A DNA stretch of 64,000 nt, taken from the NCBI GenBank assembly GCA_019455045.1, contig JACFND010000004.1:1-64000 (forward strand), written 5' to 3'. The DNA is from Flavobacteriia bacterium. GTDB taxonomy: Bacteria > Bacteroidota > Bacteroidia > Flavobacteriales > Weeksellaceae. The notes beneath the pieces are model-generated. The model saw only the letters and a list, made by a program, of their open reading frames with translations, was not told where the DNA came from and searched no databases. Position 1 is the stretch's first letter. Each line of letters begins with the position of its first letter. This document shows, one piece after another, positions 1-64,000 of this stretch. A program made the translations under genes and the position numbers.

Positions 1-34
1 ACAGCTAAACGAACTTTTTGATTTTGGGTGTTAA

Positions 35-211
35 TTTGCGGAAGTCAGGAAAAACATTTACCTGATAAGTAATACCGGAGAAGTTCTTTTAAAATCTGAA
101 GTTGATAAAAAAGAAATAATATTAGACTTATCTCTATTTAAAAACGATCTTTATCAAATTACATTAGTTGATAAAAAAGGGCGTGTTTTTAACAATTCTT
201 ACACTAAATGA
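35..211 (+). pseudogene. Remnant of a T9SS type A sorting tail
   Basis: After an in-frame TAA at 32-34, this frame reads through about 58 residues (...NIYLISNTGEVLLKSEV...GRVFNNSYTK) to TGA at 209-211. The pattern of an 'IYLISNTGEVL' strand followed by a hydrophobic 'LYQITLVDKKG' strand is that of a type IX secretion C-terminal sorting domain. No start codon or 'PNP' motif is visible upstream, so this is either the last piece of a gene beginning before the window and broken by the stop, or a decayed copy. A base-calling error near the contig edge would look the same. Confidence 0.45.
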
Positions 212-225
212 AAGCCTTTTTCCAT

Positions 226-233
226 TACATTTG
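226..233 (+). promoter_or_regulatory. -7 promoter element TACATTTG
   Basis: TACATTTG matches the Bacteroidota -7 consensus TAnnTTTG and lies 22 bases before the ATG at 256. No TTG sits at the expected -33 distance, so only half the promoter is supported. Confidence 0.4.
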
Positions 234-255
234 TGCAATATCATAAATTATCGCA

Positions 256-1196
256 ATGCAAAAGCTATTTATTATCCTTACTTCTGTTTTATTTTGTCAA
301 TTTGTTATTTCTCAAACGACCTATGTCCCAGACGATAATTTTGAACAAAAACTTATTGATTTGGGATATGATGCGTACTTGACGATTATGTGCTGACAGA
401 CAACATCGCAAGTATAAATAGTTTATTTATGTCTGGGGTAAATATCTCAGATTTAACAGGGCTTCAAGATTTCGCAAGCCTTATTTCTTTAAATCTTTCA
501 TACAACCAAATTACTGAAATATTTTTTCACCCTAATGTAAATATAGGATTCTTAATACTGAATAATAATCCTATATCAGAAATAGACTTATCTTCTCACA
601 GTCAATTAAGTGAAATGAGCCTATCTAATACAAATATTACAACATTAGATTTAAGCAACAATCCCAATCTTAGATATTTTTACTGTGGTAATACACCCAT
701 ATTGGAACTTGATTTGTCAAATAATCCTAATTTAAGAGAGATCGTTTTATATGGTGGTAATTTTGAAATAGTAGATTTACGAAATGGAAATAATCAGAAT
801 ATTATCAGTGTGAATTTTCTAAATAATCCTAATTTACCTTTTATTCTTGTAGATGATTGCAATTACAGCACAAACAACTGGACTGATGTAGACCCTGAAG
901 CAATATTTATTGAAAATGAAGGAGATACATCTTGCCTTTTAGGTATTAACGATGTTGAACTCAAGAATGAAATTGATCTATTTCCAAACCCGAACAGTGG
1001 TGTGGTGTTTTTGAAAAATTATCAAAATTTAGATATAGACAGGATTTATCTAACTGATTTTTCGGGGAAGAATATTAAAACATTTATCTCTAATTTTGAA
1101 AAATTAGATATTGCAAATCTAAACTCTGGAACTTATTTACTTAAAATACACTTAAAACCTTCCAAGGTCATAACAAAGAAAATTATTAAGAGATAG
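256..1196 (+). pseudogene. Secreted leucine-rich-repeat protein with T9SS tail, frameshifted
   Basis: An ATG at 256 opens a clear signal peptide (MQKLFIILTSVLFCQFVISQ) followed by TTYVPDDNFEQKLIDLGYD, the standard N-terminus of flavobacterial LRR surface proteins. That frame stops at TGA 394-396. The expected continuation (VLDDYVLTDNIASINSL...) is in the next frame and runs to 1196, so one base is missing near 373-374. The downstream part has about five LRR-like units (LxLSNNPNL type) and a C-terminal sorting domain starting IDLFPNPNSG. Such proteins are exported by T9SS and anchored on the cell surface. The break is either a real inactivating deletion or a sequencing error; it is not in a homopolymer. 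If intact, the product would be about 313 residues. Confidence 0.75.
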
Positions 1197-1239
1197 GCAC
1201 ATTAAAAAGAACATAAATATTTACATATCAGAAAATTAC

Positions 1240-3060
1240 TTACAAACCTATTATCTTCTTATTTACACCCTTTTTAGAATATGTTACCGAATTTCCCTGA
1301 ACGCTTACATTTCCAACCGGGTTTATATATTTAGGCGACTCAATGGTAATAATTGAGGTAATGTTAGACTGTTTTGTTTCTAAATTTATTTGCTTGGTAT
1401 CTGTTTTCTTATTGGGAGACAAACTCCTGAAAAAGTCTTTTACGGCTACCTTGTCCCCTCCATTTAATGATTGAATCGTTAATGAAATTTGATTGGGAAA
1501 AGATGCTTTAGCTAAATTACCATTTACCGAAATATCCGTTGCATTTTCTCCCAAATTAAATATTTGAGTTAAGGATTTTGTTAAATTGACATTATCGCTG
1601 TTATCTTGTACTATAATTACGTTCGGATGGATATAGATTATTTTTCTCCTTAAAAGAATACCGTCATAAAAATTGTGTTCAGCTTCCACTATCTCATAAT
1701 CTTCTTCTCTCGTATAACTGATAAGTTTAGAAAATTTATCCTTGCCATCAAGTGAATAATCTGAATTATTGACCACCACCGTATTATGTGCCAAAGCGGA
1801 TATTAACTGAGGGCGATAGGTTTGGTCATAGGCATAATACCCCTGATCTGTAAAAATATCGGTGCCGAGCGTTTGAAAGATGAAAGATAAATCATCGTTA
1901 TGTTTATGAACTTTGGAATAATAGTTCGCAAAAAGACATAAATAACCCTTGTCGGGTGTATTGGTTCTCAAAGTGGCTATGTTGTTCTCAAAACTTACCA
2001 TAGAAGGAAGAGAATAATTTTTTGTAAGGTCCCGAAGCCGCTTGTCGTTCCCGAATTTTTCTATCATTTCCTGGTTGACCATTTCTATCTGGCTGTCTCC
2101 CCACAATGGAAATTTCAGATCCGGTTTTACCAATTGCAAAAGAATATCATTCATCCTCAAATATTTTACCATCATAGAAGGGTCTATGTTTTCTTTTCCA
2201 ATAAGGTCAAAAATGGATTTGTAAAGATTATAATTAAAAATATGATACGTGGTTGAGTGCTCTCTGGCTAATCCCGTTGGGCCAATAATCTTGTTAAAAT
2301 TATCCAGTGACCTTGTAGCTGCTAAATTCCGCAAAGAATTTGACAAATCTGCATTGGATTTTGTGATTTTCGCAAGATAAAGTAAAGTACGATCCATCAT
2401 AATAGCATGATTATGTACCGAATAGTGAGCCGGATCTGTCATAAAAATGACATTGAGAGAAATATGGTCAAATGCCCTTTTAATAAAATCAACATCAGGA
2501 ACATCAAGCTCCAGCTCATCAGCAATTGTTTGCAGAACATGGAGGGTCCTGAATGCTGTTGCATGATCGTACCAGGTATATTCTGATGTTTTTTGATCCA
2601 AAGAAGGATGGTGAGAAATATAGTTATTCACATATTTTTTTGCCTGCTCATGATAGGCAATATCCTTTGTATCCTGATAAGTGTGGTTTAAAAAAGACAC
2701 AAACAATAAATTTTCATAGTAAAGCTGCCAGGTTGTATTATTTTCAGGATTTTCTTTCCATGTTATTTCATCCAAAGGTTTGTAAAAAGGCTTAAAAGTA
2801 TGCAGTACCACAATAGAATCTTTAAGAATTTTATCTGAATACCCTTTGATCTGTTCCAGTGAAAAATTGGGTACGGTTCGGGGAATTTCAATAAATTTTA
2901 TTGACTTACTGATTTCTAAAAGATTGACTGAATATTTCACAGAATCATTTAAGGAAATGTTGACTGCAGTTTCTTTTAACAATTTTTCTTTCTTTTCCTG
3001 AGGAGAGGCACATGAAGCAATCAAAAGAACCAATAAGGTTATAAAATAACTGTTTCTCAT
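1240..3060 (-). CDS. Heparinase II/III family lipoprotein
   Basis: A 606-residue polysaccharide-lyase-like protein. I chose the start at 3060 because it gives a lipoprotein signal (MRNSYFITLLVLLIASC, Cys17); the frame stays open 35 codons further upstream without a signal. The N-terminal half is an alpha-helical toroid with NHAIMMDRTLLYLA; the C-terminal half has the heparinase II/III beta-sandwich signatures KVHKHNDDLSF and LAHNTVVVNNSDYS. The family cleaves uronic-acid-containing polysaccharides by beta-elimination. It lies beside, and transcribed away from, a surface-polysaccharide operon; I infer a role in trimming or turnover of that polymer, although some relatives feed on environmental glycans. 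It is AT-rich like its neighbours. Confidence 0.8.
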   Translation of the reverse strand: MRNSYFITLLVLLIASCASPQEKKEKLLKETAVNISLNDSVKYSVNLLEISKSIKFIEIPRTVPNFSLEQIKGYSDKILKDSIVVLHTFKPFYKPLDEITWKENPENNTTWQLYYENLLFVSFLNHTYQDTKDIAYHEQAKKYVNNYISHHPSLDQKTSEYTWYDHATAFRTLHVLQTIADELELDVPDVDFIKRAFDHISLNVIFMTDPAHYSVHNHAIMMDRTLLYLAKITKSNADLSNSLRNLAATRSLDNFNKIIGPTGLAREHSTTYHIFNYNLYKSIFDLIGKENIDPSMMVKYLRMNDILLQLVKPDLKFPLWGDSQIEMVNQEMIEKFGNDKRLRDLTKNYSLPSMVSFENNIATLRTNTPDKGYLCLFANYYSKVHKHNDDLSFIFQTLGTDIFTDQGYYAYDQTYRPQLISALAHNTVVVNNSDYSLDGKDKFSKLISYTREEDYEIVEAEHNFYDGILLRRKIIYIHPNVIIVQDNSDNVNLTKSLTQIFNLGENATDISVNGNLAKASFPNQISLTIQSLNGGDKVAVKDFFRSLSPNKKTDTKQINLETKQSNITSIITIESPKYINPVGNVSVQGNSVTYSKKGVNKKIIGL

Positions 3061-3085
3061 AATGGTATATTTACGTTTGTAAAAA

Positions 3086-3093
3086 CAAATATA
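3086..3093 (-). promoter_or_regulatory. -7 promoter element of the heparinase-like gene
   Basis: The minus strand reads TATATTTG, a match to TAnnTTTG, 25 bases upstream of the ATG at 3060. This supports the start at 3060 rather than the longer frame, whose start would lie upstream of the promoter. No -33 TTG at proper spacing. Confidence 0.4.
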
Positions 3094-3185
3094 TAGATAG
3101 TAACATCTAATCAGTAAAATTTTAATCAAACATTTCAGATTCTCTATTTTAAAGGATTGAAGCAATATTTCAAAATGAAAAGCAT

Positions 3186-3193
3186 TACTTTTG
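3186..3193 (+). promoter_or_regulatory. Candidate promoter of the polysaccharide operon
   Basis: TACTTTTG fits the -7 consensus, with a TTG at 3157-3159 (26-base spacer, slightly longer than the usual 17-23). It precedes the first gene of the plus-strand polysaccharide operon by 65 bases. Confidence 0.4.
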
Positions 3194-3258
3194 TGAAATT
3201 TAATTCTTTTCTGATAAACAGATAAAAAATTTACTTTTAATATTAAGACTTTTACGTT

Positions 3259-4371
3259 TTGAAACTTTTTGTTCAGATAATATTGGTTATACTTTTTCTT
3301 CTGCAGGGAACGAATACCTATAATGCGTATGTTATCTTTTTACTTTTGCTGTTGTTGGCAACAAATATTTCAATTAAATCAATTAAATTCAAGTTGCCGA
3401 ATTATTACACAATTGCAGTTCTTATTTATTTATTTTATTTGGGAATCGGACTGAGTTACAACCATATAAAACCAACGATTGATATAAAGTTCCAAATCTT
3501 TTCGTTTATCTTTTACTTTTGGCTATTAAACCAGCGTTATAAGATTGATTTTCTTAAGCTCTTATTCATCATAAATATAATTGTATTCATTATTTACATA
3601 CTCCTCAAGGTAAAATTATTGCCAAGTCTCTGGAGTGAAAATGCGTTCGGGTTTAAAGGACGTATATACGGACCGGCCATTACCGCATTCATTCTTATAG
3701 GCTTTTATTATTTATACAGAGGGCTAAAGTTTGACTGGAAATTTGGAGTTTCGGCTGCACTGGCGCTATCCTATATTGCAATTACTACTAATTTTATGAA
3801 TTTAGGAATAGCTGTAGGTATGATTCTTTTGGTAATCATTAATTTCAAAAGATTCTTCAACCCTATTTATTTTTCAGTAATCGGTATTTTGATTGTCTGC
3901 GGAATAGTCTATTTACAATCATCTCTAGTTCCGGAATTGGTTCAAACCAAATTGAAATATGTATTCAGGCCTTGGGAATACAGCAGTTTAAGAATCAGAA
4001 TTTCAGATTTGCAAAAAGCCTTTAGAAGCGAAAATTTTACAACGTTGGAAAATATATTTGGCAAAGGGTTTGGTGCAAGCACCAGAATTTTTAGAGATAA
4101 TAAAATTGCTGTGAGTTTCAGAGGTTATTATACCTTTCAGGAAATTGACAATGGATTTTATTATATATTTCACAGAGGCGGAGTTTCTTTAATGACAATT
4201 TTTTTGTTATCTCATGCCTATCTGACATATAGAATTCCAAATTTGAAAGCCAAGCTTGGATTTATTTTAATGTTTATCATGACCAACCTTCTTTCTATTC
4301 ACTATTTCAACTATTTCTTTTATCTGCTGATTCCATTTGTAATTTTAACAAAAGATAATCAAGAGAAATGA
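3259..4371 (+). CDS. Polysaccharide polymerase-like membrane protein (Wzy/O-antigen polymerase type)
   Basis: A 370-residue integral membrane protein with about ten hydrophobic segments and one large soluble loop (about residues 225-300, FRPWEYSSLRIRISDL...) between late helices, the layout of Wzy-type polymerases. Sequence conservation in this family is weak, so the call rests on topology and context. Translation must start at TTG 3259: an in-frame stop lies at 3244-3246 and the next in-frame Met is far inside. The final codons overlap the following glycosyltransferase by four bases (ATGA), so the two are translationally coupled. Likely role: joining oligosaccharide repeat units on undecaprenyl diphosphate at the outer face of the inner membrane. 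Confidence 0.6.
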   Translation: MKLFVQIILVILFLLQGTNTYNAYVIFLLLLLLATNISIKSIKFKLPNYYTIAVLIYLFYLGIGLSYNHIKPTIDIKFQIFSFIFYFWLLNQRYKIDFLKLLFIINIIVFIIYILLKVKLLPSLWSENAFGFKGRIYGPAITAFILIGFYYLYRGLKFDWKFGVSAALALSYIAITTNFMNLGIAVGMILLVIINFKRFFNPIYFSVIGILIVCGIVYLQSSLVPELVQTKLKYVFRPWEYSSLRIRISDLQKAFRSENFTTLENIFGKGFGASTRIFRDNKIAVSFRGYYTFQEIDNGFYYIFHRGGVSLMTIFLLSHAYLTYRIPNLKAKLGFILMFIMTNLLSIHYFNYFFYLLIPFVILTKDNQEK

Positions 4372-5369
4372 AAAACCTTCTTTACATAGTTCCCAATATT
4401 GAAAGGATTAATGGCGGACCGGTTTCCAGAATTACAGATTTTAAAAAGGAATTTAATTCTAATGGAGATTTGATAATATCAAATAATAAGATATCAAAGG
4501 CTCTCGCAACAAAAAAACTGAATGTGGTGTATGTTGAGTCAGCAACCAATCGGATTGGCTTTGATGATTTGATTGCGCTGTTAATATTGAAGATAAAATC
4601 CAAAAAATTAATCGTTTTTATCAGAGATATTTATATAGAATTATTTCCTGAAGAATACAAAGGCCCCAGAAAATCAATTACCAGATATTGCAATCAGTTC
4701 AGTAACTATTTTCTCACCTTAATATCATCAAAACTTGCTTTCCCAACCTATGAGATGGGAAAGTTTTTTTTTGAAAAAAACAAATATCATCCTAAAAGAG
4801 AATTTTTTGAATTGCCGCCTGCAACAGATTCCGGTGCCATATTTCAATATGAAATAAGTACGGATACAAAGCCCGGAATCTTATATCTGGGAGGTACACA
4901 CTACGTAAATTCAGGTTTTGAAAAATTTATTGAATATGCTGAACTGTACTCAGAAAGTTATAACTTCTTTGTGCTGACACCCGATACGGACTTGAACAAT
5001 AGGTATAAAATTCCAAAAGAACTGTTTGTTTCAAGTTTGAAAAGAAATCAGATCCCGGATTTTCTAAAAGAAAATAACGTTGCAGTTGCATTTCACACCA
5101 GACCGCGAAATTTTTATGATGACATTACTTTTCCAATTAAAGTAATGGATTTTATTAATTTTGGACTTCCTTTTCTGACAGAAAGACATAAACCGATGGA
5201 AAATCTTATGGGAAAAGATTATAATTTATTTGTTGATTGGGAGGATGCTGAAAGTGTAATGAAAAAAACAAATGACGCAACCATTCACAGAAAAGTGTAT
5301 CTTAAAAAATTGGAACGCACTGCAGAAGAAAACACATACAAAAAAAGGTTTGATGAAATTATTAAATAA
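4368..5369 (+). CDS. Glycosyltransferase, GT-B fold (GT4-like)
   Basis: A 333-residue soluble protein. The N-terminus MKNLLYIVPNIERINGGPVSR is the donor/acceptor-binding opening of GT-B enzymes with a Gly-Gly loop; the C-terminal Rossmann half carries GILYLGG and VMDFINFGLPFLTERHKP, the region that binds the nucleotide sugar in group-1 transferases. Substrate cannot be told. It overlaps the polymerase gene upstream by four bases and the next membrane-protein gene by 17 bases. It probably adds one sugar to the lipid-linked repeat unit on the cytoplasmic face of the inner membrane. Confidence 0.65.
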   Translation: MKNLLYIVPNIERINGGPVSRITDFKKEFNSNGDLIISNNKISKALATKKLNVVYVESATNRIGFDDLIALLILKIKSKKLIVFIRDIYIELFPEEYKGPRKSITRYCNQFSNYFLTLISSKLAFPTYEMGKFFFEKNKYHPKREFFELPPATDSGAIFQYEISTDTKPGILYLGGTHYVNSGFEKFIEYAELYSESYNFFVLTPDTDLNNRYKIPKELFVSSLKRNQIPDFLKENNVAVAFHTRPRNFYDDITFPIKVMDFINFGLPFLTERHKPMENLMGKDYNLFVDWEDAESVMKKTNDATIHRKVYLKKLERTAEENTYKKRFDEIIK

Positions 5370-6555
5370 TAATAGATTTTTTGAGCTCAGCCTGGCATTA
5401 TTTGCATTTACGCTTCTCATGTGGAACAACATCAACACATTGGCTGTTTATCCGGTGATAATTGCATGGGTTCTGAAAAATAATTGGAAAGAAAAGTTTT
5501 TTCTTCTGAAACAAAATCTGACAGCATTTCTCCTAATGACTGCCCTATTCCTGCTTTTCTTCTCAAACTTTTGGTTCATTGATGATAAATCAGCTGCAAT
5601 CGATCTTTCTGTCAAAGCAAGTCCGTTGATTTTGTTTCCGCTGATTCTTTTCAGCACCTCAATTAAAGATTATAAAATAAGCAATATTTTTTCGGCAATG
5701 ATTGCCGGAACGGTTGTTACAATCCTTATTTGCTGGATAAGGATAATCTGGGATATTCTGTCAAAAAAGAATCCGTTGGATCAGGCGGGGTATTTCTTTG
5801 AATGGATTTATACGGATTTTAATTTGCTAAAGCCTTTCAATACGCATCCGAGCTATGTTGGAATTTTGGTTGTCCTGTTAATTATAATTCTGATGAAGTA
5901 TAAGGGGTTTGAAGAATTTAGAAAAGAAAAAGTGCTGTATCGTACACTTCTATTTGTTCAAGCGTTTTTTATCCTTCAGACAAACAGCAGAATCTCGTTA
6001 TTATGTCTTTTTTTATTTCTGACCTATCATTTTATTTCCAGATTTACCAGAAAATCAATTTTTCAATATTTGGCGGTATTGGTTGTTCTTGCACTCAGCA
6101 TTTTAAAGTTTGATTATTTGAGCAACAAACTAACATCAATTCTTACCCCCGAAGGTGATGTAATCCTGGATAGATATCCAAGATGGATTGCAATCATAAA
6201 AGAAAATGATTTATTGGGTAATTTTTGGATAGGCAGCGGAAAAGAAGACGCTCAGTTTATATATAACGAAGCCTATTTCAAAGGAGGATTTAATCAGGCA
6301 TTAACAGAACATTACAATGCTCATAATCAATATCTCGACTTTTTTGTTTCAAATGGAATTGTTGGACTTCTCGCTTTTTTAGCTGTTTTATTCTTCTTCT
6401 TTTTGAAAACCGGAAAAAGTTTAATCGCTCAAGCCTTTATTCTGATTTTTTCTCTTTTTGCAATGACTGAATCTTATTTTGGAAGAAGCGCAGGTTTGTT
6501 AATGTTTGGTTTTCTTTATTCAATCATGTTCGTTAATTTTAAAACTGAGGACTAA
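5353..6555 (+). CDS. O-antigen ligase/polymerase family membrane protein
   Basis: A 400-residue membrane protein with about eleven hydrophobic helices. I place the start at ATG 5353 (MKLLNNNRFFELSLALFAF), inside the end of the previous gene; the open frame begins earlier but its extra residues are hydrophilic. The periplasmic loop followed by HNQYLDFFVSNGIVGLLAFL is the classic Wzy_C / WaaL signature (H-N-x-x-L...G-x-x-G-L). It is the second polymerase/ligase-type protein in this operon: one of the two probably polymerises repeat units and the other transfers the chain to an acceptor, but the sequence does not show which. Confidence 0.75.
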   Translation: MKLLNNNRFFELSLALFAFTLLMWNNINTLAVYPVIIAWVLKNNWKEKFFLLKQNLTAFLLMTALFLLFFSNFWFIDDKSAAIDLSVKASPLILFPLILFSTSIKDYKISNIFSAMIAGTVVTILICWIRIIWDILSKKNPLDQAGYFFEWIYTDFNLLKPFNTHPSYVGILVVLLIIILMKYKGFEEFRKEKVLYRTLLFVQAFFILQTNSRISLLCLFLFLTYHFISRFTRKSIFQYLAVLVVLALSILKFDYLSNKLTSILTPEGDVILDRYPRWIAIIKENDLLGNFWIGSGKEDAQFIYNEAYFKGGFNQALTEHYNAHNQYLDFFVSNGIVGLLAFLAVLFFFFLKTGKSLIAQAFILIFSLFAMTESYFGRSAGLLMFGFLYSIMFVNFKTED

Positions 6556-7686
6556 ATGAAACTTGCCATTATTACACCCCGATACCCAAAAGAAAATGAT
6601 CCCTATAATCATATGTTTGTTCATGTCAGGGCAAAATATTTTAAAGAGCTGGGAAATGAAGTCGTAATCTTTGTTCCATCATCAAAAAGAAATTCATACA
6701 GCTACGAGGGTGTTGATGTGAAACTAATGTCAAATCAAGAAATTATAAAAGAATTTGATCGTTTTGATTTGCTTTATTTGCATTTGCTGAATAATTATTT
6801 TGGAAGTAAAAGTGGCTGTTATCCGATTTACAATGATATACGAAAAAACAAAAGAACATTTGCCATTTTTATTCACGGATCTGAGATTATGAAGTATCCT
6901 GATTATTTATTTGATTTTTCATTTTCACCAAGAGGTATTCTCAAATATATTTATTTAAATTTCTGGAACTCTGCAAAAATGAGAAGCTTCATAAATGACG
7001 CAAACAAAAGACAAAATGCTGCTTTTATTTTTCCTTCTAATTGGATGAAAGAACACACTGAATCAATTTTGAAATTAAAACTAAAAAATTCTAATATCAT
7101 TCCAAATGGAATTGACACAGATTTATTTAAGTTTTTAGATTCATATGAAAACAGGCATAAACTATTGATGATAAGACCCCTGACGGATTTAAAATATGGA
7201 TTTGATATTGCAATTGAGATTGTTAAACACCTTCCCTCAGAATTTAAACTAACTATATACGGAAAGGGGAAATACGAAAATTACTGCAGAAACCTTATTG
7301 ACAGATATGGGCTGAATGAAAGAGTTGTGATAATTAATAAATATATTGACAGGTACGAAATTCCAAATACTTTTAAGAAATATGGAGGATTCATTGCAAC
7401 TACACGGTTTGATTCACAGGGTGTAATTATGTGTGAGGCAATGGCCTCGGGTTTGCTTACAGTAAGCAATGGCGTGACTGCAATACCTGAATTTATAAAA
7501 GATGGTAAAAATGGAATCCTTGCAAATTCACCAAAAGAAATAGCAGATAAAATCACAGAGGTTGTTTCTAATCCTGAAAAATACAGGACGATTATTGAAA
7601 ATGCAAGAAGAAAAATGGAAGATATCAGCATTGAAAAAGTAGGAAAAAAAGAGCTTAAAGTACTGTCTAATTTAATCGAAATCTAA
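6556..7686 (+). CDS. Glycosyltransferase family 4 protein
   Basis: A 376-residue GT-B retaining glycosyltransferase. The N-terminus MKLAIITPRYPKENDPYNHMFV and the C-terminal motif CEAMASGLLTVSNG..AIPEFIKDGKNG (the E-x7-E region that contacts the nucleotide-sugar donor) are diagnostic of GT4. Its ATG directly follows the stop of the preceding gene, and its own stop shares one base with the next ATG (TAATG), so the operon is tightly packed. It is expected to add a sugar to the growing repeat unit; donor and linkage are unknown. Confidence 0.85.
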   Translation: MKLAIITPRYPKENDPYNHMFVHVRAKYFKELGNEVVIFVPSSKRNSYSYEGVDVKLMSNQEIIKEFDRFDLLYLHLLNNYFGSKSGCYPIYNDIRKNKRTFAIFIHGSEIMKYPDYLFDFSFSPRGILKYIYLNFWNSAKMRSFINDANKRQNAAFIFPSNWMKEHTESILKLKLKNSNIIPNGIDTDLFKFLDSYENRHKLLMIRPLTDLKYGFDIAIEIVKHLPSEFKLTIYGKGKYENYCRNLIDRYGLNERVVIINKYIDRYEIPNTFKKYGGFIATTRFDSQGVIMCEAMASGLLTVSNGVTAIPEFIKDGKNGILANSPKEIADKITEVVSNPEKYRTIIENARRKMEDISIEKVGKKELKVLSNLIEI

Positions 7687-9518
7687 TGTGCGGAATCCTT
7701 GGATCAGTTAATATAAATTTTTCTGAAGATGTTCTGAACCTTATAAAACACAGAGGCCCAGACTTCTCTCAGATTTGCAACTATAAATTGGGTGATAATA
7801 AAGTTCTTTTTGGGCACAGAAGGCTGTCAATTGTAGATCTTACTGCGGCAGGCAATCAGCCGATGGAAACCAAAGATGGAAACTATTCAATAATACTCAA
7901 TGGTGAAATATACAATCATGAGGATTTAAGAAAAACAATAAATGATATTAATTTCAAAGGTCACTCTGATACAGAAACCATTCTTAATTATATAGCCAAA
8001 AACGGTATTCAATCTGTAAAAGACTTCAATGGGATTTTTGCATTTTGCTTTCTGGATAAACAAGAGCAGAAAATTTATCTTGTTCGAGATCCGTTTGGTG
8101 TCAAACCGGTTTATTATTACAAATCAGATAACGGATTCTTATTCTCTTCTGAAATCAGACCAATAAAAAGTCTGATTGATACCTCTTTGGATAAAGATTC
8201 TCTATCAGAGCTTTTAAAACTGAGATTCAATCCGTCTGACGACACACTTTATATGGAGATAAAAAAATTACTGCCCGGACACTGTTTAACGTATGATATA
8301 AAAAAAAACAGTATTGAACTAAAACCCTTATTGGTATCTCAGCCAAATAAAAAAGAATTTAGTTTTAATCAGGCAGTAAATCAATACGGTGATCTGTTTG
8401 AGAAAGCTGTCAAACGTCAATTGATGTCTGATGTGGAATTGGGTGTACTTCTGAGTGGCGGTATCGACTCGGCACTTGTCACCTATTTTGCAGTCAGAAA
8501 CTCTGCTACCAAGATCAAATCTTTTACCGTCGGATTCGATAATAAAGATGAATCAAACGAACTTGATGATGCACGCGAATCGGCATCGATACTTAATACA
8601 TTGCATCACGAGATTGTAATCGGTCAAAATGATTTTATTAATGCATTTGAAAAAATAGTCCAAATCGTTGAAGAACCTTTGGGGACAACTTCATCAATAC
8701 CAATGTACTATTTGAACCAAAAGGTGTCAAAACACGTTAAAGTTGTTTTAACCGGGCAGGGGGCAGATGAGCCATTGGGTGGGTATCCGAGGTATAGATC
8801 GGAGATAATTCGAAACAACTTTCCAAATTTTGTTCTTGAAGGATTAAAACCATTTTCCTCATTTTTTAAAAATGAAAAGATTAGAAGATTTTTATACTCG
8901 TCCTATGAAACCGATTTGGTTAAACGTTTTGAGAAAACATATTCACTTTTTACCGAGGAGGATATTTATAAATTAACAGGCACAAATGATTCCAGAAGCA
9001 GAAAAAGGATTAATTACTTTTGCCAACTGCTCAATGTAAATAAATTGACAGCAGCAGAAGCAATGATGGCAGTTGATCTCAGGATGAATCTGGCAGATGA
9101 CCTTTTGCTGTACACTGACAAAATTTCAATGAATTTTGCAATAGAAACCAGGGTTCCTATACTTGATCTCGAACTTGTTGAATTTATACAGTCACTTCCA
9201 TTAAAATATAAAATCAATAATGGCAATGGAAAATTTATTCATAAAGAATTTGCCAAATCTGTATTGCCTGAAAAGATAGTGAAAAGAAAAAAGAAGGGTT
9301 TTCTTTCGCCAACAAAAGAATGGTTTAATCAGGGCTTGAGCAATTTAATTTATTCAGCTGTAAATGATGATTATACTCAGTTCAATCGCCTCTTTGATAA
9401 GGACGAAGTAATGAAAGTGCTTGAAAAACACAAAAAAGGATACAATCAGGAAAAACAATTGTTTTTGTTATTGTCAATTTACTTCTGGCTAAAAAACAAC
9501 CGGAATCAAATATTCTGA
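7686..9518 (+). CDS. asnB: Asparagine synthase (glutamine-hydrolysing) family amidotransferase
   Basis: A 610-residue two-domain enzyme. Cys2 of MCGILG is the glutaminase nucleophile of the class II (Ntn) amidotransferase domain (about 1-190); RHGPD-like KHRGPD and NGEIYN follow. The synthetase half (from about 230) has the PP-loop LLSGGIDSALV that binds ATP. The family makes asparagine, but members inside polysaccharide loci are known to amidate uronic-acid carboxyls. Because it sits between two glycosyltransferase genes with one-base spacing on either side, I infer that it modifies a sugar acid in the repeat unit; housekeeping asparagine synthesis cannot be excluded. Confidence 0.85.
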   Translation: MCGILGSVNINFSEDVLNLIKHRGPDFSQICNYKLGDNKVLFGHRRLSIVDLTAAGNQPMETKDGNYSIILNGEIYNHEDLRKTINDINFKGHSDTETILNYIAKNGIQSVKDFNGIFAFCFLDKQEQKIYLVRDPFGVKPVYYYKSDNGFLFSSEIRPIKSLIDTSLDKDSLSELLKLRFNPSDDTLYMEIKKLLPGHCLTYDIKKNSIELKPLLVSQPNKKEFSFNQAVNQYGDLFEKAVKRQLMSDVELGVLLSGGIDSALVTYFAVRNSATKIKSFTVGFDNKDESNELDDARESASILNTLHHEIVIGQNDFINAFEKIVQIVEEPLGTTSSIPMYYLNQKVSKHVKVVLTGQGADEPLGGYPRYRSEIIRNNFPNFVLEGLKPFSSFFKNEKIRRFLYSSYETDLVKRFEKTYSLFTEEDIYKLTGTNDSRSRKRINYFCQLLNVNKLTAAEAMMAVDLRMNLADDLLLYTDKISMNFAIETRVPILDLELVEFIQSLPLKYKINNGNGKFIHKEFAKSVLPEKIVKRKKKGFLSPTKEWFNQGLSNLIYSAVNDDYTQFNRLFDKDEVMKVLEKHKKGYNQEKQLFLLLSIYFWLKNNRNQIF

Positions 9519-9519
9519 A

Positions 9520-10269
9520 ATGGAGAAATGTAGAATTGAAATATTAAATACTTTTTATGACAATCACTCAATGAAAGAAACCATAGAGCTTGTTAGAAAT
9601 GGAATCGAAAATAAAAAACAGATTCATCATACGGTGATAAATGCCAATAAGATTGTTTTATTACAAAAAGACAATGAACTCAGAGAAAGTGTTAATTCAG
9701 CCGATTTGATAAATATTGACGGCAAAGGAGTGTTATGGGCTGCTAAAATTTTGGGTAAACCCGTTAAAGAACGTGTAACAGGAATCGACTTAATGATGGA
9801 ATGTCTGAAATTATGTCAGGAAAATGGATATAAAGCTTATTTCTTTGGTACAAAAGAAGAGACCCTTCTAAAATTAATTGACAACATTACAAAGGACTTT
9901 GGTGGGAATATAATAGCCGGATATAGAAATGGTTATTACCAACCTGAAGAGGAAAGTATTATAGTTGAAGAAATTCGAAAGGCCAAACCTCAAATTTTAT
10001 TTGTTGCAATTCCTTCGCCTAAAAAAGAAAACTTTTTATTCAGAAATAAAAACGAACTTAAAGATGTGAATTTTATAATGGGTGTAGGAGGGAGTTTTGA
10101 TGTAATTGCAGGCAAGGTAAGAAGAGCTCCTTCTTGGATGCAAAAGGTGGGTTTGGAATGGTTCTTTAGATTAATCCAGGAACCCAAAAAGATGTGGAAA
10201 AGATATTTGATAGGAAATCTAATTTTTGCCCGAATAGTTATTAAGCATAGATTTAGTGCTGAAAATTAA
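9520..10269 (+). CDS. WecG/TagA/CpsF family glycosyltransferase (GT26)
   Basis: A 249-residue GT26 enzyme. Signatures: VINANKIV, DGKGVLWAAK, the Rossmann-like YFFGTKEET, and the C-terminal block GVGGSFDVIAGKVRRAPSWM followed by GLEWFFRLIQEP. Characterised members transfer N-acetylmannosamine or N-acetylmannosaminuronic acid to an undecaprenyl-linked sugar on the inner-membrane face, usually as the second step after the initiating transferase. That initiating enzyme is encoded next, three bases downstream. Together with the AsnB-like gene this suggests a ManNAc(A)-containing, possibly amidated repeat unit (inference). Confidence 0.88.
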   Translation: MEKCRIEILNTFYDNHSMKETIELVRNGIENKKQIHHTVINANKIVLLQKDNELRESVNSADLINIDGKGVLWAAKILGKPVKERVTGIDLMMECLKLCQENGYKAYFFGTKEETLLKLIDNITKDFGGNIIAGYRNGYYQPEEESIIVEEIRKAKPQILFVAIPSPKKENFLFRNKNELKDVNFIMGVGGSFDVIAGKVRRAPSWMQKVGLEWFFRLIQEPKKMWKRYLIGNLIFARIVIKHRFSAEN

Positions 10270-10272
10270 ACC

Positions 10273-11682
10273 ATGAACTACGGTAATAAACAAAATATAT
10301 TTCTGATAATTGTTCAGCTTCTGGCTGACATTCTCTTGTTGTGTTTATTGTTCTTTATTTTTCTGTTTATTCACAATCCGGGAATTGACAAAACAATGGA
10401 AAATATGGGAAACCTTATCAACTCCCATTATAAAGCATTAATCCTAATCATTTTTTCCTGGCTTCTTATTTCAAATTCCACTAAAATTTATTTCAGTTTC
10501 CTTTCTGACCGGTTTATTGATTTTTTCAGGAAATTTTTCTTTCAAATTTTCCTTTTCGGAATAATCTTATTTGCTGTTTCAGGTCTGAAATCAGAAGATT
10601 TATTTACTAATACTGAGACGGTTTATTTCATCTTGTTACTATTTATTATCGACTTCATATATAAACTGCTTTTATTTTACTTGATTAAATACTTGATAAA
10701 AATTGGGAAAATCGTAAAGGAAAGAATACTGATTATTGGAGAGAACTCAAATACTGAATTATTTAGAAAAATAATTACTGATAACCCTGAGTACGGCATC
10801 GTAATAGAAGAGCATTTGATTTTGACCGCTGAACAATTTGAAACAGGAGACTTTGCAGATAATCTTATCAAACAGATTCGTAAAAATAAAATTGATACCT
10901 TTTATATTTGTGAGGGCAGCAACCTTAATAAACCCAATACAGAAAAAATTTTAAAAATAGCTGAAGATAATTTTCTAAAAGTAAAATTTATTTTTGACTC
11001 AGCCTTAGAAAACATAAGTACGATGGATGTTTTATTTATAGAAACTTTCCCTGTCTTTACATATAATAAACTTCCCCTCGAAAATTTAATCAACCGATTT
11101 ATTAAAAGATCATTTGATATCATTTTTTCTATTACTATTTTCGTAATATTCCTCTGGTGGCTCCTGCCAATTCTTTCCATCGCGGTTTTCTTCTCTCAGG
11201 GCCGTCCTATCTTTTATACCCAAAAACGAAACGGACTCAACGGAAGAGAGTTTAACTGTCTCAAATTCAGAACCATGCGCCCCGATAAATTCAATGATAA
11301 AAAACCAACCGAAAGAGACGACCCCAGAGTAACCAGACTCGGACGAATCCTTCGTAAAACGAGTTTGGACGAATTGCCTCAATTCTTTAATGTCCTGAAA
11401 GGCGAAATGTCAATCGTCGGCCCGAGACCGCACATGGTTTCAGAAAATGAGTCGTATGCAGAGATTATCAAAAAATATTCGCTCCGTCATTATGTGAAAC
11501 CCGGAATCACCGGACTGGCACAGATCAGAGGTTACAGAGGAGCAATCGATTCTGAAAAAGATATGGAACTCCGGGTGAGGACAGATATTTATTATGTCAG
11601 AAACTGGTCTTTCCTGCTCGATCTGCTGATTATCTACAAAACCGTCAGACTGGTTCTTGCCGGCGACGAAAACGCAATCTGA
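10273..11682 (+). CDS. Undecaprenyl-phosphate sugar-1-phosphate transferase (initiating transferase)
   Basis: A 469-residue polyprenyl-phosphate hexose-1-phosphate transferase of the WbaP/WcaJ type. Four N-terminal membrane helices (to about 135), a cytoplasmic CoA-binding-like domain with RILIIGENSN (about 150), then a re-entrant helix and the catalytic bacterial sugar transferase domain with KRSFDII, CLKFRTM, RLGRILRKTSLDELPQ (catalytic Asp-Glu) and VGPRP. It starts assembly of the repeat unit by transferring sugar-1-phosphate to undecaprenyl phosphate. Last gene of the operon. Odd: the first 295 codons are AT-rich like the rest of the locus, whereas the catalytic domain has the composition of the following housekeeping genes. 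Confidence 0.9.
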   Translation: MNYGNKQNIFLIIVQLLADILLLCLLFFIFLFIHNPGIDKTMENMGNLINSHYKALILIIFSWLLISNSTKIYFSFLSDRFIDFFRKFFFQIFLFGIILFAVSGLKSEDLFTNTETVYFILLLFIIDFIYKLLLFYLIKYLIKIGKIVKERILIIGENSNTELFRKIITDNPEYGIVIEEHLILTAEQFETGDFADNLIKQIRKNKIDTFYICEGSNLNKPNTEKILKIAEDNFLKVKFIFDSALENISTMDVLFIETFPVFTYNKLPLENLINRFIKRSFDIIFSITIFVIFLWWLLPILSIAVFFSQGRPIFYTQKRNGLNGREFNCLKFRTMRPDKFNDKKPTERDDPRVTRLGRILRKTSLDELPQFFNVLKGEMSIVGPRPHMVSENESYAEIIKKYSLRHYVKPGITGLAQIRGYRGAIDSEKDMELRVRTDIYYVRNWSFLLDLLIIYKTVRLVLAGDENAI

Positions 11683-11698
11683 TTCAGACTTTGAGCCA

Positions 11699-11737
11699 CA
11701 AAAAAACCTGTGTCAAATCCAATCGGCTGACACAGGT
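11699..11737 (-). terminator. Intrinsic terminator of the small membrane-protein gene
   Basis: A perfect 10-bp inverted repeat, ACCTGTGTCA (11706-11715) with TGACACAGGT (11728-11737) and a 12-base loop. On the minus strand it is followed by a run of U from the A-tract ending at 11706, which makes it a rho-independent terminator for the gene at 11772-11963. It may also stop the plus-strand polysaccharide operon, but the T-tract on that side is poor. Confidence 0.75.
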
Positions 11738-11771
11738 CTGCTATTTCTCAATAAATTATTTTATCGGCCGT

Positions 11772-11963
11772 TTACCAGCCTTTGTATTCTTTGTCTTCTT
11801 TGTTTCCGAAGCTTGCCAGTTTGTACAGCCACCATCCGATCAGACCGAAACCGACAATAAACAGTATCCAGTCAAATGAATGTGCAATCGGCTCCAAAAG
11901 ATTTTCAAATGTCCAGAGGAAGAAATGTCCGAGTCCAAACCAAATATCTGTAAGTATTCCCAT
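11772..11963 (-). CDS. Small conserved-type membrane protein, function unknown
   Basis: A 63-residue protein (MGILTDIWFGLGHFFLW...) with an amphipathic aromatic N-terminus, one strong membrane helix (WILFIVGFGLIGWWLYKLA, about residues 32-50) and a short charged tail ending EDKEYKGW. It resembles the small proteins that flavobacteria encode in this chromosomal neighbourhood, but I cannot assign a function. Reality is supported by its own -7 promoter element upstream and a good terminator downstream. It is divergent from the membrane protein gene at 11997. Confidence 0.65.
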   Translation of the reverse strand: MGILTDIWFGLGHFFLWTFENLLEPIAHSFDWILFIVGFGLIGWWLYKLASFGNKEDKEYKGW

Positions 11964-11991
11964 ATCTTTGTTGCTTTAAGCGACAAAGTTA
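11963..11991. promoter_or_regulatory. Overlapping divergent promoters in an inverted repeat
   Basis: The plus strand carries TATCTTTG at 11963-11970 and the minus strand TAACTTTG (plus 11984-11991), both fitting TAnnTTTG. They form the arms of an imperfect inverted repeat (CTTTGTTGC / GCGACAAAG, one mismatch). The plus element serves the gene at 11997, the minus element the small gene ending at 11963. The arrangement implies that the two transcripts compete for one site. Confidence 0.5.
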
Positions 11992-11996
11992 AAAAA

Positions 11997-12938
11997 ATGT
12001 TGGTAAAGATACTTTCGCAAAAATCATTTTTGTTACAATTTTTTCTCGGAGCCTTGTTTTTAGCTTTGTTTTTTCTCAGTTTACAACCCGTCCGCACCGA
12101 TCTGTACAGCATTTCAGCAATTTTGCAGCTGCTCCTGACGGCTGTCGTCTGTCTGCTATTTTATAACTATTCTAATTTAGTCAAATCTGCCGGTTTCGGT
12201 CTCTGGTTCTATCTGATCTGGGTACTGATGTTTTCAAAGATCACCGCCGATCTGCCGATGACCGCTTCACTTCTGTTCTGTTCAATGATTTTTTGGAGAT
12301 GGATTTCTGCTGCCAATCCGGGAGAAAACCGAAAGATTATGTTTGAAAGCGGTTTTCTTTTGGCTGTTTCGGCTTTGTTCTTTCCACCGTCGATTTTTCT
12401 GATCGTCTTTGTACTGGTCGCCTATTTTTATACCCAGACGCTGAATCTGAGAGGCATGCTGCTGCTGATCATCGGACTTTCACTGCCGGTTCTGATAGCA
12501 ACTCAGATTCTTTATCTCACCGGACATTTTGATCTGATCGATCATTATTTTGAATCCTTTTATCTGAATTTTTGGAATGTTCCGGTCTGGACACTGATTC
12601 CTGTCGGGCTGCTTATCCTGATCAGTTGGATGGACCATCTGACTAAATTTGCCACCCAGAATATTTACAAAAGACATAAATATTTTCTGATCTTTATTTA
12701 TTTTGTCAATTGGATGATCATACTGGCTCTGTACGGTGGAAATGAAGTGTATTCACTGATGTTTCTCGGCTTTCCGATTTCAATTTTTTTAAGTCGTTTT
12801 GTACAGTATGCTTCATCTGCCGGAAAAAAAGAATTCTGGCTTTGGATATTTGCGATTTTTGGAATGATCTATATTTTCGAGGCTGAATTGATTCAGCTTT
12901 ACAACAGCATTTTAGGCGATATCTCTTTCCAGTTTTAG
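11997..12938 (+). CDS. Multipass membrane protein, DUF6427-like
   Basis: A 313-residue protein with about nine hydrophobic segments (MLVKILSQKSFLLQFFLGALF...). The frame is open from 11880, but I place the start at ATG 11997: the upstream residues are hydrophilic and overlap the divergent promoter. Length, topology and position next to a sugar transferase resemble the flavobacterial DUF6427 family; no catalytic motif is evident. The last 27 bases overlap the end of the convergent LpxH-like gene. Possible roles in envelope biology are only inferred from the neighbours. Confidence 0.65.
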   Translation: MLVKILSQKSFLLQFFLGALFLALFFLSLQPVRTDLYSISAILQLLLTAVVCLLFYNYSNLVKSAGFGLWFYLIWVLMFSKITADLPMTASLLFCSMIFWRWISAANPGENRKIMFESGFLLAVSALFFPPSIFLIVFVLVAYFYTQTLNLRGMLLLIIGLSLPVLIATQILYLTGHFDLIDHYFESFYLNFWNVPVWTLIPVGLLILISWMDHLTKFATQNIYKRHKYFLIFIYFVNWMIILALYGGNEVYSLMFLGFPISIFLSRFVQYASSAGKKEFWLWIFAIFGMIYIFEAELIQLYNSILGDISFQF

Positions 12939-13697
12939 ATTTTCACCGTCAAAAACCGCATAGGTGAAGTGCCCCACCCAGTCGCCGAGATTCACATATT
13001 TTGAATTTTTACCCAGCTCAATCTGCATCGGCAGATGACGATGACCAAACAGGAAATAGTCAAAATGCTCCATTTCGAGTTTTTTGAGTGAATAAATCGC
13101 AAGCCATTCTTGGTCTTCTCCAAGGAATTTCACATCCTCGGCTCCCGAAATCAGTTTGTTTTTTCTTGAAGTTGTAATGCCTAACCAAACCGCAAAATCG
13201 GGATGAAGCAAATAAAAAAGAAACTGTGCAATTTTGTTGGTAAACACTTTCTTCATCCGTTTGTAACCTTTGTCGCCCGGTCCCAAACCGTCACCGTGTG
13301 CAATAAAAAATCTGGTTTTGTTGATTACAAATGTCTTTCTGTCTCTGAAAATCGTCGCATTGATTTCTTTTTCGAGATAATCTCTCATCCACAAATCATG
13401 ATTTCCGGTCCAAAAATAAATCTGAATTCCCGAATCCGAAAGTTCGGCAAGTTTTCCGAGTACCCTCACAAAACCTCTGGGCACCACCTGTCTGTATTCA
13501 AACCAAAAATCAAACAGATCACCCAAAAGAAACAGATACTGACAGTCTGATTTGATCTCGTCGAGCCAGCGTACAAAACGTTTTTCACGGATTCTGCTTT
13601 CAAAATCATCGGGTGCACCGAAATGCTGATCCGATGCAAAATAGGCCCTCTTTCCCTCTTTCAGCTTTAATTCTATCTGTTGTCCTCCGCCTGCCAT
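12912..13697 (-). CDS. lpxH: UDP-2,3-diacylglucosamine diphosphatase (LpxH-like metallophosphatase)
   Basis: A 261-residue calcineurin-like phosphoesterase. Metal-binding motifs in order: SDQHFG (Asp23, His25), GDLFDFW, GNHDLW, HGDG and GHRH. LpxH removes UMP from UDP-2,3-diacylglucosamine in lipid A synthesis, at the cytoplasmic membrane surface. The DxH...GDLFDFW...GNHD...GHRH arrangement and length agree with the family, though some relatives are generic UDP-sugar diphosphatases. The start at 13697 lies inside the end of the queD gene (25-base overlap), so the two are co-transcribed. The 3' end overlaps the convergent membrane protein gene. Confidence 0.8.
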   Translation of the reverse strand: MAGGGQQIELKLKEGKRAYFASDQHFGAPDDFESRIREKRFVRWLDEIKSDCQYLFLLGDLFDFWFEYRQVVPRGFVRVLGKLAELSDSGIQIYFWTGNHDLWMRDYLEKEINATIFRDRKTFVINKTRFFIAHGDGLGPGDKGYKRMKKVFTNKIAQFLFYLLHPDFAVWLGITTSRKNKLISGAEDVKFLGEDQEWLAIYSLKKLEMEHFDYFLFGHRHLPMQIELGKNSKYVNLGDWVGHFTYAVFDGENLKLERDIA

Positions 13698-14125
13698 TCT
13701 GCATAAGATGTTTCGGTTTCGTGCAGTCTCACGGATTGCAGCGCTACTTCAGGATTCAGTTTCGAACGAATCAGATTCACCATATCGATCAGCATATTTT
13801 CACAGCTTGGCTGATAATCTGTAAAGATCACTTTGTGCCCTTCGGCAATCAGTTTTTCGCCCAATTCTTTGTGGGGTGAATTCACATTCAGCAGTATCGA
13901 ATGATCAAATTTGTCAACCACTTCCGATCTTACAATTTTTTTGATATCACCAAAATCAATCACCATTCCGAATTTCGGGCTGTTTGAATCCGAATTCGGA
14001 GTTCCGATGACGGTAACAAACAGTTTGTAGGAGTGACCGTGAATATTTTTGCACTTGCCGTCATAGCCGTAAAGTGCATGTGCGGTTTCAAAATTAAAAG
14101 ACTTGGTGACCCTTATTTTATTCAT
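13673..14125 (-). CDS. queD: 6-carboxy-5,6,7,8-tetrahydropterin synthase
   Basis: A 150-residue enzyme of the tunneling-fold superfamily. FETAHALYGYDGKCKNIHGHSY holds the zinc ligands His16, His29 and His31 and the catalytic Cys25; later DHSILLN and the C-terminal HETETSYAEW complete the active site. QueD converts 7,8-dihydroneopterin triphosphate to 6-carboxytetrahydropterin, the second step to queuosine for tRNA modification; a 6-pyruvoyl-tetrahydropterin synthase role is possible but the Cys-x3-His-Gly-His pattern fits QueD. First gene of a two-gene unit with lpxH and divergent from comF. Confidence 0.9.
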   Translation of the reverse strand: MNKIRVTKSFNFETAHALYGYDGKCKNIHGHSYKLFVTVIGTPNSDSNSPKFGMVIDFGDIKKIVRSEVVDKFDHSILLNVNSPHKELGEKLIAEGHKVIFTDYQPSCENMLIDMVNLIRSKLNPEVALQSVRLHETETSYAEWQAEDNR

Positions 14126-14150
14126 TATCTTTATAGGTGTGAACCAAATG

Positions 14151-14158
14151 CAAAGTTA
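14151..14158 (-). promoter_or_regulatory. -7 promoter element of queD-lpxH
   Basis: The minus strand reads TAACTTTG (TAnnTTTG), ending 26 bases before the queD start. The element abuts the ATG of comF on the other strand (14159), so the divergent genes share a 33-bp control region. Confidence 0.45.
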
Positions 14159-14833
14159 ATGGAAATCCTGTCAATCGGAAATTCGGTACTTAATTTATTT
14201 TTTCCAAGACGCTGTCTGAACTGCGATTCGGTGATTTCGTCTGACAATCCGCTTTGTGTCAGTTGTGCTGCAGAATTACCTTACACCCATTGGAATGCAG
14301 ACAAAAAGAATCAGGCTTACCGAAAACTCAAACCGCTTTGTACCGTCAGTTTTGCACACAGTCTGCTGTTTTTCAAACATGACAATGTCACCCAGAAACT
14401 GCTTCACTTTCTAAAATATCACGGACATCTTTCAATCGGAAGACTGCTTGCAGACAAAACTTCTGAAACCGTCAATCTTTCTAATTTTGACGGAATCATT
14501 CCGGTTCCGGTTCATCCCAAAAAACTGAAGAAAAGAGGTTACAACCAGGTGATTCCTTATGCAGAAACTTTGGCAAAAAATGCAGGAATTCCGCTGATTA
14601 ATGATTTTCTGATTCGGGTTGAAAACAATCCGTCGCAGGTCCATAAAAACAGAGAAAAAAGACTGAATTCAATCAAAAACGCATTTGGTCTCAAACATGA
14701 AAAATTAAAAGGGAATTTTATACTGGTCGATGACGTACTGACCAGCGGTGCAACACTTTCGACCTGTGCCAATCTGATCGTTTCATCGACCGATTCAAAA
14801 ATTGCAGTAATGACCATCGCCTGTACCGTTTGA
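14159..14833 (+). CDS. ComF/GntX family phosphoribosyltransferase-like protein
   Basis: A 224-residue protein. The start at 14159 (MEILSIGNSVLNLFFPRRCLNC) is chosen because it puts the family's N-terminal zinc-finger (CLNC...LCVSC) near the beginning; the open frame extends upstream into queD antisense. IPVPVHPKKLKKRGYNQ and the PRPP-binding loop FILVDDVLTSGATLS are typical of ComF. In naturally competent bacteria ComF assists DNA uptake at the cytoplasmic side; in many others the role is not known. No competence partners are nearby. Confidence 0.88.
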   Translation: MEILSIGNSVLNLFFPRRCLNCDSVISSDNPLCVSCAAELPYTHWNADKKNQAYRKLKPLCTVSFAHSLLFFKHDNVTQKLLHFLKYHGHLSIGRLLADKTSETVNLSNFDGIIPVPVHPKKLKKRGYNQVIPYAETLAKNAGIPLINDFLIRVENNPSQVHKNREKRLNSIKNAFGLKHEKLKGNFILVDDVLTSGATLSTCANLIVSSTDSKIAVMTIACTV

Positions 14834-14877
14834 TTTCAAATGAAAACCATAACTTTAAAACCTGAAAAAATTAAAAT

Positions 14878-16104
14878 ATGAAACTGACAGGCCCGTTTTC
14901 ACAAATCCTGACGCTTTCGGGAATTCCACTCAAGGGAGCAGTCAAAGACGAACAGCTTGAAATCATTACCGACGGAGGCATTGTTACGGCTGACGGAAAA
15001 ATCATAAAAACCGGCTCTTTTGAGAAATTGAGAAATGAATTCCCAAATGCCGAAATCGAAGAAATCAAAGGAAAAAATGTGCTGCTTCCCGGATTTATCG
15101 ACAGCCATACCCATATCTGTTTTGGCGGAAAAAGAGCAAAGGATTTTGCAATGCGGCTCAACGGAAAAACTTATCTGGAAATAGCCGAAAGCGGCGGCGG
15201 AATCTGGAGTTCGGTGACCAATACCCGAAACGAAACCGAAGAACAACTGTTTCAATCGACATTTGAAAGAGCCGAAAGACTGATCAAAAACGGAATCACA
15301 ACCATCGAAATCAAAAGCGGTTACGGTCTGAGTCCGGAACATGAAATCAAAATACTGAAAGTCATCAATCGGGTTAAAGATCAATCAAAGGCGACCATCG
15401 TTCCGACATTTTTGGGCGCGCACATGAAACCGAGAGATTTTGAAGGAACCAATTTGGAGTATCTTCAGCTTTTAGTCAACGAAGTTTTCCCAATCATCAA
15501 ATCAGAAAATCTTGCAAAACGAATTGATATTTTTACAGAGAAATCAGCATTTTCAATCGAAGAAAGCAGAGCCTATCTTCAAAAAGCAAAAGAAAACGGT
15601 TTTGAAATTACGGTTCATGCCGATCAGTTTACGCCGGGCGCAAGTGTGATGGCGGTTGAATTTGGTGCAATGAGCGCAGATCATCTTGAATTTTCTGATG
15701 AAAATGATATCAGAGCACTTTCCGGCAGCGATACGGTGGCAACCGCGCTTCCGGGTGCATCCATCGGATTGGGCATGCAGTATGCGCCTGCCAGAAAACT
15801 GCTCGATTCGGGCGCCTGTCTTGCGATTGCATCCGACTGGAATCCGGGTTCAGCACCGATGGGCGATCTGCTCACCCAGGCTTCGATTTTGGCAACTTTT
15901 GAAAAACTGTCAATGGCTGAAGTCTTGTCGGGTATTACTTTCAGATCTGCAAAAGCATTGAATCTGACCGACAGAGGTGTATTGGAAATAGGAAAAAAAG
16001 CAGATTTTATAAGTTTTCCGACCGATGATTTCAGAGATATTATTTACAATCAGGGGCAATTGAAACCCAATCAAGTTTGGAAAAGAGGAGTTCAAATATC
16101 GTAA
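14878..16104 (+). CDS. hutI: Imidazolonepropionase
   Basis: A 408-residue amidohydrolase-superfamily enzyme. DSHTHICFGG holds metal-coordinating His77 and His79; GGGIWSSVTNTR binds substrate; later TVHADQ and DWNPGSAP supply further ligands and the catalytic aspartate. It hydrolyses 4-imidazolone-5-propionate to N-formimino-L-glutamate, the third step of histidine degradation. The length matches the family. The other hut genes (hutH, hutU, hutG/fdcA) are not in the window, so the pathway is scattered. It is 44 bases after comF on the same strand. Confidence 0.95.
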   Translation: MKLTGPFSQILTLSGIPLKGAVKDEQLEIITDGGIVTADGKIIKTGSFEKLRNEFPNAEIEEIKGKNVLLPGFIDSHTHICFGGKRAKDFAMRLNGKTYLEIAESGGGIWSSVTNTRNETEEQLFQSTFERAERLIKNGITTIEIKSGYGLSPEHEIKILKVINRVKDQSKATIVPTFLGAHMKPRDFEGTNLEYLQLLVNEVFPIIKSENLAKRIDIFTEKSAFSIEESRAYLQKAKENGFEITVHADQFTPGASVMAVEFGAMSADHLEFSDENDIRALSGSDTVATALPGASIGLGMQYAPARKLLDSGACLAIASDWNPGSAPMGDLLTQASILATFEKLSMAEVLSGITFRSAKALNLTDRGVLEIGKKADFISFPTDDFRDIIYNQGQLKPNQVWKRGVQIS

Positions 16105-16214
16105 TATTATAATTATTTGTTATTAGAATATCATAAAGATATAATAATTTGATAATGAAATAACAAACCATTATGTTTTTTGTGTGTTTTTAATTATATT
16201 CGCATAACAAAAGG

Positions 16215-17339
16215 ATGGGAATGATTAAAAGAATTCAACAGGAAAACATTAAAGAATCACTCTATAAGGGAAAGGCAGTCGTTTTATTTGGGGCTCGACA
16301 GGTTGGGAAATCTTCACTGATAAAAGAGCTGGTAAAACAGGAAAAATTTCTGTGGTTAAATGGTGACGAACCGGATGTTCCTCTGTTGTTGGACAATATA
16401 ACGTCTGATCGATTGAAAGCAATCACAGGAGAAAGTAAGCTGTTGGTAATTGATGAAGCGCAAATGATTCCCAATATCGGCTTATTGATAAAACGAATGG
16501 TTGATAATTTCCCTGAAATCCAAATTATAGCCACGGGAAGCAGTGCTTTTGAACTCGCAGACCGAACAAAAGAGTCAATGGTCGGAAGAAAGGAGGAATT
16601 TCAGTTATTTCCATTGTCTTTTTCTGAAATGGTAAAACACGGTGATTTTATTACAGAATCGCGTTTGGTGGCAAACCGACTGATTTATGGTTATTATCCG
16701 GAAGTGGTTACCAGTCCCGGCAAAGAAGAAAAAATTCTCAGAGACCTCACAGAAGGTTTTTTATACAAGGACATTCTAAATCTGGAAGGAATAAAAAAAT
16801 CTTCCACTTTACAACGTCTGGTTCAAATGCTTGCGTTTCGGGTCGGGAGCGAGATAAATTATTCGTCACTCGGAAATGATTTGGGAATCAGCCGATTGAC
16901 GGTAGAAAAACACATTGATATTTTGGAGAAAAACTTTATCGTTTTCAGGTTAAATACTTTCAGTAAAAATCAGGACAATGAATTGAAAAAAGGGCGAAAA
17001 GTTTATTTTTGGGATGTTGGACTGAGAAATCAAATTATCAAAAACTTTCGTCCGGTGGAATTTCGGGAAGACATTGGTGCACTATGGGAAAATTTCATCA
17101 TCAGCGAACGAAAAAAGAAACTCAGTTATGCTTCCGATTTCAGCGACACATATTTCTGGCGCAATACGCAACAGGCTGAAATTGATTACATCGAAGTCAA
17201 AAACAACGAAATCAGTGCTTACGAAATCAAATACAGCCCCAACCAAAAAGTGCGTTTTACCAAAAGCTTTGTGAATGCATATCAGCCAAAAATCACACAA
17301 GCCATTAATAATCAAAATTATTGGGAATTTTTACTGTAA
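16215..17339 (+). CDS. AAA-family ATPase with DUF4143 domain
   Basis: A 374-residue protein. The N-terminal AAA_14 domain has a Walker A GARQVGKSS (about 26-34), Walker B LLVIDEAQ and the sensor ATGSSAFEL; the C-terminal DUF4143 domain includes the helix-turn-helix-like SSLGNDLGISRLTVEKHIDILEKN and a PD-(D/E)XK-like end (EIDYIEVKNNEISAYEIKYS). The family is widespread, often strain-specific, and has no settled function. Two starts are possible, ATG 16215 or ATG 16221. It stands alone between AT-rich gaps on both sides, interrupting a housekeeping neighbourhood, which suggests acquisition as a single-gene unit. Confidence 0.88.
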   Translation: MGMIKRIQQENIKESLYKGKAVVLFGARQVGKSSLIKELVKQEKFLWLNGDEPDVPLLLDNITSDRLKAITGESKLLVIDEAQMIPNIGLLIKRMVDNFPEIQIIATGSSAFELADRTKESMVGRKEEFQLFPLSFSEMVKHGDFITESRLVANRLIYGYYPEVVTSPGKEEKILRDLTEGFLYKDILNLEGIKKSSTLQRLVQMLAFRVGSEINYSSLGNDLGISRLTVEKHIDILEKNFIVFRLNTFSKNQDNELKKGRKVYFWDVGLRNQIIKNFRPVEFREDIGALWENFIISERKKKLSYASDFSDTYFWRNTQQAEIDYIEVKNNEISAYEIKYSPNQKVRFTKSFVNAYQPKITQAINNQNYWEFLL

Positions 17340-17469
17340 GAAAAAGAAGCTTCCTTTATAATCGATCACACATCTTTAATGAATTTAAAATAAAGCAAAT
17401 CTAAGCGAAAGCCTGAAGCAGGACTCATGAAATAATCGCTCAAAATCATCATTATACGACATTTTTCAC

Positions 17470-17477
17470 TACTTTTG
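17470..17477 (+). promoter_or_regulatory. -7 promoter element upstream of yicC-gmk
   Basis: TACTTTTG fits TAnnTTTG and lies 22 bases before the yicC ATG. No TTG at the expected -33 distance. The remainder of the 160-base gap after the AAA/DUF4143 gene shows no other feature to me. Confidence 0.4.
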
Positions 17478-17499
17478 GGCTCAAATTAATTAGCACAAC

Positions 17500-18360
17500 A
17501 TGATTCAATCGATGACCGGTTACGGAAAGGCGATAGCAAACTGTACTGCAAGAAAAATTACGGTCGAAGTACGTTCGCTCAACAGTAAATCTCTGGATTT
17601 GAGTACTCGTTTGCCCTATCTGTATCGGGAAAGAGAATTGGAAATCAGAAAAATCATTTCAGAAGATCTTCAGCGCGGAAAAATCGACTTCTCAATACAG
17701 TCAGAGGCAAATTCAGACAACAAAAGCCAGAAACTCAATCCGCAGGTGATCAAATCTTATATGAACGAATTCAAAGAAATCGTTCCCGACGCAAGCGAAA
17801 CCGAACTGCTTTCGATCACAATGAAACTGCCCGACGTGGTCGATTACACAAGTGACGAAATCAGCGATGAGGAATGGAGCAGAGCGCTCGGATGCATTAG
17901 AATCGCAATCGACAATCTGATCGAATTCAGAAAAACTGAGGGTGCGGTTTTGGAAAAGGATTTTATCAAAAGAATCAAAATCATCGATGATCTGCTGAGT
18001 CAGGTTGAGCCGTTTGAAAAGGAAAGAATTGAAACACTGAAAGAACGTTTTTCAAAAAATCTGGAAGAACTGAAAACAGATTATGATAAAAACAGATTTG
18101 AACAAGAACTGATCTATTATCTTGAGAAACTGGATATTACAGAAGAAAAAGTAAGACTGAGAAATCACTGCAACTATTTTTTGGAAACGCTTGGTGCAGA
18201 TAATTCAGAAGGAAAAAAACTCAATTTCATCTGTCAGGAAATCGGTCGTGAAATCAATACACTCGGATCAAAATCAAATCATTCAGAAATGCAGAAGATT
18301 GTAGTCCAGATGAAAGATGAGCTTGAAAAAATCAAAGAACAGGTTCTGAACATCCTCTAA
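17500..18360 (+). CDS. yicC: YicC/YloC family endoribonuclease
   Basis: A 286-residue protein with the full family signature: N-terminal MIQSMTGYGKA and VEVRSLNSKSLDLSTRLP, and the C-terminal DUF1732 block (LNFICQEIGREINTLGSKSNH...QMKDELEKIKEQVLNI). Characterised members are ring-forming endoribonucleases that act in RNA decay. It is 23 bases upstream of gmk on the same strand, a pairing conserved across many bacteria, so the two are probably one transcription unit. Confidence 0.92.
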   Translation: MIQSMTGYGKAIANCTARKITVEVRSLNSKSLDLSTRLPYLYRERELEIRKIISEDLQRGKIDFSIQSEANSDNKSQKLNPQVIKSYMNEFKEIVPDASETELLSITMKLPDVVDYTSDEISDEEWSRALGCIRIAIDNLIEFRKTEGAVLEKDFIKRIKIIDDLLSQVEPFEKERIETLKERFSKNLEELKTDYDKNRFEQELIYYLEKLDITEEKVRLRNHCNYFLETLGADNSEGKKLNFICQEIGREINTLGSKSNHSEMQKIVVQMKDELEKIKEQVLNIL

Positions 18361-18383
18361 ATTAATCATCAATCCTGAGCGGT

Positions 18384-18974
18384 ATGGACAAAGGAAAACT
18401 GATCATTGTTTCTGCTCCGTCGGGCGCCGGCAAAACCACACTTGTCAGGTATTTGCTTGAAAGCATTGACGAGCTTGAGTTTTCGGTTTCATGTGCTACC
18501 CGAAAACCAAGACCCAATGAGAAAAATGGTGTCGATTATTATTTTATCACTGCAGACGAATTCAGAAAAAAAATTGAAAATTCAGAATTTGCAGAATGGG
18601 AAGAGGTTTATACCGATTCGTATTACGGCACTTTGAAATCAGAAATTGAAAGAATCACTTCAAAAGGAAATTCCGTGATTTTTGATATCGATGTGATTGG
18701 CGGAATCAATCTGAAAAAATTATATCCCAATAACTCACTTTCAATCTTTATCATGCCGCCGTCGATTGAAGAGCTTGAAAATCGGCTTAGGGACAGGAAG
18801 ACAGAAAGTGAAGAAAAATTAAAACAAAGAGTTGAAAAAGCAGCCGGGGAACTGCGAATGTCGTCCGAATTTGACTGCATCATCCTCAATGACCGACTGA
18901 AAGAAAGCAAAATCGACATCATGAAAACCGTCAGAAATTTTCTTGAAGCTGACGATCAGGAATCGAATGCCTAA
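18384..18974 (+). CDS. gmk: Guanylate kinase
   Basis: A 196-residue kinase. P-loop SAPSGAGKTT (about residues 10-19), GMP-binding SVSCATRKPRPNEKNGVDYYFI and a lid region with RLRDRKTE are all present. It phosphorylates GMP to GDP with ATP, an essential step of purine nucleotide synthesis in the cytoplasm. Follows yicC in an apparent operon. Confidence 0.96.
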   Translation: MDKGKLIIVSAPSGAGKTTLVRYLLESIDELEFSVSCATRKPRPNEKNGVDYYFITADEFRKKIENSEFAEWEEVYTDSYYGTLKSEIERITSKGNSVIFDIDVIGGINLKKLYPNNSLSIFIMPPSIEELENRLRDRKTESEEKLKQRVEKAAGELRMSSEFDCIILNDRLKESKIDIMKTVRNFLEADDQESNA

Positions 18975-19084
18975 AACAGGGTTTTTCCAACTTGGAGTTT
19001 TCAAATCATTTTGTACATTTATAAACTAAAATTCCCGAAAGGGCAACAGACAATATCACAATTCAAAAAATTAAAAACGGCGAA

Positions 19085-20176
19085 ATGACAGAAATTAAAA
19101 AATTCAGCCCAGAGGATTTGAAAGACAATCCCGTCATTGCCCAGATGGGTCAATACAATCACGAACAACTTTTGTTTTGCAACGATAACGAGACCGGATT
19201 AAAAGCAATCATAGCCGTTCACAATACAGTTCTCGGGCCTGCGCTCGGCGGAACCAGGATGTGGAAATACAACAATGAGATGGAAGCGCTCAACGATGTG
19301 CTTCGTCTGTCACGCGGTATGACCTACAAAAACTCGATCTCGGGTCTGAACCTCGGCGGCGGAAAAGCGGTAATCATCGGCGATTCAAAAACCCAAAAAT
19401 CAGAAGCTTTTTTCAGAAGATACGGCCGTTTTATTGACAGTCTCAACGGAATTTATATCACAGCCGAAGATGTGGGAACCAGCACCCAGGATATGGTTTG
19501 GGTACACGAAGAAACCAATCACGTCTGCGGTCTGCCCGGGAAGAGCGGCGACCCTTCACCGATCACCGCATTGGGTGTGTATGTGGGCATGAAAGCCTGC
19601 GCAAAACTTCAATTCGGGAATGACAGTCTGAACGGAAAAAAAGTTGCAGTTCAGGGTGCCGGACATGTCGGTCAGTATCTGATGAAACATCTTCATGAGG
19701 AAGGAGCACAAATTTTTGTTACAGACATCGATCAGGCAGCACTCAAAAATGCTGCTGACAGTTTTGGCGCAAAAGTGGTTGGAGTGGATGAAATTTATGA
19801 TGTGGACATGGATATCTATGCGCCCTGTGCATTGGGAGCAACCGTTAACGACAATACGCTTTCGAGACTGAAATGCTCGATCATTGCAGGTTCTGCCAAC
19901 AACCAGCTGGCGGATGAAAATGTGCACGGAAAAGAAGTGCTCGAAAAAGGAATTATCTATGCTCCCGACTTTGCAATCAATGCAGGCGGTGTGATCAATG
20001 TGTATGCAGAGGTCAAAGAACTTTCTGCCGAATGGGCATTGGACAAAGCGAGAAATATTTATGATACGGTTTATCAGATCATCAAAAGATCTGCTGACGA
20101 AAAGATTCCTTCTTATGCGATTGCAAATAAAATTGCGGAGGAAAGAATCGCTGCGGGCGAGAAAGCAGAAGTCTGA
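19085..20176 (+). CDS. Leu/Glu/Phe/Val dehydrogenase (leucine dehydrogenase type)
   Basis: A 363-residue NAD-dependent amino acid dehydrogenase. The substrate-binding glycine-rich stretch GLNLGGGKAVIIGD carries the catalytic lysine; GPALGGTRMW is also characteristic. The Rossmann motif VAVQGAGHVGQYLMKHL (about 180-196) binds NAD. Length and motifs fit leucine/valine dehydrogenase rather than the longer glutamate dehydrogenases. It reversibly deaminates branched-chain amino acids to 2-oxo acids, feeding branched fatty acid synthesis that is typical of Flavobacteria (general knowledge). A terminator follows. Confidence 0.92.
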   Translation: MTEIKKFSPEDLKDNPVIAQMGQYNHEQLLFCNDNETGLKAIIAVHNTVLGPALGGTRMWKYNNEMEALNDVLRLSRGMTYKNSISGLNLGGGKAVIIGDSKTQKSEAFFRRYGRFIDSLNGIYITAEDVGTSTQDMVWVHEETNHVCGLPGKSGDPSPITALGVYVGMKACAKLQFGNDSLNGKKVAVQGAGHVGQYLMKHLHEEGAQIFVTDIDQAALKNAADSFGAKVVGVDEIYDVDMDIYAPCALGATVNDNTLSRLKCSIIAGSANNQLADENVHGKEVLEKGIIYAPDFAINAGGVINVYAEVKELSAEWALDKARNIYDTVYQIIKRSADEKIPSYAIANKIAEERIAAGEKAEV

Positions 20177-20199
20177 ATCAATCTTAAAAAACATTAAAG

Positions 20200-20236
20200 C
20201 TCCGGCCGGAAATTTATTTTTCAGCCGGAGTTTTAT
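20200..20236 (+). terminator. Intrinsic terminator after the amino acid dehydrogenase gene
   Basis: Stem CTCCGGC (20200-20206) with GCCGGAG (20224-20230), 17-base loop, then TTTTATTTTT. It lies 24 bases after the stop codon. Confidence 0.75.
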
Positions 20237-20345
20237 TTTTGGTCAAACTGAATCTACCGGATTGAAAAATTCGGCCTGAGTCCTTTAAAAATTCCAAAAA
20301 TTTGGCTTAACTTGTGTGGACTTTAATCAAAAAAAATAAAACAAT

Positions 20346-20957
20346 ATGGCAGATTCAGAAATACGCGGCCCTCAAAGATTGGGTCCGCTAACTCCGCTTG
20401 TCGGAGAATGGGAAGGCGATGCAGGCGTCGACCTTTCTTATCACAACGATGACGATGTGACCGAAAAAACTTCTTATTTTGAAAAAGCCTGGTTCAAACC
20501 GATTCCAAAACAGGAAAACGGAAAACAGTTTCTTGAAGGTCTTGCCTACAAATCAACTGCATGGCGTCACGGCGAAGAAGCGATGGAACCTTTTCATGAC
20601 GAAATGGGATTTCTGCTTTGGGACAAAGAGAGGGGGCAGGTGATCAGAACCGTGGTATTTGGTCGCGGTATTGCAATCATGGCGGGCGCAGATGCCGGAC
20701 CGAGAGACAAAGAAATCCATTTCAAGGCAACACCCGGCGATCCGTGTTACGGAATTCTTCAAAACCGTTATCTGCTGGAAAGAGCCGAGCTCAAAAGTTT
20801 TGAAAGCACCTTTAAATTCAATGATGACGGAACTTTCACCCATTCATCGGACATTGTGCTGAAACTCGCCGCCCAGAACGGTCTTGAAATGCATCATACC
20901 GATGTGAATACGATGCATAAAGTAAAACATTATCATCCCGGATCTGAGTTTCAATAA
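20346..20957 (+). CDS. Heme-binding beta-barrel (nitrobindin/THAP4-like) protein
   Basis: A 203-residue soluble protein. The N-terminal LGPLTPLVGEWEGDAG, internal EPFHDEMGFLLWD and the C-terminal HHTDVNTMHKVKHYHPG match the FABP-like heme-binding barrel family (PF08768 type), in which a late histidine coordinates ferric heme. Nitrobindin relatives bind or detoxify nitric oxide or peroxynitrite; that has not been shown for the longer bacterial forms such as this one. It is a single gene flanked by terminators on both sides. Confidence 0.8.
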   Translation: MADSEIRGPQRLGPLTPLVGEWEGDAGVDLSYHNDDDVTEKTSYFEKAWFKPIPKQENGKQFLEGLAYKSTAWRHGEEAMEPFHDEMGFLLWDKERGQVIRTVVFGRGIAIMAGADAGPRDKEIHFKATPGDPCYGILQNRYLLERAELKSFESTFKFNDDGTFTHSSDIVLKLAAQNGLEMHHTDVNTMHKVKHYHPGSEFQ

Positions 20958-20982
20958 CAGAAATTCATTTTTTGAAAATTAA

Positions 20983-21018
20983 AAAACGGATGAACCGAAA
21001 AGCCGATTCATCCGTTTT
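20983..21018. terminator. Bidirectional terminator
   Basis: Perfect 12-bp stem AAAACGGATGAA (20983-20994) / TTCATCCGTTTT (21007-21018), with T-tracts on both strands. It separates two convergent genes, the heme-binding barrel gene and glmS. Confidence 0.85.
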
Positions 21019-21036
21019 TATTTGTTTTCAAATCTT

Positions 21037-22884
21037 TTATTCTACGGTAACCGATTTCGCAAGATTCCTCGGCTGATCAACATTTCTGCCAAGTTTAACG
21101 GCAATATAGTAGGAAAGCAGCTGAAGCGGAATTGCAGCCAGTATCGGACTGAATTCTTCGGATGAATTTGGAATTTCAATCACATGATCTGCAATTTTGC
21201 TCAATTCGGTGTCGCCCGTATTGACCACCGCAATGATCTGACCTTTTCTTGCCTTGATTTCCATTGCATTGCTGACAACTTTTTCATAATAACCGGTTCT
21301 TGGTGCAATGATCACCACCGGCATATTTTCGTCGATAAGTGCAATCGGGCCGTGTTTCATTTCTGCTGCCGGATAGCCTTCTGCGTGGATGTATGAAATT
21401 TCTTTCAGTTTCAAAGCACCTTCCAAAGCAGACGGGAAATTGTAACCTCTTCCCAGATAAAGTGCGTTGGTTGCGTTTTTGTATTTTTCTGAAATTTCAA
21501 TCACCTTTTCGGCTGTATTTTCAAGCGTCTTTTGAACCAGCTCGGGTATATTGTCCAATTCGCTGATCAGTGAATTGAATCTTTCCTTGCTCAGATTTCC
21601 GTTGTGTTTTCCAAGTTTGATCGCAATCAGCGAAAGTATGGTCAGCTGGGCTGTAAATGCTTTGGTTGATGCCACACCGATTTCGGGACCGGCATGTGTA
21701 TAGGAACCGGCATCTGTGATTCTTGCAATCGAAGAACCCACCACATTATTGATGCCATAGATGAATGCACCTTTTTCGCGTGCCAGTTTCAATGCGGCTA
21801 GCGTATCAGCGGTTTCACCCGATTGTGAAATTGCAATCACCACATCTTTACGGTTGATGATCGGATTTCTGTATCTGAATTCAGATGCATATTCAACTTC
21901 GACCGGAATTCTTGCCAGATCTTCGATCAGATATTCACCGATCAGACCGGCATGATAAGAAGTTCCGCAGGCAACGATGATGATTCTTTTTGCGTTCAGA
22001 AATTTTTCCTGATAATCCCAGATTCCCGCCATCTTGATGATTCCCTCATCAACCAGCAATCGTCCTCTCATCGTGTCCCGAATCGATTTTGGCTGCTCGT
22101 AAATTTCTTTCAGCATAAAATGCTCATAACCGCTTTTTTCGATTTCCTCCAGATTGATTTTCAGTTCCTGAACCGTATGGGTAACCTTCAGATTGTCTTT
22201 GATTTTTCTGATGTCTATGTCTTTGTCTCTTCTGATGGTCGCCATTTCGCCGTCGTCGAGATAGAAAGCTTCTTTTGTAAATTCCAAAAACGGTGAAGCG
22301 TCAGATGCGATGAAAAATTCATTGTCACCAATTCCGATCACCAATGGACTTCCCAATCTTGCCACCACGATTTCGTCCGGATCGTTTTTGTCCATCACCG
22401 CAATCGCATAGGCACCAACAACCTCATTCAGCGAATATCTCACTGCTTCGGTCAGGTTCAAATTTTCTTTGTCTTTGAAATATTGTATCAGATTGACCAG
22501 CACTTCGGTATCTGTTTCACTGTGAAACACAAATCCTTTCTGGATCAATTCTGTTTTGAGTGAATCATAATTTTCGATAATTCCGTTGTGGACCAACACG
22601 ATCTGTTCGTCATTTGACAGATGCGGGTGAGAGTTCACATCATTTGGTTCACCGTGGGTTGCCCAACGGGTGTGACCGACGCCCAGAGTGGATCCGTTGT
22701 TCAGAAATTTGGATTTTTCTTCCAATTCCGAAACCTTACCTTTGGTTTTCACCAGTCCGAAACCATCGTCTTCCATCACCACCAGACCGGCGCTGTCATA
22801 ACCTCTGTATTCGAGTCTTTTCAGTCCGTTGATGATGATCGGATATGCTTTTCTGTTTCCCAGATAACCTACGATTCCACACAT
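21037..22884 (-). CDS. glmS: Glutamine-fructose-6-phosphate aminotransferase (isomerizing)
   Basis: A 615-residue two-domain enzyme. Cys2 of MCGIVGYLG is the glutaminase nucleophile; HTRWATHGEP and NGIIENY belong to the same domain (1-240). Two SIS domains follow, with CGTSYHAG, SQSGETADT and the C-terminal LAKSVTVE that closes the active site. It makes glucosamine-6-phosphate, the entry to peptidoglycan, lipid A and surface-glycan amino sugars. No glmS ribozyme-like leader is possible here because the DUF4270 gene ends six bases upstream. Last gene of the GT5-N, DUF4270, glmS transcription unit. Confidence 0.97.
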   Translation of the reverse strand: MCGIVGYLGNRKAYPIIINGLKRLEYRGYDSAGLVVMEDDGFGLVKTKGKVSELEEKSKFLNNGSTLGVGHTRWATHGEPNDVNSHPHLSNDEQIVLVHNGIIENYDSLKTELIQKGFVFHSETDTEVLVNLIQYFKDKENLNLTEAVRYSLNEVVGAYAIAVMDKNDPDEIVVARLGSPLVIGIGDNEFFIASDASPFLEFTKEAFYLDDGEMATIRRDKDIDIRKIKDNLKVTHTVQELKINLEEIEKSGYEHFMLKEIYEQPKSIRDTMRGRLLVDEGIIKMAGIWDYQEKFLNAKRIIIVACGTSYHAGLIGEYLIEDLARIPVEVEYASEFRYRNPIINRKDVVIAISQSGETADTLAALKLAREKGAFIYGINNVVGSSIARITDAGSYTHAGPEIGVASTKAFTAQLTILSLIAIKLGKHNGNLSKERFNSLISELDNIPELVQKTLENTAEKVIEISEKYKNATNALYLGRGYNFPSALEGALKLKEISYIHAEGYPAAEMKHGPIALIDENMPVVIIAPRTGYYEKVVSNAMEIKARKGQIIAVVNTGDTELSKIADHVIEIPNSSEEFSPILAAIPLQLLSYYIAVKLGRNVDQPRNLAKSVTVE

Positions 22885-22890
22885 ATCTCT

Positions 22891-24522
22891 TTATTTTTTG
22901 GTATAATAAATCTTAAGTCTCAGCTTCTTGTCGCTTTGTTCCGTATTGTTTCCGTGCAGTACAACACGATTTGGATTGAATGCCCTGTCGCTGTAAAACG
23001 GGTTGCTTGTGTTCAGGATTTCAGAATAACCCGAAGTCGGCATCATCAGGAAATTACCAAGACTCAAAACGATTTTTGCATCTTCATAAACCACTCCTTT
23101 TTCAACGATTTCTTTGATGTAATCGGTAATTCTGATGGTATATTTCTTGTCGTCATCATCGAAATTATACATCGGGTTGAATTGCACAAAAGTCGGATAA
23201 CGGTTATAGAAACTGGTTACGTCCTTAAAGTTTTTGTTTCTGACTTTTCCGTCCTCGGTATAATTGTTCCATGCATACAGATAGGGTGGTTTTTTAAATC
23301 CGTAACTGTCATCCACGCTGAAATTCAATTCTGCACCCACAATCGCCCATCCGTCATTTTCGACATGATGTCTGATTTCGTTCAGCTCATCCTGATTGAT
23401 TTTAATGATCGTCTTTGTTCCGTCCAGTCCCGACAGATAGAGCCTCGGATCACCCTCGACCGTATTCGGGTTGGTGTAAGCATTAACAAACTGCGAACTC
23501 CTGTTGGTATGTTCAAACTGATTGACCTGTACATTGTATCCCGGCGAACTGCTCCAATAAGTGGTGAAGAACAGTGGCAAAGCACCGTTTTTGTTTTCAA
23601 CTTCACCTTCTGCATTGGTTTTGTCAAAATTGTAATACATCACCAGATTAAAAGAAGCCGAGTTGGGCTGAAAGTTGAACAGGAATCCCTGATCGTCAAC
23701 CGTACTGATTTCTATTCCTCTGAAAAAATTTCTGATAAATGAAGCCTGATCACCCATTCCGCTCGAACCTTCATTGCCGATAAATTTTTGTTCAAAATAA
23801 TCTTTGTTCAATTTGACTTTATAAACCACAGACGGCAATTCGGTTTCCGGATCGTTCAGTTTTTTGGTCTGATAAGTGGTTATTTCCTTTGTAATCTGCT
23901 GAGTTCCGAGCACTTCAAAAAAGGTTTCGATATGATTGATATTATCGCACCCCTGACAATTTGCCAATGCCGGATTTGAATAATGAATCGAATCCTGAGA
24001 CTGCATATATTTTGAAACTTCTTTGACTCTCAGTGTGATCGGCTGATCTGCATTTCCGTAAATCGAATCCAGTTTGTAAGTTCTTTTGATCCTGATGGTC
24101 GCAGTATCTGAAGGTTCCTGACCTTCGGACAGATAAACATAGGTGGTGTCGATTGTAATATCATCTTCGCCGGTTTTATAAAATACGGGAATATTGAGTA
24201 TCACCGAGTCCATTTTGGGATTGTCTCCAAAATCAGGATTCAGCACACCGATACGTGCCTGAGAATAAAACTTCGCCTTCACCCTTCCAAAGACCGGATC
24301 TTCATACACGCCGAGTATACCAGACTGAAGCACCTGCTCGTCCGAACGGATCGAATCGTTGTTGGTGTTGTACGAAACAACATCAGCATAATAAACATTT
24401 GAGGATGCGCCGTCGAAAATCCCGCTTCCTATTTCATTCACATCATTTTCGCAAGAAAAGACAAGGAGTGCTGTTGCGCTAACTGTTATTGCAACAACGA
24501 ATTTTGAAAATCCTTTCATCAA
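22891..24522 (-). CDS. DUF4270 family lipoprotein
   Basis: A 543-residue exported lipoprotein: signal peptide with VFSC lipobox (Cys24), then the family's N-terminal pattern ENDVNEIGSGIFDG and LGVYEDPVFGRVKAKFYSQ, and a beta-rich body with little low-complexity sequence. DUF4270 is typical of Bacteroidota and its function is not established. Its place between the GT5-like gene and glmS recurs in flavobacteria, which suggests an envelope role. Spacing is six bases on both sides, so it is certainly in the operon. Confidence 0.85.
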   Translation of the reverse strand: MMKGFSKFVVAITVSATALLVFSCENDVNEIGSGIFDGASSNVYYADVVSYNTNNDSIRSDEQVLQSGILGVYEDPVFGRVKAKFYSQARIGVLNPDFGDNPKMDSVILNIPVFYKTGEDDITIDTTYVYLSEGQEPSDTATIRIKRTYKLDSIYGNADQPITLRVKEVSKYMQSQDSIHYSNPALANCQGCDNINHIETFFEVLGTQQITKEITTYQTKKLNDPETELPSVVYKVKLNKDYFEQKFIGNEGSSGMGDQASFIRNFFRGIEISTVDDQGFLFNFQPNSASFNLVMYYNFDKTNAEGEVENKNGALPLFFTTYWSSSPGYNVQVNQFEHTNRSSQFVNAYTNPNTVEGDPRLYLSGLDGTKTIIKINQDELNEIRHHVENDGWAIVGAELNFSVDDSYGFKKPPYLYAWNNYTEDGKVRNKNFKDVTSFYNRYPTFVQFNPMYNFDDDDKKYTIRITDYIKEIVEKGVVYEDAKIVLSLGNFLMMPTSGYSEILNTSNPFYSDRAFNPNRVVLHGNNTEQSDKKLRLKIYYTKK

Positions 24523-24528
24523 TAATTT

Positions 24529-25344
24529 TTAGTTTTCATTCATTAATTCTTCTGCATAGAAAACTTTGTAGGCTTCGCAGATTCCGTCAACCGGACAGTA
24601 TTCCATGACGGGAATGTTTTTGGATTCAAGATATTTGTTGATTGACTCGGGCAAAAATTCTTCCCCTTTAACCGCAGCATCCGCATATCTCAAAGCCGAT
24701 TTTACCATCGCTTCGTAATCCGGATTTTTCAGAAATTTTGCAACTTCACCGTTAATACCGTCAAAGGCAAGTTTGTTTCCGATTTCTGAATTCAGCTGAC
24801 CTTCGAAAGGATTGTCATAAAGTGAAACAACCACTTTTGCTTCGTTAAAGAAAGAGTCTTCTGCGTAATATTCCTTGAGATAGGCAGGAACCAGACCTGA
24901 CATCCAGCCCAGTATGTGAACCACATCCGGCTTCCAGTTCAGTTTTTTTACGGTTTCCAGAACTCCTTTGGCAAAGAAAATGGCACGCTCGTCATTGTCG
25001 TTGAAAAGTTGACCTCTGTCGTCGGTATAAACCGATTTCCTTTTGAAGTACTCTTCGTTGTCAATGAAGTAAACCTGAATCTTCTCACCGGGTACCGATG
25101 CCACTTTTATGATGAGCGGCTGGTCCATATCGTTTATGATCAGATTCATCCCCGAAAGACGAATCACCTCGTGGAGCTGATGCCTTCTTTCATTTATGAC
25201 CCCGAATCTTGGCATAAATATCCTGACATCCGCACCTTTATCATTCATCGCTTTGGGAATTCTTAAAGATTGCAGAGACATCGGAGATTCAGGAAAGTAG
25301 GGGATCATTTCAGTTGTAACGTACAAAATACGATTTCCGTCCAT
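24529..25344 (-). CDS. Glycogen/starch synthase N-terminal-domain protein (GT5 half)
   Basis: A 271-residue protein matching only the N-terminal catalytic domain of GT5 glycogen synthases: RILYVTTEMIPYF, VRIFMPRFGVINERRHQLHEV and WKPDVVHILGWMSGLVPAYL. The C-terminal Rossmann domain with the ADP-glucose-binding residues is absent, so conventional glycogen synthesis is doubtful. The open frame begins at 25401, but a -7 promoter element lies at 25377-25384, between that ATG and ATG 25344 (MDGNRILYV), so I use 25344, which also matches the usual flavobacterial length. First gene of the operon with DUF4270 and glmS. Confidence 0.85.
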   Translation of the reverse strand: MDGNRILYVTTEMIPYFPESPMSLQSLRIPKAMNDKGADVRIFMPRFGVINERRHQLHEVIRLSGMNLIINDMDQPLIIKVASVPGEKIQVYFIDNEEYFKRKSVYTDDRGQLFNDNDERAIFFAKGVLETVKKLNWKPDVVHILGWMSGLVPAYLKEYYAEDSFFNEAKVVVSLYDNPFEGQLNSEIGNKLAFDGINGEVAKFLKNPDYEAMVKSALRYADAAVKGEEFLPESINKYLESKNIPVMEYCPVDGICEAYKVFYAEELMNEN

Positions 25345-25376
25345 ACTCAAACTCATTAAATACTTGAAATTCTGCA

Positions 25377-25384
25377 CAAAGATA
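25377..25384 (-). promoter_or_regulatory. -7 promoter element of the GT5-N/DUF4270/glmS operon
   Basis: The minus strand reads TATCTTTG, an exact fit to TAnnTTTG, 32 bases before the chosen ATG at 25344. It lies downstream of the alternative ATG at 25401 and so rules that start out if the promoter is used. Confidence 0.55.
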
Positions 25385-25416
25385 CGAAAATTCTGCGACA
25401 TTTAATATGCTTGTAT

Positions 25417-25424
25417 TATTTTTG
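25417..25424 (+). promoter_or_regulatory. -7 promoter element of panC
   Basis: TATTTTTG fits TAnnTTTG and is 31 bases before the panC ATG. With the minus-strand element at 25377-25384 it makes a divergent promoter region of about 110 bp. No well-spaced -33 TTG. Confidence 0.45.
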
Positions 25425-25455
25425 CTTTCTTTAAGAAAGAATTTAACATTATCAG

Positions 25456-26298
25456 ATGATTGTTTTTCGGAAATCTGAAGAAGCTGAAAAAGGGATTTCG
25501 GCCATAAGAAAATCAGGGAAAAAAATTGGATTTGTACCAACTATGGGCGCGCTCCATCAGGGTCATCTTTCGCTGGTCGAACATTCTAAAAAAGAAAATG
25601 ATTTTAACATCGTCAGCATATTTGTCAACCCGACACAATTCAACAACAGCACTGATCTTGAAAAATATCCGAGAACCGAAGAAGCAGATCTGAAACTGCT
25701 TGAGGAAATCGGCTGTGACGCGGTTTTTATTCCAACGGTCGATGAAATTTATCCGAACGGAAGTCATTCCGAAAAATTTGATTTCAACGGACTCGAACTC
25801 CAGATGGAAGGAAAATTCAGACCCGGTCATTTTGACGGAGTCGGAACCGTGGTCAAAAGACTGTTTGAAATCGTGAAACCTGACAATGCTTATTTTGGCG
25901 AAAAAGATTTTCAGCAGCTGAGAATCATCCAGCAGCTGGTCAAATCAGAAAAACTGAATGTCAGAATCGTTCCGGTGCCGATCAAAAGAGAAAAAGACGG
26001 TTTGGCGATGAGCTCCAGAAATCTCAGACTGACAGAAGAAATGAGAGATGAAGCACCTGTGATTTATAAAATACTGAAAGAATCAAAAGATTATTTCAAA
26101 AATCATTCGGTGAAAGAAACCGAAAAATTTGCAAAAAAACTGTTTGATAAAACTGCACTCAAACTCGAATATTTTGAAATTGCAGATGAAGAAACACTTG
26201 AATCTGCACAGGAAAAACCGGATTCAAAACACCTGCGTGCCTTTGTTGCAGCATTTGCCGGCGACATCAGACTGATTGACAATCTGAGAATAAAATAA
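25456..26298 (+). CDS. panC: Pantothenate synthetase
   Basis: A 280-residue enzyme of the HIGH-type nucleotidyltransferase superfamily: PTMGALHQGHLSLV contains the ATP-binding HxGH (His34, His37), followed by FVNPTQFN, FGEKDFQQL and the KMSKS-equivalent AMSSRN. It condenses pantoate and beta-alanine with ATP to make pantothenate (vitamin B5). panD, 45 bases downstream, makes the beta-alanine. Confidence 0.97.
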   Translation: MIVFRKSEEAEKGISAIRKSGKKIGFVPTMGALHQGHLSLVEHSKKENDFNIVSIFVNPTQFNNSTDLEKYPRTEEADLKLLEEIGCDAVFIPTVDEIYPNGSHSEKFDFNGLELQMEGKFRPGHFDGVGTVVKRLFEIVKPDNAYFGEKDFQQLRIIQQLVKSEKLNVRIVPVPIKREKDGLAMSSRNLRLTEEMRDEAPVIYKILKESKDYFKNHSVKETEKFAKKLFDKTALKLEYFEIADEETLESAQEKPDSKHLRAFVAAFAGDIRLIDNLRIK

Positions 26299-26308
26299 GG
26301 CATAAAAA

Positions 26309-26336
26309 TTGTTTTTTAAAAATCTCACTACATTTG
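26309..26336 (+). promoter_or_regulatory. Complete Bacteroidota promoter of panD
   Basis: TTG at 26309-26311, a 17-base spacer, then TACATTTG at 26329-26336, a full match to TTG-N17-23-TAnnTTTG. It lies in the panC-panD gap, so panD and the membrane-protein gene after it can be transcribed independently of panC. Confidence 0.65.
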
Positions 26337-26343
26337 CCGAATT

Positions 26344-26697
26344 ATGATGATAGAAATTGTTCGTTCAAAAATTCACCGTGTAAAGGTTACAGCTGCCGAT
26401 CTGAACTATATCGGGAGCATCACCATTGATCAGGATCTGCTCGATGCAGCCAATATGATTTCGGGTGAAAAAGTTCAGGTGGTCAATATTCAGAACGGAG
26501 AACGTTTTGAGACCTACACCATTCCGGGCGCAAGAGGAAGCGGTGAAATTTCTGTCAACGGTCCTGCCGCAAGAAAGGTTCAGCCGGGTGACGTCGTTAT
26601 TGTGATGAGTTATGGTCTGTTTGAATTTGAAGAAGCAAAGAAATTTAAACCGTCCATTATTTTTCCAAACGAAGAGACAAACCGTCTGGACGGATAA
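26344..26697 (+). CDS. panD: Aspartate 1-decarboxylase precursor
   Basis: A 117-residue pyruvoyl-dependent enzyme. YIGSITID contains the Gly24-Ser25 self-cleavage site that generates the pyruvoyl group; [12 protein letters not shown] and [12 protein letters not shown] complete the active-site fold. It decarboxylates aspartate to beta-alanine for PanC. Two adjacent Met codons start the gene; the first is used here. Its stop overlaps the next ATG by one base, coupling it to the YbhN-like gene. Confidence 0.96.
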
Positions 26698-27698
26698 TGA
26701 AATCAAAAATCAGTCATCTTATTTTCATCGCGGTTGCCATCATTCTGGCCGCCGTTTTTATTTGGCTGACCGTCAGACAAACCGACTTTGAAGTTTTAAA
26801 ATCAGTAGCTGCCAATGCAAATTATTTTTGGTTTGCATTATCAATGATTCTGAGCATCGTATCTTACTGGCTCAGAGCCGCCAGATGGAAACTGCTGCTC
26901 GACCCGATCGGTTATCCAGTGCCGGTTTCAAGCGGTTTCTGGTCGATTTCATTTGCTTATTTTATGAATCTGACCATACCCAGAAGCGGTGAACTGGCAC
27001 GCGCCACTTCATTGTACAAAATGGAAAAAGTTCCGGTTGACAAATCACTCGGAATCATCATACTTGAAAGGGTGATCGATCTGATGTTTCTCGGACTCTT
27101 TTTTGGTCTCGCAATGATTTTCAATGCAGACACTCTTTTCTCATTTTTCTCATTTGCTGATGCATCATCGCTCGGAAAATTCTCAATCGCAGCCGGACTG
27201 CTGATATTGCTGATCCTGCTTTTCTTTGTATTCAGAGGACGATTGGGAAAAATCAAAATTTTTAAAAAAGCTGATAATTTTATCACTGGAATCATAGAAG
27301 GTTTCAAATCAATCCTTCATCTGAAACAGCGGACTTCATTTATATTGTATTCGGTCGGCATCTGGTTTTGCTATTTTCTGATGACCTATCTGGTTGTATT
27401 TGCATTTCCGGAAACTTCAAACTTTGGCCTGGCAGAAGGATTCTTTCTGATTGTTGCCGGCGCATTGGGGATGATTCTTCCGGCTGTGGGCGGATTGGGC
27501 TATCCCTATGTGATGAGCATTGCTTTTGCTGCGATTTATCTGACAAAAGGACAAACCGCCGAAGAAGGCAGAATGGTCGGAAATTATTTTGGGCTGATGC
27601 TTTATTTTGCGCAGATTATTTCAATGCTTTTGTTCGGGTTTCTTTCGATTTATTTTATCGCGAGAATCAGTCGGGAGAAGTCGGAGCAGATCGAATAG
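26697..27698 (+). CDS. YbhN/lysylphosphatidylglycerol synthase-type transmembrane protein
   Basis: A 333-residue inner-membrane protein with about eight helices and the family motifs YWLRAARWKLLLDPIG, SFAYFMNLTIPRSGELARA and VAGALGMILPAVGG. It corresponds to the flippase-like half of MprF (UPF0104/YbhN), without the lysyl-transferase domain. Members are proposed to move lipids or lipid-linked intermediates across the membrane; the substrate here is unknown. Coupled to panD, an arrangement common in flavobacteria. Its TAG stop is the first part of the REP-like repeat cluster that follows. Confidence 0.85.
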   Translation: MKSKISHLIFIAVAIILAAVFIWLTVRQTDFEVLKSVAANANYFWFALSMILSIVSYWLRAARWKLLLDPIGYPVPVSSGFWSISFAYFMNLTIPRSGELARATSLYKMEKVPVDKSLGIIILERVIDLMFLGLFFGLAMIFNADTLFSFFSFADASSLGKFSIAAGLLILLILLFFVFRGRLGKIKIFKKADNFITGIIEGFKSILHLKQRTSFILYSVGIWFCYFLMTYLVVFAFPETSNFGLAEGFFLIVAGALGMILPAVGGLGYPYVMSIAFAAIYLTKGQTAEEGRMVGNYFGLMLYFAQIISMLLFGFLSIYFIARISREKSEQIE

Positions 27699-27738
27699 TG
27701 GTTGGTGAGGGCATTCAGTGGTTGGTGAGGGCAACCAC
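27697..27738 (+). repeat. Left REP-like tandem pair
   Basis: Two copies of AGTGGTTGGTGAGGGCA (27697-27713 and 27717-27733) at 20-bp period. The second forms a hairpin, GTGGTTG (27718-27724) with CAACCAC (27732-27738) and a GTGAGGG loop. Confidence 0.85.
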
Positions 27739-27767
27739 GGGATCTCATCACTGCACTCTCATCCCAT

Positions 27768-27852
27768 CGGTCGGTGTCCTCACCGACCGGAATAATCCTC
27801 ATCGCACCCCCATCGGTAGGTGTCCCCACCAACCGAAACCGCCCCCACCAAT
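27768..27852 (-). repeat. REP-like palindromes immediately upstream of the RAYT gene
   Basis: Two inverted-orientation copies about 46 bp apart: a perfect 9-bp stem CGGTCGGTG/CACCGACCG with TCCT loop (27768-27789), and GGTAGGTG/CACCAACC with TCCC loop and one mismatch (27815-27834). A half-copy, CCCCCACCAATCGAAT, ends at about 27856. Read on the minus strand they share the core GGTYGGTGRGGACACC with the flanking copies. Confidence 0.85.
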
Positions 27853-27876
27853 CGAATGATTGACTATCTTTGTGAT

Positions 27877-28395
27877 ATGTTCACCAAATACACAAATACC
27901 TGGTTCTTCACCGCTACCATCAACAGTTGGCAAAATCTGCTGTTTCCGGATCATCGGAAGGAGATCATAATAAATGCATTAAAATATTTGGTTGAACAGA
28001 AGAAAATAAAATTGCACGCTTATGTCATCATGCCCAATCATATTCATCTGATCTTTACTCTATTGCAGCAACCTGCCGATTTTGGTCAATTTCAATTGAG
28101 CTTACTCAGATTTACTGCCAAAGCCTTAATCAAGGATATAAAGGAGCAAGGAAATGAAAATGAATTATTGCCCTATAAAAGTACTCAATCAGACCGTGAA
28201 ATACATATTTGGGAGCGACGTCCCAAATGGATTGCTGTAATCAATCACCCTATTTACCTTCAGAAATTAAGGTATATTCATTTGAACCCTTTGCAAAAAA
28301 AGTGGCGCCTGGTCGATGCTCCTGAGTTATATCCATGGAGTTCGGCTGGTTTTTATTCCGGTATGAATGATGTTGAATGGATAACTCCGTTGTGA
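27877..28395 (+). CDS. REP-associated tyrosine transposase (RAYT, Y1 HUH family)
   Basis: A 172-residue transposase (start ATG 27877; ATG 27856 is also possible and adds seven residues). It has the HUH motif in HAYVIMPNHIHLIF (His55, His57) that binds the divalent metal, and the catalytic-tyrosine block KLRYIHLNP (Tyr133) with the C-terminal YPWSSAGFY. These single-domain relatives of IS200/IS605 TnpA cut and move REP palindromes. The gene looks intact and is embedded in matching palindromes. A TATCTTTG element lies at 27865-27872, just upstream of the chosen start. Confidence 0.9.
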   Translation: MFTKYTNTWFFTATINSWQNLLFPDHRKEIIINALKYLVEQKKIKLHAYVIMPNHIHLIFTLLQQPADFGQFQLSLLRFTAKALIKDIKEQGNENELLPYKSTQSDREIHIWERRPKWIAVINHPIYLQKLRYIHLNPLQKKWRLVDAPELYPWSSAGFYSGMNDVEWITPL

Positions 28396-28399
28396 CGAT

Positions 28400-28468
28400 G
28401 GCTGGTGAGAATAGCCTAGTGATTGGTTGGTGGGGCTCCTTATAGTGGTTGGTGAGGGCACAAACCAC
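28400..28468 (+). repeat. Right REP-like repeat cluster
   Basis: Three copies: a degenerate one, GGCTGGTGAGAATAGCC (28400-28416); a half-copy, GGTTGGTGGGGC (28425-28436); and an intact one at 28444-28468 with stem GTGGTT (28445-28450)/AACCAC (28463-28468). The last shares AGTGGTTGGTGAGGGCA exactly with the left cluster. Confidence 0.85.
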
Positions 28469-28487
28469 AGGAATAGCAGTTTACCGC

Positions 28488-28517
28488 TTGCCAGTTCAAA
28501 TTAAAATCGTAAATTTG
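28488..28517 (+). promoter_or_regulatory. Complete promoter of rpsA
   Basis: TTG at 28488-28490, 19-base spacer, TAAATTTG at 28510-28517. The last REP copy ends 19 bases upstream of the -33 box. It leaves a leader of about 115 bases before the rpsA ATG, long enough for autoregulation by S1. Confidence 0.7.
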
Positions 28518-28635
28518 CACCCACTTTGGCGGAAATTGAAACAAAGTATTGAATCACAATGTATAACAACTCTCAGAATCCTGTCTTCCGCAACTGATTT
28601 TCAGCAGATTATTTTGAGATACAAATTTTTAAATT

Positions 28636-30447
28636 ATGTCGAAAAAGACACAAAACGAAGATCAGGAAACTCAGGTTGAAGATCTGAAAATCAACAAACC
28701 GCTTTCTAACGCCAATGTTTCAACCGAAGATTTCGACTGGGAATCTTTCGAATCAGGTTTGGACGAAGAAGACAGAAAAGAAAAAGCCGAATTGGAAAAA
28801 ATGTATGATGATACATTGGAAGATTTGGAAGAAAACACTGTTTTCAAAGGTAAAGTGGTTCGTTTGACCGACAGAGAGGCGATTGTTGACATCAACTTCA
28901 AATCAGAAGGTGTAATCTCACTCAATGAATTCCGTTACAACCCGAATCTGGCGGTTGGCGACGAAGTTGAAGTGATGGTTGACAAACGTGAAGACAAAAA
29001 CGGTCAGCTGATCCTTTCACACAGAAAAGCAAGAACACTGAATGCATGGGATGCTGTCAATGCGGCTCATGACAGTCAGGAAATTGTGAACGGTTACATC
29101 AAAGCAAGAACAAAAGGAGGTATGATCGTGGATGTATTCGGAATTGAAGCATTCCTTCCCGGTTCTCAAATCGATGTGAAACCAATCCGTGACTACGAAC
29201 AGTATGTAGGAAAAACCATGGAATTCAAAGTGGTGAAAATCAATCCTGAATTCAAAAACGTGGTGGTTTCCCACAAAGCACTGATCGAAGCGGATATCGA
29301 AGAACAGAAAAAAGAAATCGTTGCACAGCTTGAAAAAGGACAGGTACTCGAAGGTGAAGTGAAAAACATCACTTCTTACGGTGTATTTGTTGACCTGGGC
29401 GGTGTTGACGGTCTGATCCACATCACCGATCTTTCATGGTCAAGAATCAATCATCCGTCAGAAATCCTTGAAGACGGTCAGAAAATCAAAGTGGTTATCC
29501 TTGATTTTGACGAAGACAAATCAAGAATCCAGCTGGGTGTAAAACAATTGGAACCGCATCCGTGGGAAGCTTTGGATTCAAATCTGAAAGTAGGCGACAA
29601 AGTAAAAGGAAAAGTGGTTGTATTGGCTGACTACGGCGCATTTGTAGAAATCGCTCCGGGCGTAGAAGGTCTGATCCACGTTTCTGAAATGTCATGGTCA
29701 ACCCACCTGAGATCTGCACAGGATTTCGTACACGTTGGCGACGAAGTGGAAGCAGTTATACTGACACTGGACAGAGAAGACAGAAAAATGTCACTCGGCA
29801 TGAAACAGCTGACTCCCGATCCGTGGACCGATATTACAGCAAAATATCCTGTTGGTTCGGTACACAAAGGAAAAGTCAGAAACTTCACCAACTTCGGCGT
29901 ATTCGTTGAATTGGAAGAAGGCGTTGACGGTCTGATCTATATCTCTGACCTTTCATGGACCAAGAAAATCAAACATCCGTCTGAGTTCTGCAATGTGGAC
30001 GATATGCTGGATGTGATCGTATTGGAACTCGACGTTGAAGCAAGAAGACTGAGTCTGGGTCACAAACAGCTGACCGAGAATCCTTGGGACAAATACGAAA
30101 CCAAATACGGTGTGGGTACAAAACACAGCGGTAAAGCGGTTGACGTATTCGACAAAGGAGCAACCATTCAGTTTGAAGATGCTGACGTTGAAGCTTTTGC
30201 GCCGGCAAGAACACTTGAAAAAGAAGACGGCTCAAGAGTTAAAAAAGGTGAAGAACTTGAATTTGTTGTCATCGAATTCAACAAAGAATTCCGTCGCGTG
30301 GTAGTTTCACACTCTGCAACTTATCGTGCAGAAGAAGAAAAAGCTGCCAAAAAAGTGATGGACAGCCAAACCACCGAGACCGCTACTTTGGGCGACATCG
30401 ACGAGTTGGCAGAATTGAAGAAAAAAATGGAAGAAGGCGAAAAATAA
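28636..30447 (+). CDS. rpsA: 30S ribosomal protein S1
   Basis: A 603-residue protein with an acidic N-terminal extension (about 1-65) and six S1 RNA-binding domains; repeats such as SYGVFVDLGGVDGLIHITDLSW and NFGVFVELEEGVDGLIYISDLSW are clear, and the last domain is the most diverged. It binds mRNA at the ribosome; in Bacteroidota, whose mRNAs mostly lack Shine-Dalgarno sequences, S1 is thought to matter especially for initiation. Codon use is strongly biased (high expression). It has its own promoter and terminator. Confidence 0.96.
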   Translation: MSKKTQNEDQETQVEDLKINKPLSNANVSTEDFDWESFESGLDEEDRKEKAELEKMYDDTLEDLEENTVFKGKVVRLTDREAIVDINFKSEGVISLNEFRYNPNLAVGDEVEVMVDKREDKNGQLILSHRKARTLNAWDAVNAAHDSQEIVNGYIKARTKGGMIVDVFGIEAFLPGSQIDVKPIRDYEQYVGKTMEFKVVKINPEFKNVVVSHKALIEADIEEQKKEIVAQLEKGQVLEGEVKNITSYGVFVDLGGVDGLIHITDLSWSRINHPSEILEDGQKIKVVILDFDEDKSRIQLGVKQLEPHPWEALDSNLKVGDKVKGKVVVLADYGAFVEIAPGVEGLIHVSEMSWSTHLRSAQDFVHVGDEVEAVILTLDREDRKMSLGMKQLTPDPWTDITAKYPVGSVHKGKVRNFTNFGVFVELEEGVDGLIYISDLSWTKKIKHPSEFCNVDDMLDVIVLELDVEARRLSLGHKQLTENPWDKYETKYGVGTKHSGKAVDVFDKGATIQFEDADVEAFAPARTLEKEDGSRVKKGEELEFVVIEFNKEFRRVVVSHSATYRAEEEKAAKKVMDSQTTETATLGDIDELAELKKKMEEGEK

Positions 30448-30472
30448 TCCTTTGACCGTTTTGTCATAACAG

Positions 30473-30507
30473 ACTCCCGTGCTCATTGAGTGCGGGAGTT
30501 TTTTTTG
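30473..30507 (+). terminator. Intrinsic terminator of rpsA
   Basis: Outer stem ACTCCCG (30473-30479) / CGGGAGT (30493-30499) with a further partly paired inner arm, followed by a run of eight or nine T. It ends 12 bases before the GC-rich structured element. Confidence 0.85.
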
Positions 30508-30518
30508 AATTATTTTTT

Positions 30519-30643
30519 GGGCGTGCCCTCGTTGGATCGGCGGTTTCGAACCAAAATCCAAATCAAAGCCAACGAGGTCGGGCTATACGCTCCAAGTCCT
30601 CGCTCGTACCTCGCTGCGGGCTTTCCGCTGCTATCCCTCACGC
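30519..30643. repeat. GC-rich structured intergenic element, putative dispersed repeat
   Basis: A noncoding block from GGGCGTGCCC to CCCTCACGC. It has a perfect 9-bp inverted repeat CCTCGTTGG (30527-30535) / CCAACGAGG (30569-30577), then a section rich in CGCT (CTCGCTCGTACCTCGCTGCG) and GGGCTTTCCGCTGCTATCCC. Its composition is unlike its surroundings. It resembles GGGCGT...CCCTCACGC elements that I recall as dispersed in Bacteroidota genomes, but only one copy occurs in this window. It fills the space between the rpsA terminator and the end of the convergent ABC gene. Confidence 0.55.
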
Positions 30644-30665
30644 AGGTGTCACGTTTGGAAAACCG

Positions 30666-32357
30666 TCACAACTTCGGAATCGCGTCGATCAGTTCTTTTG
30701 TATAATTTGTTTTCGGATTTGAATAGACCTCATCCGCATCGGCAAGCTCCATCTGTCTGCCGTGCTGCATCACCAGCAGCTGATCGCTCATGTATTTGAC
30801 CACCGCCAGATCGTGAGAAATAAATATATAGGTCAGACCAAATTCTTCCTTCAGACCGTTCAGCAGATTCAATACCTGCGCCTGCACCGAAACATCCAAT
30901 GCGGAAACGCTTTCGTCACAGATAATGAATTTCGGTTCAAGCGCCAATGCACGCGCAATGCCTATTCTCTGTCGCTGACCGCCCGAAAATTCATGCGGAT
31001 ATTTTTTCAGATCAGAAGATTTCAAACCGACCTTTTCAAGCAGTTCGGCTGCTCTTTCGATTCTTTCGGATTTATTTTTTCCGATCGAATGAACCTTCAT
31101 CGGTGCAGTCAGTATCTCACCCACCGTCATTCTCGGATTCAGACTCGAATATGGATCCTGAAAAATGATCTGAATTTCTTTTCTCAGCTTTCTGATTTCA
31201 GATTTTGAAAGATTGACAATGTCTTTTCCGTGATAAAAAATTTCACCCGCAGTCGGTTTCTCAAGCAGCAAAACGGTTCGGCTCAGCGTGGTTTTTCCGC
31301 TTCCCGATTCACCGACCAGACCCAAAGTTTCGCCCGGATAAACCTTAAAATTCATATCGTCAACCGCTTTGACAGAAATCTGTTCTTTTCCAAAAATCGA
31401 AGGTTTGGTATAAAAATATTTTGACAGATTCCTCACTTCGAGTATCGGCGGCTGACTGTATATCCGCGACTGAAAATCCTTTCTTTCCTCAGCCGAATAA
31501 ATTTCAGCTTTGTAATCATCATTCTTTATAAAATCGGCGATGGTCGGCAGTTCCTTATATCTTGTTTCGAGCCTGGGCCGGCACGCGATCAGTCCTTTTG
31601 TATAACTTTCTTTCGGATGATTAAAAATTTCGTTTACACTTCCGTGTTCAACGATTTCACCTTTGTACATCACCGCCACTTCGTCACAAACTTCTGCAAT
31701 CACACCCAGATCATGAGAAATAAAAAGACAGCTCATATCGCTTTCCTGCTGCAGATGCCGGATCAGATCAAGGATTGCGCGCTGAACCGTAACATCGAGC
31801 GCTGTAGTCGGTTCGTCTGCAATCAGAATTTTCGGATTACAGCTGACCGCCATTGCAATCATCACCCTTTGCCGCTGCCCCCCCGAAAGCTGATGCGGAT
31901 AAGAATTATAAATCCTTTCGGGTGTCGGAAGCATCACTTTTTCAAACAGTTCGATCACTCTCTGTTTCGATTTTGACTGATCGAGTTTCAGATGCAGTCG
32001 GATCGATTCTTCCACCTGTTCACCGCATTTCAGGCTCGGATTGAGCGAAGTCATCGGTTCCTGAAAGATCATACTGATTTCGTTTCCTCTGAAATTTCTG
32101 ATTTCATTTGGCTTCAGTTTCAGCAGATCGACAGTTTCATTTCCGTTGTTAAAAAGAATTTTGCTCTCACCAGAAATCTTTGAAGTTTTGGGAAGCAGCC
32201 CCATTATCGCCAGTGAAGTGATCGATTTTCCCGAACCCGACTCGCCGACTATACCGAGAATCTTTCCTTTCGGCAGACTGAGACTGATTTTTTTAAGTAT
32301 CTCATTTTCATCGATGGTAAGCGACAGATCCTGTATTTCGAGCAGTTCGGATTCCAA
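30666..32357 (-). CDS. ABC transporter ATP-binding protein, fused double NBD (peptide/nickel type)
   Basis: A 563-residue protein of two fused ATPase domains, the DppD and DppF types. First NBD: Walker A GESGSGKS, signature LSGGQRQR, Walker B ILIADEPTTALD. Second NBD (from about 310): GESGSGKTT, FSGGQRQR, FIICDESVSALD. Each NBD ends with the oligopeptide-family tail (Y-T-K-x-L-I-...-P). It would energise import of oligopeptides, glutathione or metal chelates. No permease or binding-protein gene is near, so its partners are encoded elsewhere. Confidence 0.92.
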   Translation of the reverse strand: MESELLEIQDLSLTIDENEILKKISLSLPKGKILGIVGESGSGKSITSLAIMGLLPKTSKISGESKILFNNGNETVDLLKLKPNEIRNFRGNEISMIFQEPMTSLNPSLKCGEQVEESIRLHLKLDQSKSKQRVIELFEKVMLPTPERIYNSYPHQLSGGQRQRVMIAMAVSCNPKILIADEPTTALDVTVQRAILDLIRHLQQESDMSCLFISHDLGVIAEVCDEVAVMYKGEIVEHGSVNEIFNHPKESYTKGLIACRPRLETRYKELPTIADFIKNDDYKAEIYSAEERKDFQSRIYSQPPILEVRNLSKYFYTKPSIFGKEQISVKAVDDMNFKVYPGETLGLVGESGSGKTTLSRTVLLLEKPTAGEIFYHGKDIVNLSKSEIRKLRKEIQIIFQDPYSSLNPRMTVGEILTAPMKVHSIGKNKSERIERAAELLEKVGLKSSDLKKYPHEFSGGQRQRIGIARALALEPKFIICDESVSALDVSVQAQVLNLLNGLKEEFGLTYIFISHDLAVVKYMSDQLLVMQHGRQMELADADEVYSNPKTNYTKELIDAIPKL

Positions 32358-32400
32358 AATTCAATTTTTATTTGCTGCAAATTAATCAAAAAATACTTAT

Positions 32401-32430
32401 TTGTAAATCAATTAAAAAGCAGTAATTTTG
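32401..32430 (+). promoter_or_regulatory. Complete promoter of the CorC/HlyC-like gene
   Basis: TTG at 32401-32403, 19-base spacer, TAATTTTG at 32423-32430. Transcription from here gives a leader of roughly 105 bases before the ATG at 32540. Confidence 0.65.
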
Positions 32431-32439
32431 CTCTTAGGG

Positions 32440-32481
32440 ATTTTTGACAATTGTACCCGATTGAATTGGGTCGTCAAAAAT
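32440..32481 (+). promoter_or_regulatory. Structured 5' leader hairpin
   Basis: Within the leader, ATTTTTGAC (32440-32448) pairs perfectly with GTCAAAAAT (32473-32481), and inside it ACCC (32455-32458) can pair with GGGT (32468-32471). Downstream a 36-base mini-ORF (32494-32529, MDHKIINKSIP) ends ten bases before the main ATG. The arrangement looks like a leader that controls expression; I do not recognise it as a named riboswitch. Confidence 0.45.
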
Positions 32482-32539
32482 GAGTTTTTACTTATGGATC
32501 ATAAAATAATAAACAAATCCATCCCTTAAATGCTTTTAA

Positions 32540-33955
32540 ATGGACGCAGGCCCCTTACTCTCCTTTATCAATACCGTTTCTTATATGGAAGGCGGTATGA
32601 TTTCAAATGAAATTTCCGGCTGGAAAATAGTTTTAACGCTGCTTTTGGTATTTCTCAATGCATTTTTTGTGGCATCTGAATTTGCGATTGTAAAAATCAG
32701 ATCTTCACAGATTGATGTACGAACCGATTTGAATCCAAGACTGGCAAAAACAGCAAAAGGTGTAATCAACAATCTGGACGCCTATCTGGCTGCAACCCAG
32801 TTGGGAATCACACTTGCCTCGCTCGGTTTGGGCTGGGTGGGGGAGAGTTCAATCTCTCCTTTGATCAGTAAATTGTTGTCATTCTTTGGCCTTCACGGTG
32901 CAGAATGGGATTCACTTGCTTCGGGCATAGCGCTTTGGGGTTCTTTTGCAGTCATCACACTGCTGCACATTGTCTTTGGCGAACTCACACCAAAGTCACT
33001 TGCAATCAGATATCCGTCCAACACCACTTTTGCAGTGGTCTGGCCGCTTAAGATTTTTTATACAGTTTTTAAACCGGTGATCTGGGTGATGAACGGTTTT
33101 GCAAATTTGATTTTGAGAGCCGTCGGAATCAAACCGGTACACGGTGCCGAAGACATTCACTCTGAAGAAGAATTGAAAGTCATCATTTCCGAAAGTCAGG
33201 AAGGCGGAGCAATCGAACAGACCGAAAGAGATCTGATCCAGAATGTATTTGAATTTGACGATCGAAGGGTTGGAAATATACAGACGCTCAGAAAAAATGT
33301 TTCAGCAGTCGAAACCGGAACCACAGTGAAGGAAGCAATCGATTATGCAATCAACGAGGGTTATTCGAGATATCCGGTTTATGAAGAATCATTGGACGAC
33401 ATCAGAGGAATTCTTTATACAAAAGACCTGGTTAAACTCACGCTTGAAAAACCGGAAGAGACCAGTTTTGAGAGCATTATGAGAAAACCGCTGTTTATTT
33501 CGGAAAATTACAAAATCAAAAATCTGCTCAAACAATTTCAGAAGAAGAGAATACAGATGGCAGTTGTGACCAACGAAATCGGTGAGATGACCGGTATCGT
33601 CAGCATGGAAGATATACTCGAAGAACTGGTGGGTGAAATTCAGGACGAATATGACAATGAAGATCCGATTGTGATCAATATCGGTGAAGGTGTTTATTCG
33701 GTCAATGCACACAGCAGTTTGTCTGACATCAACCGTTTTCTGCCTTTCCGTTTTGACGAAAGCGAACATTACGAAACCCTTTCGGGTCTGCTTGCAGAAT
33801 ATTTTCCGGATCGCGAACTGAAGGTCGGCGATCTGCTCGATCTGAAAGATTATCAGGTGAAAGTCATCAAAATGTATCGAAATTCAGTCGAAAGAGCCGA
33901 ACTCACACTTACCCATCTGATTGAGGGTGAGGAGGGAGAAGAAGCAAAAAATTAA
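32540..33955 (+). CDS. Hemolysin-family/CorC-like transporter (DUF21-CBS-CorC_HlyC)
   Basis: A 471-residue membrane protein: DUF21/CNNM domain with about four helices (about 25-215; NAFFVASEFAIVKIRSSQ, LASLGLGWVGE), a pair of CBS domains (about 235-360; GYSRYPVYEE, GIVSMEDILEELVGEIQDE) and a C-terminal CorC_HlyC domain (365-455). CNNM/CorC proteins export Mg2+ and respond to ATP via the CBS pair; the 'hemolysin' name is historical. A second in-frame Met at 32597 (MISNE) could be the real start. The structured leader upstream suggests that expression is regulated. Confidence 0.9.
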   Translation: MDAGPLLSFINTVSYMEGGMISNEISGWKIVLTLLLVFLNAFFVASEFAIVKIRSSQIDVRTDLNPRLAKTAKGVINNLDAYLAATQLGITLASLGLGWVGESSISPLISKLLSFFGLHGAEWDSLASGIALWGSFAVITLLHIVFGELTPKSLAIRYPSNTTFAVVWPLKIFYTVFKPVIWVMNGFANLILRAVGIKPVHGAEDIHSEEELKVIISESQEGGAIEQTERDLIQNVFEFDDRRVGNIQTLRKNVSAVETGTTVKEAIDYAINEGYSRYPVYEESLDDIRGILYTKDLVKLTLEKPEETSFESIMRKPLFISENYKIKNLLKQFQKKRIQMAVVTNEIGEMTGIVSMEDILEELVGEIQDEYDNEDPIVINIGEGVYSVNAHSSLSDINRFLPFRFDESEHYETLSGLLAEYFPDRELKVGDLLDLKDYQVKVIKMYRNSVERAELTLTHLIEGEEGEEAKN

Positions 33956-34024
33956 ATTTTAAAACCAATTATTCTTCTGCGTTGAAGATGGTAGAATTTT
34001 GATGAAGATATTTCGATTTTTAAT

Positions 34025-34052
34025 GTAGAGACGTACGGCCGTACGTCTCTAC
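34025..34052. repeat. Perfect 28-bp palindrome
   Basis: The half-site GTAGAGACGTACGG (34025-34038) is followed directly by its exact reverse complement. It lies between two convergent genes. The GTAGAGACG...CGTCTCTAC form is known to me as a dispersed repeat of Bacteroidota and cyanobacteria. It could also serve as a bidirectional terminator, though it is not followed by a good T-run. Confidence 0.85.
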
Positions 34053-34113
34053 CTCATTTTTTCGATTTCCATATTTTTTTTACTCAAAAAGTCAGAAAAA
34101 AATTTAAAACCGA

Positions 34114-34809
34114 TTATTCTTCAATCTCAAGCAAAGGTTCATTTCTGAATTTTCTGAAAACCTGAGCAACCGTCAGCACATCTTTTTCGCAATAGATTTT
34201 GATTCTTTCCAAATCATGATCCTCATAATAAACCTTTGCCACCTGTGAACCGTCGATATCGTCTTTTGGTGTCGGAATATCAAAAATCGCAGCCAGCAAA
34301 TTGAGCGAAGTATAATGTTTGTAATCTCCGAATTTCCACAGTTCCATGGTGTCGAGATGCGGAATTTCCCAGGGCTTCTTTCCCTGAATACTCAGCGCAG
34401 GCGGAAGATCCATGCCGTGAATCAGCATTCGTCTGGCGATGTACGGAAAGTCGAATTCCTTGCCGTTGTGCGCACAAAGAATCACGCCCGATATATAATA
34501 AGAACCGTTGAGCAGTTCTGAAAATTCATCCAAAATCTTTTTTTCATCATCACCGTAAAAACTTTTCAGTTTGATTTTATGACGGTTGATGTAACCGACA
34601 GAAATACAGATGATTTTCCCGAATTCCGAAAGTATGCCGGCTCGGTCGTTGTAAAAACTCTCGGGCGTATCATCTTCACCAAGCTGTCTTTCAACTTTTT
34701 TTGACCACAATTCTTTCATGTTTTCGGGCAGATCGATCCAGTCCGAAACCTGAGGAACCGTTTCTATATCGAGAAACAGTACTTTTTCAATTGGCAAATT
34801 CTTTAACAT
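34114..34809 (-). CDS. DEDD-family 3'-5' exonuclease
   Basis: A 231-residue nuclease of the DnaQ/PolB-exonuclease type (RNase H fold). ExoI motif FLDIET (Asp, Glu), ExoII HNGKEFDFPYIARR and ExoIII around YCEKDVLTVAQVF supply the DEDD metal ligands. It is stand-alone, not fused to a polymerase; homologues are annotated as predicted PolB-like exonucleases with roles in DNA repair or RNA turnover that are not settled. Its start overlaps the end of the upstream serine-hydrolase gene by 23 bases, so the two are probably co-transcribed. Confidence 0.85.
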   Translation of the reverse strand: MLKNLPIEKVLFLDIETVPQVSDWIDLPENMKELWSKKVERQLGEDDTPESFYNDRAGILSEFGKIICISVGYINRHKIKLKSFYGDDEKKILDEFSELLNGSYYISGVILCAHNGKEFDFPYIARRMLIHGMDLPPALSIQGKKPWEIPHLDTMELWKFGDYKHYTSLNLLAAIFDIPTPKDDIDGSQVAKVYYEDHDLERIKIYCEKDVLTVAQVFRKFRNEPLLEIEE

Positions 34810-36013
34810 CCTGTTGTTGTTTTAGCAGATTATTTTCTTTCAGCATTTTCATCACTTCGTCAACGAAATAATAAGTATCGTTGTCCAAAAATCCTTTGTT
34901 CATATCCCGATCGTCTTTGGTTCTTCCCAGACGGACAATGACCAGATCTTCATCCGGAACCACGATCACCCTTTGACCCAAATGCCCCATCAGACCGTAA
35001 AAATTCGGCTGGTGTTCATAATCGGTCCAAATCGAATAACCGTAACGTTCGTGTTCGCCTTTGTTGAATGCCTTTGAATTGGGCGTTACCATCAGTTTTA
35101 CAAAGGCAGAATCGAGGATTTGTTTTCCGTTCCAATTTCCGTCATGAAGCAGCAGCTGACCGAGTTTCCCAAAATCTCTCACATTGCTGTTCAGACAGCA
35201 GTATGCTTTTTCCATTCCTTTTTTGTCGTCTTTTGACCAATAGGCATCATCTTCCATTCCCATCGGCTGCCAGAATTCTTCCTGCAGATATTGCGACAGA
35301 CTGATTCCGACTGCCCTTTCGATGATGATTCCAAGCAGTTGGGTATTGCCCGAAAGATATTCAAAATGACCGCCCGGTTCCTTTTTGAAACCCCGTTTGA
35401 GCATCTGTTTTTCTATATTCCTTCCGTAATAAGCCTTTGCAGTCGGATTGAGCGGCAGATAATAATCTTCAACCCAGTCATAGCCCGAAGTCATTGCAGA
35501 CAGATCGCCGACCGTACATTTTTGTGCCAGCGGATCATTTTTGTATTCGGGCAGAAAATCGGTGATCGGCTGATCCATTGATTTGATGTATCTCTGTTCA
35601 ATCGCTTTTCCCAACAGCATGGTCACCACAGATTTTGCCATTGAAAATGAATTGGTGTGGCTCTTGTCCGAATAGCCGTCCCAATAATGTTCCCAAAGCG
35701 CTTCACCGTTTTTTGCAACAAAAAACCCGACCGTTCCGAATTTTTCAAGTTCTGCAGTCAGTGTATCGGTCAGCTCAATTTTGTTGTACATCTCATGTTC
35801 CGGCCAGGGCTGCGGTTTTCCGGACAAAATGATATTGTTGTCAAAATCCACATAGTCGTCGATATTGGCGGTGTCGTGACCTTTCAGATAGGTCAGCTGT
35901 GCGCCTCTGATCACATACTGATTTCCGGTCAGATACAACAATCCGATGATAACCGCAACCAGAAGTATAAAAACCTTCAGTATGGTAAGTATGATTTTTC
36001 TGAATTTGCTCAT
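34787..36013 (-). CDS. Serine hydrolase, beta-lactamase/PBP-like (class C type)
   Basis: A 408-residue protein with an N-terminal signal anchor (MSKFRKIILTILKVFILLVAVIIGLLYL) and a periplasmic beta-lactamase fold. Catalytic SMAK (SxxK) and the Tyr-containing YLSGN are present, with HLG near the C-terminus in place of KTG. The family includes esterases, D-aminopeptidases and DD-peptidases; true beta-lactam hydrolysis is not implied. I place the start at 36013, giving a proper signal anchor; the frame is open 20 codons upstream. Followed by the exonuclease gene with overlap. Confidence 0.85.
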   Translation of the reverse strand: MSKFRKIILTILKVFILLVAVIIGLLYLTGNQYVIRGAQLTYLKGHDTANIDDYVDFDNNIILSGKPQPWPEHEMYNKIELTDTLTAELEKFGTVGFFVAKNGEALWEHYWDGYSDKSHTNSFSMAKSVVTMLLGKAIEQRYIKSMDQPITDFLPEYKNDPLAQKCTVGDLSAMTSGYDWVEDYYLPLNPTAKAYYGRNIEKQMLKRGFKKEPGGHFEYLSGNTQLLGIIIERAVGISLSQYLQEEFWQPMGMEDDAYWSKDDKKGMEKAYCCLNSNVRDFGKLGQLLLHDGNWNGKQILDSAFVKLMVTPNSKAFNKGEHERYGYSIWTDYEHQPNFYGLMGHLGQRVIVVPDEDLVIVRLGRTKDDRDMNKGFLDNDTYYFVDEVMKMLKENNLLKQQQDVKEFAN

Positions 36014-36101
36014 TTGAATTGAATAATACTGCAATTTAAAAAATTTATGATTGCATTTGAACTTTTGATTCAATCTTCATCCGTTTTGGCGAAAACTGAC
36101 G

Positions 36102-36109
36102 TATCTTTG
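36102..36109 (+). promoter_or_regulatory. -7 promoter element of the superoxide dismutase gene
   Basis: TATCTTTG fits TAnnTTTG and lies 37 bases before the chosen ATG (36147). A TTG occurs only 13 bases upstream (36086-36088), closer than consensus. Confidence 0.5.
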
Positions 36110-36146
36110 GAAGAACTAAATGTTTAACTTAAAAAATAAAAGAATT

Positions 36147-36746
36147 ATGGCATTTGAATTACCAAAACTTCCCTACGCATTTGATGCATTGGAACCTTAT
36201 ATTGATGCAAAAACAATGGAAATCCACCATGACAAACACCATGCGGGATATACCAGCAATTTGAACAAAGCGATTGAAGGCACCGAATTGGACGGACTTT
36301 CAATTGAGGAAGTTTTGCAAAAAGGATCAGACAAAGCTGCTGTAAGAAACAATGGCGGCGGATATTACAACCACAAACTGTTTTGGGAAATCATGGGACC
36401 CAACGGAGGCGGTCAGCCTTCAGGCGAGCTGGCAGAAGCAATCAACAAATCGTTTGGTTCGTTTGACAAATTCAAAGAAGAATTTTCAAATGCGGCAAAA
36501 ACCCGTTTTGGTTCAGGCTGGGCCTGGCTCATCAAACAAAACGACGGATCTCTGGCTGTCTGCTCAACTCCGAATCAGGACAACAACCTGATGCCGAATA
36601 CAGCCTGTGCGGGAAAACCGATTCTTTGTCTGGATGTATGGGAACACGCTTATTATCTGAATTATCAGAACCGCCGTCCCGACTATGTTGAAGCATTCTT
36701 TCATGTGATCAACTGGAACAAAGTTGAAGAATTGTACAAAGGATAA
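36147..36746 (+). CDS. sodA: Superoxide dismutase (Mn/Fe family)
   Basis: A 199-residue cytoplasmic enzyme. Metal ligands are visible as His27 (MEIHHDKHH), the His of [12 protein letters not shown], and Asp/His in [20 protein letters not shown] Gly in NGGGYYNH and the Gln of TPNQDN are the arrangement seen in manganese or cambialistic forms rather than strict Fe-SODs. It dismutates superoxide. The start at 36147 ([17 protein letters not shown]) matches the family; an upstream in-frame ATG at 36120 adds nine atypical residues. Monocistronic, with a strong terminator. Confidence 0.94.
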
Positions 36747-36774
36747 TCAGATTCTCAATTTTCATTAAAATTTT

Positions 36775-36805
36775 AAAAAGCAGAAGAAAACTCTTCTGCT
36801 TTTTT
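36775..36805 (+). terminator. Intrinsic terminator of the sod gene
   Basis: Perfect 12-bp stem AAAAAGCAGAAG (36775-36786) / CTTCTGCTTTTT (36793-36804), six-base loop, T-run. Confidence 0.85.
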
Positions 36806-36915
36806 ATTTGAAATAATCCTTGAACGGTGCATAATGAAAGATTTACAAATTCTCATGATCAGAATTAAGTGTTTTTTGTCAGCCACTCTTTATAAACACA
36901 ACATTTCAGACCGAA

Positions 36916-36948
36916 TTGTCTCAAATTTCATGAAAGATTGTAATTTTG
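36916..36948 (+). promoter_or_regulatory. Complete promoter of folB, predicted leaderless
   Basis: TTG at 36916-36918, 22-base spacer, TAATTTTG at 36941-36948. Only four bases separate the -7 element from the folB ATG at 36953, so transcription should begin at or next to the A of the start codon. Confidence 0.6.
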
Positions 36949-36952
36949 AAAC

Positions 36953-37309
36953 ATGGGAAAAATTATACTCGAAAACATCCGGATTTATTCAAATCACGGT
37001 TGTCTGGACGAAGAAGCCCTGATCGGATCCGATTATGTGGTCGATCTTGAAATCAAAGCAGATTTGTCCAAATCGACCAAATCAGACAGTCTGAACGATA
37101 CGGTTGACTATGTGCATCTGAATCGGATTGTAAAAGAAGAAGTGTCCGTCCGGTCCAAACTGCTTGAAACAGTGGCACAAAGAGTACTCGACAGGATCGG
37201 CTCCGAAATCGGTCAGGTGGAAAGTGCGGTGATTAAGCTTTCAAAGATGAATCCGCCGATTGGCGGCAATGTCGAAAAAGTGAGTATAGTTTTGGAAAAG
37301 AAATTTTAA
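36953..37309 (+). CDS. folB: Dihydroneopterin aldolase
   Basis: A 118-residue enzyme of the tunneling fold. MGKIILENIRIYSNHGCLDEE, IGSDYVVDLEI and the C-terminal KMNPPIGGNVEKVSIVLEKK (with the conserved lysine near the end) are family signatures. It cleaves 7,8-dihydroneopterin to 6-hydroxymethyl-dihydropterin and glycolaldehyde in folate synthesis. A second, longer frame overlapping this gene is not coding. The promoter position predicts a leaderless mRNA. Confidence 0.92.
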   Translation: MGKIILENIRIYSNHGCLDEEALIGSDYVVDLEIKADLSKSTKSDSLNDTVDYVHLNRIVKEEVSVRSKLLETVAQRVLDRIGSEIGQVESAVIKLSKMNPPIGGNVEKVSIVLEKKF

Positions 37310-37325
37310 GTTTGGTTTAAATTTT

Positions 37326-37333
37326 TATCTTTG
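37326..37333 (+). promoter_or_regulatory. -7 promoter element of the tRNA-Cys gene
   Basis: TATCTTTG, fitting TAnnTTTG, 20 bases before the mature tRNA 5' end. It lies 16 bases after the folB stop, so the tRNA can be transcribed on its own. Confidence 0.55.
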
Positions 37334-37353
37334 CAAACCAAAAGTAAACAAAT

Positions 37354-37424
37354 GGTTCCGTGGCCGAGGGGCTAGGCACCGGTCTGCAAAACCGTTTACA
37401 GCGGTTCGAATCCGCTCGGAACCT
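37354..37424 (+). tRNA. tRNA-Cys (anticodon GCA)
   Basis: A 71-base cloverleaf. The 7-bp acceptor stem GGTTCCG/CGGAACC, discriminator U, anticodon loop CTGCAAA with GCA in the centre, and the T arm GCGG-TTCGAAT-CCGC are clear. CCA is not encoded. Flanked by its own promoter element and a strong terminator. Confidence 0.95.
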
Positions 37425-37425
37425 C

Positions 37426-37458
37426 AAATTCCGGTCTGTTCACCAGACCGGAATTTTT
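37426..37458 (+). terminator. Intrinsic terminator of tRNA-Cys
   Basis: Perfect 13-bp stem AAATTCCGGTCTG (37426-37438) / CAGACCGGAATTT (37444-37456), five-base loop TTCAC, then T-run. Confidence 0.88.
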
Positions 37459-37488
37459 ATTTTAATCGTATTTTGACGGATTAACTCC

Positions 37489-37516
37489 AAAAAAAAGCTT
37501 CGGTTTCCCGAAGCTT
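37489..37516 (-). terminator. Intrinsic terminator of the YceI lipoprotein gene
   Basis: Stem AAGCTTCGG (37495-37503) / CCGAAGCTT (37508-37516), loop TTTC. The A-tract at 37489-37496 becomes the U-run on the minus strand. Confidence 0.82.
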
Positions 37517-37540
37517 CTCAAACTGATATATTCAATCGGC

Positions 37541-38206
37541 TTATGCCTGTCTGTCAGCTTTGATGTCGAGTTGGAGAACCACCTCGTCTTTGATCACAGA
37601 ATCATTTTTTGGTGCAAAATTAACACCGAAATCCTGACGGTTGATGGTGAATTCTTCTGACTGTATGATCAGTTTTTCACCGTCCATTTTTACATTGGCT
37701 TTGAATGTAATGTTTTTCGGAACGCCTCTGAAATCCAGATTCCCCGAAATTTCAGTGTTGTAATCGCCGTCTGTCAATGGGGTTACTTTTGAAATTTCAA
37801 AAGTTGCATTCGGAAACTGATCCACATTCAAAAAGTCGGGTGATTTCAAATGACCTTCAAGTTTGCCTTTTCCTTCGGGATCGTCTGCCAGATCATCGCT
37901 GACAAGCGTTGTCTGATCAGAAACGATTTTTCCGGACTCAAGAACTCCGTCCTTAGCGGTTAATATTCCGTCCTTGATTTTGATGGTTCCAAAATGACCC
38001 ACTTCGGGTTTTGTCGCATCGTGGAAGAATTTAAATCCTCTCCAAGTGGTTGAACTTTCATCCGTGTTTACCACAAATGTTTCAGAATCCTGGGACGCAG
38101 AAGAAGCTTCCTGAGCGTCGCCTGCTGTAATGGTTTCCGCATTTTTTCCGCAGGAAGCAATGAAAATCATCCCCAAAACTGTTAATCCTAAAAATACTTT
38201 CTTCAT
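37541..38206 (-). CDS. YceI family lipoprotein
   Basis: A 221-residue lipoprotein: signal MKKVFLGLTVLGMIFIASC (Cys19), a Ser/Gln/Glu-rich linker to about residue 40, then the YceI lipocalin-like barrel (FVVNTDESSTTWRGFKFFH, GTIKIKDG, HLKSPDFLNVDQFPNATFEI, GNLDFRGVPKNITF, INRQDFGVNF). YceI proteins bind isoprenoid-type lipids in the periplasm; the role is otherwise unclear. Here the usual secreted protein is lipid-anchored. Single-gene unit with its own terminator. Confidence 0.9.
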   Translation of the reverse strand: MKKVFLGLTVLGMIFIASCGKNAETITAGDAQEASSASQDSETFVVNTDESSTTWRGFKFFHDATKPEVGHFGTIKIKDGILTAKDGVLESGKIVSDQTTLVSDDLADDPEGKGKLEGHLKSPDFLNVDQFPNATFEISKVTPLTDGDYNTEISGNLDFRGVPKNITFKANVKMDGEKLIIQSEEFTINRQDFGVNFAPKNDSVIKDEVVLQLDIKADRQA

Positions 38207-38224
38207 TTTTCTTTAAATTTTGAG

Positions 38225-38232
38225 CAAAACTA
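38225..38232 (-). promoter_or_regulatory. -7 promoter element of the YceI gene
   Basis: The minus strand reads TAGTTTTG (TAnnTTTG), 19 bases upstream of the ATG at 38206. No -33 TTG at consensus spacing. Confidence 0.45.
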
Positions 38233-38404
38233 TGGCAAATCGCGTGCCTGAAAATTGATTTATGATAAGAAAAATCAATTGAATTTGAATTTTTCTGAAA
38301 ATTATTTCAATAATATTTTTGATCCGATAAAAAAATTCAACTTAAATTTCAATCAGATCATTAAAATGTTCAATTGAAAACTTTGTCAAAGAGCTGTTTT
38401 TAAA

Positions 38405-38436
38405 TTGTACTTTTCCGAACTTTCGGTTTATCTTTG
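38405..38436 (+). promoter_or_regulatory. Complete promoter of the ABC ATPase gene, predicted leaderless
   Basis: TTG at 38405-38407, 21-base spacer, TATCTTTG at 38429-38436. Only three bases separate it from the ATG at 38440, so the transcript should start at the initiation codon. Confidence 0.6.
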
Positions 38437-38439
38437 AAT

Positions 38440-39414
38440 ATGCTCAAATCAAGAAATCTCAATTTTGAATACACAGCCGGAAATCCAGTGCTGAAACGAA
38501 TCAATTTTCAGATTGAAGATGCAGAATTTATCAGTATTCTCGGTGAAAGCGGCAGCGGAAAGTCAACTTTGCTGAAACTGATTTACGGAATGGAAGACGC
38601 AACCGACGGCGAGATTCTTTTTAACGGCGAAAAAATCGGCGGACCCAAATTCAATCTGGTGCCCGGTCATCCGAAAATGAAATTTGTCACCCAGGAATTC
38701 AGTCTGCTCGAAACCATCAGCGTGGCCGAAAATGTGGGAAAATATTTGAGCAATTTTGATTTGCCGAAAAAGAAAAGAAACATCAGAAGCGCACTCAAGG
38801 CAGTCGGACTGCTGCAGCTCAAAGATGAACTGCCGTCAAAGATGAGCGGCGGACAGCGGCAGCGGATTTCGATTGCAACCGCACTCGCAGCACAACCGGA
38901 AGTCCTTCTGCTCGACGAACCCTACGGTCATCTTGATCAGCCTTTGAAATTCGAAATCAGAAAAGGAATCAGAGACTGGGCAAAAGAAAACGGCACCACC
39001 GTGTTGATTACCACCCACGACATCAATGATGCAATGGCCTATTCTGACCGGATTTTTGTGATCAAAAACGGACGATTGATTCAGATTGCAAAACCCGAAG
39101 CATTAAAAAGTCAGCCAAAAAATAAATATGTAGCCGGACTTTTGGGTGTTTTCAACTGGCTGACTCCCGCCGAAATGTGGCGGCTGTTCCGAATCAGAAT
39201 CGATGAAAACAGATTTGCTGTAATTTATCCCGAAGAGATTTCTCCTGACGACAAAGGAGCTGAATTTCTGGTCGATGAAATTTGTTTTCAGGGAAATAAT
39301 TATCTGGTCAAAGCGATCAATCAGGAAACAGAAGTTTATTTTTATTCGGATCAACGGCCTGAAAGACAGCACATTCATCTGGGATTGAAAAATTTCCGAA
39401 CGGTAAGAAATTAA
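38440..39414 (+). CDS. ABC transporter ATP-binding protein
   Basis: A 324-residue protein. The NBD has Walker A GESGSGKST, signature MSGGQRQR, Walker B VLLLDEPYGHLD and the H-loop TTHD; a C-terminal extension from about residue 235 looks like a small regulatory (TOBE-like) domain as in polyamine or sulfate-type importers. The start at ATG 38440 is preferred over TTG 38434, which lies inside the -7 promoter element. No permease gene is adjacent, so the transporter it drives is unknown. It converges on trmN6 with six bases between stops and no terminator. Confidence 0.85.
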   Translation: MLKSRNLNFEYTAGNPVLKRINFQIEDAEFISILGESGSGKSTLLKLIYGMEDATDGEILFNGEKIGGPKFNLVPGHPKMKFVTQEFSLLETISVAENVGKYLSNFDLPKKKRNIRSALKAVGLLQLKDELPSKMSGGQRQRISIATALAAQPEVLLLDEPYGHLDQPLKFEIRKGIRDWAKENGTTVLITTHDINDAMAYSDRIFVIKNGRLIQIAKPEALKSQPKNKYVAGLLGVFNWLTPAEMWRLFRIRIDENRFAVIYPEEISPDDKGAEFLVDEICFQGNNYLVKAINQETEVYFYSDQRPERQHIHLGLKNFRTVRN

Positions 39415-39419
39415 CCGGA

Positions 39420-40124
39420 TTACATTTTCAGATAAAATTCCTTTGTCAGACCGATGTATTCTTCGGTATAAACATTTCTTGATTGCTCAATCGTCAGTTC
39501 GTCAAATTCGTTATTGGATTTGGTTTTTGAAAAAAGCATCAGACTTCTTTTGACTTCAGCCTGTGGATTTCCTCTGACTCTTGTAATCTTTTTGGGAAAA
39601 AGCTGATTTTTTGATGCAATTGAAATAAATTCATCCTCAGACAAATAGGGGAGGATCAGACCGAAATTTCCGGTTGTGTCAATCAGTCTCTCAACAGATT
39701 TGCACAATTCCTCAAAACTGAGTTCAGCTTTTTGTCTGGCCAGACTTCTGTCGGTTCCGTCATTGTGGTTGGGTTCAAAATAGGGCGGATTGCTGACGAT
39801 CAGATCAAATTTATTTTCATCTTCAAATTCCTGAATCGGAAGATTTACAGCTTTCATTCTGTCTGAAAAAGGACTGTTTTTAAAATTAAATTCTGATTCT
39901 TCAAAAGCGGAACGGTTGATTTCAACCGCAGTGATTTCAGCAGTTTCAAATCTTTGCGCCAGCATCAGTGCGATCAGTCCTGTTCCCGAACCGATATCCA
40001 GAATTCGTTTTGGATTTTCAGCAGCAGACCATGCACCGAGCAAAACACCGTCCACTCCGACTTTCATTGCAGAATCGCGATGTCGGACAGAAAATTTTTT
40101 GAACTTAAAAAACGGATCTGACAT
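39420..40124 (-). CDS. trmN6: tRNA1(Val) (adenine(37)-N6)-methyltransferase
   Basis: A 234-residue SAM-dependent methyltransferase. FKFKKFSVRHRDSAMKVGVDGVLLGAW opens the family, DIGSGTGLIALML binds SAM and SNPPYF is the N6-adenine (NPPY) catalytic motif. The start at 40124 (MSDPFFKFKKF) is chosen on family length; the frame remains open upstream only because it overlaps the sensor-kinase gene antisense to nothing else. It overlaps the end of the kinase gene by 20 bases, so it is translated from the same mRNA. Confidence 0.88.
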   Translation of the reverse strand: MSDPFFKFKKFSVRHRDSAMKVGVDGVLLGAWSAAENPKRILDIGSGTGLIALMLAQRFETAEITAVEINRSAFEESEFNFKNSPFSDRMKAVNLPIQEFEDENKFDLIVSNPPYFEPNHNDGTDRSLARQKAELSFEELCKSVERLIDTTGNFGLILPYLSEDEFISIASKNQLFPKKITRVRGNPQAEVKRSLMLFSKTKSNNEFDELTIEQSRNVYTEEYIGLTKEFYLKM

Positions 40125-41553
40125 AAGGTATCCTGATGATGAATTCGGTGCCTCTTCCTTCTTCGCTGATGTATCTGATTTCTCCGCTGTAATCTTCGAC
40201 AATCTTTTTGACCATGGCAAGTCCGAGACCGGTTCCGCCGGTGGTGGTTGTAAATTTCGGTTCAAAAATTTTGTCGCCCAAATGCGGCGGAATTCCCATA
40301 CCGTTGTCGGTCACACGGATGATGATAAAGTCTTTGATTTTTTGAAGAAATACGCTGATTTCGGGTTTTCTGTCTTCGGGTATCGCCTGAATTGAATTTT
40401 TGACCAGATTCGTAATGATTCTGATCAGATAAATTCGGTCAAAATTGATTTTCAGTTCTTTTGCAGATGAATTGAATTGCACCGAATCTCTCGGAAAAAC
40501 TTCCAGGGCTGTACGTATGGTTTCTGCCACATCGATCTCTTCATCGTTTCTGACCGGAAGTCTTGCAAAATCAGAAAAAGCTTCAGCAATCGCCGACATG
40601 GTATCGATCTGACTGATCAGCGTTTCTGACAGTTCGTCCAATTTTTCTTTTGCATTCGGATCTTCGGGATTGTATTTTCTCACATAATTCTGAATCAGCA
40701 TCCGCATTGGTGTCAATGGATTTTTGATTTCATGAGCCACCTGTTTTGCCATTTCGCGCCAGGCGTCTTCACGTTCGGTCAGCGCCAGAAGATTTGACTG
40801 ATGATTGAGTTTGTCAAGCATCTCGTTGTATGAATCGACAATCGGTTTGAATTCGTCATTCAGCTCATAACCGATCGGCCGGTTGTGGACGACCACATCG
40901 GTCTGTTTGATTTTGGCAGCAATCAGATCGATTCTTTGTGTAATTTTTTTGGCAAGAAACCATGAAATAAAACCACCGAAAATCAGAATAAAAAACATCA
41001 CACCCGCATATCGGTTGAGCAGTTTGTGCATATTGTTTTTGAGCAGACTGTCGTCAGATTTGTAGGGAATATTGACAATCGCAATCGGATGTCCCTGAAT
41101 ATCATTTAGATATCTGTAGGTGGTCAGAATCTGCTTTCCGCCTTTTGTACGAATCGGAATTTTCAGAAATTCAAGATTTCTCGACAGACTGTCCAGCACC
41201 TGTTTCGGAATCACTCTTTCCACCGGTTCTTCCATTTCGGTCGAAATGATCAGATTTCCGCGGGTGTCAAAAACATTGATATCGGTTTTGTGGATATCGG
41301 AAATGCCGAGAATCGAATTCTGAAGAAGACTGAATATATTGTCCTGAGTGACTTTTACGGGCACTTTGTCGAGCTCGTAATCGATCGATGCAAGCACTTC
41401 TCTTTCTTTGACTTTCAGATTTTCTTCGGCAAAAGACAGACTGTGTTTTCTGTAATTGATCAGCGTTACCATCAAAATCGAAACCGCCGTCAGCAGGATT
41501 ACCAGAAACAGCGCCAGAAATATTTTTTGAGATAACCTGAGGTGATTGAACAT
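40105..41553 (-). CDS. Membrane sensor histidine kinase (NtrY-like)
   Basis: A 482-residue kinase: membrane helix (about 10-31), periplasmic sensor region (32-182), second helix (183-201), HAMP (202-255), HisKA with the phospho-acceptor His274 in QVAHEIKNPLTPM, and HATPase_c (N box NLVKNSIQAI, G1 DNGMGIP, G2 GGTGLGLAMVKK). The KNPLTPMR variant is typical of NtrY-type kinases. No response regulator is nearby, so it is an orphan. First gene of a run of minus-strand genes: it is three bases downstream of ribE and overlaps trmN6. Confidence 0.92.
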   Translation of the reverse strand: MFNHLRLSQKIFLALFLVILLTAVSILMVTLINYRKHSLSFAEENLKVKEREVLASIDYELDKVPVKVTQDNIFSLLQNSILGISDIHKTDINVFDTRGNLIISTEMEEPVERVIPKQVLDSLSRNLEFLKIPIRTKGGKQILTTYRYLNDIQGHPIAIVNIPYKSDDSLLKNNMHKLLNRYAGVMFFILIFGGFISWFLAKKITQRIDLIAAKIKQTDVVVHNRPIGYELNDEFKPIVDSYNEMLDKLNHQSNLLALTEREDAWREMAKQVAHEIKNPLTPMRMLIQNYVRKYNPEDPNAKEKLDELSETLISQIDTMSAIAEAFSDFARLPVRNDEEIDVAETIRTALEVFPRDSVQFNSSAKELKINFDRIYLIRIITNLVKNSIQAIPEDRKPEISVFLQKIKDFIIIRVTDNGMGIPPHLGDKIFEPKFTTTTGGTGLGLAMVKKIVEDYSGEIRYISEEGRGTEFIIRIPYVRSVF

Positions 41554-41555
41554 TT

Positions 41556-42143
41556 TTACTGATTCATTAATCTTTTTACATATTTCCCGATGATGTCAAA
41601 TTCGAGATTCACACGATCGCCCGGTTTCAAATCCTTCAGATTGGTGTGCTCCAAGGTATATGGAATGATTGCCACCGAAAATTCACCCGGCGCCGAATCC
41701 ACAACCGTCAGACTGATTCCGTTGACACAGACCGAACCTTTTTCAACCGTTACATTTCCGGTCGATTTTTCATCATATTCAAATAAAAAAAGACTGCTTC
41801 CGTCCTGATTGGTAACTGATTTAAGTATTGCCGTCTGATCGACATGACCCTGAACGATATGGCCGTCCAAACGTTCATTCAGCCGCATACAGCGTTCCAG
41901 ATTGACCCGACTGTTTTCTTTCAGTTCACCCAAATTTGATCTTTTGAGCGTCTCGTCAATCGCAGTCACACAATACTGATTGCCTGAAATTTCTGTAACC
42001 GTCAGACAGACACCGTTGTGCGAAATGCTCTGATCGATTTTCAGTTCATCCGTAAAATCAGATTCGATCCAAATGTTCAGATTTGAATCCTGTCTTTTAG
42101 TTTTTTTTACAATTCCGATGGTTTCAATAATTCCTGTGAACAA
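41556..42143 (-). CDS. ribE: Riboflavin synthase, alpha subunit
   Basis: A 195-residue enzyme made of two tandem lumazine-binding domains. Each repeat shows the family pattern: MFTGIIETIG with ISHNGVCLTVTEI, then DGHIVQGHVDQTA with VCVNGISLTVVD. It dismutates two 6,7-dimethyl-8-ribityllumazine molecules to riboflavin. Part of a minus-strand unit running from the M28 peptidase gene (ten bases upstream) to the sensor kinase. Other rib genes are not in the window. Confidence 0.95.
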   Translation of the reverse strand: MFTGIIETIGIVKKTKRQDSNLNIWIESDFTDELKIDQSISHNGVCLTVTEISGNQYCVTAIDETLKRSNLGELKENSRVNLERCMRLNERLDGHIVQGHVDQTAILKSVTNQDGSSLFLFEYDEKSTGNVTVEKGSVCVNGISLTVVDSAPGEFSVAIIPYTLEHTNLKDLKPGDRVNLEFDIIGKYVKRLMNQ

Positions 42144-42152
42144 AGCGCTAAA

Positions 42153-43301
42153 TTATTTGTGTTGAACGATGATTTTATATGAATTTTGGTCAATTCTCAG
42201 AATATAATTTCCGTTTGGCAGCTGTGAAGTGCTGATTATCAAATCCCGATCCAATTTTTCAGCAGACTGAAAAACCGTTCTTCCCGAAAAATCAATCAGA
42301 CTGATTTGTTTCAGCTGATTGGTCGGCTGAGCCTTAATTGTAATCAACTGATCAGCCGGATTCGGATAAACTATGAACCGGTTCAGATCCGAATCATTCA
42401 CACCCATATTCTGATAAGCTTTAGCAAAATAGGCGAGTGCACCTGCAGATCCTTTTGCAATTTGAAACACATATTCCGGGTCCATATTTTCAAGCGTATC
42501 GGTCGGTGTGTGCGGATGATCCGATTCGTTGTATTCATACAGTCCGGTGATCACATAACCGGCATCCTGAAACGGAATATAATCCGATCCGTATGCAATA
42601 TCGGTCACGGTTCCCAAATCTGAATAAAGCGAAATACAGTTTGAAAGTTCCTGGGTGATCTGAGCAGATTCTGAATCGTTTCCGTGCGGCTGAAATATAT
42701 CTTTTTCGCAAACGACTTTGTTGTTGTTCATTCCGGCAACTCCGCCCACCTGATCGATATTAAAAACCAGTCTGATGTCAAGATTTTGTGGAATGACCAC
42801 TTCGTCCACATACTGCTGACTGCCGATCAGCCCCCATTCTTCCGCCGTGAAATGGATGAATTTGATCGAATATTCGGTCTGAACATTTGCAAATATTCTC
42901 GCCAATTCCATCAAAATTGAAGTGCCGCTTCCATTGTCATTGGTTCCGGGTCCGTTAATTGTATCATAATGCGCATCGATGATGACATAGGTATCCGGAT
43001 AAACGGTTCCGGTTTTGGTCACAATCAGATTTGAACCGGTTTCGCCATACGCACTGACGGTTTGGGTTTCAATATCCGTATATCCCATTGACTGATAAAA
43101 TGAAATCAGCCAGTTGAGCGCCTCATCTTCTTCCTGAGATCCGAAAGTTTTGACACCGAAATTTTCAAAATCGGTCAGATGCTGAAGGATGTTGCTCTGA
43201 CTGACCTGATTGGCCAAAGTCTGATGAAACGGGTTAAGGGTTTGTGCAAAGTTTTGAATCGTAAAGAGGAAGGTGAACAGAAATCCGATAAAAACTTTCA
43301 T
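42153..43301 (-). CDS. Secreted M28 family metallopeptidase with T9SS tail
   Basis: A 382-residue protein: signal peptide MKVFIGFLFTFLFTIQNFAQ, an M28 zinc aminopeptidase domain with DAHYDT (His111, Asp113), NDNGSGTS (Asp122) and TAEEWGLIGS (Glu154 base, Glu155 ligand), and a C-terminal T9SS sorting domain beginning FIVYPNPADQLITI. M28 enzymes trim N-terminal residues from peptides. It is exported through the outer membrane and either surface-bound or released. No -7 element of consensus form is visible between it and the terminator upstream. Confidence 0.93.
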   Translation of the reverse strand: MKVFIGFLFTFLFTIQNFAQTLNPFHQTLANQVSQSNILQHLTDFENFGVKTFGSQEEDEALNWLISFYQSMGYTDIETQTVSAYGETGSNLIVTKTGTVYPDTYVIIDAHYDTINGPGTNDNGSGTSILMELARIFANVQTEYSIKFIHFTAEEWGLIGSQQYVDEVVIPQNLDIRLVFNIDQVGGVAGMNNNKVVCEKDIFQPHGNDSESAQITQELSNCISLYSDLGTVTDIAYGSDYIPFQDAGYVITGLYEYNESDHPHTPTDTLENMDPEYVFQIAKGSAGALAYFAKAYQNMGVNDSDLNRFIVYPNPADQLITIKAQPTNQLKQISLIDFSGRTVFQSAEKLDRDLIISTSQLPNGNYILRIDQNSYKIIVQHK

Positions 43302-43330
43302 TTAAAATTTTTAGTAAAATTACGACAAAA

Positions 43331-43365
43331 AACGAAAAACCCTTTAACTCGGTTGAATTAAAGGG
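43331..43365 (-). terminator. Intrinsic terminator of the bacilliredoxin gene
   Basis: Stem CCCTTTAA (43340-43347) / TTAAAGGG (43358-43365), ten-base loop. On the minus strand it is followed by U-rich sequence from the A-tracts at 43327-43339. Confidence 0.75.
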
Positions 43366-43389
43366 CTTTAAATTTATCGGTTCAAATCA

Positions 43390-43800
43390 TCAGACATATT
43401 CTTCGTATGCCTGTCTCAGATTTTCTGCAATTGCTTCTGCACGATGACCTTCTATATGATATCTTTCCAGCATGTGCACCAGTTCGCCGTCTTTGAAAAG
43501 CGCAACTGAAGGTGAGCTTGGCGGGAATGGCAGCATATATTCTCTCATTCTTTCGGTTGAATCATAATCATAACCTGCAAATACGGTCACCAGATGATCG
43601 GGCTTTTTATTTCCGTCAAGCGACAAAACCACACCCGGACGAGCAGCACCGGCAGCACAGCCGCAAACGCTGTTCACCATCACCAGAGTGGTTCCTTTTC
43701 TTTTCATTGCTTCGTCCACCATTTCTTTGGTGGTCAGATCTTCAAATCCCCTTGAAGTGAGCTGATCCTTCATTGGGGTTACTATTTCTTCGGGATACAT
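43390..43800 (-). CDS. BrxA/BrxB family bacilliredoxin
   Basis: A 136-residue thioredoxin-fold protein. The family's CGC redox motif is at Cys46-Gly47-Cys48 (NSVCGCAAGAARPG), and MYPEEIVTPM and FPPSSPSVALFKDGELVHMLERYHIEG are characteristic. In Bacillus these proteins remove bacillithiol from oxidised proteins; Bacteroidota members presumably act on a related low-molecular thiol. Has its own promoter element and terminator. Confidence 0.93.
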   Translation of the reverse strand: MYPEEIVTPMKDQLTSRGFEDLTTKEMVDEAMKRKGTTLVMVNSVCGCAAGAARPGVVLSLDGNKKPDHLVTVFAGYDYDSTERMREYMLPFPPSSPSVALFKDGELVHMLERYHIEGHRAEAIAENLRQAYEEYV

Positions 43801-43822
43801 TTTATTTAAATTTAAATTTGTA

Positions 43823-43830
43823 CAAAATTA
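43823..43830 (-). promoter_or_regulatory. -7 promoter element of the bacilliredoxin gene
   Basis: The minus strand reads TAATTTTG, fitting TAnnTTTG, 23 bases upstream of the ATG at 43800. Confidence 0.45.
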
Positions 43831-43859
43831 ATGATTCTTTCTTATATCGCAGAATGAAT

Positions 43860-43867
43860 TAACTTTG
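43860..43867 (+). promoter_or_regulatory. -7 promoter element of rnpA
   Basis: TAACTTTG (TAnnTTTG), 17 bases before the rnpA ATG. No -33 TTG at proper spacing. It forms a divergent region with the bacilliredoxin promoter. Confidence 0.4.
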
Positions 43868-43884
43868 AAATCCTTTTTCGACAG

Positions 43885-44262
43885 ATGGATTTAAAATTTG
43901 GTCAGGACAGAAAATTAAAAAGCAGAAAACGGATTGAGAATTTGTTTGCTGAAGGCAGTCGGTTTTCAAAATTTCCGGTCACTGCGGTTTATTTTTTTGA
44001 CAGGCAAAAACCTGAATCTTATAAAATCGCAGTCAGCGTTCCCAAAAAGAAAATCAGAAAAGCGGTCGATAGAAATCTGATCAAACGCAGAATCAGAGAA
44101 GCATTCCGGCTGAATCAGCAAAATCTGAAACCCTGCTGCGGTTTGGAAGTCATGTTTATCTTTACCGCAAACGAACCCTTGAGTTTCGCAGTGATCGAGA
44201 AATCTATCCTTTCTTTGATTGATTCTCTAAATTCGGTTTCAGCTGACGATATTTCAGCATAA
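43885..44262 (+). CDS. rnpA: Ribonuclease P protein component
   Basis: A 125-residue basic protein with the RNP motif KAVDRNLIKRRIREAFR and N-terminal RKLKSRKRIENLF, both diagnostic of RnpA. It assists RNase P RNA in trimming tRNA 5' ends. rpmH, its usual partner in other phyla, is not adjacent. The last 59 bases overlap a small membrane-protein gene on the opposite strand. Confidence 0.93.
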   Translation: MDLKFGQDRKLKSRKRIENLFAEGSRFSKFPVTAVYFFDRQKPESYKIAVSVPKKKIRKAVDRNLIKRRIREAFRLNQQNLKPCCGLEVMFIFTANEPLSFAVIEKSILSLIDSLNSVSADDISA

Positions 44263-44419
44263 TCAGAGCGAGCAGCAGTCCGCAGATGCCAGCACCAATC
44301 CCGATTACAAACGGACGGTTCCAATCAGAAAAAAGACTTTCTGAATAATGGTATTTTGCCAGATTGTAAACCAGCGAACCGAGTATGAAAATGATTACGA
44401 TGTATATAAAGGTCTTCAT
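44204..44419 (-). CDS. Small two-helix membrane protein, unknown
   Basis: A 71-residue protein with two membrane helices (MKTFIYIVIIFILGSLVYNLA and VIGIGAGICGLLLALIML) joined by a short loop, and a basic tail. Its ATG lies three bases after the marC stop, so it is the second gene of that operon. Its 3' end overlaps rnpA by 59 bases tail to tail. The hydrophobic pattern and tight spacing support a real gene; function unknown. Confidence 0.65.
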   Translation of the reverse strand: MKTFIYIVIIFILGSLVYNLAKYHYSESLFSDWNRPFVIGIGAGICGLLLALIMLKYRQLKPNLENQSKKG

Positions 44420-44422
44420 AAA

Positions 44423-45022
44423 TTAAAAACTTTGGACAAACAGTGCACCGATATTTGAAACAAACAATTTGACGGCAATCGCCATCAGGATCACACCAAA
44501 AACTTTGTTGAGCACAGACATCAGTCCTTTGCCCAAAATCCTTTCGAGCTTGCCCGCATTTTTGAGTATGACGTACACGATGAACATATTGAGTATGATT
44601 GCGATGATGATGTTGATGTCTGCAAATTCTGCTCTCAGCGTCAGTACGGTGGTCAGTGAACCTGCACCTGCAATCAGCGGAAAAGCGATCGGCACGATGG
44701 ATGCGGATTCTGCAGTGACGCCTTTCTGAATCTGAATCCCGAGGATCATTTCGAGTGCGATGACAAAGATGACGAATGCACCTGCAACCGCAAATGATTC
44801 AACATCGATTCCGATGATATTTAAAATTTTGGTACCGAAAAACAGAAATGAAATCATGATGATACCCGCAACAATTGTGGCTTCTTCTGACTGAATGTGG
44901 CCGACCCTTTTACGGATGTCAACGATCACCGGGATGCTTCCCAGCGAATCGATTACTGCAAAAAGAACCGCAAAGCATGCACCGATTTCTTTAAAAGAAA
45001 ACTTGACAAAAAAATCTTCCAT
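44423..45022 (-). CDS. MarC family integral membrane protein
   Basis: A 199-residue protein with six membrane helices. FAVIDSLGSIPVIVDI and the second-half repeat IAFPLIAGAGSLTTVL are MarC-family signatures. Despite the name, MarC is not a multidrug efflux pump; the family's substrate is not known, and relatives have been proposed to export amino acids. Preceded by a complete promoter and followed by the small membrane-protein gene. Confidence 0.9.
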   Translation of the reverse strand: MEDFFVKFSFKEIGACFAVLFAVIDSLGSIPVIVDIRKRVGHIQSEEATIVAGIIMISFLFFGTKILNIIGIDVESFAVAGAFVIFVIALEMILGIQIQKGVTAESASIVPIAFPLIAGAGSLTTVLTLRAEFADINIIIAIILNMFIVYVILKNAGKLERILGKGLMSVLNKVFGVILMAIAVKLFVSNIGALFVQSF

Positions 45023-45034
45023 TTAAATTTTTTG

Positions 45035-45066
45035 CAAAGTTATGCCCGATGATTGAATTGACACAA
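45035..45066 (-). promoter_or_regulatory. Complete promoter of marC
   Basis: On the minus strand TTG (plus-strand CAA at 45064-45066), a 21-base spacer and TAACTTTG (45035-45042), 13 bases before the ATG at 45022. Confidence 0.6.
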
Positions 45067-45077
45067 TCTGAGCGCTC

Positions 45078-46829
45078 TTATTTTTGAAATGATTTCCAAA
45101 GACTTTCGGTCTCGGCATAACGGCTGTTCAGATCGATGTTTGCTGCACCGAGCCCGTATTTTGAATGTTTGCAGTCGAGCAGCAGCGTTTTCCAGCGGTC
45201 GGCAGCGTCACCAAATTTTTCTTTTAATTTTTGGGCTGCATCATTTTCTGTAAATTCAGAAAGACTGATTCTGCTGAATTGTATTCCGATTTCGGTGAGT
45301 ATTTTTTCCTGAAGATTTAAGAACTCATCCTGTTTTTGTCCGTTTGCAAGTGTCTTCAGTTCAGACAGTTGTTTTGCGATATCAGATTTGAATTCGGAAA
45401 ATAATTGTTTATCTGATTTATGATCTTTTTCTGCAGAATTCTTTTTTCTGAAAATATAAAATACAGCAAATGCCAAAATCAGTCCGCCGAGTATCCAGAT
45501 CCAATTGTTGTCTTTTTCAACCGTTTTGGTCACTCTGTTTTTGACTTCGACCAGACTTTGCGGCAGATCTGACATAAAACTGTTTGGCGCGGGTTCAGTC
45601 TGACTTTCATTTGAAGCCAAATCGCTTTTTGCGGTTTTTCCACTGTCTTTCGGCGGTTGCGGCCCGCTGATTTTCAACTGATAGGCTTTTGAATTCAGTG
45701 TGATGTATTTTCCCTGACCCGGATCAAAATAATTGAAGGCAATCGGTCCGATCGTATAATTTCCGCCGTATTGCGGAACCAGAAGATGGGTTTCAACGAT
45801 TTTTCCTTTCAGCCCGGTCGGTCTCAGATCGTATGCATCTCTCTTTTTGGGCGGATAGGTTTCAATGTTTTCGGGAACGCTCACATCAGGTGCTTTCAGG
45901 GTATTCAGATTTCCGTTCCCTATGATTTCAACTTCCAGATTGATGGTTTCGTTTGATTTTGCCTCGGTTTTGGAAATATTTGTATTGAGCGTGAATTCAC
46001 CGACTGCACCACTGAATTTTGCAGGTCTTCCGGCTGCGGGCAGATTTTTAACATGCATCGTGATCGGTTCGGTCGAAAGCGGAATATTTTCGGCACCGTA
46101 AAAACTTGAAATAAACACATTGATCGAAAACGGATCGATTTCAATGTCACCCGCTCTTTGCGGAAACAGGACATAACGCGCCAATTCTTTTGAAATATAG
46201 GTCCGGCCGTTGACCAGTACCTGTTTTTCACCCTCGTCGTTTCGTTCGCTGATGAATTTTGCAATCACATCATTGAAATCCGGTTCTTTGTAATTTCTGA
46301 GTCTTTGGAAAAGACCGTATTCTCTCGAATACATTTTTACGACCAGTATAACTCCCTGATTGATAAACGGATTTTCGTCAGAAAGTTCAGCGCTGATAAA
46401 TGCTTCGTTCATCCGCTGTCCGGCGGGTTCTTTTGGTTTCAGTCCTTTTTTGACTGTGATTTTGATCGGATCGGTTTTGTATTTTTTTCCGCCCATACTG
46501 ATCAGAGCACTGCCAATATTGTATGTCCCTTCGTGGTCAGCCACCAGAATCGCTTCTATGCCAACCTGATTGATGGCAACACCGTTTGAAAACTGAAAAC
46601 GGTTGATGGTCGATTCGCCCAACTGCTGCAGTCCGCCAAAATCGGGAAGACGAATCGGATGATCCACAGACACATTTTCCTGTCCGTAGGTCAGTACAAA
46701 CTGAACCGAAAAGCGCTCGTTGACTGAGACTTCGGTTTTGTCCGCAACCGATTTGAAAGAAATCTCCTGACTTCTCAGAAGTGAGGTGGTTCCCAAAATC
46801 AATAAAACAAAAAATAGATTTCTTGTCAT
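45078..46829 (-). CDS. batD: BatD family protein
   Basis: A 583-residue exported protein: signal peptide MTRNLFFVLLILGTTSLLRSQ, several Ig-like beta domains of the BatD type (VSVNERFSVQFVLTYG, EPAGQRMNEAFISAELSDENPFINQG, TVKNETINLEVEIIGNGNLNTLKAPDV-like segments), one membrane helix (WIWILGGLILAFAVFYIFR, about 435-453) and a cytoplasmic helical tail. Bat proteins form a membrane complex linked to oxidative-stress tolerance and virulence in Bacteroides and Leptospira. Last gene of the operon; its ATG shares one base with the stop of the TPR gene. Confidence 0.88.
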   Translation of the reverse strand: MTRNLFFVLLILGTTSLLRSQEISFKSVADKTEVSVNERFSVQFVLTYGQENVSVDHPIRLPDFGGLQQLGESTINRFQFSNGVAINQVGIEAILVADHEGTYNIGSALISMGGKKYKTDPIKITVKKGLKPKEPAGQRMNEAFISAELSDENPFINQGVILVVKMYSREYGLFQRLRNYKEPDFNDVIAKFISERNDEGEKQVLVNGRTYISKELARYVLFPQRAGDIEIDPFSINVFISSFYGAENIPLSTEPITMHVKNLPAAGRPAKFSGAVGEFTLNTNISKTEAKSNETINLEVEIIGNGNLNTLKAPDVSVPENIETYPPKKRDAYDLRPTGLKGKIVETHLLVPQYGGNYTIGPIAFNYFDPGQGKYITLNSKAYQLKISGPQPPKDSGKTAKSDLASNESQTEPAPNSFMSDLPQSLVEVKNRVTKTVEKDNNWIWILGGLILAFAVFYIFRKKNSAEKDHKSDKQLFSEFKSDIAKQLSELKTLANGQKQDEFLNLQEKILTEIGIQFSRISLSEFTENDAAQKLKEKFGDAADRWKTLLLDCKHSKYGLGAANIDLNSRYAETESLWKSFQK

Positions 46830-47659
46830 TACCAGTCTTTTTGATTTTTTGTCCGTTTTCCTTTAGTTTTCTGACTCATGATTTTTCTGAGCGTCTCCCG
46901 CTCCTGCTGACCAAGTGCATCCAGCATGTCTTCCTGTCTCATTTCCTCCATAGACTTCGGCTGTTCATTGGTACCGTCCTGGCCTTTTTGGATCTGCTGA
47001 TTCGGATTGGACTGATCGTCTTTTTTGTTTTGTTCGTTATTTCCGTTCTGCTGATTGTCTTTTTGATTTTTGTCCTGCCGGTTTTGCTTGTCTTTATCTG
47101 AATTTTGGTTTTTGTCTTTGTCTTTATCCTGATTCTGATTGTCAGACTTATTTTTATTCTTGTTTTTTGAATCCTGATTATTTTTCCGGTCTTCTTTCTG
47201 CTTTTCTTCCAACTTCTTTTTTGCCAGTGCGTAATTGTATCGGGTCTCGTCGTCGTTCGGATTCAGTTTCAGTGCATCTTTAAAATTCTCGACCGCTTTT
47301 TCATAATTTTTTTCATCCAGATAACTTTTCCCGATGTTGTGATAAGCGCTTGCCTTGTCTGAATTTGAAGCGCTTCCGTTTTGAATGATTTTATCGAAAT
47401 GAGCTCTTGACTGATCATATTTTTTTTGCTGATAAAGCGCGTTTCCGAGATTGTAATTTGCTTTGACCGAATTTTCTTCTTCAGATAAGGCTGTTCTGTA
47501 TTGCGCTTCTGCTTTTTGAAAATCATCCTGATTGTATTCCCTGTTTCCGCGGATTACATAGTCTTTTGATTGGGTATTCTGACCATAGCCAAATTCGCTG
47601 AATGCAGCGACAGTCACCAAAATGAATATGAATTTCAGGTTAGGCATAAATGAGGTCAA
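46829..47659 (-). CDS. batC: BatC-like TPR protein with low-complexity tail
   Basis: A 276-residue protein: signal peptide (MTSFMPNLKFIFILVTVAAFSEFGYGQ; the internal Met5 may be the true start), three TPR units (about 30-150: AEAQYRTALSEEENSVKANYNLGNALYQQ, AYHNIGKSYLDEKNYEKAVENF), then about 90 residues almost wholly of Lys, Asn, Asp and Gln, and a final conserved helix (EEMRQEDMLDALGQQERETL). The TPRs should bind another Bat protein in the periplasm; the tail is disordered. Two bases separate it from batB. Confidence 0.85.
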   Translation of the reverse strand: MTSFMPNLKFIFILVTVAAFSEFGYGQNTQSKDYVIRGNREYNQDDFQKAEAQYRTALSEEENSVKANYNLGNALYQQKKYDQSRAHFDKIIQNGSASNSDKASAYHNIGKSYLDEKNYEKAVENFKDALKLNPNDDETRYNYALAKKKLEEKQKEDRKNNQDSKNKNKNKSDNQNQDKDKDKNQNSDKDKQNRQDKNQKDNQQNGNNEQNKKDDQSNPNQQIQKGQDGTNEQPKSMEEMRQEDMLDALGQQERETLRKIMSQKTKGKRTKNQKDW

Positions 47660-47661
47660 AA

Positions 47662-48669
47662 TTAGAGTTTTTTGTTGTTAAAAAGTTTATACTCAGTTGT
47701 TAAAGTATCTATAAAAATAAACAGGAAAGCAATGCCCAAAAAGTATTGAAAAACATGTCTTTTCCCCATACTCATCGAACTGTTTTTTTCTTCTTTTTCC
47801 TGACGCTTTATAAAATTGTGCAGCCTGTCCAGTGCCGTATTCGTCTGATCGACATGTATATAAAACCCCGATGTAGAACCCGCCAGCGACTGCAGATTTT
47901 TTTCTTCGAGTTTTGAAATCACAGTTTCACCGTAACGGTTCATTTTGTATTCTTTAAATCTGCCGTAATCCATCGGAATCGGCCCGCCTGACGCGGTCCC
48001 AACGCCCATTGAAATAATTTTGATATGATTTTTTTTGGCCAGATTTTCTGATTTTGAGATATTTCCTTCGTTGTCTTCACCATCCGAAATCAGCACCAGC
48101 AATTTTCCGGCAGGCGACACACCTTTGAACATTTCAACTGCTCTTTCTATCACCGAATTAAAATTTGTTCCCTGATTGGTGATCAGTTCGGGTGATGCAG
48201 AATCAATATAAGCCAAAATCGAATTGTAGTCGGTGGTCAGCGGTGAAATCATATAGGCATCACCCGCAAAAACAATCAGTCCGACACGGTCACCGCCAAG
48301 TCTTTCAATCGATTCGGAAATAATTTTTTTTGCTTTTTCCAATCGGCTGGGTGCCACATCTTCAGCGAGTATGCTGTTTGACAGATCGAGCGCATAAATG
48401 ATGTCGGTGCCTTCTCTTTTTGTCTGAACTTCTTCTTCGCCATAGAGCGGATCCATCAGAGCCGCAACACCAAAAAAGAATCCGAAACTGATCAGCAGTG
48501 TCTTGAGCCAAAAATTTTTAGAACGACCGGGGAAAATTCTTGAAACCAGTTCGGGATCTGCGAATTTCCTTCTGGCTCTGTTTCGCCATCGATAGACATA
48601 GATGCCGAGACCGATAAAAACCGGAATGAACAAAAGCCAGATCATATTTTCAGGATGTCCCCACTCCAT
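47662..48669 (-). CDS. batB: BatB-like von Willebrand A protein
   Basis: A 335-residue protein: N-terminal membrane helix, a short charged segment, a second helix (LKTLLISFGFFFGVAALMDPL), then a VWA domain with MIDAS DLSNSI (D-x-S-x-S) and SDGEDNEGN, and a C-terminal helix. VWA domains bind partners through a divalent metal at the MIDAS. One-base overlap with the batA stop. In Bat complexes, BatA and BatB are paired VWA proteins in the inner membrane. Confidence 0.88.
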   Translation of the reverse strand: MEWGHPENMIWLLFIPVFIGLGIYVYRWRNRARRKFADPELVSRIFPGRSKNFWLKTLLISFGFFFGVAALMDPLYGEEEVQTKREGTDIIYALDLSNSILAEDVAPSRLEKAKKIISESIERLGGDRVGLIVFAGDAYMISPLTTDYNSILAYIDSASPELITNQGTNFNSVIERAVEMFKGVSPAGKLLVLISDGEDNEGNISKSENLAKKNHIKIISMGVGTASGGPIPMDYGRFKEYKMNRYGETVISKLEEKNLQSLAGSTSGFYIHVDQTNTALDRLHNFIKRQEKEEKNSSMSMGKRHVFQYFLGIAFLFIFIDTLTTEYKLFNNKKL

Positions 48670-49688
48670 CAGTTCAGTTCTTTGTAAATTGTTTTTTGAA
48701 GAGTCAGTTCAATAATCAGCAAAATCAGTGCCCAGACCAAAAATTTTGAAAACAATTCGGTGTAATTGTAATATTTGATCGTATTCACATCTGTTTTTTC
48801 AAGTTTGTTGATGTATTCATAGATTTCTCTGAGCGTTTCATTGTCGGTTGCCCTGAAATACTGTCCGCCGGTGACTTTTGCAATGTATTTCAATGAAATT
48901 TCATCAATTTCAACCGGTTCCATCGTATAAATCAATTCACCTGTAAACATATCTCTGCCGGTCGGAAAAGGCGCTCTTCCGTTGGTCCCGATTCCAATGG
49001 TATATACCTTAATTCCTTTGCTGAATGCGATTTTGGCAGCTTCTTTTGGTGAAATATAAAGCAGATTGTTTTCATAATCAATCGATTCCACTCCGTCGGT
49101 CAGCAGTATGATGATTTTGCTTTTTGCATCGCTGTCTTTCAATCGGTTCACAGCTGTTGCCAAACCGACACCAATTGCTGTTCCGTCCGCCAGAACGCCG
49201 GTTTGCAGATTTTTGATTTCTTCAATCAATACATTGTGATCGACGGTCAGTGGGACTTTCATCACCGCCTCACCCGAATAGTCAACCAGACCGATCCGGT
49301 CCGAAGGTCTTTCTTCCACAAAATCGATTGCGACTCTTTTCAATGCTTCCAAACGGTTGGGTGTCAAATCTTTTGCAAGCATACTGAGCGAAGTATCGAC
49401 GGTCAGCATGATATCGATTCCCTGGTCTGATTTAACGCTTGTGGTCGCTTCAACGATCTGTGGTCTTGCCAGAGCGATGATGATCAGAGCAAGTGCCAGT
49501 ATCCTCAGCAGATAGATAAACGGTTTGAGTTCGGTCAGAAAACTGTGTGAATTTTCAAACGGTTTCAGGGTTGAAATCTTAACGCCCGCTTTTTTGTTTT
49601 TCCGTCTGTAATGGCTGTAAACCAGCAGCGGGAGCAGGAGCAACAGCAGGAGTGCCCAGGGAAACTGAAATTCAAAATTGCCGATCAT
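48669..49688 (-). CDS. batA: BatA-like von Willebrand A protein
   Basis: A 339-residue inner-membrane protein: N-terminal helices (FPWALLLLLLLPLLVY and LRILALALIIIALARPQIV), a VWA domain with an intact MIDAS DTSLSM and a conserved TDGVES, and a C-terminal membrane helix (FLVWALILLIIELTL). The sequence around LARPQ and DIMLTVDTSLSM is typical of BatA. Paralogue of the next gene, batB. Overlaps the upstream BatD-like gene by four bases. Confidence 0.9.
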   Translation of the reverse strand: MIGNFEFQFPWALLLLLLLPLLVYSHYRRKNKKAGVKISTLKPFENSHSFLTELKPFIYLLRILALALIIIALARPQIVEATTSVKSDQGIDIMLTVDTSLSMLAKDLTPNRLEALKRVAIDFVEERPSDRIGLVDYSGEAVMKVPLTVDHNVLIEEIKNLQTGVLADGTAIGVGLATAVNRLKDSDAKSKIIILLTDGVESIDYENNLLYISPKEAAKIAFSKGIKVYTIGIGTNGRAPFPTGRDMFTGELIYTMEPVEIDEISLKYIAKVTGGQYFRATDNETLREIYEYINKLEKTDVNTIKYYNYTELFSKFLVWALILLIIELTLQKTIYKELN

Positions 49689-50665
49689 CGCCCGTTGTTT
49701 TTTGAATTGGTTTGCTGTGATTCATCCTCAATTTCAACCGGTTTGGTCTTTTCGATCAAATCCTCGACCCATCTGCGATACAGCTGATGACGGCTTTCTT
49801 CCGGAATTGCTTTTGCATATTTCACCAGATCGGAATCAAACAGAAATTCTTTCAGTTTTCCGACTTCATCTTTGCTGATATGCTGCGTCTGATTCAAATG
49901 CTCGACCAGATCATCGGAAAGCAGTTCCAATGAAGAGAAATTAAATACCCTGCCCAAATACCTTCTCAAAAGAAATGACAAATCCGAATAATAAGGTTTG
50001 ATCTGATGTTTGTCGAGATATTTTTTGTCATCCAGTTTTTTCAAAGCTTCTTTTGCTTCTTCATAAGGTGTTTTTGGAATTAATCTTTTTGCAATTCTCT
50101 TTTCGCGGTTTTTCATCCACCAGAAAACAACTGCCAAAACAGCCAACATCAGCAAAACAATCAGTCCTTCAAACCAGTATTTTCTCAGATAATCTTTCCA
50201 ATTGTAGGTTTCGTCCATGATCGGTTTGATCGGATATCCGGCAAGATTTGCGGAATCGATTGCCACATCATCCACCTGAATCTGAAACGAATGAGAAAGC
50301 AGCGTATCACTGTTGATGATCACCGGCAGCGAACGGATCAGAAATTCACCCGGGTCATAGGAAGTGAGAGTCATTTTCCGAATCAGCTTTTGTTCGTTTC
50401 CGTCTGCAACTGTATCGGTCTGCTGGTTAAGAATTTCAATATGACTGCTGATTGTATCTTTTAATTCGGGCAGTTTGATTTTTGAATTGTTTTTCATCAG
50501 TACGCTGAGCGTGTAATGAATCGGTTCGCCGATTTTGATGTGTGCAGTGTCGATTTTTGTATCGATCTGTGCCGTTGAAATCACCGGAATCAGCAGAATC
50601 AGCCATCCGAAAAACAATTTTTGGAAGCTGTAATGAATCATCGTTTCAAAAAATTTCAGATTCAT
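49685..50665 (-). CDS. BatD-like short membrane protein of the Bat operon
   Basis: A 326-residue exported protein: signal peptide (ending VISTAQ), a beta-rich N-terminal region (IDTAHIKIGEPIHYTLSV..., like the first domain of BatD) to about residue 150, one membrane helix (WFEGLIVLLMLAVLAVVFWWM) and a cytoplasmic helical domain (EEAKEALKKLDDKKYL..., DUF4381-like). Its location between DUF58 and batA is conserved in Bacteroidota. The start overlaps the DUF58 stop by four bases; ATG 50641 is an alternative that also leaves a signal peptide. Confidence 0.75.
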   Translation of the reverse strand: MNLKFFETMIHYSFQKLFFGWLILLIPVISTAQIDTKIDTAHIKIGEPIHYTLSVLMKNNSKIKLPELKDTISSHIEILNQQTDTVADGNEQKLIRKMTLTSYDPGEFLIRSLPVIINSDTLLSHSFQIQVDDVAIDSANLAGYPIKPIMDETYNWKDYLRKYWFEGLIVLLMLAVLAVVFWWMKNREKRIAKRLIPKTPYEEAKEALKKLDDKKYLDKHQIKPYYSDLSFLLRRYLGRVFNFSSLELLSDDLVEHLNQTQHISKDEVGKLKEFLFDSDLVKYAKAIPEESRHQLYRRWVEDLIEKTKPVEIEDESQQTNSKNNGR

Positions 50666-51537
50666 CTTGCAGAATGTTTTTTGAAATAATTCAACAATGG
50701 TTTTACAAAATCTTCACCGGTTCTGATCTCAAGTTTTCCTGCATTTGCATGTTTGAAATTCTGCTCAAACCGATGTCCCATCTTACGGTGATAATCAGTA
50801 TAAGCCGCTCTCAATCGGGGAGAGGAAGTATTGATCAGTTTTGTTTTTCCGGTTTCGTTGTCGGTCAGTCTGATCATGCCCACATCCGGAAGTATGATTT
50901 CTCTTTCGTCGCTGATCCGTATGCCTGCAACATCATGTTTTTTGGCGGTAATTTTCAGATTTTTTTCATAATCGCTGTCGTCAATAAAATCTGAAAGTAT
51001 AAATATGTTTGCCTTTCTTTTGAAGGTGTCGATTGTGAATCTGAGCGCATTCGAAAGATTGTTTGATTTATTTTTTGGTTCAAAATTGATCAGTTCCCGA
51101 ATGATTCTCAGCACATGTTTTTTGCCTTTTTTTGGCGGAATATAAAATTCGACTTCATCTGTGTACAGAATCAGTCCGACCCGATCGTTGAAACGGATGG
51201 CAGACATGGCCAGTGTGGCACAGAGCTCTGCCATCAGCTCTGATTTGAACTGTTTTCGTGTTCCGAAACGGTTTGATGCACTGATGTCAACCATCAGAAT
51301 CATCGTCAGCTCTCTTTCTTCTTCAAATACCTTGACATAAGGTTCGTTGTATCTCGCAGTCGTATTCCAATCGATGTTTCTGACATCATCACCGTACTGA
51401 TAAGGTCTGATTTCCGAGAAAATCATACCTCTTCCTTTGAACGAACTTTTGTATTCGCCCATAAAGAGGTCATTCGCATTCCTGCGACTTCTCAGCTCAA
51501 TCAGCTTGACCTTCTTGATGATTTCTTTGGTATCCAA
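50662..51537 (-). CDS. DUF58 domain protein
   Basis: A 291-residue protein with the full DUF58 signature: FSEIRPYQYGDDVRNIDWNTTARYNEPYVKVFEEERELT followed by a VWA-like fold with MIMVDISASNRFG. DUF58 proteins are partners of MoxR AAA ATPases. In this operon it lies 33 bases after moxR. It lacks a signal peptide, consistent with a cytoplasmic adaptor between MoxR and the membrane Bat proteins. Confidence 0.92.
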   Translation of the reverse strand: MDTKEIIKKVKLIELRSRRNANDLFMGEYKSSFKGRGMIFSEIRPYQYGDDVRNIDWNTTARYNEPYVKVFEEERELTMILMVDISASNRFGTRKQFKSELMAELCATLAMSAIRFNDRVGLILYTDEVEFYIPPKKGKKHVLRIIRELINFEPKNKSNNLSNALRFTIDTFKRKANIFILSDFIDDSDYEKNLKITAKKHDVAGIRISDEREIILPDVGMIRLTDNETGKTKLINTSSPRLRAAYTDYHRKMGHRFEQNFKHANAGKLEIRTGEDFVKPLLNYFKKHSAR

Positions 51538-51570
51538 TTCAATCGGAATATTACGGCTTGAAAATACAGT

Positions 51571-52575
51571 TTAAGGAATCGGAACCGCATTCAGGATCTC
51601 GTCGATGATCTGATCCGAACTGATGTTTTCGGCTTCTGCTTCATAACTCAGACCGATTCTGTGTCTCAGCACATCTTTGCTCATCGCTCTCACATCTTCA
51701 GGAATCACGTAGGCTCTTCTTCGAAGGAAGGCATAGACCCTTGCGGCAAGCGCCAGATTGATCGAACCTCTCGGCGATGCACCGTAAGAAACCAGAGACG
51801 ACAGTTTTGGCAGTCTGAATTCGTTCGGATTTCTTGATGCTGAGATGATATCGAGTATGTATTTTTCAATTTTTTCGTCCATATAGACTTTCTTCACCAA
51901 CTCTCTCTGTCTGAGAATTTCATGAAGATCGATCACCTTTTCGACTTTTGGAAAAGAATCATTGATGCTGTTTTGAATCACCAGACGTTCAGCTTCTCGA
52001 TCCGGATAACTGATCACGGTTTTAAGCATAAAACGGTCCACCTGTGCTTCAGGCAGCGGATAGGTTCCTTCCTGTTCGATCGGATTCTGGGTGGCAAGCA
52101 CCAAAAACGGATTTTCGAGTTTATGGGTTTCATCACCGATGGTCACCTGTCTTTCCTGCATAGCTTCGAGCAGCGCCGACTGTACTTTTGCAGGCGAACG
52201 GTTGATCTCGTCTGCCAATACGAAATTGGCGAAGATCGGACCTTTTTTTATATCGAACTGGTTTTCTCTGATGTTGTAAATCAGCGTTCCCACCACATCT
52301 GCCGGCAGCAGGTCGGGTGTAAACTGAATTCTTGAAAATGAACCGTTGACCGCATCTGCAAGCGTTTTGATGGCGAGTGTCTTGGCCAGTCCGGGCACAC
52401 CTTCCAGAAGGATATGACCGTTTGCCAAAAGCCCAACCATCAGGCTTTCCACCATTTTTTCCTGTCCTACGATTACTTTGTTGATTTCTTCCGAGAGCCT
52501 GTAGATCGACTGGCTTTCTCTTTCTATTTCCTCACTTATCAGTCTGATATCTGTTGAGGTCAATTCATTTTGCAT
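51571..52575 (-). CDS. moxR: MoxR-family AAA+ ATPase
   Basis: A 334-residue AAA+ protein. Walker A EGVPGLAKT, Walker B FVLADEINRSPAKVQ, sensor 1 VLATQNPIEQEGTYPLPEAQ and the arginine-finger region DRFMLK are all intact; the lid domain ends with AAR...AYVIPEDVR. MoxR ATPases act as chaperones for metal insertion or assembly of VWA-containing complexes. First gene of the Bat operon, with a leader of about 100 bases. Confidence 0.94.
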   Translation of the reverse strand: MQNELTSTDIRLISEEIERESQSIYRLSEEINKVIVGQEKMVESLMVGLLANGHILLEGVPGLAKTLAIKTLADAVNGSFSRIQFTPDLLPADVVGTLIYNIRENQFDIKKGPIFANFVLADEINRSPAKVQSALLEAMQERQVTIGDETHKLENPFLVLATQNPIEQEGTYPLPEAQVDRFMLKTVISYPDREAERLVIQNSINDSFPKVEKVIDLHEILRQRELVKKVYMDEKIEKYILDIISASRNPNEFRLPKLSSLVSYGASPRGSINLALAARVYAFLRRRAYVIPEDVRAMSKDVLRHRIGLSYEAEAENISSDQIIDEILNAVPIP

Positions 52576-52677
52576 TGGTTGAAATTAAAGAGGCTAAGTT
52601 GCACAAAATATTAAAAGGCCTTCGCCAATTAATTGATAGAATAATGTTAAAGTTTGTTAATTGATGAAAATCAGGCG

Positions 52678-52685
52678 CAAAGTTA
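52678..52685 (-). promoter_or_regulatory. -7 promoter element of the Bat operon
   Basis: The minus strand reads TAACTTTG (TAnnTTTG), about 100 bases upstream of the moxR ATG. No -33 TTG at consensus spacing. Confidence 0.4.
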
Positions 52686-52828
52686 ATAAAAACAGCAATA
52701 ATTTGACATTTTCCGAAGCTGATTTTTGGATCAATTTTTCGAATTTCGAATAAAATTGTAATTTGGCTTATACTTTGAAATATTGGTTATTGATATTTCA
52801 AATTTCTTTCAATTTAAAACTTAAGAAT

Positions 52829-53971
52829 ATGAATAAAATAATCTACTCATTCGTATTTATTCTGATTGCCGGAATCTCTCTGAACTGCTCTTCCGGAAAG
52901 AGATCGCTTGAAAAAGGAAAGTATTCGAAAGCGACCCGCGAAGCTGTGAAACAGCTGAAATCAAATCCAAACAACAAAAAGGCAGCAAAAGTACTTATTC
53001 AGTCCTATCCGCTTGCAAAACAGGATGCGCTGAGAAAAATTAACAACGCAATGGCTTTTAACAGTCCTGATAAATACAGTTTTGCGGCAGACGAATACAT
53101 TGCGCTCAACGATCTGGCAGATTTGATTCACGGCAGCCCGAAAGCGATTCAGCTGATCGGGCAGCCTACCAGTTTTTCCCGTGAACTTGGCGATATGTTG
53201 CCAAAAGCAGCCGAAGAAAAATACAATCAGGCGGAAATGCTGATGAAATCGGGCGACATCATGGATGCCCGTCAGGCTTATTATGCCTATAAAAAAGCAG
53301 ACGAATATGTGAGAGGTTACAGGGACGTCGGTCAGAAAATCAACATGGCATTTGATGCGGCAACACTCAAAGTCGTTGTCGAAAAACCTCAGACACCGTC
53401 ACGCTATCAATTGACATCAGATTTCTTTTATGACAATCTGATGAGCGAAATGAATAAATTTTCAAAAAACAGATTTGTCAGATTTTACAATTGGAAGGAA
53501 ACCGGCGAAGGAAATATAATCAGACCTGATCAGTTTATGGTGCTTGATTTTGAGGATTTTTCGGTTGGAAATTTTTATGAAAGCACCGACCGTTATGAAG
53601 CGGTCAAAGACAGTGTGGTCATCGGCAGAACGCAGGTGAACGGTCAGACCGTAGATGTTTACGGCAAAGCCAAAGCAAATGTGACGCTTCACAGACAGGA
53701 AGTGATTTCACAGGGTCTGCTTTCGGTCAAAATCATCAATTCTGACAATACAAGGATATTGGAAAACAAAAGATTTCCGGGTCAGTTTGTCTGGGGAAAT
53801 CAGTGGCTGACGTACAACGGAGATGAACGTGCGCTGAACGACGAAGAATACAAACTGTCAAAAGGAGGTCCGCTTCCGCCGCCGCCAAGTCAGAGTTTAT
53901 TTATTGAATTCACAAAACCGATCTTTGACCAGACCATGGATTTTGTCAAAAGATATTATTCAAATTATTGA
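52829..53971 (+). CDS. Exported helical-repeat protein, lipoprotein-like, unknown function
   Basis: A 380-residue protein. ATG 52829 is chosen because it gives a signal sequence (MNKIIYSFVFILIAGISLNC; Cys20 could be lipidated although Asn at -1 is unusual); the frame is open 22 codons further upstream. Residues 25-180 are helical and TPR-like (GKYSKATREAVKQLKSNPNNKKAAKVL, YNQAEMLMKSGDIMDARQAYYAYKKA); residues 190-360 look beta-rich (FMVLDFEDFSVGNFYES, VDVYGKAKANVTLHRQEVI). I do not recognise the family. Divergent from the Bat operon. Confidence 0.8.
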   Translation: MNKIIYSFVFILIAGISLNCSSGKRSLEKGKYSKATREAVKQLKSNPNNKKAAKVLIQSYPLAKQDALRKINNAMAFNSPDKYSFAADEYIALNDLADLIHGSPKAIQLIGQPTSFSRELGDMLPKAAEEKYNQAEMLMKSGDIMDARQAYYAYKKADEYVRGYRDVGQKINMAFDAATLKVVVEKPQTPSRYQLTSDFFYDNLMSEMNKFSKNRFVRFYNWKETGEGNIIRPDQFMVLDFEDFSVGNFYESTDRYEAVKDSVVIGRTQVNGQTVDVYGKAKANVTLHRQEVISQGLLSVKIINSDNTRILENKRFPGQFVWGNQWLTYNGDERALNDEEYKLSKGGPLPPPPSQSLFIEFTKPIFDQTMDFVKRYYSNY

Positions 53972-54099
53972 GAAGATTTGGAAATCTATCATTTAGTATA
54001 TTGAATCTCAATATGATGTAAAGACCCGGAATGACTGTTGCGGCTGATCCAAAATCTCACAAATCAGCCTGGCAAGGCGTGATTAGTGAAGAAAAATTC

Positions 54100-54107
54100 T
54101 ATCTTTG
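54100..54107 (+). promoter_or_regulatory. -7 promoter element of the TPR-AraC regulator gene
   Basis: TATCTTTG fits TAnnTTTG and lies 18 bases before the ATG at 54126. No -33 TTG at standard spacing. Confidence 0.5.
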
Positions 54108-54125
54108 TAAATTAGAAAAACCACA

Positions 54126-55598
54126 ATGAGCCTGAAAAGTAAGGTTACGGTAATTTTTTGCCTAATCACCTGTTTCGTTTATTCCCAGTCTTCAGAGGCT
54201 GAGAAACTGCTGAATCAGGCTCAGGAAATCGTGTCGTATAATCCGGTTGAAGCGGGTACAATCACAGAACATACATTGAAAAATGCAACCGACGATCAGG
54301 TGAAAATCAGATCGCTGTACATTGGTGCGCTTTCTTCTTATATCCTTGGCGATTATGATTTGGCGCTGACAAAGGCGTTTGAAGGAAAAGAACTGGCAGA
54401 TGAAAGCAATAATTCGGAATTCAAATTCAAAATTCGTGAACTGATCGGCAGAATTTTTGGTTTTCTGCAACTGAAAGGTGCTGATGTTGTCAATGATGAT
54501 TCAGGAAAATCGAAAGAATCAATTTTTGAAACCGAGCATCTGATTGAAAAAGGAAACAAGTCTCTGTTCAACAGTGTGATAGATTCTGCACAGATGTTTG
54601 CAGCAGAAGCCAAAAAGAACTGGAGCGAATCAAATCCTGGTTATCAGGCAGCACTTTATTACGGTCTGGTTGCCGATATTGATTTTGAGCAAAAGAATTT
54701 TGAATCATCCATGCAGAATTACAAAAAGGCGATTCAAATTTCTGATGAACTGAAAAATCCTTTTTTGAATGAGGTGCTTTATGACAAAATAGCTGCGAAT
54801 TTTCTGGTTTTGGGAAATCCTCAGGAATTTCAAAAGTACAGTGAGCTTTCCAAATCTTTTAATCTTGCCTCGTCAAAAATTGAAACCAAGGCTTCGAACG
54901 AGGCTCACAAGCTGAGAATCAAAGAATTGGACAGGCGGTATTCAAAGCAGACTGCTACTTACAGGAGCATTATGTGGATATTGTTTTCGCTGGCAATGGT
55001 CGCCTTGGCGCTTAAAATTATTTTTTACATCAGAAACCGAAACCGTCTGAAGATGTTTGGCAGACTGCTGAACTATCTGAAAAGTCAGGAAGAGCTGAAG
55101 GAAGTCAGAAAGACAAAACCGGCTGAAGAAACTGTAATTGAACCGGAGTACGAAGCTGTTGCTGAAACCGTTGAAAAAGAAGCAGAAACCAATTCACATC
55201 CAAAAACAAGTTCGCTGCTGAAGGAGAGCGAAGAACAGATACTTGCAGCGCTTGAAAAATTTGAAAGCAGCAAAAGATACAATCATAAAGATATGTCTCT
55301 CAGCAAATTGGCGACTCAGCTGAATACCAATACAAAATATCTCTCTGAGGTCATCAACCGTAACAAGGGCAAGAATTTCAATGCATATATCAACAAATTG
55401 AGAATAGATTATATCACCGAAAAAATGAAAGAAGATCCGGCATATCTCAATTACAAAGTGAGTTATCTGGCTGAAGAATGCGGCTATTCGTCACACAGTA
55501 CGTTTACAACCGTATTCAAATCGATTGTTGGTGTTTCGCCTATCATGTTTGTTGATTTCATCAGAGAAGAATCACATCAGGAACATATATCGAATTGA
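54126..55598 (+). CDS. TPR-transmembrane-AraC family regulator
   Basis: A 490-residue one-component regulator: signal peptide (1-21), periplasmic TPR-like helical repeats (about 22-275), one membrane helix (281-301), an acidic Glu/Pro-rich cytoplasmic linker (about 310-375) and a C-terminal AraC-type double helix-turn-helix (about 390-482; LSKLATQLNTNTKYLSEVI and VSYLAEECGYSSHSTFTTVFK). The type is abundant in Chryseobacterium-like flavobacteria. It is expected to sense a periplasmic signal and act on DNA from the membrane. Followed after one base by a related gene. Confidence 0.9.
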   Translation: MSLKSKVTVIFCLITCFVYSQSSEAEKLLNQAQEIVSYNPVEAGTITEHTLKNATDDQVKIRSLYIGALSSYILGDYDLALTKAFEGKELADESNNSEFKFKIRELIGRIFGFLQLKGADVVNDDSGKSKESIFETEHLIEKGNKSLFNSVIDSAQMFAAEAKKNWSESNPGYQAALYYGLVADIDFEQKNFESSMQNYKKAIQISDELKNPFLNEVLYDKIAANFLVLGNPQEFQKYSELSKSFNLASSKIETKASNEAHKLRIKELDRRYSKQTATYRSIMWILFSLAMVALALKIIFYIRNRNRLKMFGRLLNYLKSQEELKEVRKTKPAEETVIEPEYEAVAETVEKEAETNSHPKTSSLLKESEEQILAALEKFESSKRYNHKDMSLSKLATQLNTNTKYLSEVINRNKGKNFNAYINKLRIDYITEKMKEDPAYLNYKVSYLAEECGYSSHSTFTTVFKSIVGVSPIMFVDFIREESHQEHISN

Positions 55599-55599
55599 T

Positions 55600-56727
55600 A
55601 TGGAAAGACTTATGAAATATCTGAAATATTTTCCGGTTTGCATATTGCTGATGTTCAATCTGCTCAATGCACAGGTTTCTGAAGACAGTCTGATGCAGTC
55701 AGCTATGATGTATGTGTATGACGATCCCGACAAGGCAATCGAGATCGGCGAGAGTCTGCTCAAAAAAAATGAAGACAATCCGGAAAAACTGATTTCGATT
55801 TATCTGATGCTTTCAAATTCATATTCATCAAAAAGAGATTATGAAAGATCGCTTCAGGAAACAATGAAGGCAAAAGATATTGCTTCAAAACTGAAAAATC
55901 CGACCCAGGAGTTTAAAATTCTGGTCAAAATAGCAGCTCAGTACCATTCATTGGGCGTAAATGACAAAGCGCTTGAAATACTGGAAGAAGCAGACCGAAT
56001 CTTTGAAAAATCAAAGGACAAAGAGAAGCTTTTGTTTGATATGGGAAGCAATTATGCGATCAAAGGATTTATATACAGTGATCAGCTCAGCTGCGATATT
56101 GCCATCGATTATTTTAACAAGGCACTTCGTACCTATTCAGAATCCGATATGACCAGTGACAGGATCGGAGTCAACCAGAGTGTTGTATCCTATAACAAAG
56201 GCAACTGTTTCATCAGTCTGAATCAGCAGGATTCTGCAAAGGCGAGTTTTATGATCGCCAAAGAAAAGGTCAAAGATGTTGAAGCCGTCAGCCTCAGGGC
56301 ATTTTCGATGAGAGGACTTGCAGAAGTCTATACCATTGAAGGTAATTATGACCTGGCGCTCAACGAGCTGATTGAAGCAGACAGTCTTGCCGGAAATGTG
56401 GGCGATCTCGAACTGAATTCAGGATTATACAGAGGTCTGGCAGACAATTATCTGGCAAAAAAAGACTGGGATAATTTCAGAAAGTACGACAATATGTACA
56501 ACAATACTATTCGTCAGCTGAGGCAATCTGAAAGAAATACAATCAATAATATCCTCAGTGATTACAATCGGGAAATAGCAGAAAAAGAAAAATCCGGAAA
56601 ATTGAAATATCTGATTCTGATTTCGGTTTTCGGATTGATGTTTTTGGGTACTCTTTTTTCGATTGTCAGATCCGAAATTTTGTTCAGAAATGAGTTTGGG
56701 AAGATGAAATCCCAAATAAAACTCTAA
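55600..56727 (+). CDS. TPR-transmembrane protein lacking the DNA-binding domain
   Basis: A 375-residue protein with signal peptide (ending LLNAQ), at least five TPR-like units (about 30-320; AIEIGESLLKK, LSNSYSSKRDYERSLQETMKAKDIASKL, NKALRTYSESD) and one membrane helix near the C-terminus (LKYLILISVFGLMFLGTLFSIV), followed by an 18-residue tail. The architecture equals that of the preceding regulator up to the membrane helix, but the linker and AraC domain are absent, and the 470 bases downstream encode no leftover helix-turn-helix. It starts one base after the regulator's stop, at ATG 55600 (ATG 55612 also possible). Confidence 0.85.
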   Translation: MERLMKYLKYFPVCILLMFNLLNAQVSEDSLMQSAMMYVYDDPDKAIEIGESLLKKNEDNPEKLISIYLMLSNSYSSKRDYERSLQETMKAKDIASKLKNPTQEFKILVKIAAQYHSLGVNDKALEILEEADRIFEKSKDKEKLLFDMGSNYAIKGFIYSDQLSCDIAIDYFNKALRTYSESDMTSDRIGVNQSVVSYNKGNCFISLNQQDSAKASFMIAKEKVKDVEAVSLRAFSMRGLAEVYTIEGNYDLALNELIEADSLAGNVGDLELNSGLYRGLADNYLAKKDWDNFRKYDNMYNNTIRQLRQSERNTINNILSDYNREIAEKEKSGKLKYLILISVFGLMFLGTLFSIVRSEILFRNEFGKMKSQIKL

Positions 56728-57197
56728 ATTAAAAATATAATTCATAACTCTCCGATAACTCGCATAAATAATTCTCTATCAGTGAATTACACCCTTATAT
56801 CGTCTTTCGAAATTCGTGAATTCCAAAAACCATTACCTTTTTTTATTGGGCCAAAGCCTATACTTTTACATCGAATTTGTTTCACACATGAAATGAATCA
56901 CTGTCGGATAAGCTAAGAATTTGAAGTTTGGATGCCGACAATATAAAAGAAATAGAAATAAATAGTTTTTCAGGTAGTTAAGTAGTTTTTCTAAAAGAGG
57001 TGTTTTCTAGGCACCTCTTTTCTTTTTGGCTTAATTTCTTTCGCTTATTCTTTCTTTCTATTAAATTATAGTGACATAGACAGATAGAGATTTAATCAGG
57101 CTTTTGGATTTCGGTAATTCCAAAAGACAATTTCTTTCACTGTATGTATCATAGACCTATTTTTACATAAATTTTTTAATTAATCAAACAAAAAACA
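56728..57197 (+). other. 470-bp noncoding region with candidate small RNA
   Basis: No coding frame is supported here. At 56902-56940 TGTCGG pairs with CCGACA around a 27-base loop. At 56993-57021 lies a terminator-like hairpin. Between the two the sequence is AT-rich with GTAGTT repeated (CAGGTAGTTAAGTAGTTTTT). An RNA of roughly 120-160 bases ending at about 57025 is possible, as is a long 3' untranslated region of the TPR operon. From 57025 to 57197, the leader of the next gene, I see no consensus promoter. Confidence 0.4.
56993..57025 (+). terminator. Intrinsic terminator in the noncoding region
   Basis: Perfect 10-bp stem AAAAGAGGTG (56993-57002) / CACCTCTTTT (57012-57021), nine-base loop, then CTTTTTGG. 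It is 265 bases after the last stop codon, too far for a routine operon end, which suggests an RNA of its own. Confidence 0.75.
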
Positions 57198-58838
57198 ATG
57201 ACAAGAAAATTACAAATTAAAGGATTGCTGGTTGCGGGGATTTTTGCTGCAGGAAGCAGTCTTTTTGCACAGGTTCAGTACAATCAGCTGGATGATTTTG
57301 GAACAGCGATCATGGATATCAACAACCAGGGACACGGTGTCCTGATGGGCGGTTATTATGATTTTGCTACAAACGCGCTGACTCCGCCGGAGACTGGAGT
57401 ATATGGTACTGCAGCTATCAACGATAATGATGATGTACTTGGAATGATGGATGACGGCGCCGGAAATATAGTTCCGGGCATGAGAGTAGGAGGTGTTTGG
57501 ACTGCATTTCCTTCATCAGTTCCTTTAACCGAAGATGACACACTCTATGATGTTTCCGAAAACGGAATCTGGGTGGTCGGTCAGACCGGCTGGGATCCCG
57601 GCACCGATACTGCATGGGGTTTTATATACAATACAGATACTCAGGAATTCAGACTGCTTGAAAGTGCTTTGTACGAGTACAGTGCTGCATACGCTGTTAA
57701 CAATGACGGTTATGCGGTTGGATGGGTTGATGACCTTCCGAGCGGAACACTGAGAATGCCGGCAGTTTTTAATCCTGACGGTTCAATCACTCTCCTGGGT
57801 GAAGATTCGGGTGAAGCAAACGGAATCAACAACAGCGGAAAGGTATCCGGAAGATTTATGGATGCACCTTTTATCTATGACATATCAACTGATACCATGG
57901 AGGAATTGAATATTCCTGCAGATGCGTTTACAGCTGCTTTTGCATCAATTTCTGACAACGGAATTGCATTTGGATATGCAGAATATCCCGGATTTGCAAG
58001 ACTGCCGATTATCTATCATCCTGATTTGGGTGCAGATCCTCAGCTTCTTTCAGATGTACTGACAGGATTTGGAATCGATGCAAGCGAATTGGCCGGTACA
58101 GGTTACAAAATTTCTTCTGACGGAAATTATGTTTGCGGATTTACAGACGGACCTGCATTTATGGCAATGGGCTGGGCTGTATTTTTTGACGGTCAGCTGA
58201 TCGACAGCGGTTCGGAAGATCCGTGTGAGGAGAAAACCGTAATGGAATGTAATGTTGAATATACAGCAGAACTGATTCCGAATGCAGGTGTCTGGACCAA
58301 CTATCCGGGTGTGTCTTATAACTATCCGGGTTCTGAAAAAGTATGGGAATTCACTGCTCCTGTCAGCGGAACTTATACCTTTGACCTTAATCAGGGAACT
58401 CAGGATGCAGACTTCTTCCTGATGGATTCATGCGGAAATACAGGTGTGAATATTCTGGGCTGGTACTGGACCGGTGAAGAAAACGAACAAATCGACCTGG
58501 AAGAAGGCGTAACTTATTATCTGATTGCAGACCTGTATCAGTCAGCCAGTCAGCCGACTACAGTAACCGTAAAAGTTGAATGTCCTGAAATGGGTGTAAA
58601 CGATATGAGTTCGTTTGATTTTGCTTATTACCCGAATCCTGTAAAAGATGTGTTGAACATCAAATCACAGAAAACTGTAAAATCTGTTGAAGCATACAAT
58701 ATGGCAGGTCAGCAGGTAATCAGCACCAAAACCCTTAACGGTCAGATCGATCTGACTTCACTTTCTGCGGGTACTTATGTATTCAAAGCAGTTCTTGAAG
58801 GCGGTCAGGTTGAAACCTTTAAGGTCATCAAAAAATAA
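57198..58838 (+). CDS. Secreted T9SS cargo protein with HAF-like repeats
   Basis: A 546-residue protein: signal peptide MTRKLQIKGLLVAGIFAAGSSLFA, a beta-propeller-like region of HAF-type repeats (AAINDNDDVLG, AVNNDGYAVGW, GINNSGKVSGR, SISDNGIAFGY; about 30-345), a PPC-like beta-sandwich with conserved Cys (about 355-460; VWEFTAPVSGTYTFDL, GVTYYLIADLY), and a T9SS sorting domain starting FAYYPNPVKDVLNI. Codon use and motif preservation suggest good expression. Likely surface-displayed or released; substrate unknown. Has its own terminator. Confidence 0.9.
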   Translation: MTRKLQIKGLLVAGIFAAGSSLFAQVQYNQLDDFGTAIMDINNQGHGVLMGGYYDFATNALTPPETGVYGTAAINDNDDVLGMMDDGAGNIVPGMRVGGVWTAFPSSVPLTEDDTLYDVSENGIWVVGQTGWDPGTDTAWGFIYNTDTQEFRLLESALYEYSAAYAVNNDGYAVGWVDDLPSGTLRMPAVFNPDGSITLLGEDSGEANGINNSGKVSGRFMDAPFIYDISTDTMEELNIPADAFTAAFASISDNGIAFGYAEYPGFARLPIIYHPDLGADPQLLSDVLTGFGIDASELAGTGYKISSDGNYVCGFTDGPAFMAMGWAVFFDGQLIDSGSEDPCEEKTVMECNVEYTAELIPNAGVWTNYPGVSYNYPGSEKVWEFTAPVSGTYTFDLNQGTQDADFFLMDSCGNTGVNILGWYWTGEENEQIDLEEGVTYYLIADLYQSASQPTTVTVKVECPEMGVNDMSSFDFAYYPNPVKDVLNIKSQKTVKSVEAYNMAGQQVISTKTLNGQIDLTSLSAGTYVFKAVLEGGQVETFKVIKK

Positions 58839-58863
58839 TTGATTGTAAATTATAATGTTACAG

Positions 58864-58889
58864 AAAAGCCTCGGGAAACCGGGGCTTTT
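58864..58889. terminator. Terminator with GAAA tetraloop
   Basis: Stem AAAAGCCTCGG (58864-58874) / CCGGGGCTTTT (58879-58889) with one U-G wobble and a GAAA tetraloop. It serves the T9SS gene; the stop codon of the convergent minus-strand gene lies inside its 3' arm. Confidence 0.85.
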
Positions 58890-59298
58890 ATTGTTCCAAA
58901 ATTTCGGCAAGTTTTGAGATTTCCTCCTCAATCTTTATACTTTCAGAATTTGGAAATTCAAACAGTGAAGAATGATGTGTTTTGATTCTTTCAATAATTT
59001 CCATACAGATTCGCGCTCTTTCGGTTTCTCCTTTTTTGGCGAATACAAAACCCGAACGCGCAAAAAGCAGCAGCTGTGAATTTTTTGAATGCTCATCCAA
59101 AAGCATCGCATCTCTTGCAGCATCTTCTTTGAGCAGCAGATTCAGTTCATCCGGTTTGATTTTGAAATAATCATTCAGCAATGAATTGAAATCTGAATAA
59201 AAAGCTTCGGGTTCGTTTATAAAATCCAAATCAAGCAGTTTGGCAACCATTTTTGCAAACTGTTCGATCAGTTTCAGCATATAGTCTCTGCGCAGCAT
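58888..59298 (-). CDS. Small helical protein, DUF6483-like, unknown function
   Basis: A 136-residue all-helical protein (MLRRDYMLKLIEQFAKMVAKLLDLDF...). The opening MLRRDYMLKLIEQFAKMVAK is reminiscent of Firmicutes DUF6483 proteins. The rest (AFYSDFNSLLNDYFKIKPDELN, SSLFEFPNSESIKIEEEISKLAEIL) resembles a TPR-like bundle. No catalytic motif. Its ATG is two bases from the stop of the preceding small membrane gene, so it belongs to the gpsA operon. Confidence 0.65.
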   Translation of the reverse strand: MLRRDYMLKLIEQFAKMVAKLLDLDFINEPEAFYSDFNSLLNDYFKIKPDELNLLLKEDAARDAMLLDEHSKNSQLLLFARSGFVFAKKGETERARICMEIIERIKTHHSSLFEFPNSESIKIEEEISKLAEILEQ

Positions 59299-59300
59299 CT

Positions 59301-59501
59301 TTATTTATTTTTTCTGGAAAACAGATAGGCAGAAATGATCAGACCGATCAGTTCAAGCCACATTCCGATGATCAGTGCTTTGTCGCCGGGTTCTTTTCCG
59401 TCTATATTGTCATTGATTTTCAAGAATTTGCCAAATGCAATAAAGACAAGACCAAATACAATCAGTGTCAAACAGATAAAAATCAGAGTAGAAGATTTCA
59501 T
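59301..59501 (-). CDS. Small two-helix membrane protein
   Basis: A 66-residue protein with two membrane helices (TLIFICLTLIVFGLVFIAFG and LIIGMWLELIGLIISAYLFSR) around a short polar loop, and a basic end (RKNK). It lies three bases after gpsA and two before the next gene, so translation is likely coupled. Too short and hydrophobic for a functional call. Confidence 0.65.
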   Translation of the reverse strand: MKSSTLIFICLTLIVFGLVFIAFGKFLKINDNIDGKEPGDKALIIGMWLELIGLIISAYLFSRKNK

Positions 59502-59504
59502 TTA

Positions 59505-60497
59505 TTAATTCAATTTGGCCGACAGGCGTTTAAAGACTTTTTTGGGTGATTTTTCGTCGTAAAGAATTTTGTGAACCGCAGAAAGGATTGGTGCTTTTAC
59601 TTCGAGTACTTTTTTGAGCTGATAAACACTTTTTGTTGCATAATAACCTTCTGCCACCATGCTCATTTCAAGTATCGCCGATTTGACCGTATATCCTTTT
59701 CCGATCATATTTCCGAACATCCGGTTTCTTGAAAAACTCGAATAACCGGTCACCAGCAGATCGCCCAGATAGGCAGAATCGGTCACATCTCTTTTGACCG
59801 GTGAAATGTGCTGGGTAATTCGGTTCATCTCTCTTGTGGCATTGCTCATCAGCACCGCCTGATAGTTGTCTCCGTAGCCCAAACCGTGTGCGATTCCGGC
59901 TGCGATGGCATAAATATTTTTCAGTACCGATGCATATTCGGTTCCCAACACATCTTCAGAAAGATTGATTTTGATAAACTGAGATTTCAGACAATCTGCA
60001 ACCGTTTTTGCTTTTTCCTTGTTCTGTGCCGCAATGGTCAGATAAGACAATCGGTCGAGCGCAACTTCCTCGGCATGACACGGACCGCTGATCACACCGT
60101 AATTTTCATAATCCAAATCAAACTGATCTTTCAGATATTCGCTCACAATTTTATAATGTCCCGGAACAATCCCTTTGATGGCAGAAACGATAAATTTATC
60201 ATCCAGTGGAACGGTCAGATCTTTCAGACAGTCTTCGAGATAAATCGAAGGCACAGATAGAATGATCAGTTCACTTTCCGAAAAAAGCCGGTTGATATCG
60301 GTGGTCAGATTTAAAAATTTCTGATTGAATTCCACCGAACTCAGATAATTCGGATTGTGTCTGTTTTTCAGTATGTATTCTCTGGTCGGCTCGTTTCTTA
60401 CCCACCAGAAAACCGATTCGTGGTTTCTGCTGAGCATTTTGGCGATTGCTGTTGACCAGCTGCCGCCGCCGACTAATCCTACTTTGGGTTGGGACAT
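59505..60497 (-). CDS. gpsA: NAD(P)-dependent glycerol-3-phosphate dehydrogenase
   Basis: A 330-residue enzyme. Rossmann motif GLVGGGSWSTAIAKML at the N-terminus, then GPCHAEEVA, the catalytic lysine in VLKNIYAIAAGIAHGLGYGDN, and LGDLLVTGYSSFSRNRMFG. It reduces dihydroxyacetone phosphate to sn-glycerol-3-phosphate for phospholipid synthesis. The start at 60497 (MSQPKVGLVGGG) is used because the longer frame to 60560 includes the promoter element at 60521. First gene of a three-gene minus-strand operon. Confidence 0.94.
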   Translation of the reverse strand: MSQPKVGLVGGGSWSTAIAKMLSRNHESVFWWVRNEPTREYILKNRHNPNYLSSVEFNQKFLNLTTDINRLFSESELIILSVPSIYLEDCLKDLTVPLDDKFIVSAIKGIVPGHYKIVSEYLKDQFDLDYENYGVISGPCHAEEVALDRLSYLTIAAQNKEKAKTVADCLKSQFIKINLSEDVLGTEYASVLKNIYAIAAGIAHGLGYGDNYQAVLMSNATREMNRITQHISPVKRDVTDSAYLGDLLVTGYSSFSRNRMFGNMIGKGYTVKSAILEMSMVAEGYYATKSVYQLKKVLEVKAPILSAVHKILYDEKSPKKVFKRLSAKLN

Positions 60498-60520
60498 AGG
60501 CTGTTTCTTTAACAACGCTC

Positions 60521-60528
60521 CAAAAGTA
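60521..60528 (-). promoter_or_regulatory. -7 promoter element of the gpsA operon
   Basis: The minus strand reads TACTTTTG (TAnnTTTG), 23 bases upstream of the ATG at 60497. A TTG occurs at a 29-base spacing, longer than consensus. Confidence 0.45.
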
Positions 60529-60648
60529 CTAATTTTTAAAAGACAGTGCTCAGATTTCAATAAACTTTGAGTTTTTGCGTTTTATTTTCAAACATTTTTT
60601 TTGTTTCAAAAAGAAAGCAGAATTTTGCGTCAATAAACCTGAAATAGA

Positions 60649-62085
60649 TTGTACAAAAGACTTTTAAGTGAAACCGTCATCTACGGAATCGGATCGATTC
60701 TGCCCAGGCTGATTTATTTTGCGCTGAATCCTCTGTTCACCAGTCAGATCAACACCGCAGAGTTTTCAAAATTCGGCCAGCTCTATGCGCTGGTTGCATT
60801 TGTGAATGTGGTGCTGACCATGGGTTTTGAAACTGCTTATTTCAGATATTCGGCCGATAAAAATCTTTCGCACCGGGTTTTTCATACCGCTTTCTGGTTT
60901 GTGTTTGTCAATGCGGCAACTTTTCTGCTGCTGATGTATCTGCTCAATATACCGATTGCAAGGATTTTTGATTATACCGAAAATCCCGAATACATCATCT
61001 ATTTTGCATGGATGGCCTTTTTTGACGCAATCTGTATGGTGCCTTTTGCCTATCTCAGATTTACAAATCAGCCGATCAAATATGCTGCAATCAAGATTAT
61101 ACAAAACCTCTTCCAGGTTGGATTGGTGGTGTTATTCTTTTTTGTGATTCCAAAAGAATTTTTTCAAAAAATCGGGATGGAATCAAATGTTTCCTATCCG
61201 TTTGTCGCCAATGTGATCGGATCTTTCTTCGGAATGCTGCTTTTATTTCCAATCATCAGACAGGTCAGATGGTTTTTTGACTGGAAATTATTCAAAAAAA
61301 TGCTCAATTACGGTTATCCGATCATGATTGCCGGACTTGCGTTTGTGACCAATGAAAATTTGGACAAAATTCTTTTGCGCGATATGATCGACGAATCAGA
61401 AGCCGGCGCTTACAACGGCTGTTATAAGATTGCAACACTGATGATACTGATGGTGACCGCCTACCGATTGGGCGTTGAACCTTTTTTCTTCAAAAAAGCA
61501 ATGGACGAAGACGCAAAGAAATCTTATGCCGATGTGATGCTTTATTTTGTAATGTTCTGCGGTTTTGCATTGGTGGCACTGCTCGGAAATCTCGATTGGA
61601 TCAAAAAAATCATCATTCCGAATCCTGATTACTGGATTGCTATGAAAATAGTACCCATCGTTGTCGTTGCAAATTTCTTTTTTGGTGTGTATTACAATCT
61701 TTCGACCTGGTACAAAGTCACCGACAAAACCTATGTGGGGACCATCGTATCATGGATTGGTGCGGGCGCAACCATACTTTTCAATATCATATTTATTCCA
61801 AAAATCGGATTTATCGCATCTGCCTGGGCAACTTTGATTGCTTACGGACTGATGATGCTGATTTCCTATTTTTGGGGTCAGAGCAGTTACAGAATTCCGT
61901 ACAAAACCAGAAAGATTGTATTTTATATGGTGCTGAGCATCGGTTTTGGAATGCTGGGCTATCATTTTTCAGAAAACAGTTTTATCGTAGGAAATCTGTT
62001 TGTGATTGCTTATGTTGCAATTGTCTATTCGATCGAAAAAAAGAGTTTGAAATTAATAAATGAACAATCGGTTAAAATTAAATAA
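60649..62085 (+). CDS. MOP-superfamily polysaccharide flippase (Wzx/MurJ-like)
   Basis: A 478-residue membrane protein with about twelve to fourteen helices; the opening [30 protein letters not shown] and the internal [24 protein letters not shown] repeat are typical of the polysaccharide-synthesis branch of the MOP exporters. It would flip lipid-linked sugars to the periplasm. Translation begins at TTG 60649, as the family starts with this M-Y-K-x-L-L sequence and no nearby ATG fits. The product could serve the polysaccharide locus, which has no flippase of its own. Followed by dut after ten bases. Confidence 0.88.
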
Positions 62086-62095
62086 ACTTAAAAAA

Positions 62096-62530
62096 ATGAA
62101 AATTAAAATCATCAACCAATCAAAACATCCGTTGCCGGAATACAAAACCGCGCTGTCTGCAGGTGTCGATCTGACTGCAAATCTGGAAGAGGAAGTGGTT
62201 TTGAAACCATTGGAAAGAAAACTGATTCCGACCGGACTTTTTATAGAACTGCCGGCGGGTTACGAAGCACAGGTAAGACCGAGAAGCGGACTGGCTCTCA
62301 AAAACGGTCTGACGGTTTTGAACACTCCGGGAACCATTGATGCCGATTATCGGGGTGAAATTCGTGTGATTTTAATAAATTTGTCGGCCGAAGATTTCAG
62401 CATACGCGACGGTGAACGGATTGCCCAAATGGTGATTGCAAAACACGAAACCGCAGTCTGGGAGCAGGTTGATGAACTTGAGGACAGCGAACGCGGTGCG
62501 GGAGGATTTGGAAGTACAGGAAAAAATTAA
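62096..62530 (+). CDS. dut: dUTP diphosphatase
   Basis: A 144-residue trimeric dUTPase. The five family motifs are present: [39 protein letters not shown] (motifs 2-3), RIAQMVI and the C-terminal [10 protein letters not shown]. It hydrolyses dUTP to dUMP, keeping uracil out of DNA and supplying dTMP synthesis. The start at 62096 (MKIKIINQ) is used; the frame is open upstream into the flippase gene. Part of a flippase, dut, nucleotidyltransferase, DUF4292 run conserved in flavobacteria. Confidence 0.95.
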
Positions 62531-62542
62531 AAATCAGAAAAA

Positions 62543-63565
62543 ATGAAAATTATCATACCGATGGCCGGACGCGGCTCACGACTCAGACCGCATACACTGA
62601 CTGTTCCAAAACCGCTGATTCCGATCGGCGGAAAACCGATTGTTCAGCGGCTTGCCGAAGACATCACCAAACTTTCTGATCAGAAAGTGGATGAAATTGC
62701 ATTCATCATCGGTGATTTCGGATCTGAAGTTGAAAAAAATCTTTTGGAAATTGCAGAAAAACTGGGCGCAAAAGGAACGATCTATCATCAGGATGAACCG
62801 CTCGGAACCGCACATGCAGTGTGGATGGCGAAAGATTCGCTGACCGGACCGGTGGTGGTTGCTTTTGCAGATACACTGTTCAGAGCAGATTTTGACCTCG
62901 ACATGAGTTCTGACGGTGTCGTTTGGGTAAAAGCGGTAGATGATCCGAGTGCGTTTGGTGTGGTCAAACTCGATCAGTACGGCGTGATCACAGATTTTGT
63001 TGAAAAACCAAAAGAATTTGTTTCCAATCTTGCAATCATCGGAATCTATTTCTTCAAAGACGGTGACGGTCTGAAAGAAGAAATCAGAAACATCATCGAA
63101 AACGATATCCGTGTCAAAGGCGGTGAATACCAACTGACCGATGCATTGAGACATATGTATCAGAAAGGAAAGAAATTCACTTTGGGACCGGTTGACGAAT
63201 GGATGGACTGCGGAAACAAAACGGTGACCGTTCAGACCAATGCGAAGATTCTGGAATTTGAAAAACAGGAATTTGAAAACATTCCTTCCAGTTCAAAAAT
63301 CAGCAGTTCACTGATTATTCCGCCCTGTTTTATCGGTGAAAATGTGACAATCGAGAATTCTAAAGTCGGTCCTTATGTTTCCCTGGGCAATGGCACTAAA
63401 GTAATTTCGAGCAATATCCACAACAGTCTGATTCAGGAAAACTGTATCATCGAACATGGGAATCTTGCCGATTCAATGATCGGAAATAATGCGGAATATT
63501 ACGGTGTGGCACGAAATCTGAGCCTTGGAGACTATTCGGTACTCGATTTCAAAAACAAAGATTAA
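62543..63565 (+). CDS. Sugar-phosphate nucleotidyltransferase
   Basis: A 340-residue NTP-transferase. The N-terminal IIPMAGRGSRLRPHTLTVPKPLIPIGGKPI (nucleotide-binding G-x-G-x-R-L-x-P and K-P motifs) and YQLTDALRHM are the GlmU/RfbA/ManC pattern; a C-terminal left-handed beta-helix with hexapeptide-like repeats (FIGENVTIENSKVGPYVSLGNG) is present. It couples a sugar-1-phosphate to a nucleotide; whether glucose, mannose or GlcNAc cannot be told by eye. Its stop overlaps the next ATG by one base. Confidence 0.9.
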   Translation: MKIIIPMAGRGSRLRPHTLTVPKPLIPIGGKPIVQRLAEDITKLSDQKVDEIAFIIGDFGSEVEKNLLEIAEKLGAKGTIYHQDEPLGTAHAVWMAKDSLTGPVVVAFADTLFRADFDLDMSSDGVVWVKAVDDPSAFGVVKLDQYGVITDFVEKPKEFVSNLAIIGIYFFKDGDGLKEEIRNIIENDIRVKGGEYQLTDALRHMYQKGKKFTLGPVDEWMDCGNKTVTVQTNAKILEFEKQEFENIPSSSKISSSLIIPPCFIGENVTIENSKVGPYVSLGNGTKVISSNIHNSLIQENCIIEHGNLADSMIGNNAEYYGVARNLSLGDYSVLDFKNKD

Positions 63566-64000
63566 TGAAGGTTTCATTCAGCCATTTTTTCGGATTGTCA
63601 ATTCTTCTGGCATTTATTTCCTGCGGTACGGCCAAAAACATACCGGGCGGAAATGAAGCAGCAGGGATGAACACTTCTACATTTGTAAAAAAGATCGGTT
63701 CACAAAAACCGGTTTTTAAAGATCTGACCATACAGTCAAGAATCGATGCGGATATTGATAACAACCGGGCAAGTCTGAGCGGAAAAATTTATATCAGAAA
63801 CAAAGAAAAAATCTGGGTCAATGTTTCAAAATTCGGTTTGACAGCAGCACGTGCACTGATCACACCCGACGGATTTCAGGCTTATGAGAAATTAAACAAA
63901 ACTTACATCGACGGCGGTTTTCAGTATTTCAACAATCTGCTGAAAGTTGATTTCATCGATTATGAAAAACTTCAGAATCTGATGCTGGGCAGAATTTTTG
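63565..64000 (+). CDS. DUF4292 family lipoprotein (partial, runs off the window)
   Basis: The first 145 codons of a gene cut by the window end. It has a lipoprotein signal (MKVSFSHFFGLSILLAFISC, Cys20), a linker, and a beta-rich LolA/LolB-like start (FKDLTIQSRIDADIDNNRASLSGKIYIRNKEKIWVNVS), which is the DUF4292 pattern. Such proteins are thought to be outer-membrane lipoprotein- or lipid-handling relatives. Same-strand partner of the nucleotidyltransferase gene, with one-base overlap. Confidence 0.8.
   Translation, partial: MKVSFSHFFGLSILLAFISCGTAKNIPGGNEAAGMNTSTFVKKIGSQKPVFKDLTIQSRIDADIDNNRASLSGKIYIRNKEKIWVNVSKFGLTAARALITPDGFQAYEKLNKTYIDGGFQYFNNLLKVDFIDYEKLQNLMLGRIF

Follow-up and report, generated by a model that had tools for sequence, protein, structure and literature searches.

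The gene at 10273-11682 (plus strand) of the 64-kb stretch of DNA analysed here (the window) is the final gene of an AT-rich polysaccharide cassette and a mosaic boundary gene, in which the right flank on the chromosome and the C-terminal half have a common history, whereas the N-terminal half travels with the cassette. We estimate a probability of about 85% that this initiating sugar transferase is the right-edge boundary gene of an exchangeable cassette, exchanged by homologous recombination in or near the start of its catalytic domain. The initial annotation had seen in the composition of the gene the trace expected of homologous recombination within a conserved domain in an exchange of polysaccharide loci. 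Our results support this account, which came through the comparisons with trees and homologues described below, and the molecular route is the part that we infer.

We scanned the window for G+C breakpoints with a two-segment binomial model. The strongest breakpoint in all 64 kb was base 11151, in codon 293 of the transferase gene, with a G+C of 0.316 to the left and 0.411 to the right; the log-likelihood gain at this base was 177, against a maximum of 27.7 in 500 permutations of 300-base blocks. The same base was the best breakpoint in each sub-window tried, including the gene alone, and was also the position of the largest 2-kb/2-kb G+C step of the window (+0.116). Third-position G+C broke at codon 293 as well, rising from 0.304 to 0.494. 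A sharp composition junction inside this gene had been proposed from counts of 49 G+C in 180 bases (10981-11160) and 136 in 300 bases (11161-11460); both counts are exact, and the window-wide scan confirms the junction. The jump had been placed at about codon 295, at the start of the catalytic domain, which agrees with the breakpoint, but the PF02397 domain match begins slightly to the left, at residue 278. The description of an AT-rich left side and a housekeeping-like right side holds for the left locus (G+C of 0.29-0.35 per kb) and for the right side on average (about 0.41), but the latter has a dip at 16.0-17.5 kb. By itself the 180/300-base step is not exceptional, being matched at 782 of 63,520 positions (1.2%); the distinctive feature is that this short step coincides with a long-range change in G+C.

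Part of the step is ordinary for such genes. We compared the transferase with 80 full-length homologues from the same family, using one genome per species (G000 is the window's genome, G004 its sister species, and G001-G003 are other members of the genus). In these homologues the G+C of the C-terminal half exceeds that of the N-terminal half by 0.061 +/- 0.024 (third positions, 0.021 +/- 0.051; n=80), compared with 0.175 (third positions, 0.190) in the window's gene. Ordinary domain composition therefore accounts for about one third of the step within the gene. Only the sister species has a comparable step among the 80 homologues (0.154 and 0.191), so the same step is not a feature of distant homologues in general, as it would be if the initial annotation's reading were wrong. 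These figures bear on the explanation that no exchange took place and that the step results from a membrane half rich in AT, the conservation of the catalytic half and the fast evolution of the N-terminal half. Homologues in general do lean the same way, and their N-terminal halves are usually less conserved than their C-terminal halves (mean identities of 33% and 62%), but the third-position step in the window is 0.19 against a homologue mean of 0.02. We regard this explanation as improbable, and further evidence against it is given with the trees, the cassettes and the chromosomal site below.

The transferase is an initiating polyprenyl-phosphate sugar-1-phosphate transferase of 469 aa, belonging to the large monotopic phosphoglycosyl transferases. 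It matches PF02397 at residues 278-462 (E 2.7e-65) and passes the full-length model TIGR03025 (353 bits; cut-off 295.6), and the solved WbaP structure aligns with it from residue 252 on. The Asp-Glu dyad, D366-E367, is invariant in two alignments, so that the PF02397 core and dyad of the large monotopic class are both present, as are the N-terminal four-helix bundle and accessory domain of that class, the latter two according to TIGR03025 and an AlphaFold2 model (mean pLDDT 82.6). The model has helices at 3-34, 42-70, 81-105 and 113-143, an alpha/beta domain at 150-240, a hairpin at 252-264 and a long helix at 272-309, followed by the catalytic core. It resembles the PglC and WbaP folds, and its best fold match in the PDB is WbaP (8t53), with a low global TM-score of 0.33. 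The same order of four-helix bundle, accessory domain, hairpin, re-entrant helix and catalytic core is known from WbaP and WcaJ (PMC10942596, PMC4361858); unlike in those proteins, the N-terminal half in the window is matched only weakly by sequence, and a Pfam profile search found no match to PF13727 in it at 1e-3. The score against the WcaJ equivalog TIGR03023 (undecaprenyl-phosphate glucose phosphotransferase) is 366 bits, below the cut-off of 410.75, and we therefore do not assign glucose specificity of the WcaJ type to this enzyme.

The two halves differ sharply in what they share with relatives at the same site. To the right of the transferase lie a DUF6427 gene (11880-12938, plus strand, start codon uncertain; PF19992), an LpxH-like metallophosphoesterase gene (12912-13697, minus strand; PF00149, with weak LpxH models below cut-off), a 6-pyruvoyl tetrahydropterin synthase/QueD-like gene (13673-14125, minus strand; TIGR00039/TIGR03367 below cut-off) and a ComF-like gene (14033-14833, plus strand; TIGR00201 below cut-off). 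The order of these five genes, transferase included, is kept in G001, G002, G004 and several genomes from the genera g21 and g28, which identifies the flanking genes by synteny as well. Related species retain the C-terminal half and the right flank at this site, while their cassettes and N-terminal halves differ. The C-terminal half of the window's protein (11151-11682) is 77-79% identical to those of G001, G002 and G004 alike; the N-terminal half (10273-11040), which comprises the four membrane helices and the Rossmann-like accessory domain, is 72-73% identical to that of G004 and 30-33% identical to those of G001-G003 (for G001, N 32% and C 79%). Pairs at this site in other genera behave similarly, with identities of 27% (N) and 92% (C) for G124-G112 and 20% and 84% for G066-G083. 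Every one of the 12 most discordant pairs out of 3240 includes a locus at this site. In most of the discordant pairs the identity step falls at window codons 249-281, and in two it falls at 301 and 310. The junction zone thus spans 11017-11202 (codons 249-310, mostly 249-281, with the G+C step at 11151), and the identity boundary lies slightly to the left of the G+C step: the former is mostly between the hairpin and the long helix, and the latter maps to the long helix itself.

Trees were built from codons 1-255 (N), from codon 281 to the end (C) and from the LpxH-like and QueD genes (flank). Two loci, L047 and L052 (in G003 and G098), were set aside after the distances were seen, leaving 13 site loci; the C-terminal halves of these two are far more divergent than their flanks, and the whole gene appears from its sequence to have been replaced there (2 of 16 loci), so the right end of an exchange would not always lie inside the gene. 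Separate phylogenies of the two halves had been suggested as a check, and in the 13 loci they do not give the same tree. The N data reject both the C tree (pAU 7e-6) and the flank tree (pAU 7e-4), and the C and flank data reject the N tree (pAU 0.004 and ~1e-69), while C and flank are compatible (pAU 0.068 and 0.218). When all 15 loci are kept, each partition is in conflict with both others. Within the window's genus plus g18 the N data do not reject the other trees (p 0.085 and 0.16), the N-half test being without power there, and the window's own case therefore stands on branch lengths and synteny. From G000 to G001 the path lengths are 0.44 for the flank, 0.37 for C and 2.64 for N; from G000 to G004 they are 0.21, 0.30 and 0.37. 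Such a variable N/C ratio speaks against a uniformly fast-evolving N-terminal half as the source of the step.

To the left of the seam, positions 1-11150 hold the right part of the cassette, as judged from its G+C, its gene families and the absence of counterparts at this site in G001-G003. The cassette genes in the window encode a leucine-rich-repeat protein with a T9SS tail, a heparinase II/III-like enzyme, a Wzy-like polymerase, glycosyltransferases, an asparagine synthase and a WecG/TagA type transferase. The first two of these (390-1196, and 1240-3165 on the opposite strand) are unusual cargo next to glycosyltransferases. The window begins at a contig end, and the cassette continues on another contig: contig C35 of the window's genome carries rmlD, and synteny with G001-G003 stops there at this gene (7669-8451, reversed coordinates) and a G+C breakpoint (0.414 to 0.352) lies at 8469, 18 bases past it. 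Both cassette edges are thus located, and we infer that C35 joins the window's contig. Contig C35 (L146) also carries UDP-GlcNAc 2-epimerase and UDP-sugar dehydrogenase genes with a G+C of 0.40-0.41 inside the AT-rich stretch, and this near-normal composition indicates that the cassette is itself mosaic.

In the window's genus the conserved block to the left terminates at rmlD, and in g21 it includes thymidine kinase. Between the conserved block and the transferase lie about 6-20 kb with few or no genes in common with other species (in some genomes the joined cassette maps lack as many as about 100 bases immediately upstream of the transferase, which makes the ORF lengths read from them for that gene approximate). 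Thymidine kinase normally lies on the left of the cassette in g21, but in G098 (L052 / L141) it directly adjoins the transferase, and this genome therefore has no cassette at the site. Among 41 pairs with similar flanks, which are not independent, N-half identity correlated with shared upstream DNA (rho 0.56) and less so with flank identity (0.27); that N-half identity tracks shared cassette genes is not what constraint on the protein would lead one to expect.

The step recurs at this chromosomal site. Of the 16 loci at the site, 8 have an in-gene rise in G+C as their best breakpoint within 5 kb, compared with 1 of 65 elsewhere (Fisher p 3e-6, relatedness ignored), the lone exception elsewhere having just 30 bases of upstream sequence. 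Four of the eight site loci are from other genera and carry other cassettes. Because site and non-site loci come largely from different genera, the contrast is partly one of lineage. The rise is nevertheless almost restricted to this site, and together with the third-position excess, the uneven N/C ratio and the correlation with the cassette, this led us to reject constraint alone as a sufficient cause of the step.

The exchange that produced the window's arrangement is not recent, since the sister species G004 shares the N-terminal half at 73% protein identity. It also shares two upstream genes, at 72-79% identity for these and the N-terminal half together, with strongly diverged synonymous sites. 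Given this age, neither side of the seam retains the near-identical sequence that would give a sharp breakpoint. When 320 genomes of the family and 396 of the order were searched for a donor of the N-terminal half, only the sister species was found at E <= 1e-38. Across nine genomes the third-position G+C of the cassette follows that of the host flank closely (r 0.91) and is below it in all nine, with a mean deficit of 0.06 and the largest, 0.128, in the window's genome. Low G+C looks like a standing property of these cassettes, the third-position deficit persisting despite an apparent adjustment to the host. The step marks the seam because the host flanks are richer in G+C than the cassette DNA. 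As they are so in all genomes compared, the step shows where the cassette ends, but tells neither when the exchange took place nor which donor was involved.

In the reading that we favour, conserved sequence at the edges would have allowed homologous recombination between an incoming cassette and the resident one, which would thereby have been replaced. The crossover on the right would fall where the conserved catalytic domain begins or close by, and the one on the left near rmlD, or near thymidine kinase in g21. WcaJ and WbaP remain active when reduced to their C-terminal part (PMC4361858). By analogy, the enzyme should still work after a crossover at the domain boundary, because its catalytic domain would not need one particular N-terminal half. 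A point that sits less well with this reading is that the G+C step and the identity step are tens of codons apart. Exchange of the cassette through a mobile element, a site-specific insertion or a gene fusion that happened to end here is a rival route, and the age of the exchanges prevents crossover tracts from being read directly (the C-terminal halves of different species are now only about 71-83% identical in DNA). However, we found neither direct repeats at the junction nor a tRNA gene within the first 20 kb, relatives keep an intact reading frame, and seams next to different cassettes lie near the same codons, so that we consider such a route unlikely. That sequences of two organisms were joined during assembly or binning, as is conceivable in a 108-contig draft genome, is rejected as extremely improbable, since one contig in the independent genome of the sister species crosses the junction, and its neighbouring genes and step there are as in the window.

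Boundaries of this kind are already known: wbaP contains the end of the divergence in Salmonella C2-C3 (PMC3715488), and the Salmonella galactose-initiated O-antigen clusters likewise run from rml genes through a variable block of low G+C to the initiating transferase as the final gene (PMC3715488). The present site has the corresponding features of a wbaP-type boundary gene: a variable block lies between conserved flanks at one chromosomal site, and the gene has two parts with different histories, the outer one tracking the flank (the two loci with whole-gene replacement set aside). It differs in that the Salmonella comparison concerns a divergence gradient within Salmonella (PMC3715488), whereas here species and genera of one Bacteroidota family are compared and the step is near the start of the catalytic domain; the right flank is gnd in the Salmonella wbaP clusters (PMC3715488) and DUF6427 with its neighbours here. 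The cps clusters of Elizabethkingia, a flavobacterial genus, are similarly Wzy-dependent, with a conserved and a highly variable part, and the portions of their descriptions consulted mention neither a mosaic transferase nor an in-gene edge (PMC4961963, PMC11552330). To these our results add a site found in a family of Bacteroidota, with a seam that lies close to a domain boundary and recurs across genera.

Both edges of an exchangeable surface-polysaccharide locus are thereby placed for this group, and the transferase C-terminal half, DUF6427 and the LpxH-like gene offer a fixed anchor for finding and typing such loci. An in-gene composition step, once the domain composition of homologues has been subtracted, can mark a recurrent recombination seam. 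The arrangement also predicts that cassettes at this site have the first repeat-unit sugar in common. The accessory domain of WbaP stabilises the dimer, and a regulatory role has been proposed for it (PMC10942596); by analogy, each cassette may bring its own regulatory N-terminal half. More speculatively, the seam might also be functional, with the chromosome holding a catalytic half that would fix the first sugar, cassettes bringing N-terminal halves matched to their own flippase, polymerase and glycosyltransferases, and the domain boundary serving as a standard docking point across genera. We consider this less likely than not.

Two observations concern the sister species G004. Within the range of the G+C dip on the right side of the window lies a 1.3-kb stretch at 16090-17430 with a G+C of about 0.35 and an AAA_14 and DUF4143 ATPase gene (16215-17339). 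This stretch is missing from G004, where its flanks are nearly contiguous, and from the sequences it would be either an insertion in the window's lineage or a loss in G004. The fragmented genome of G004 also contains a second transferase, L007 (on contig C320), which is truncated where the contig stops. We considered L007 as potential evidence of exchange within a species, but in the region where the two copies overlap they are only 76% identical in DNA, ruling out a strain variant of the first copy, and L007 is probably either a second locus or a contaminant.
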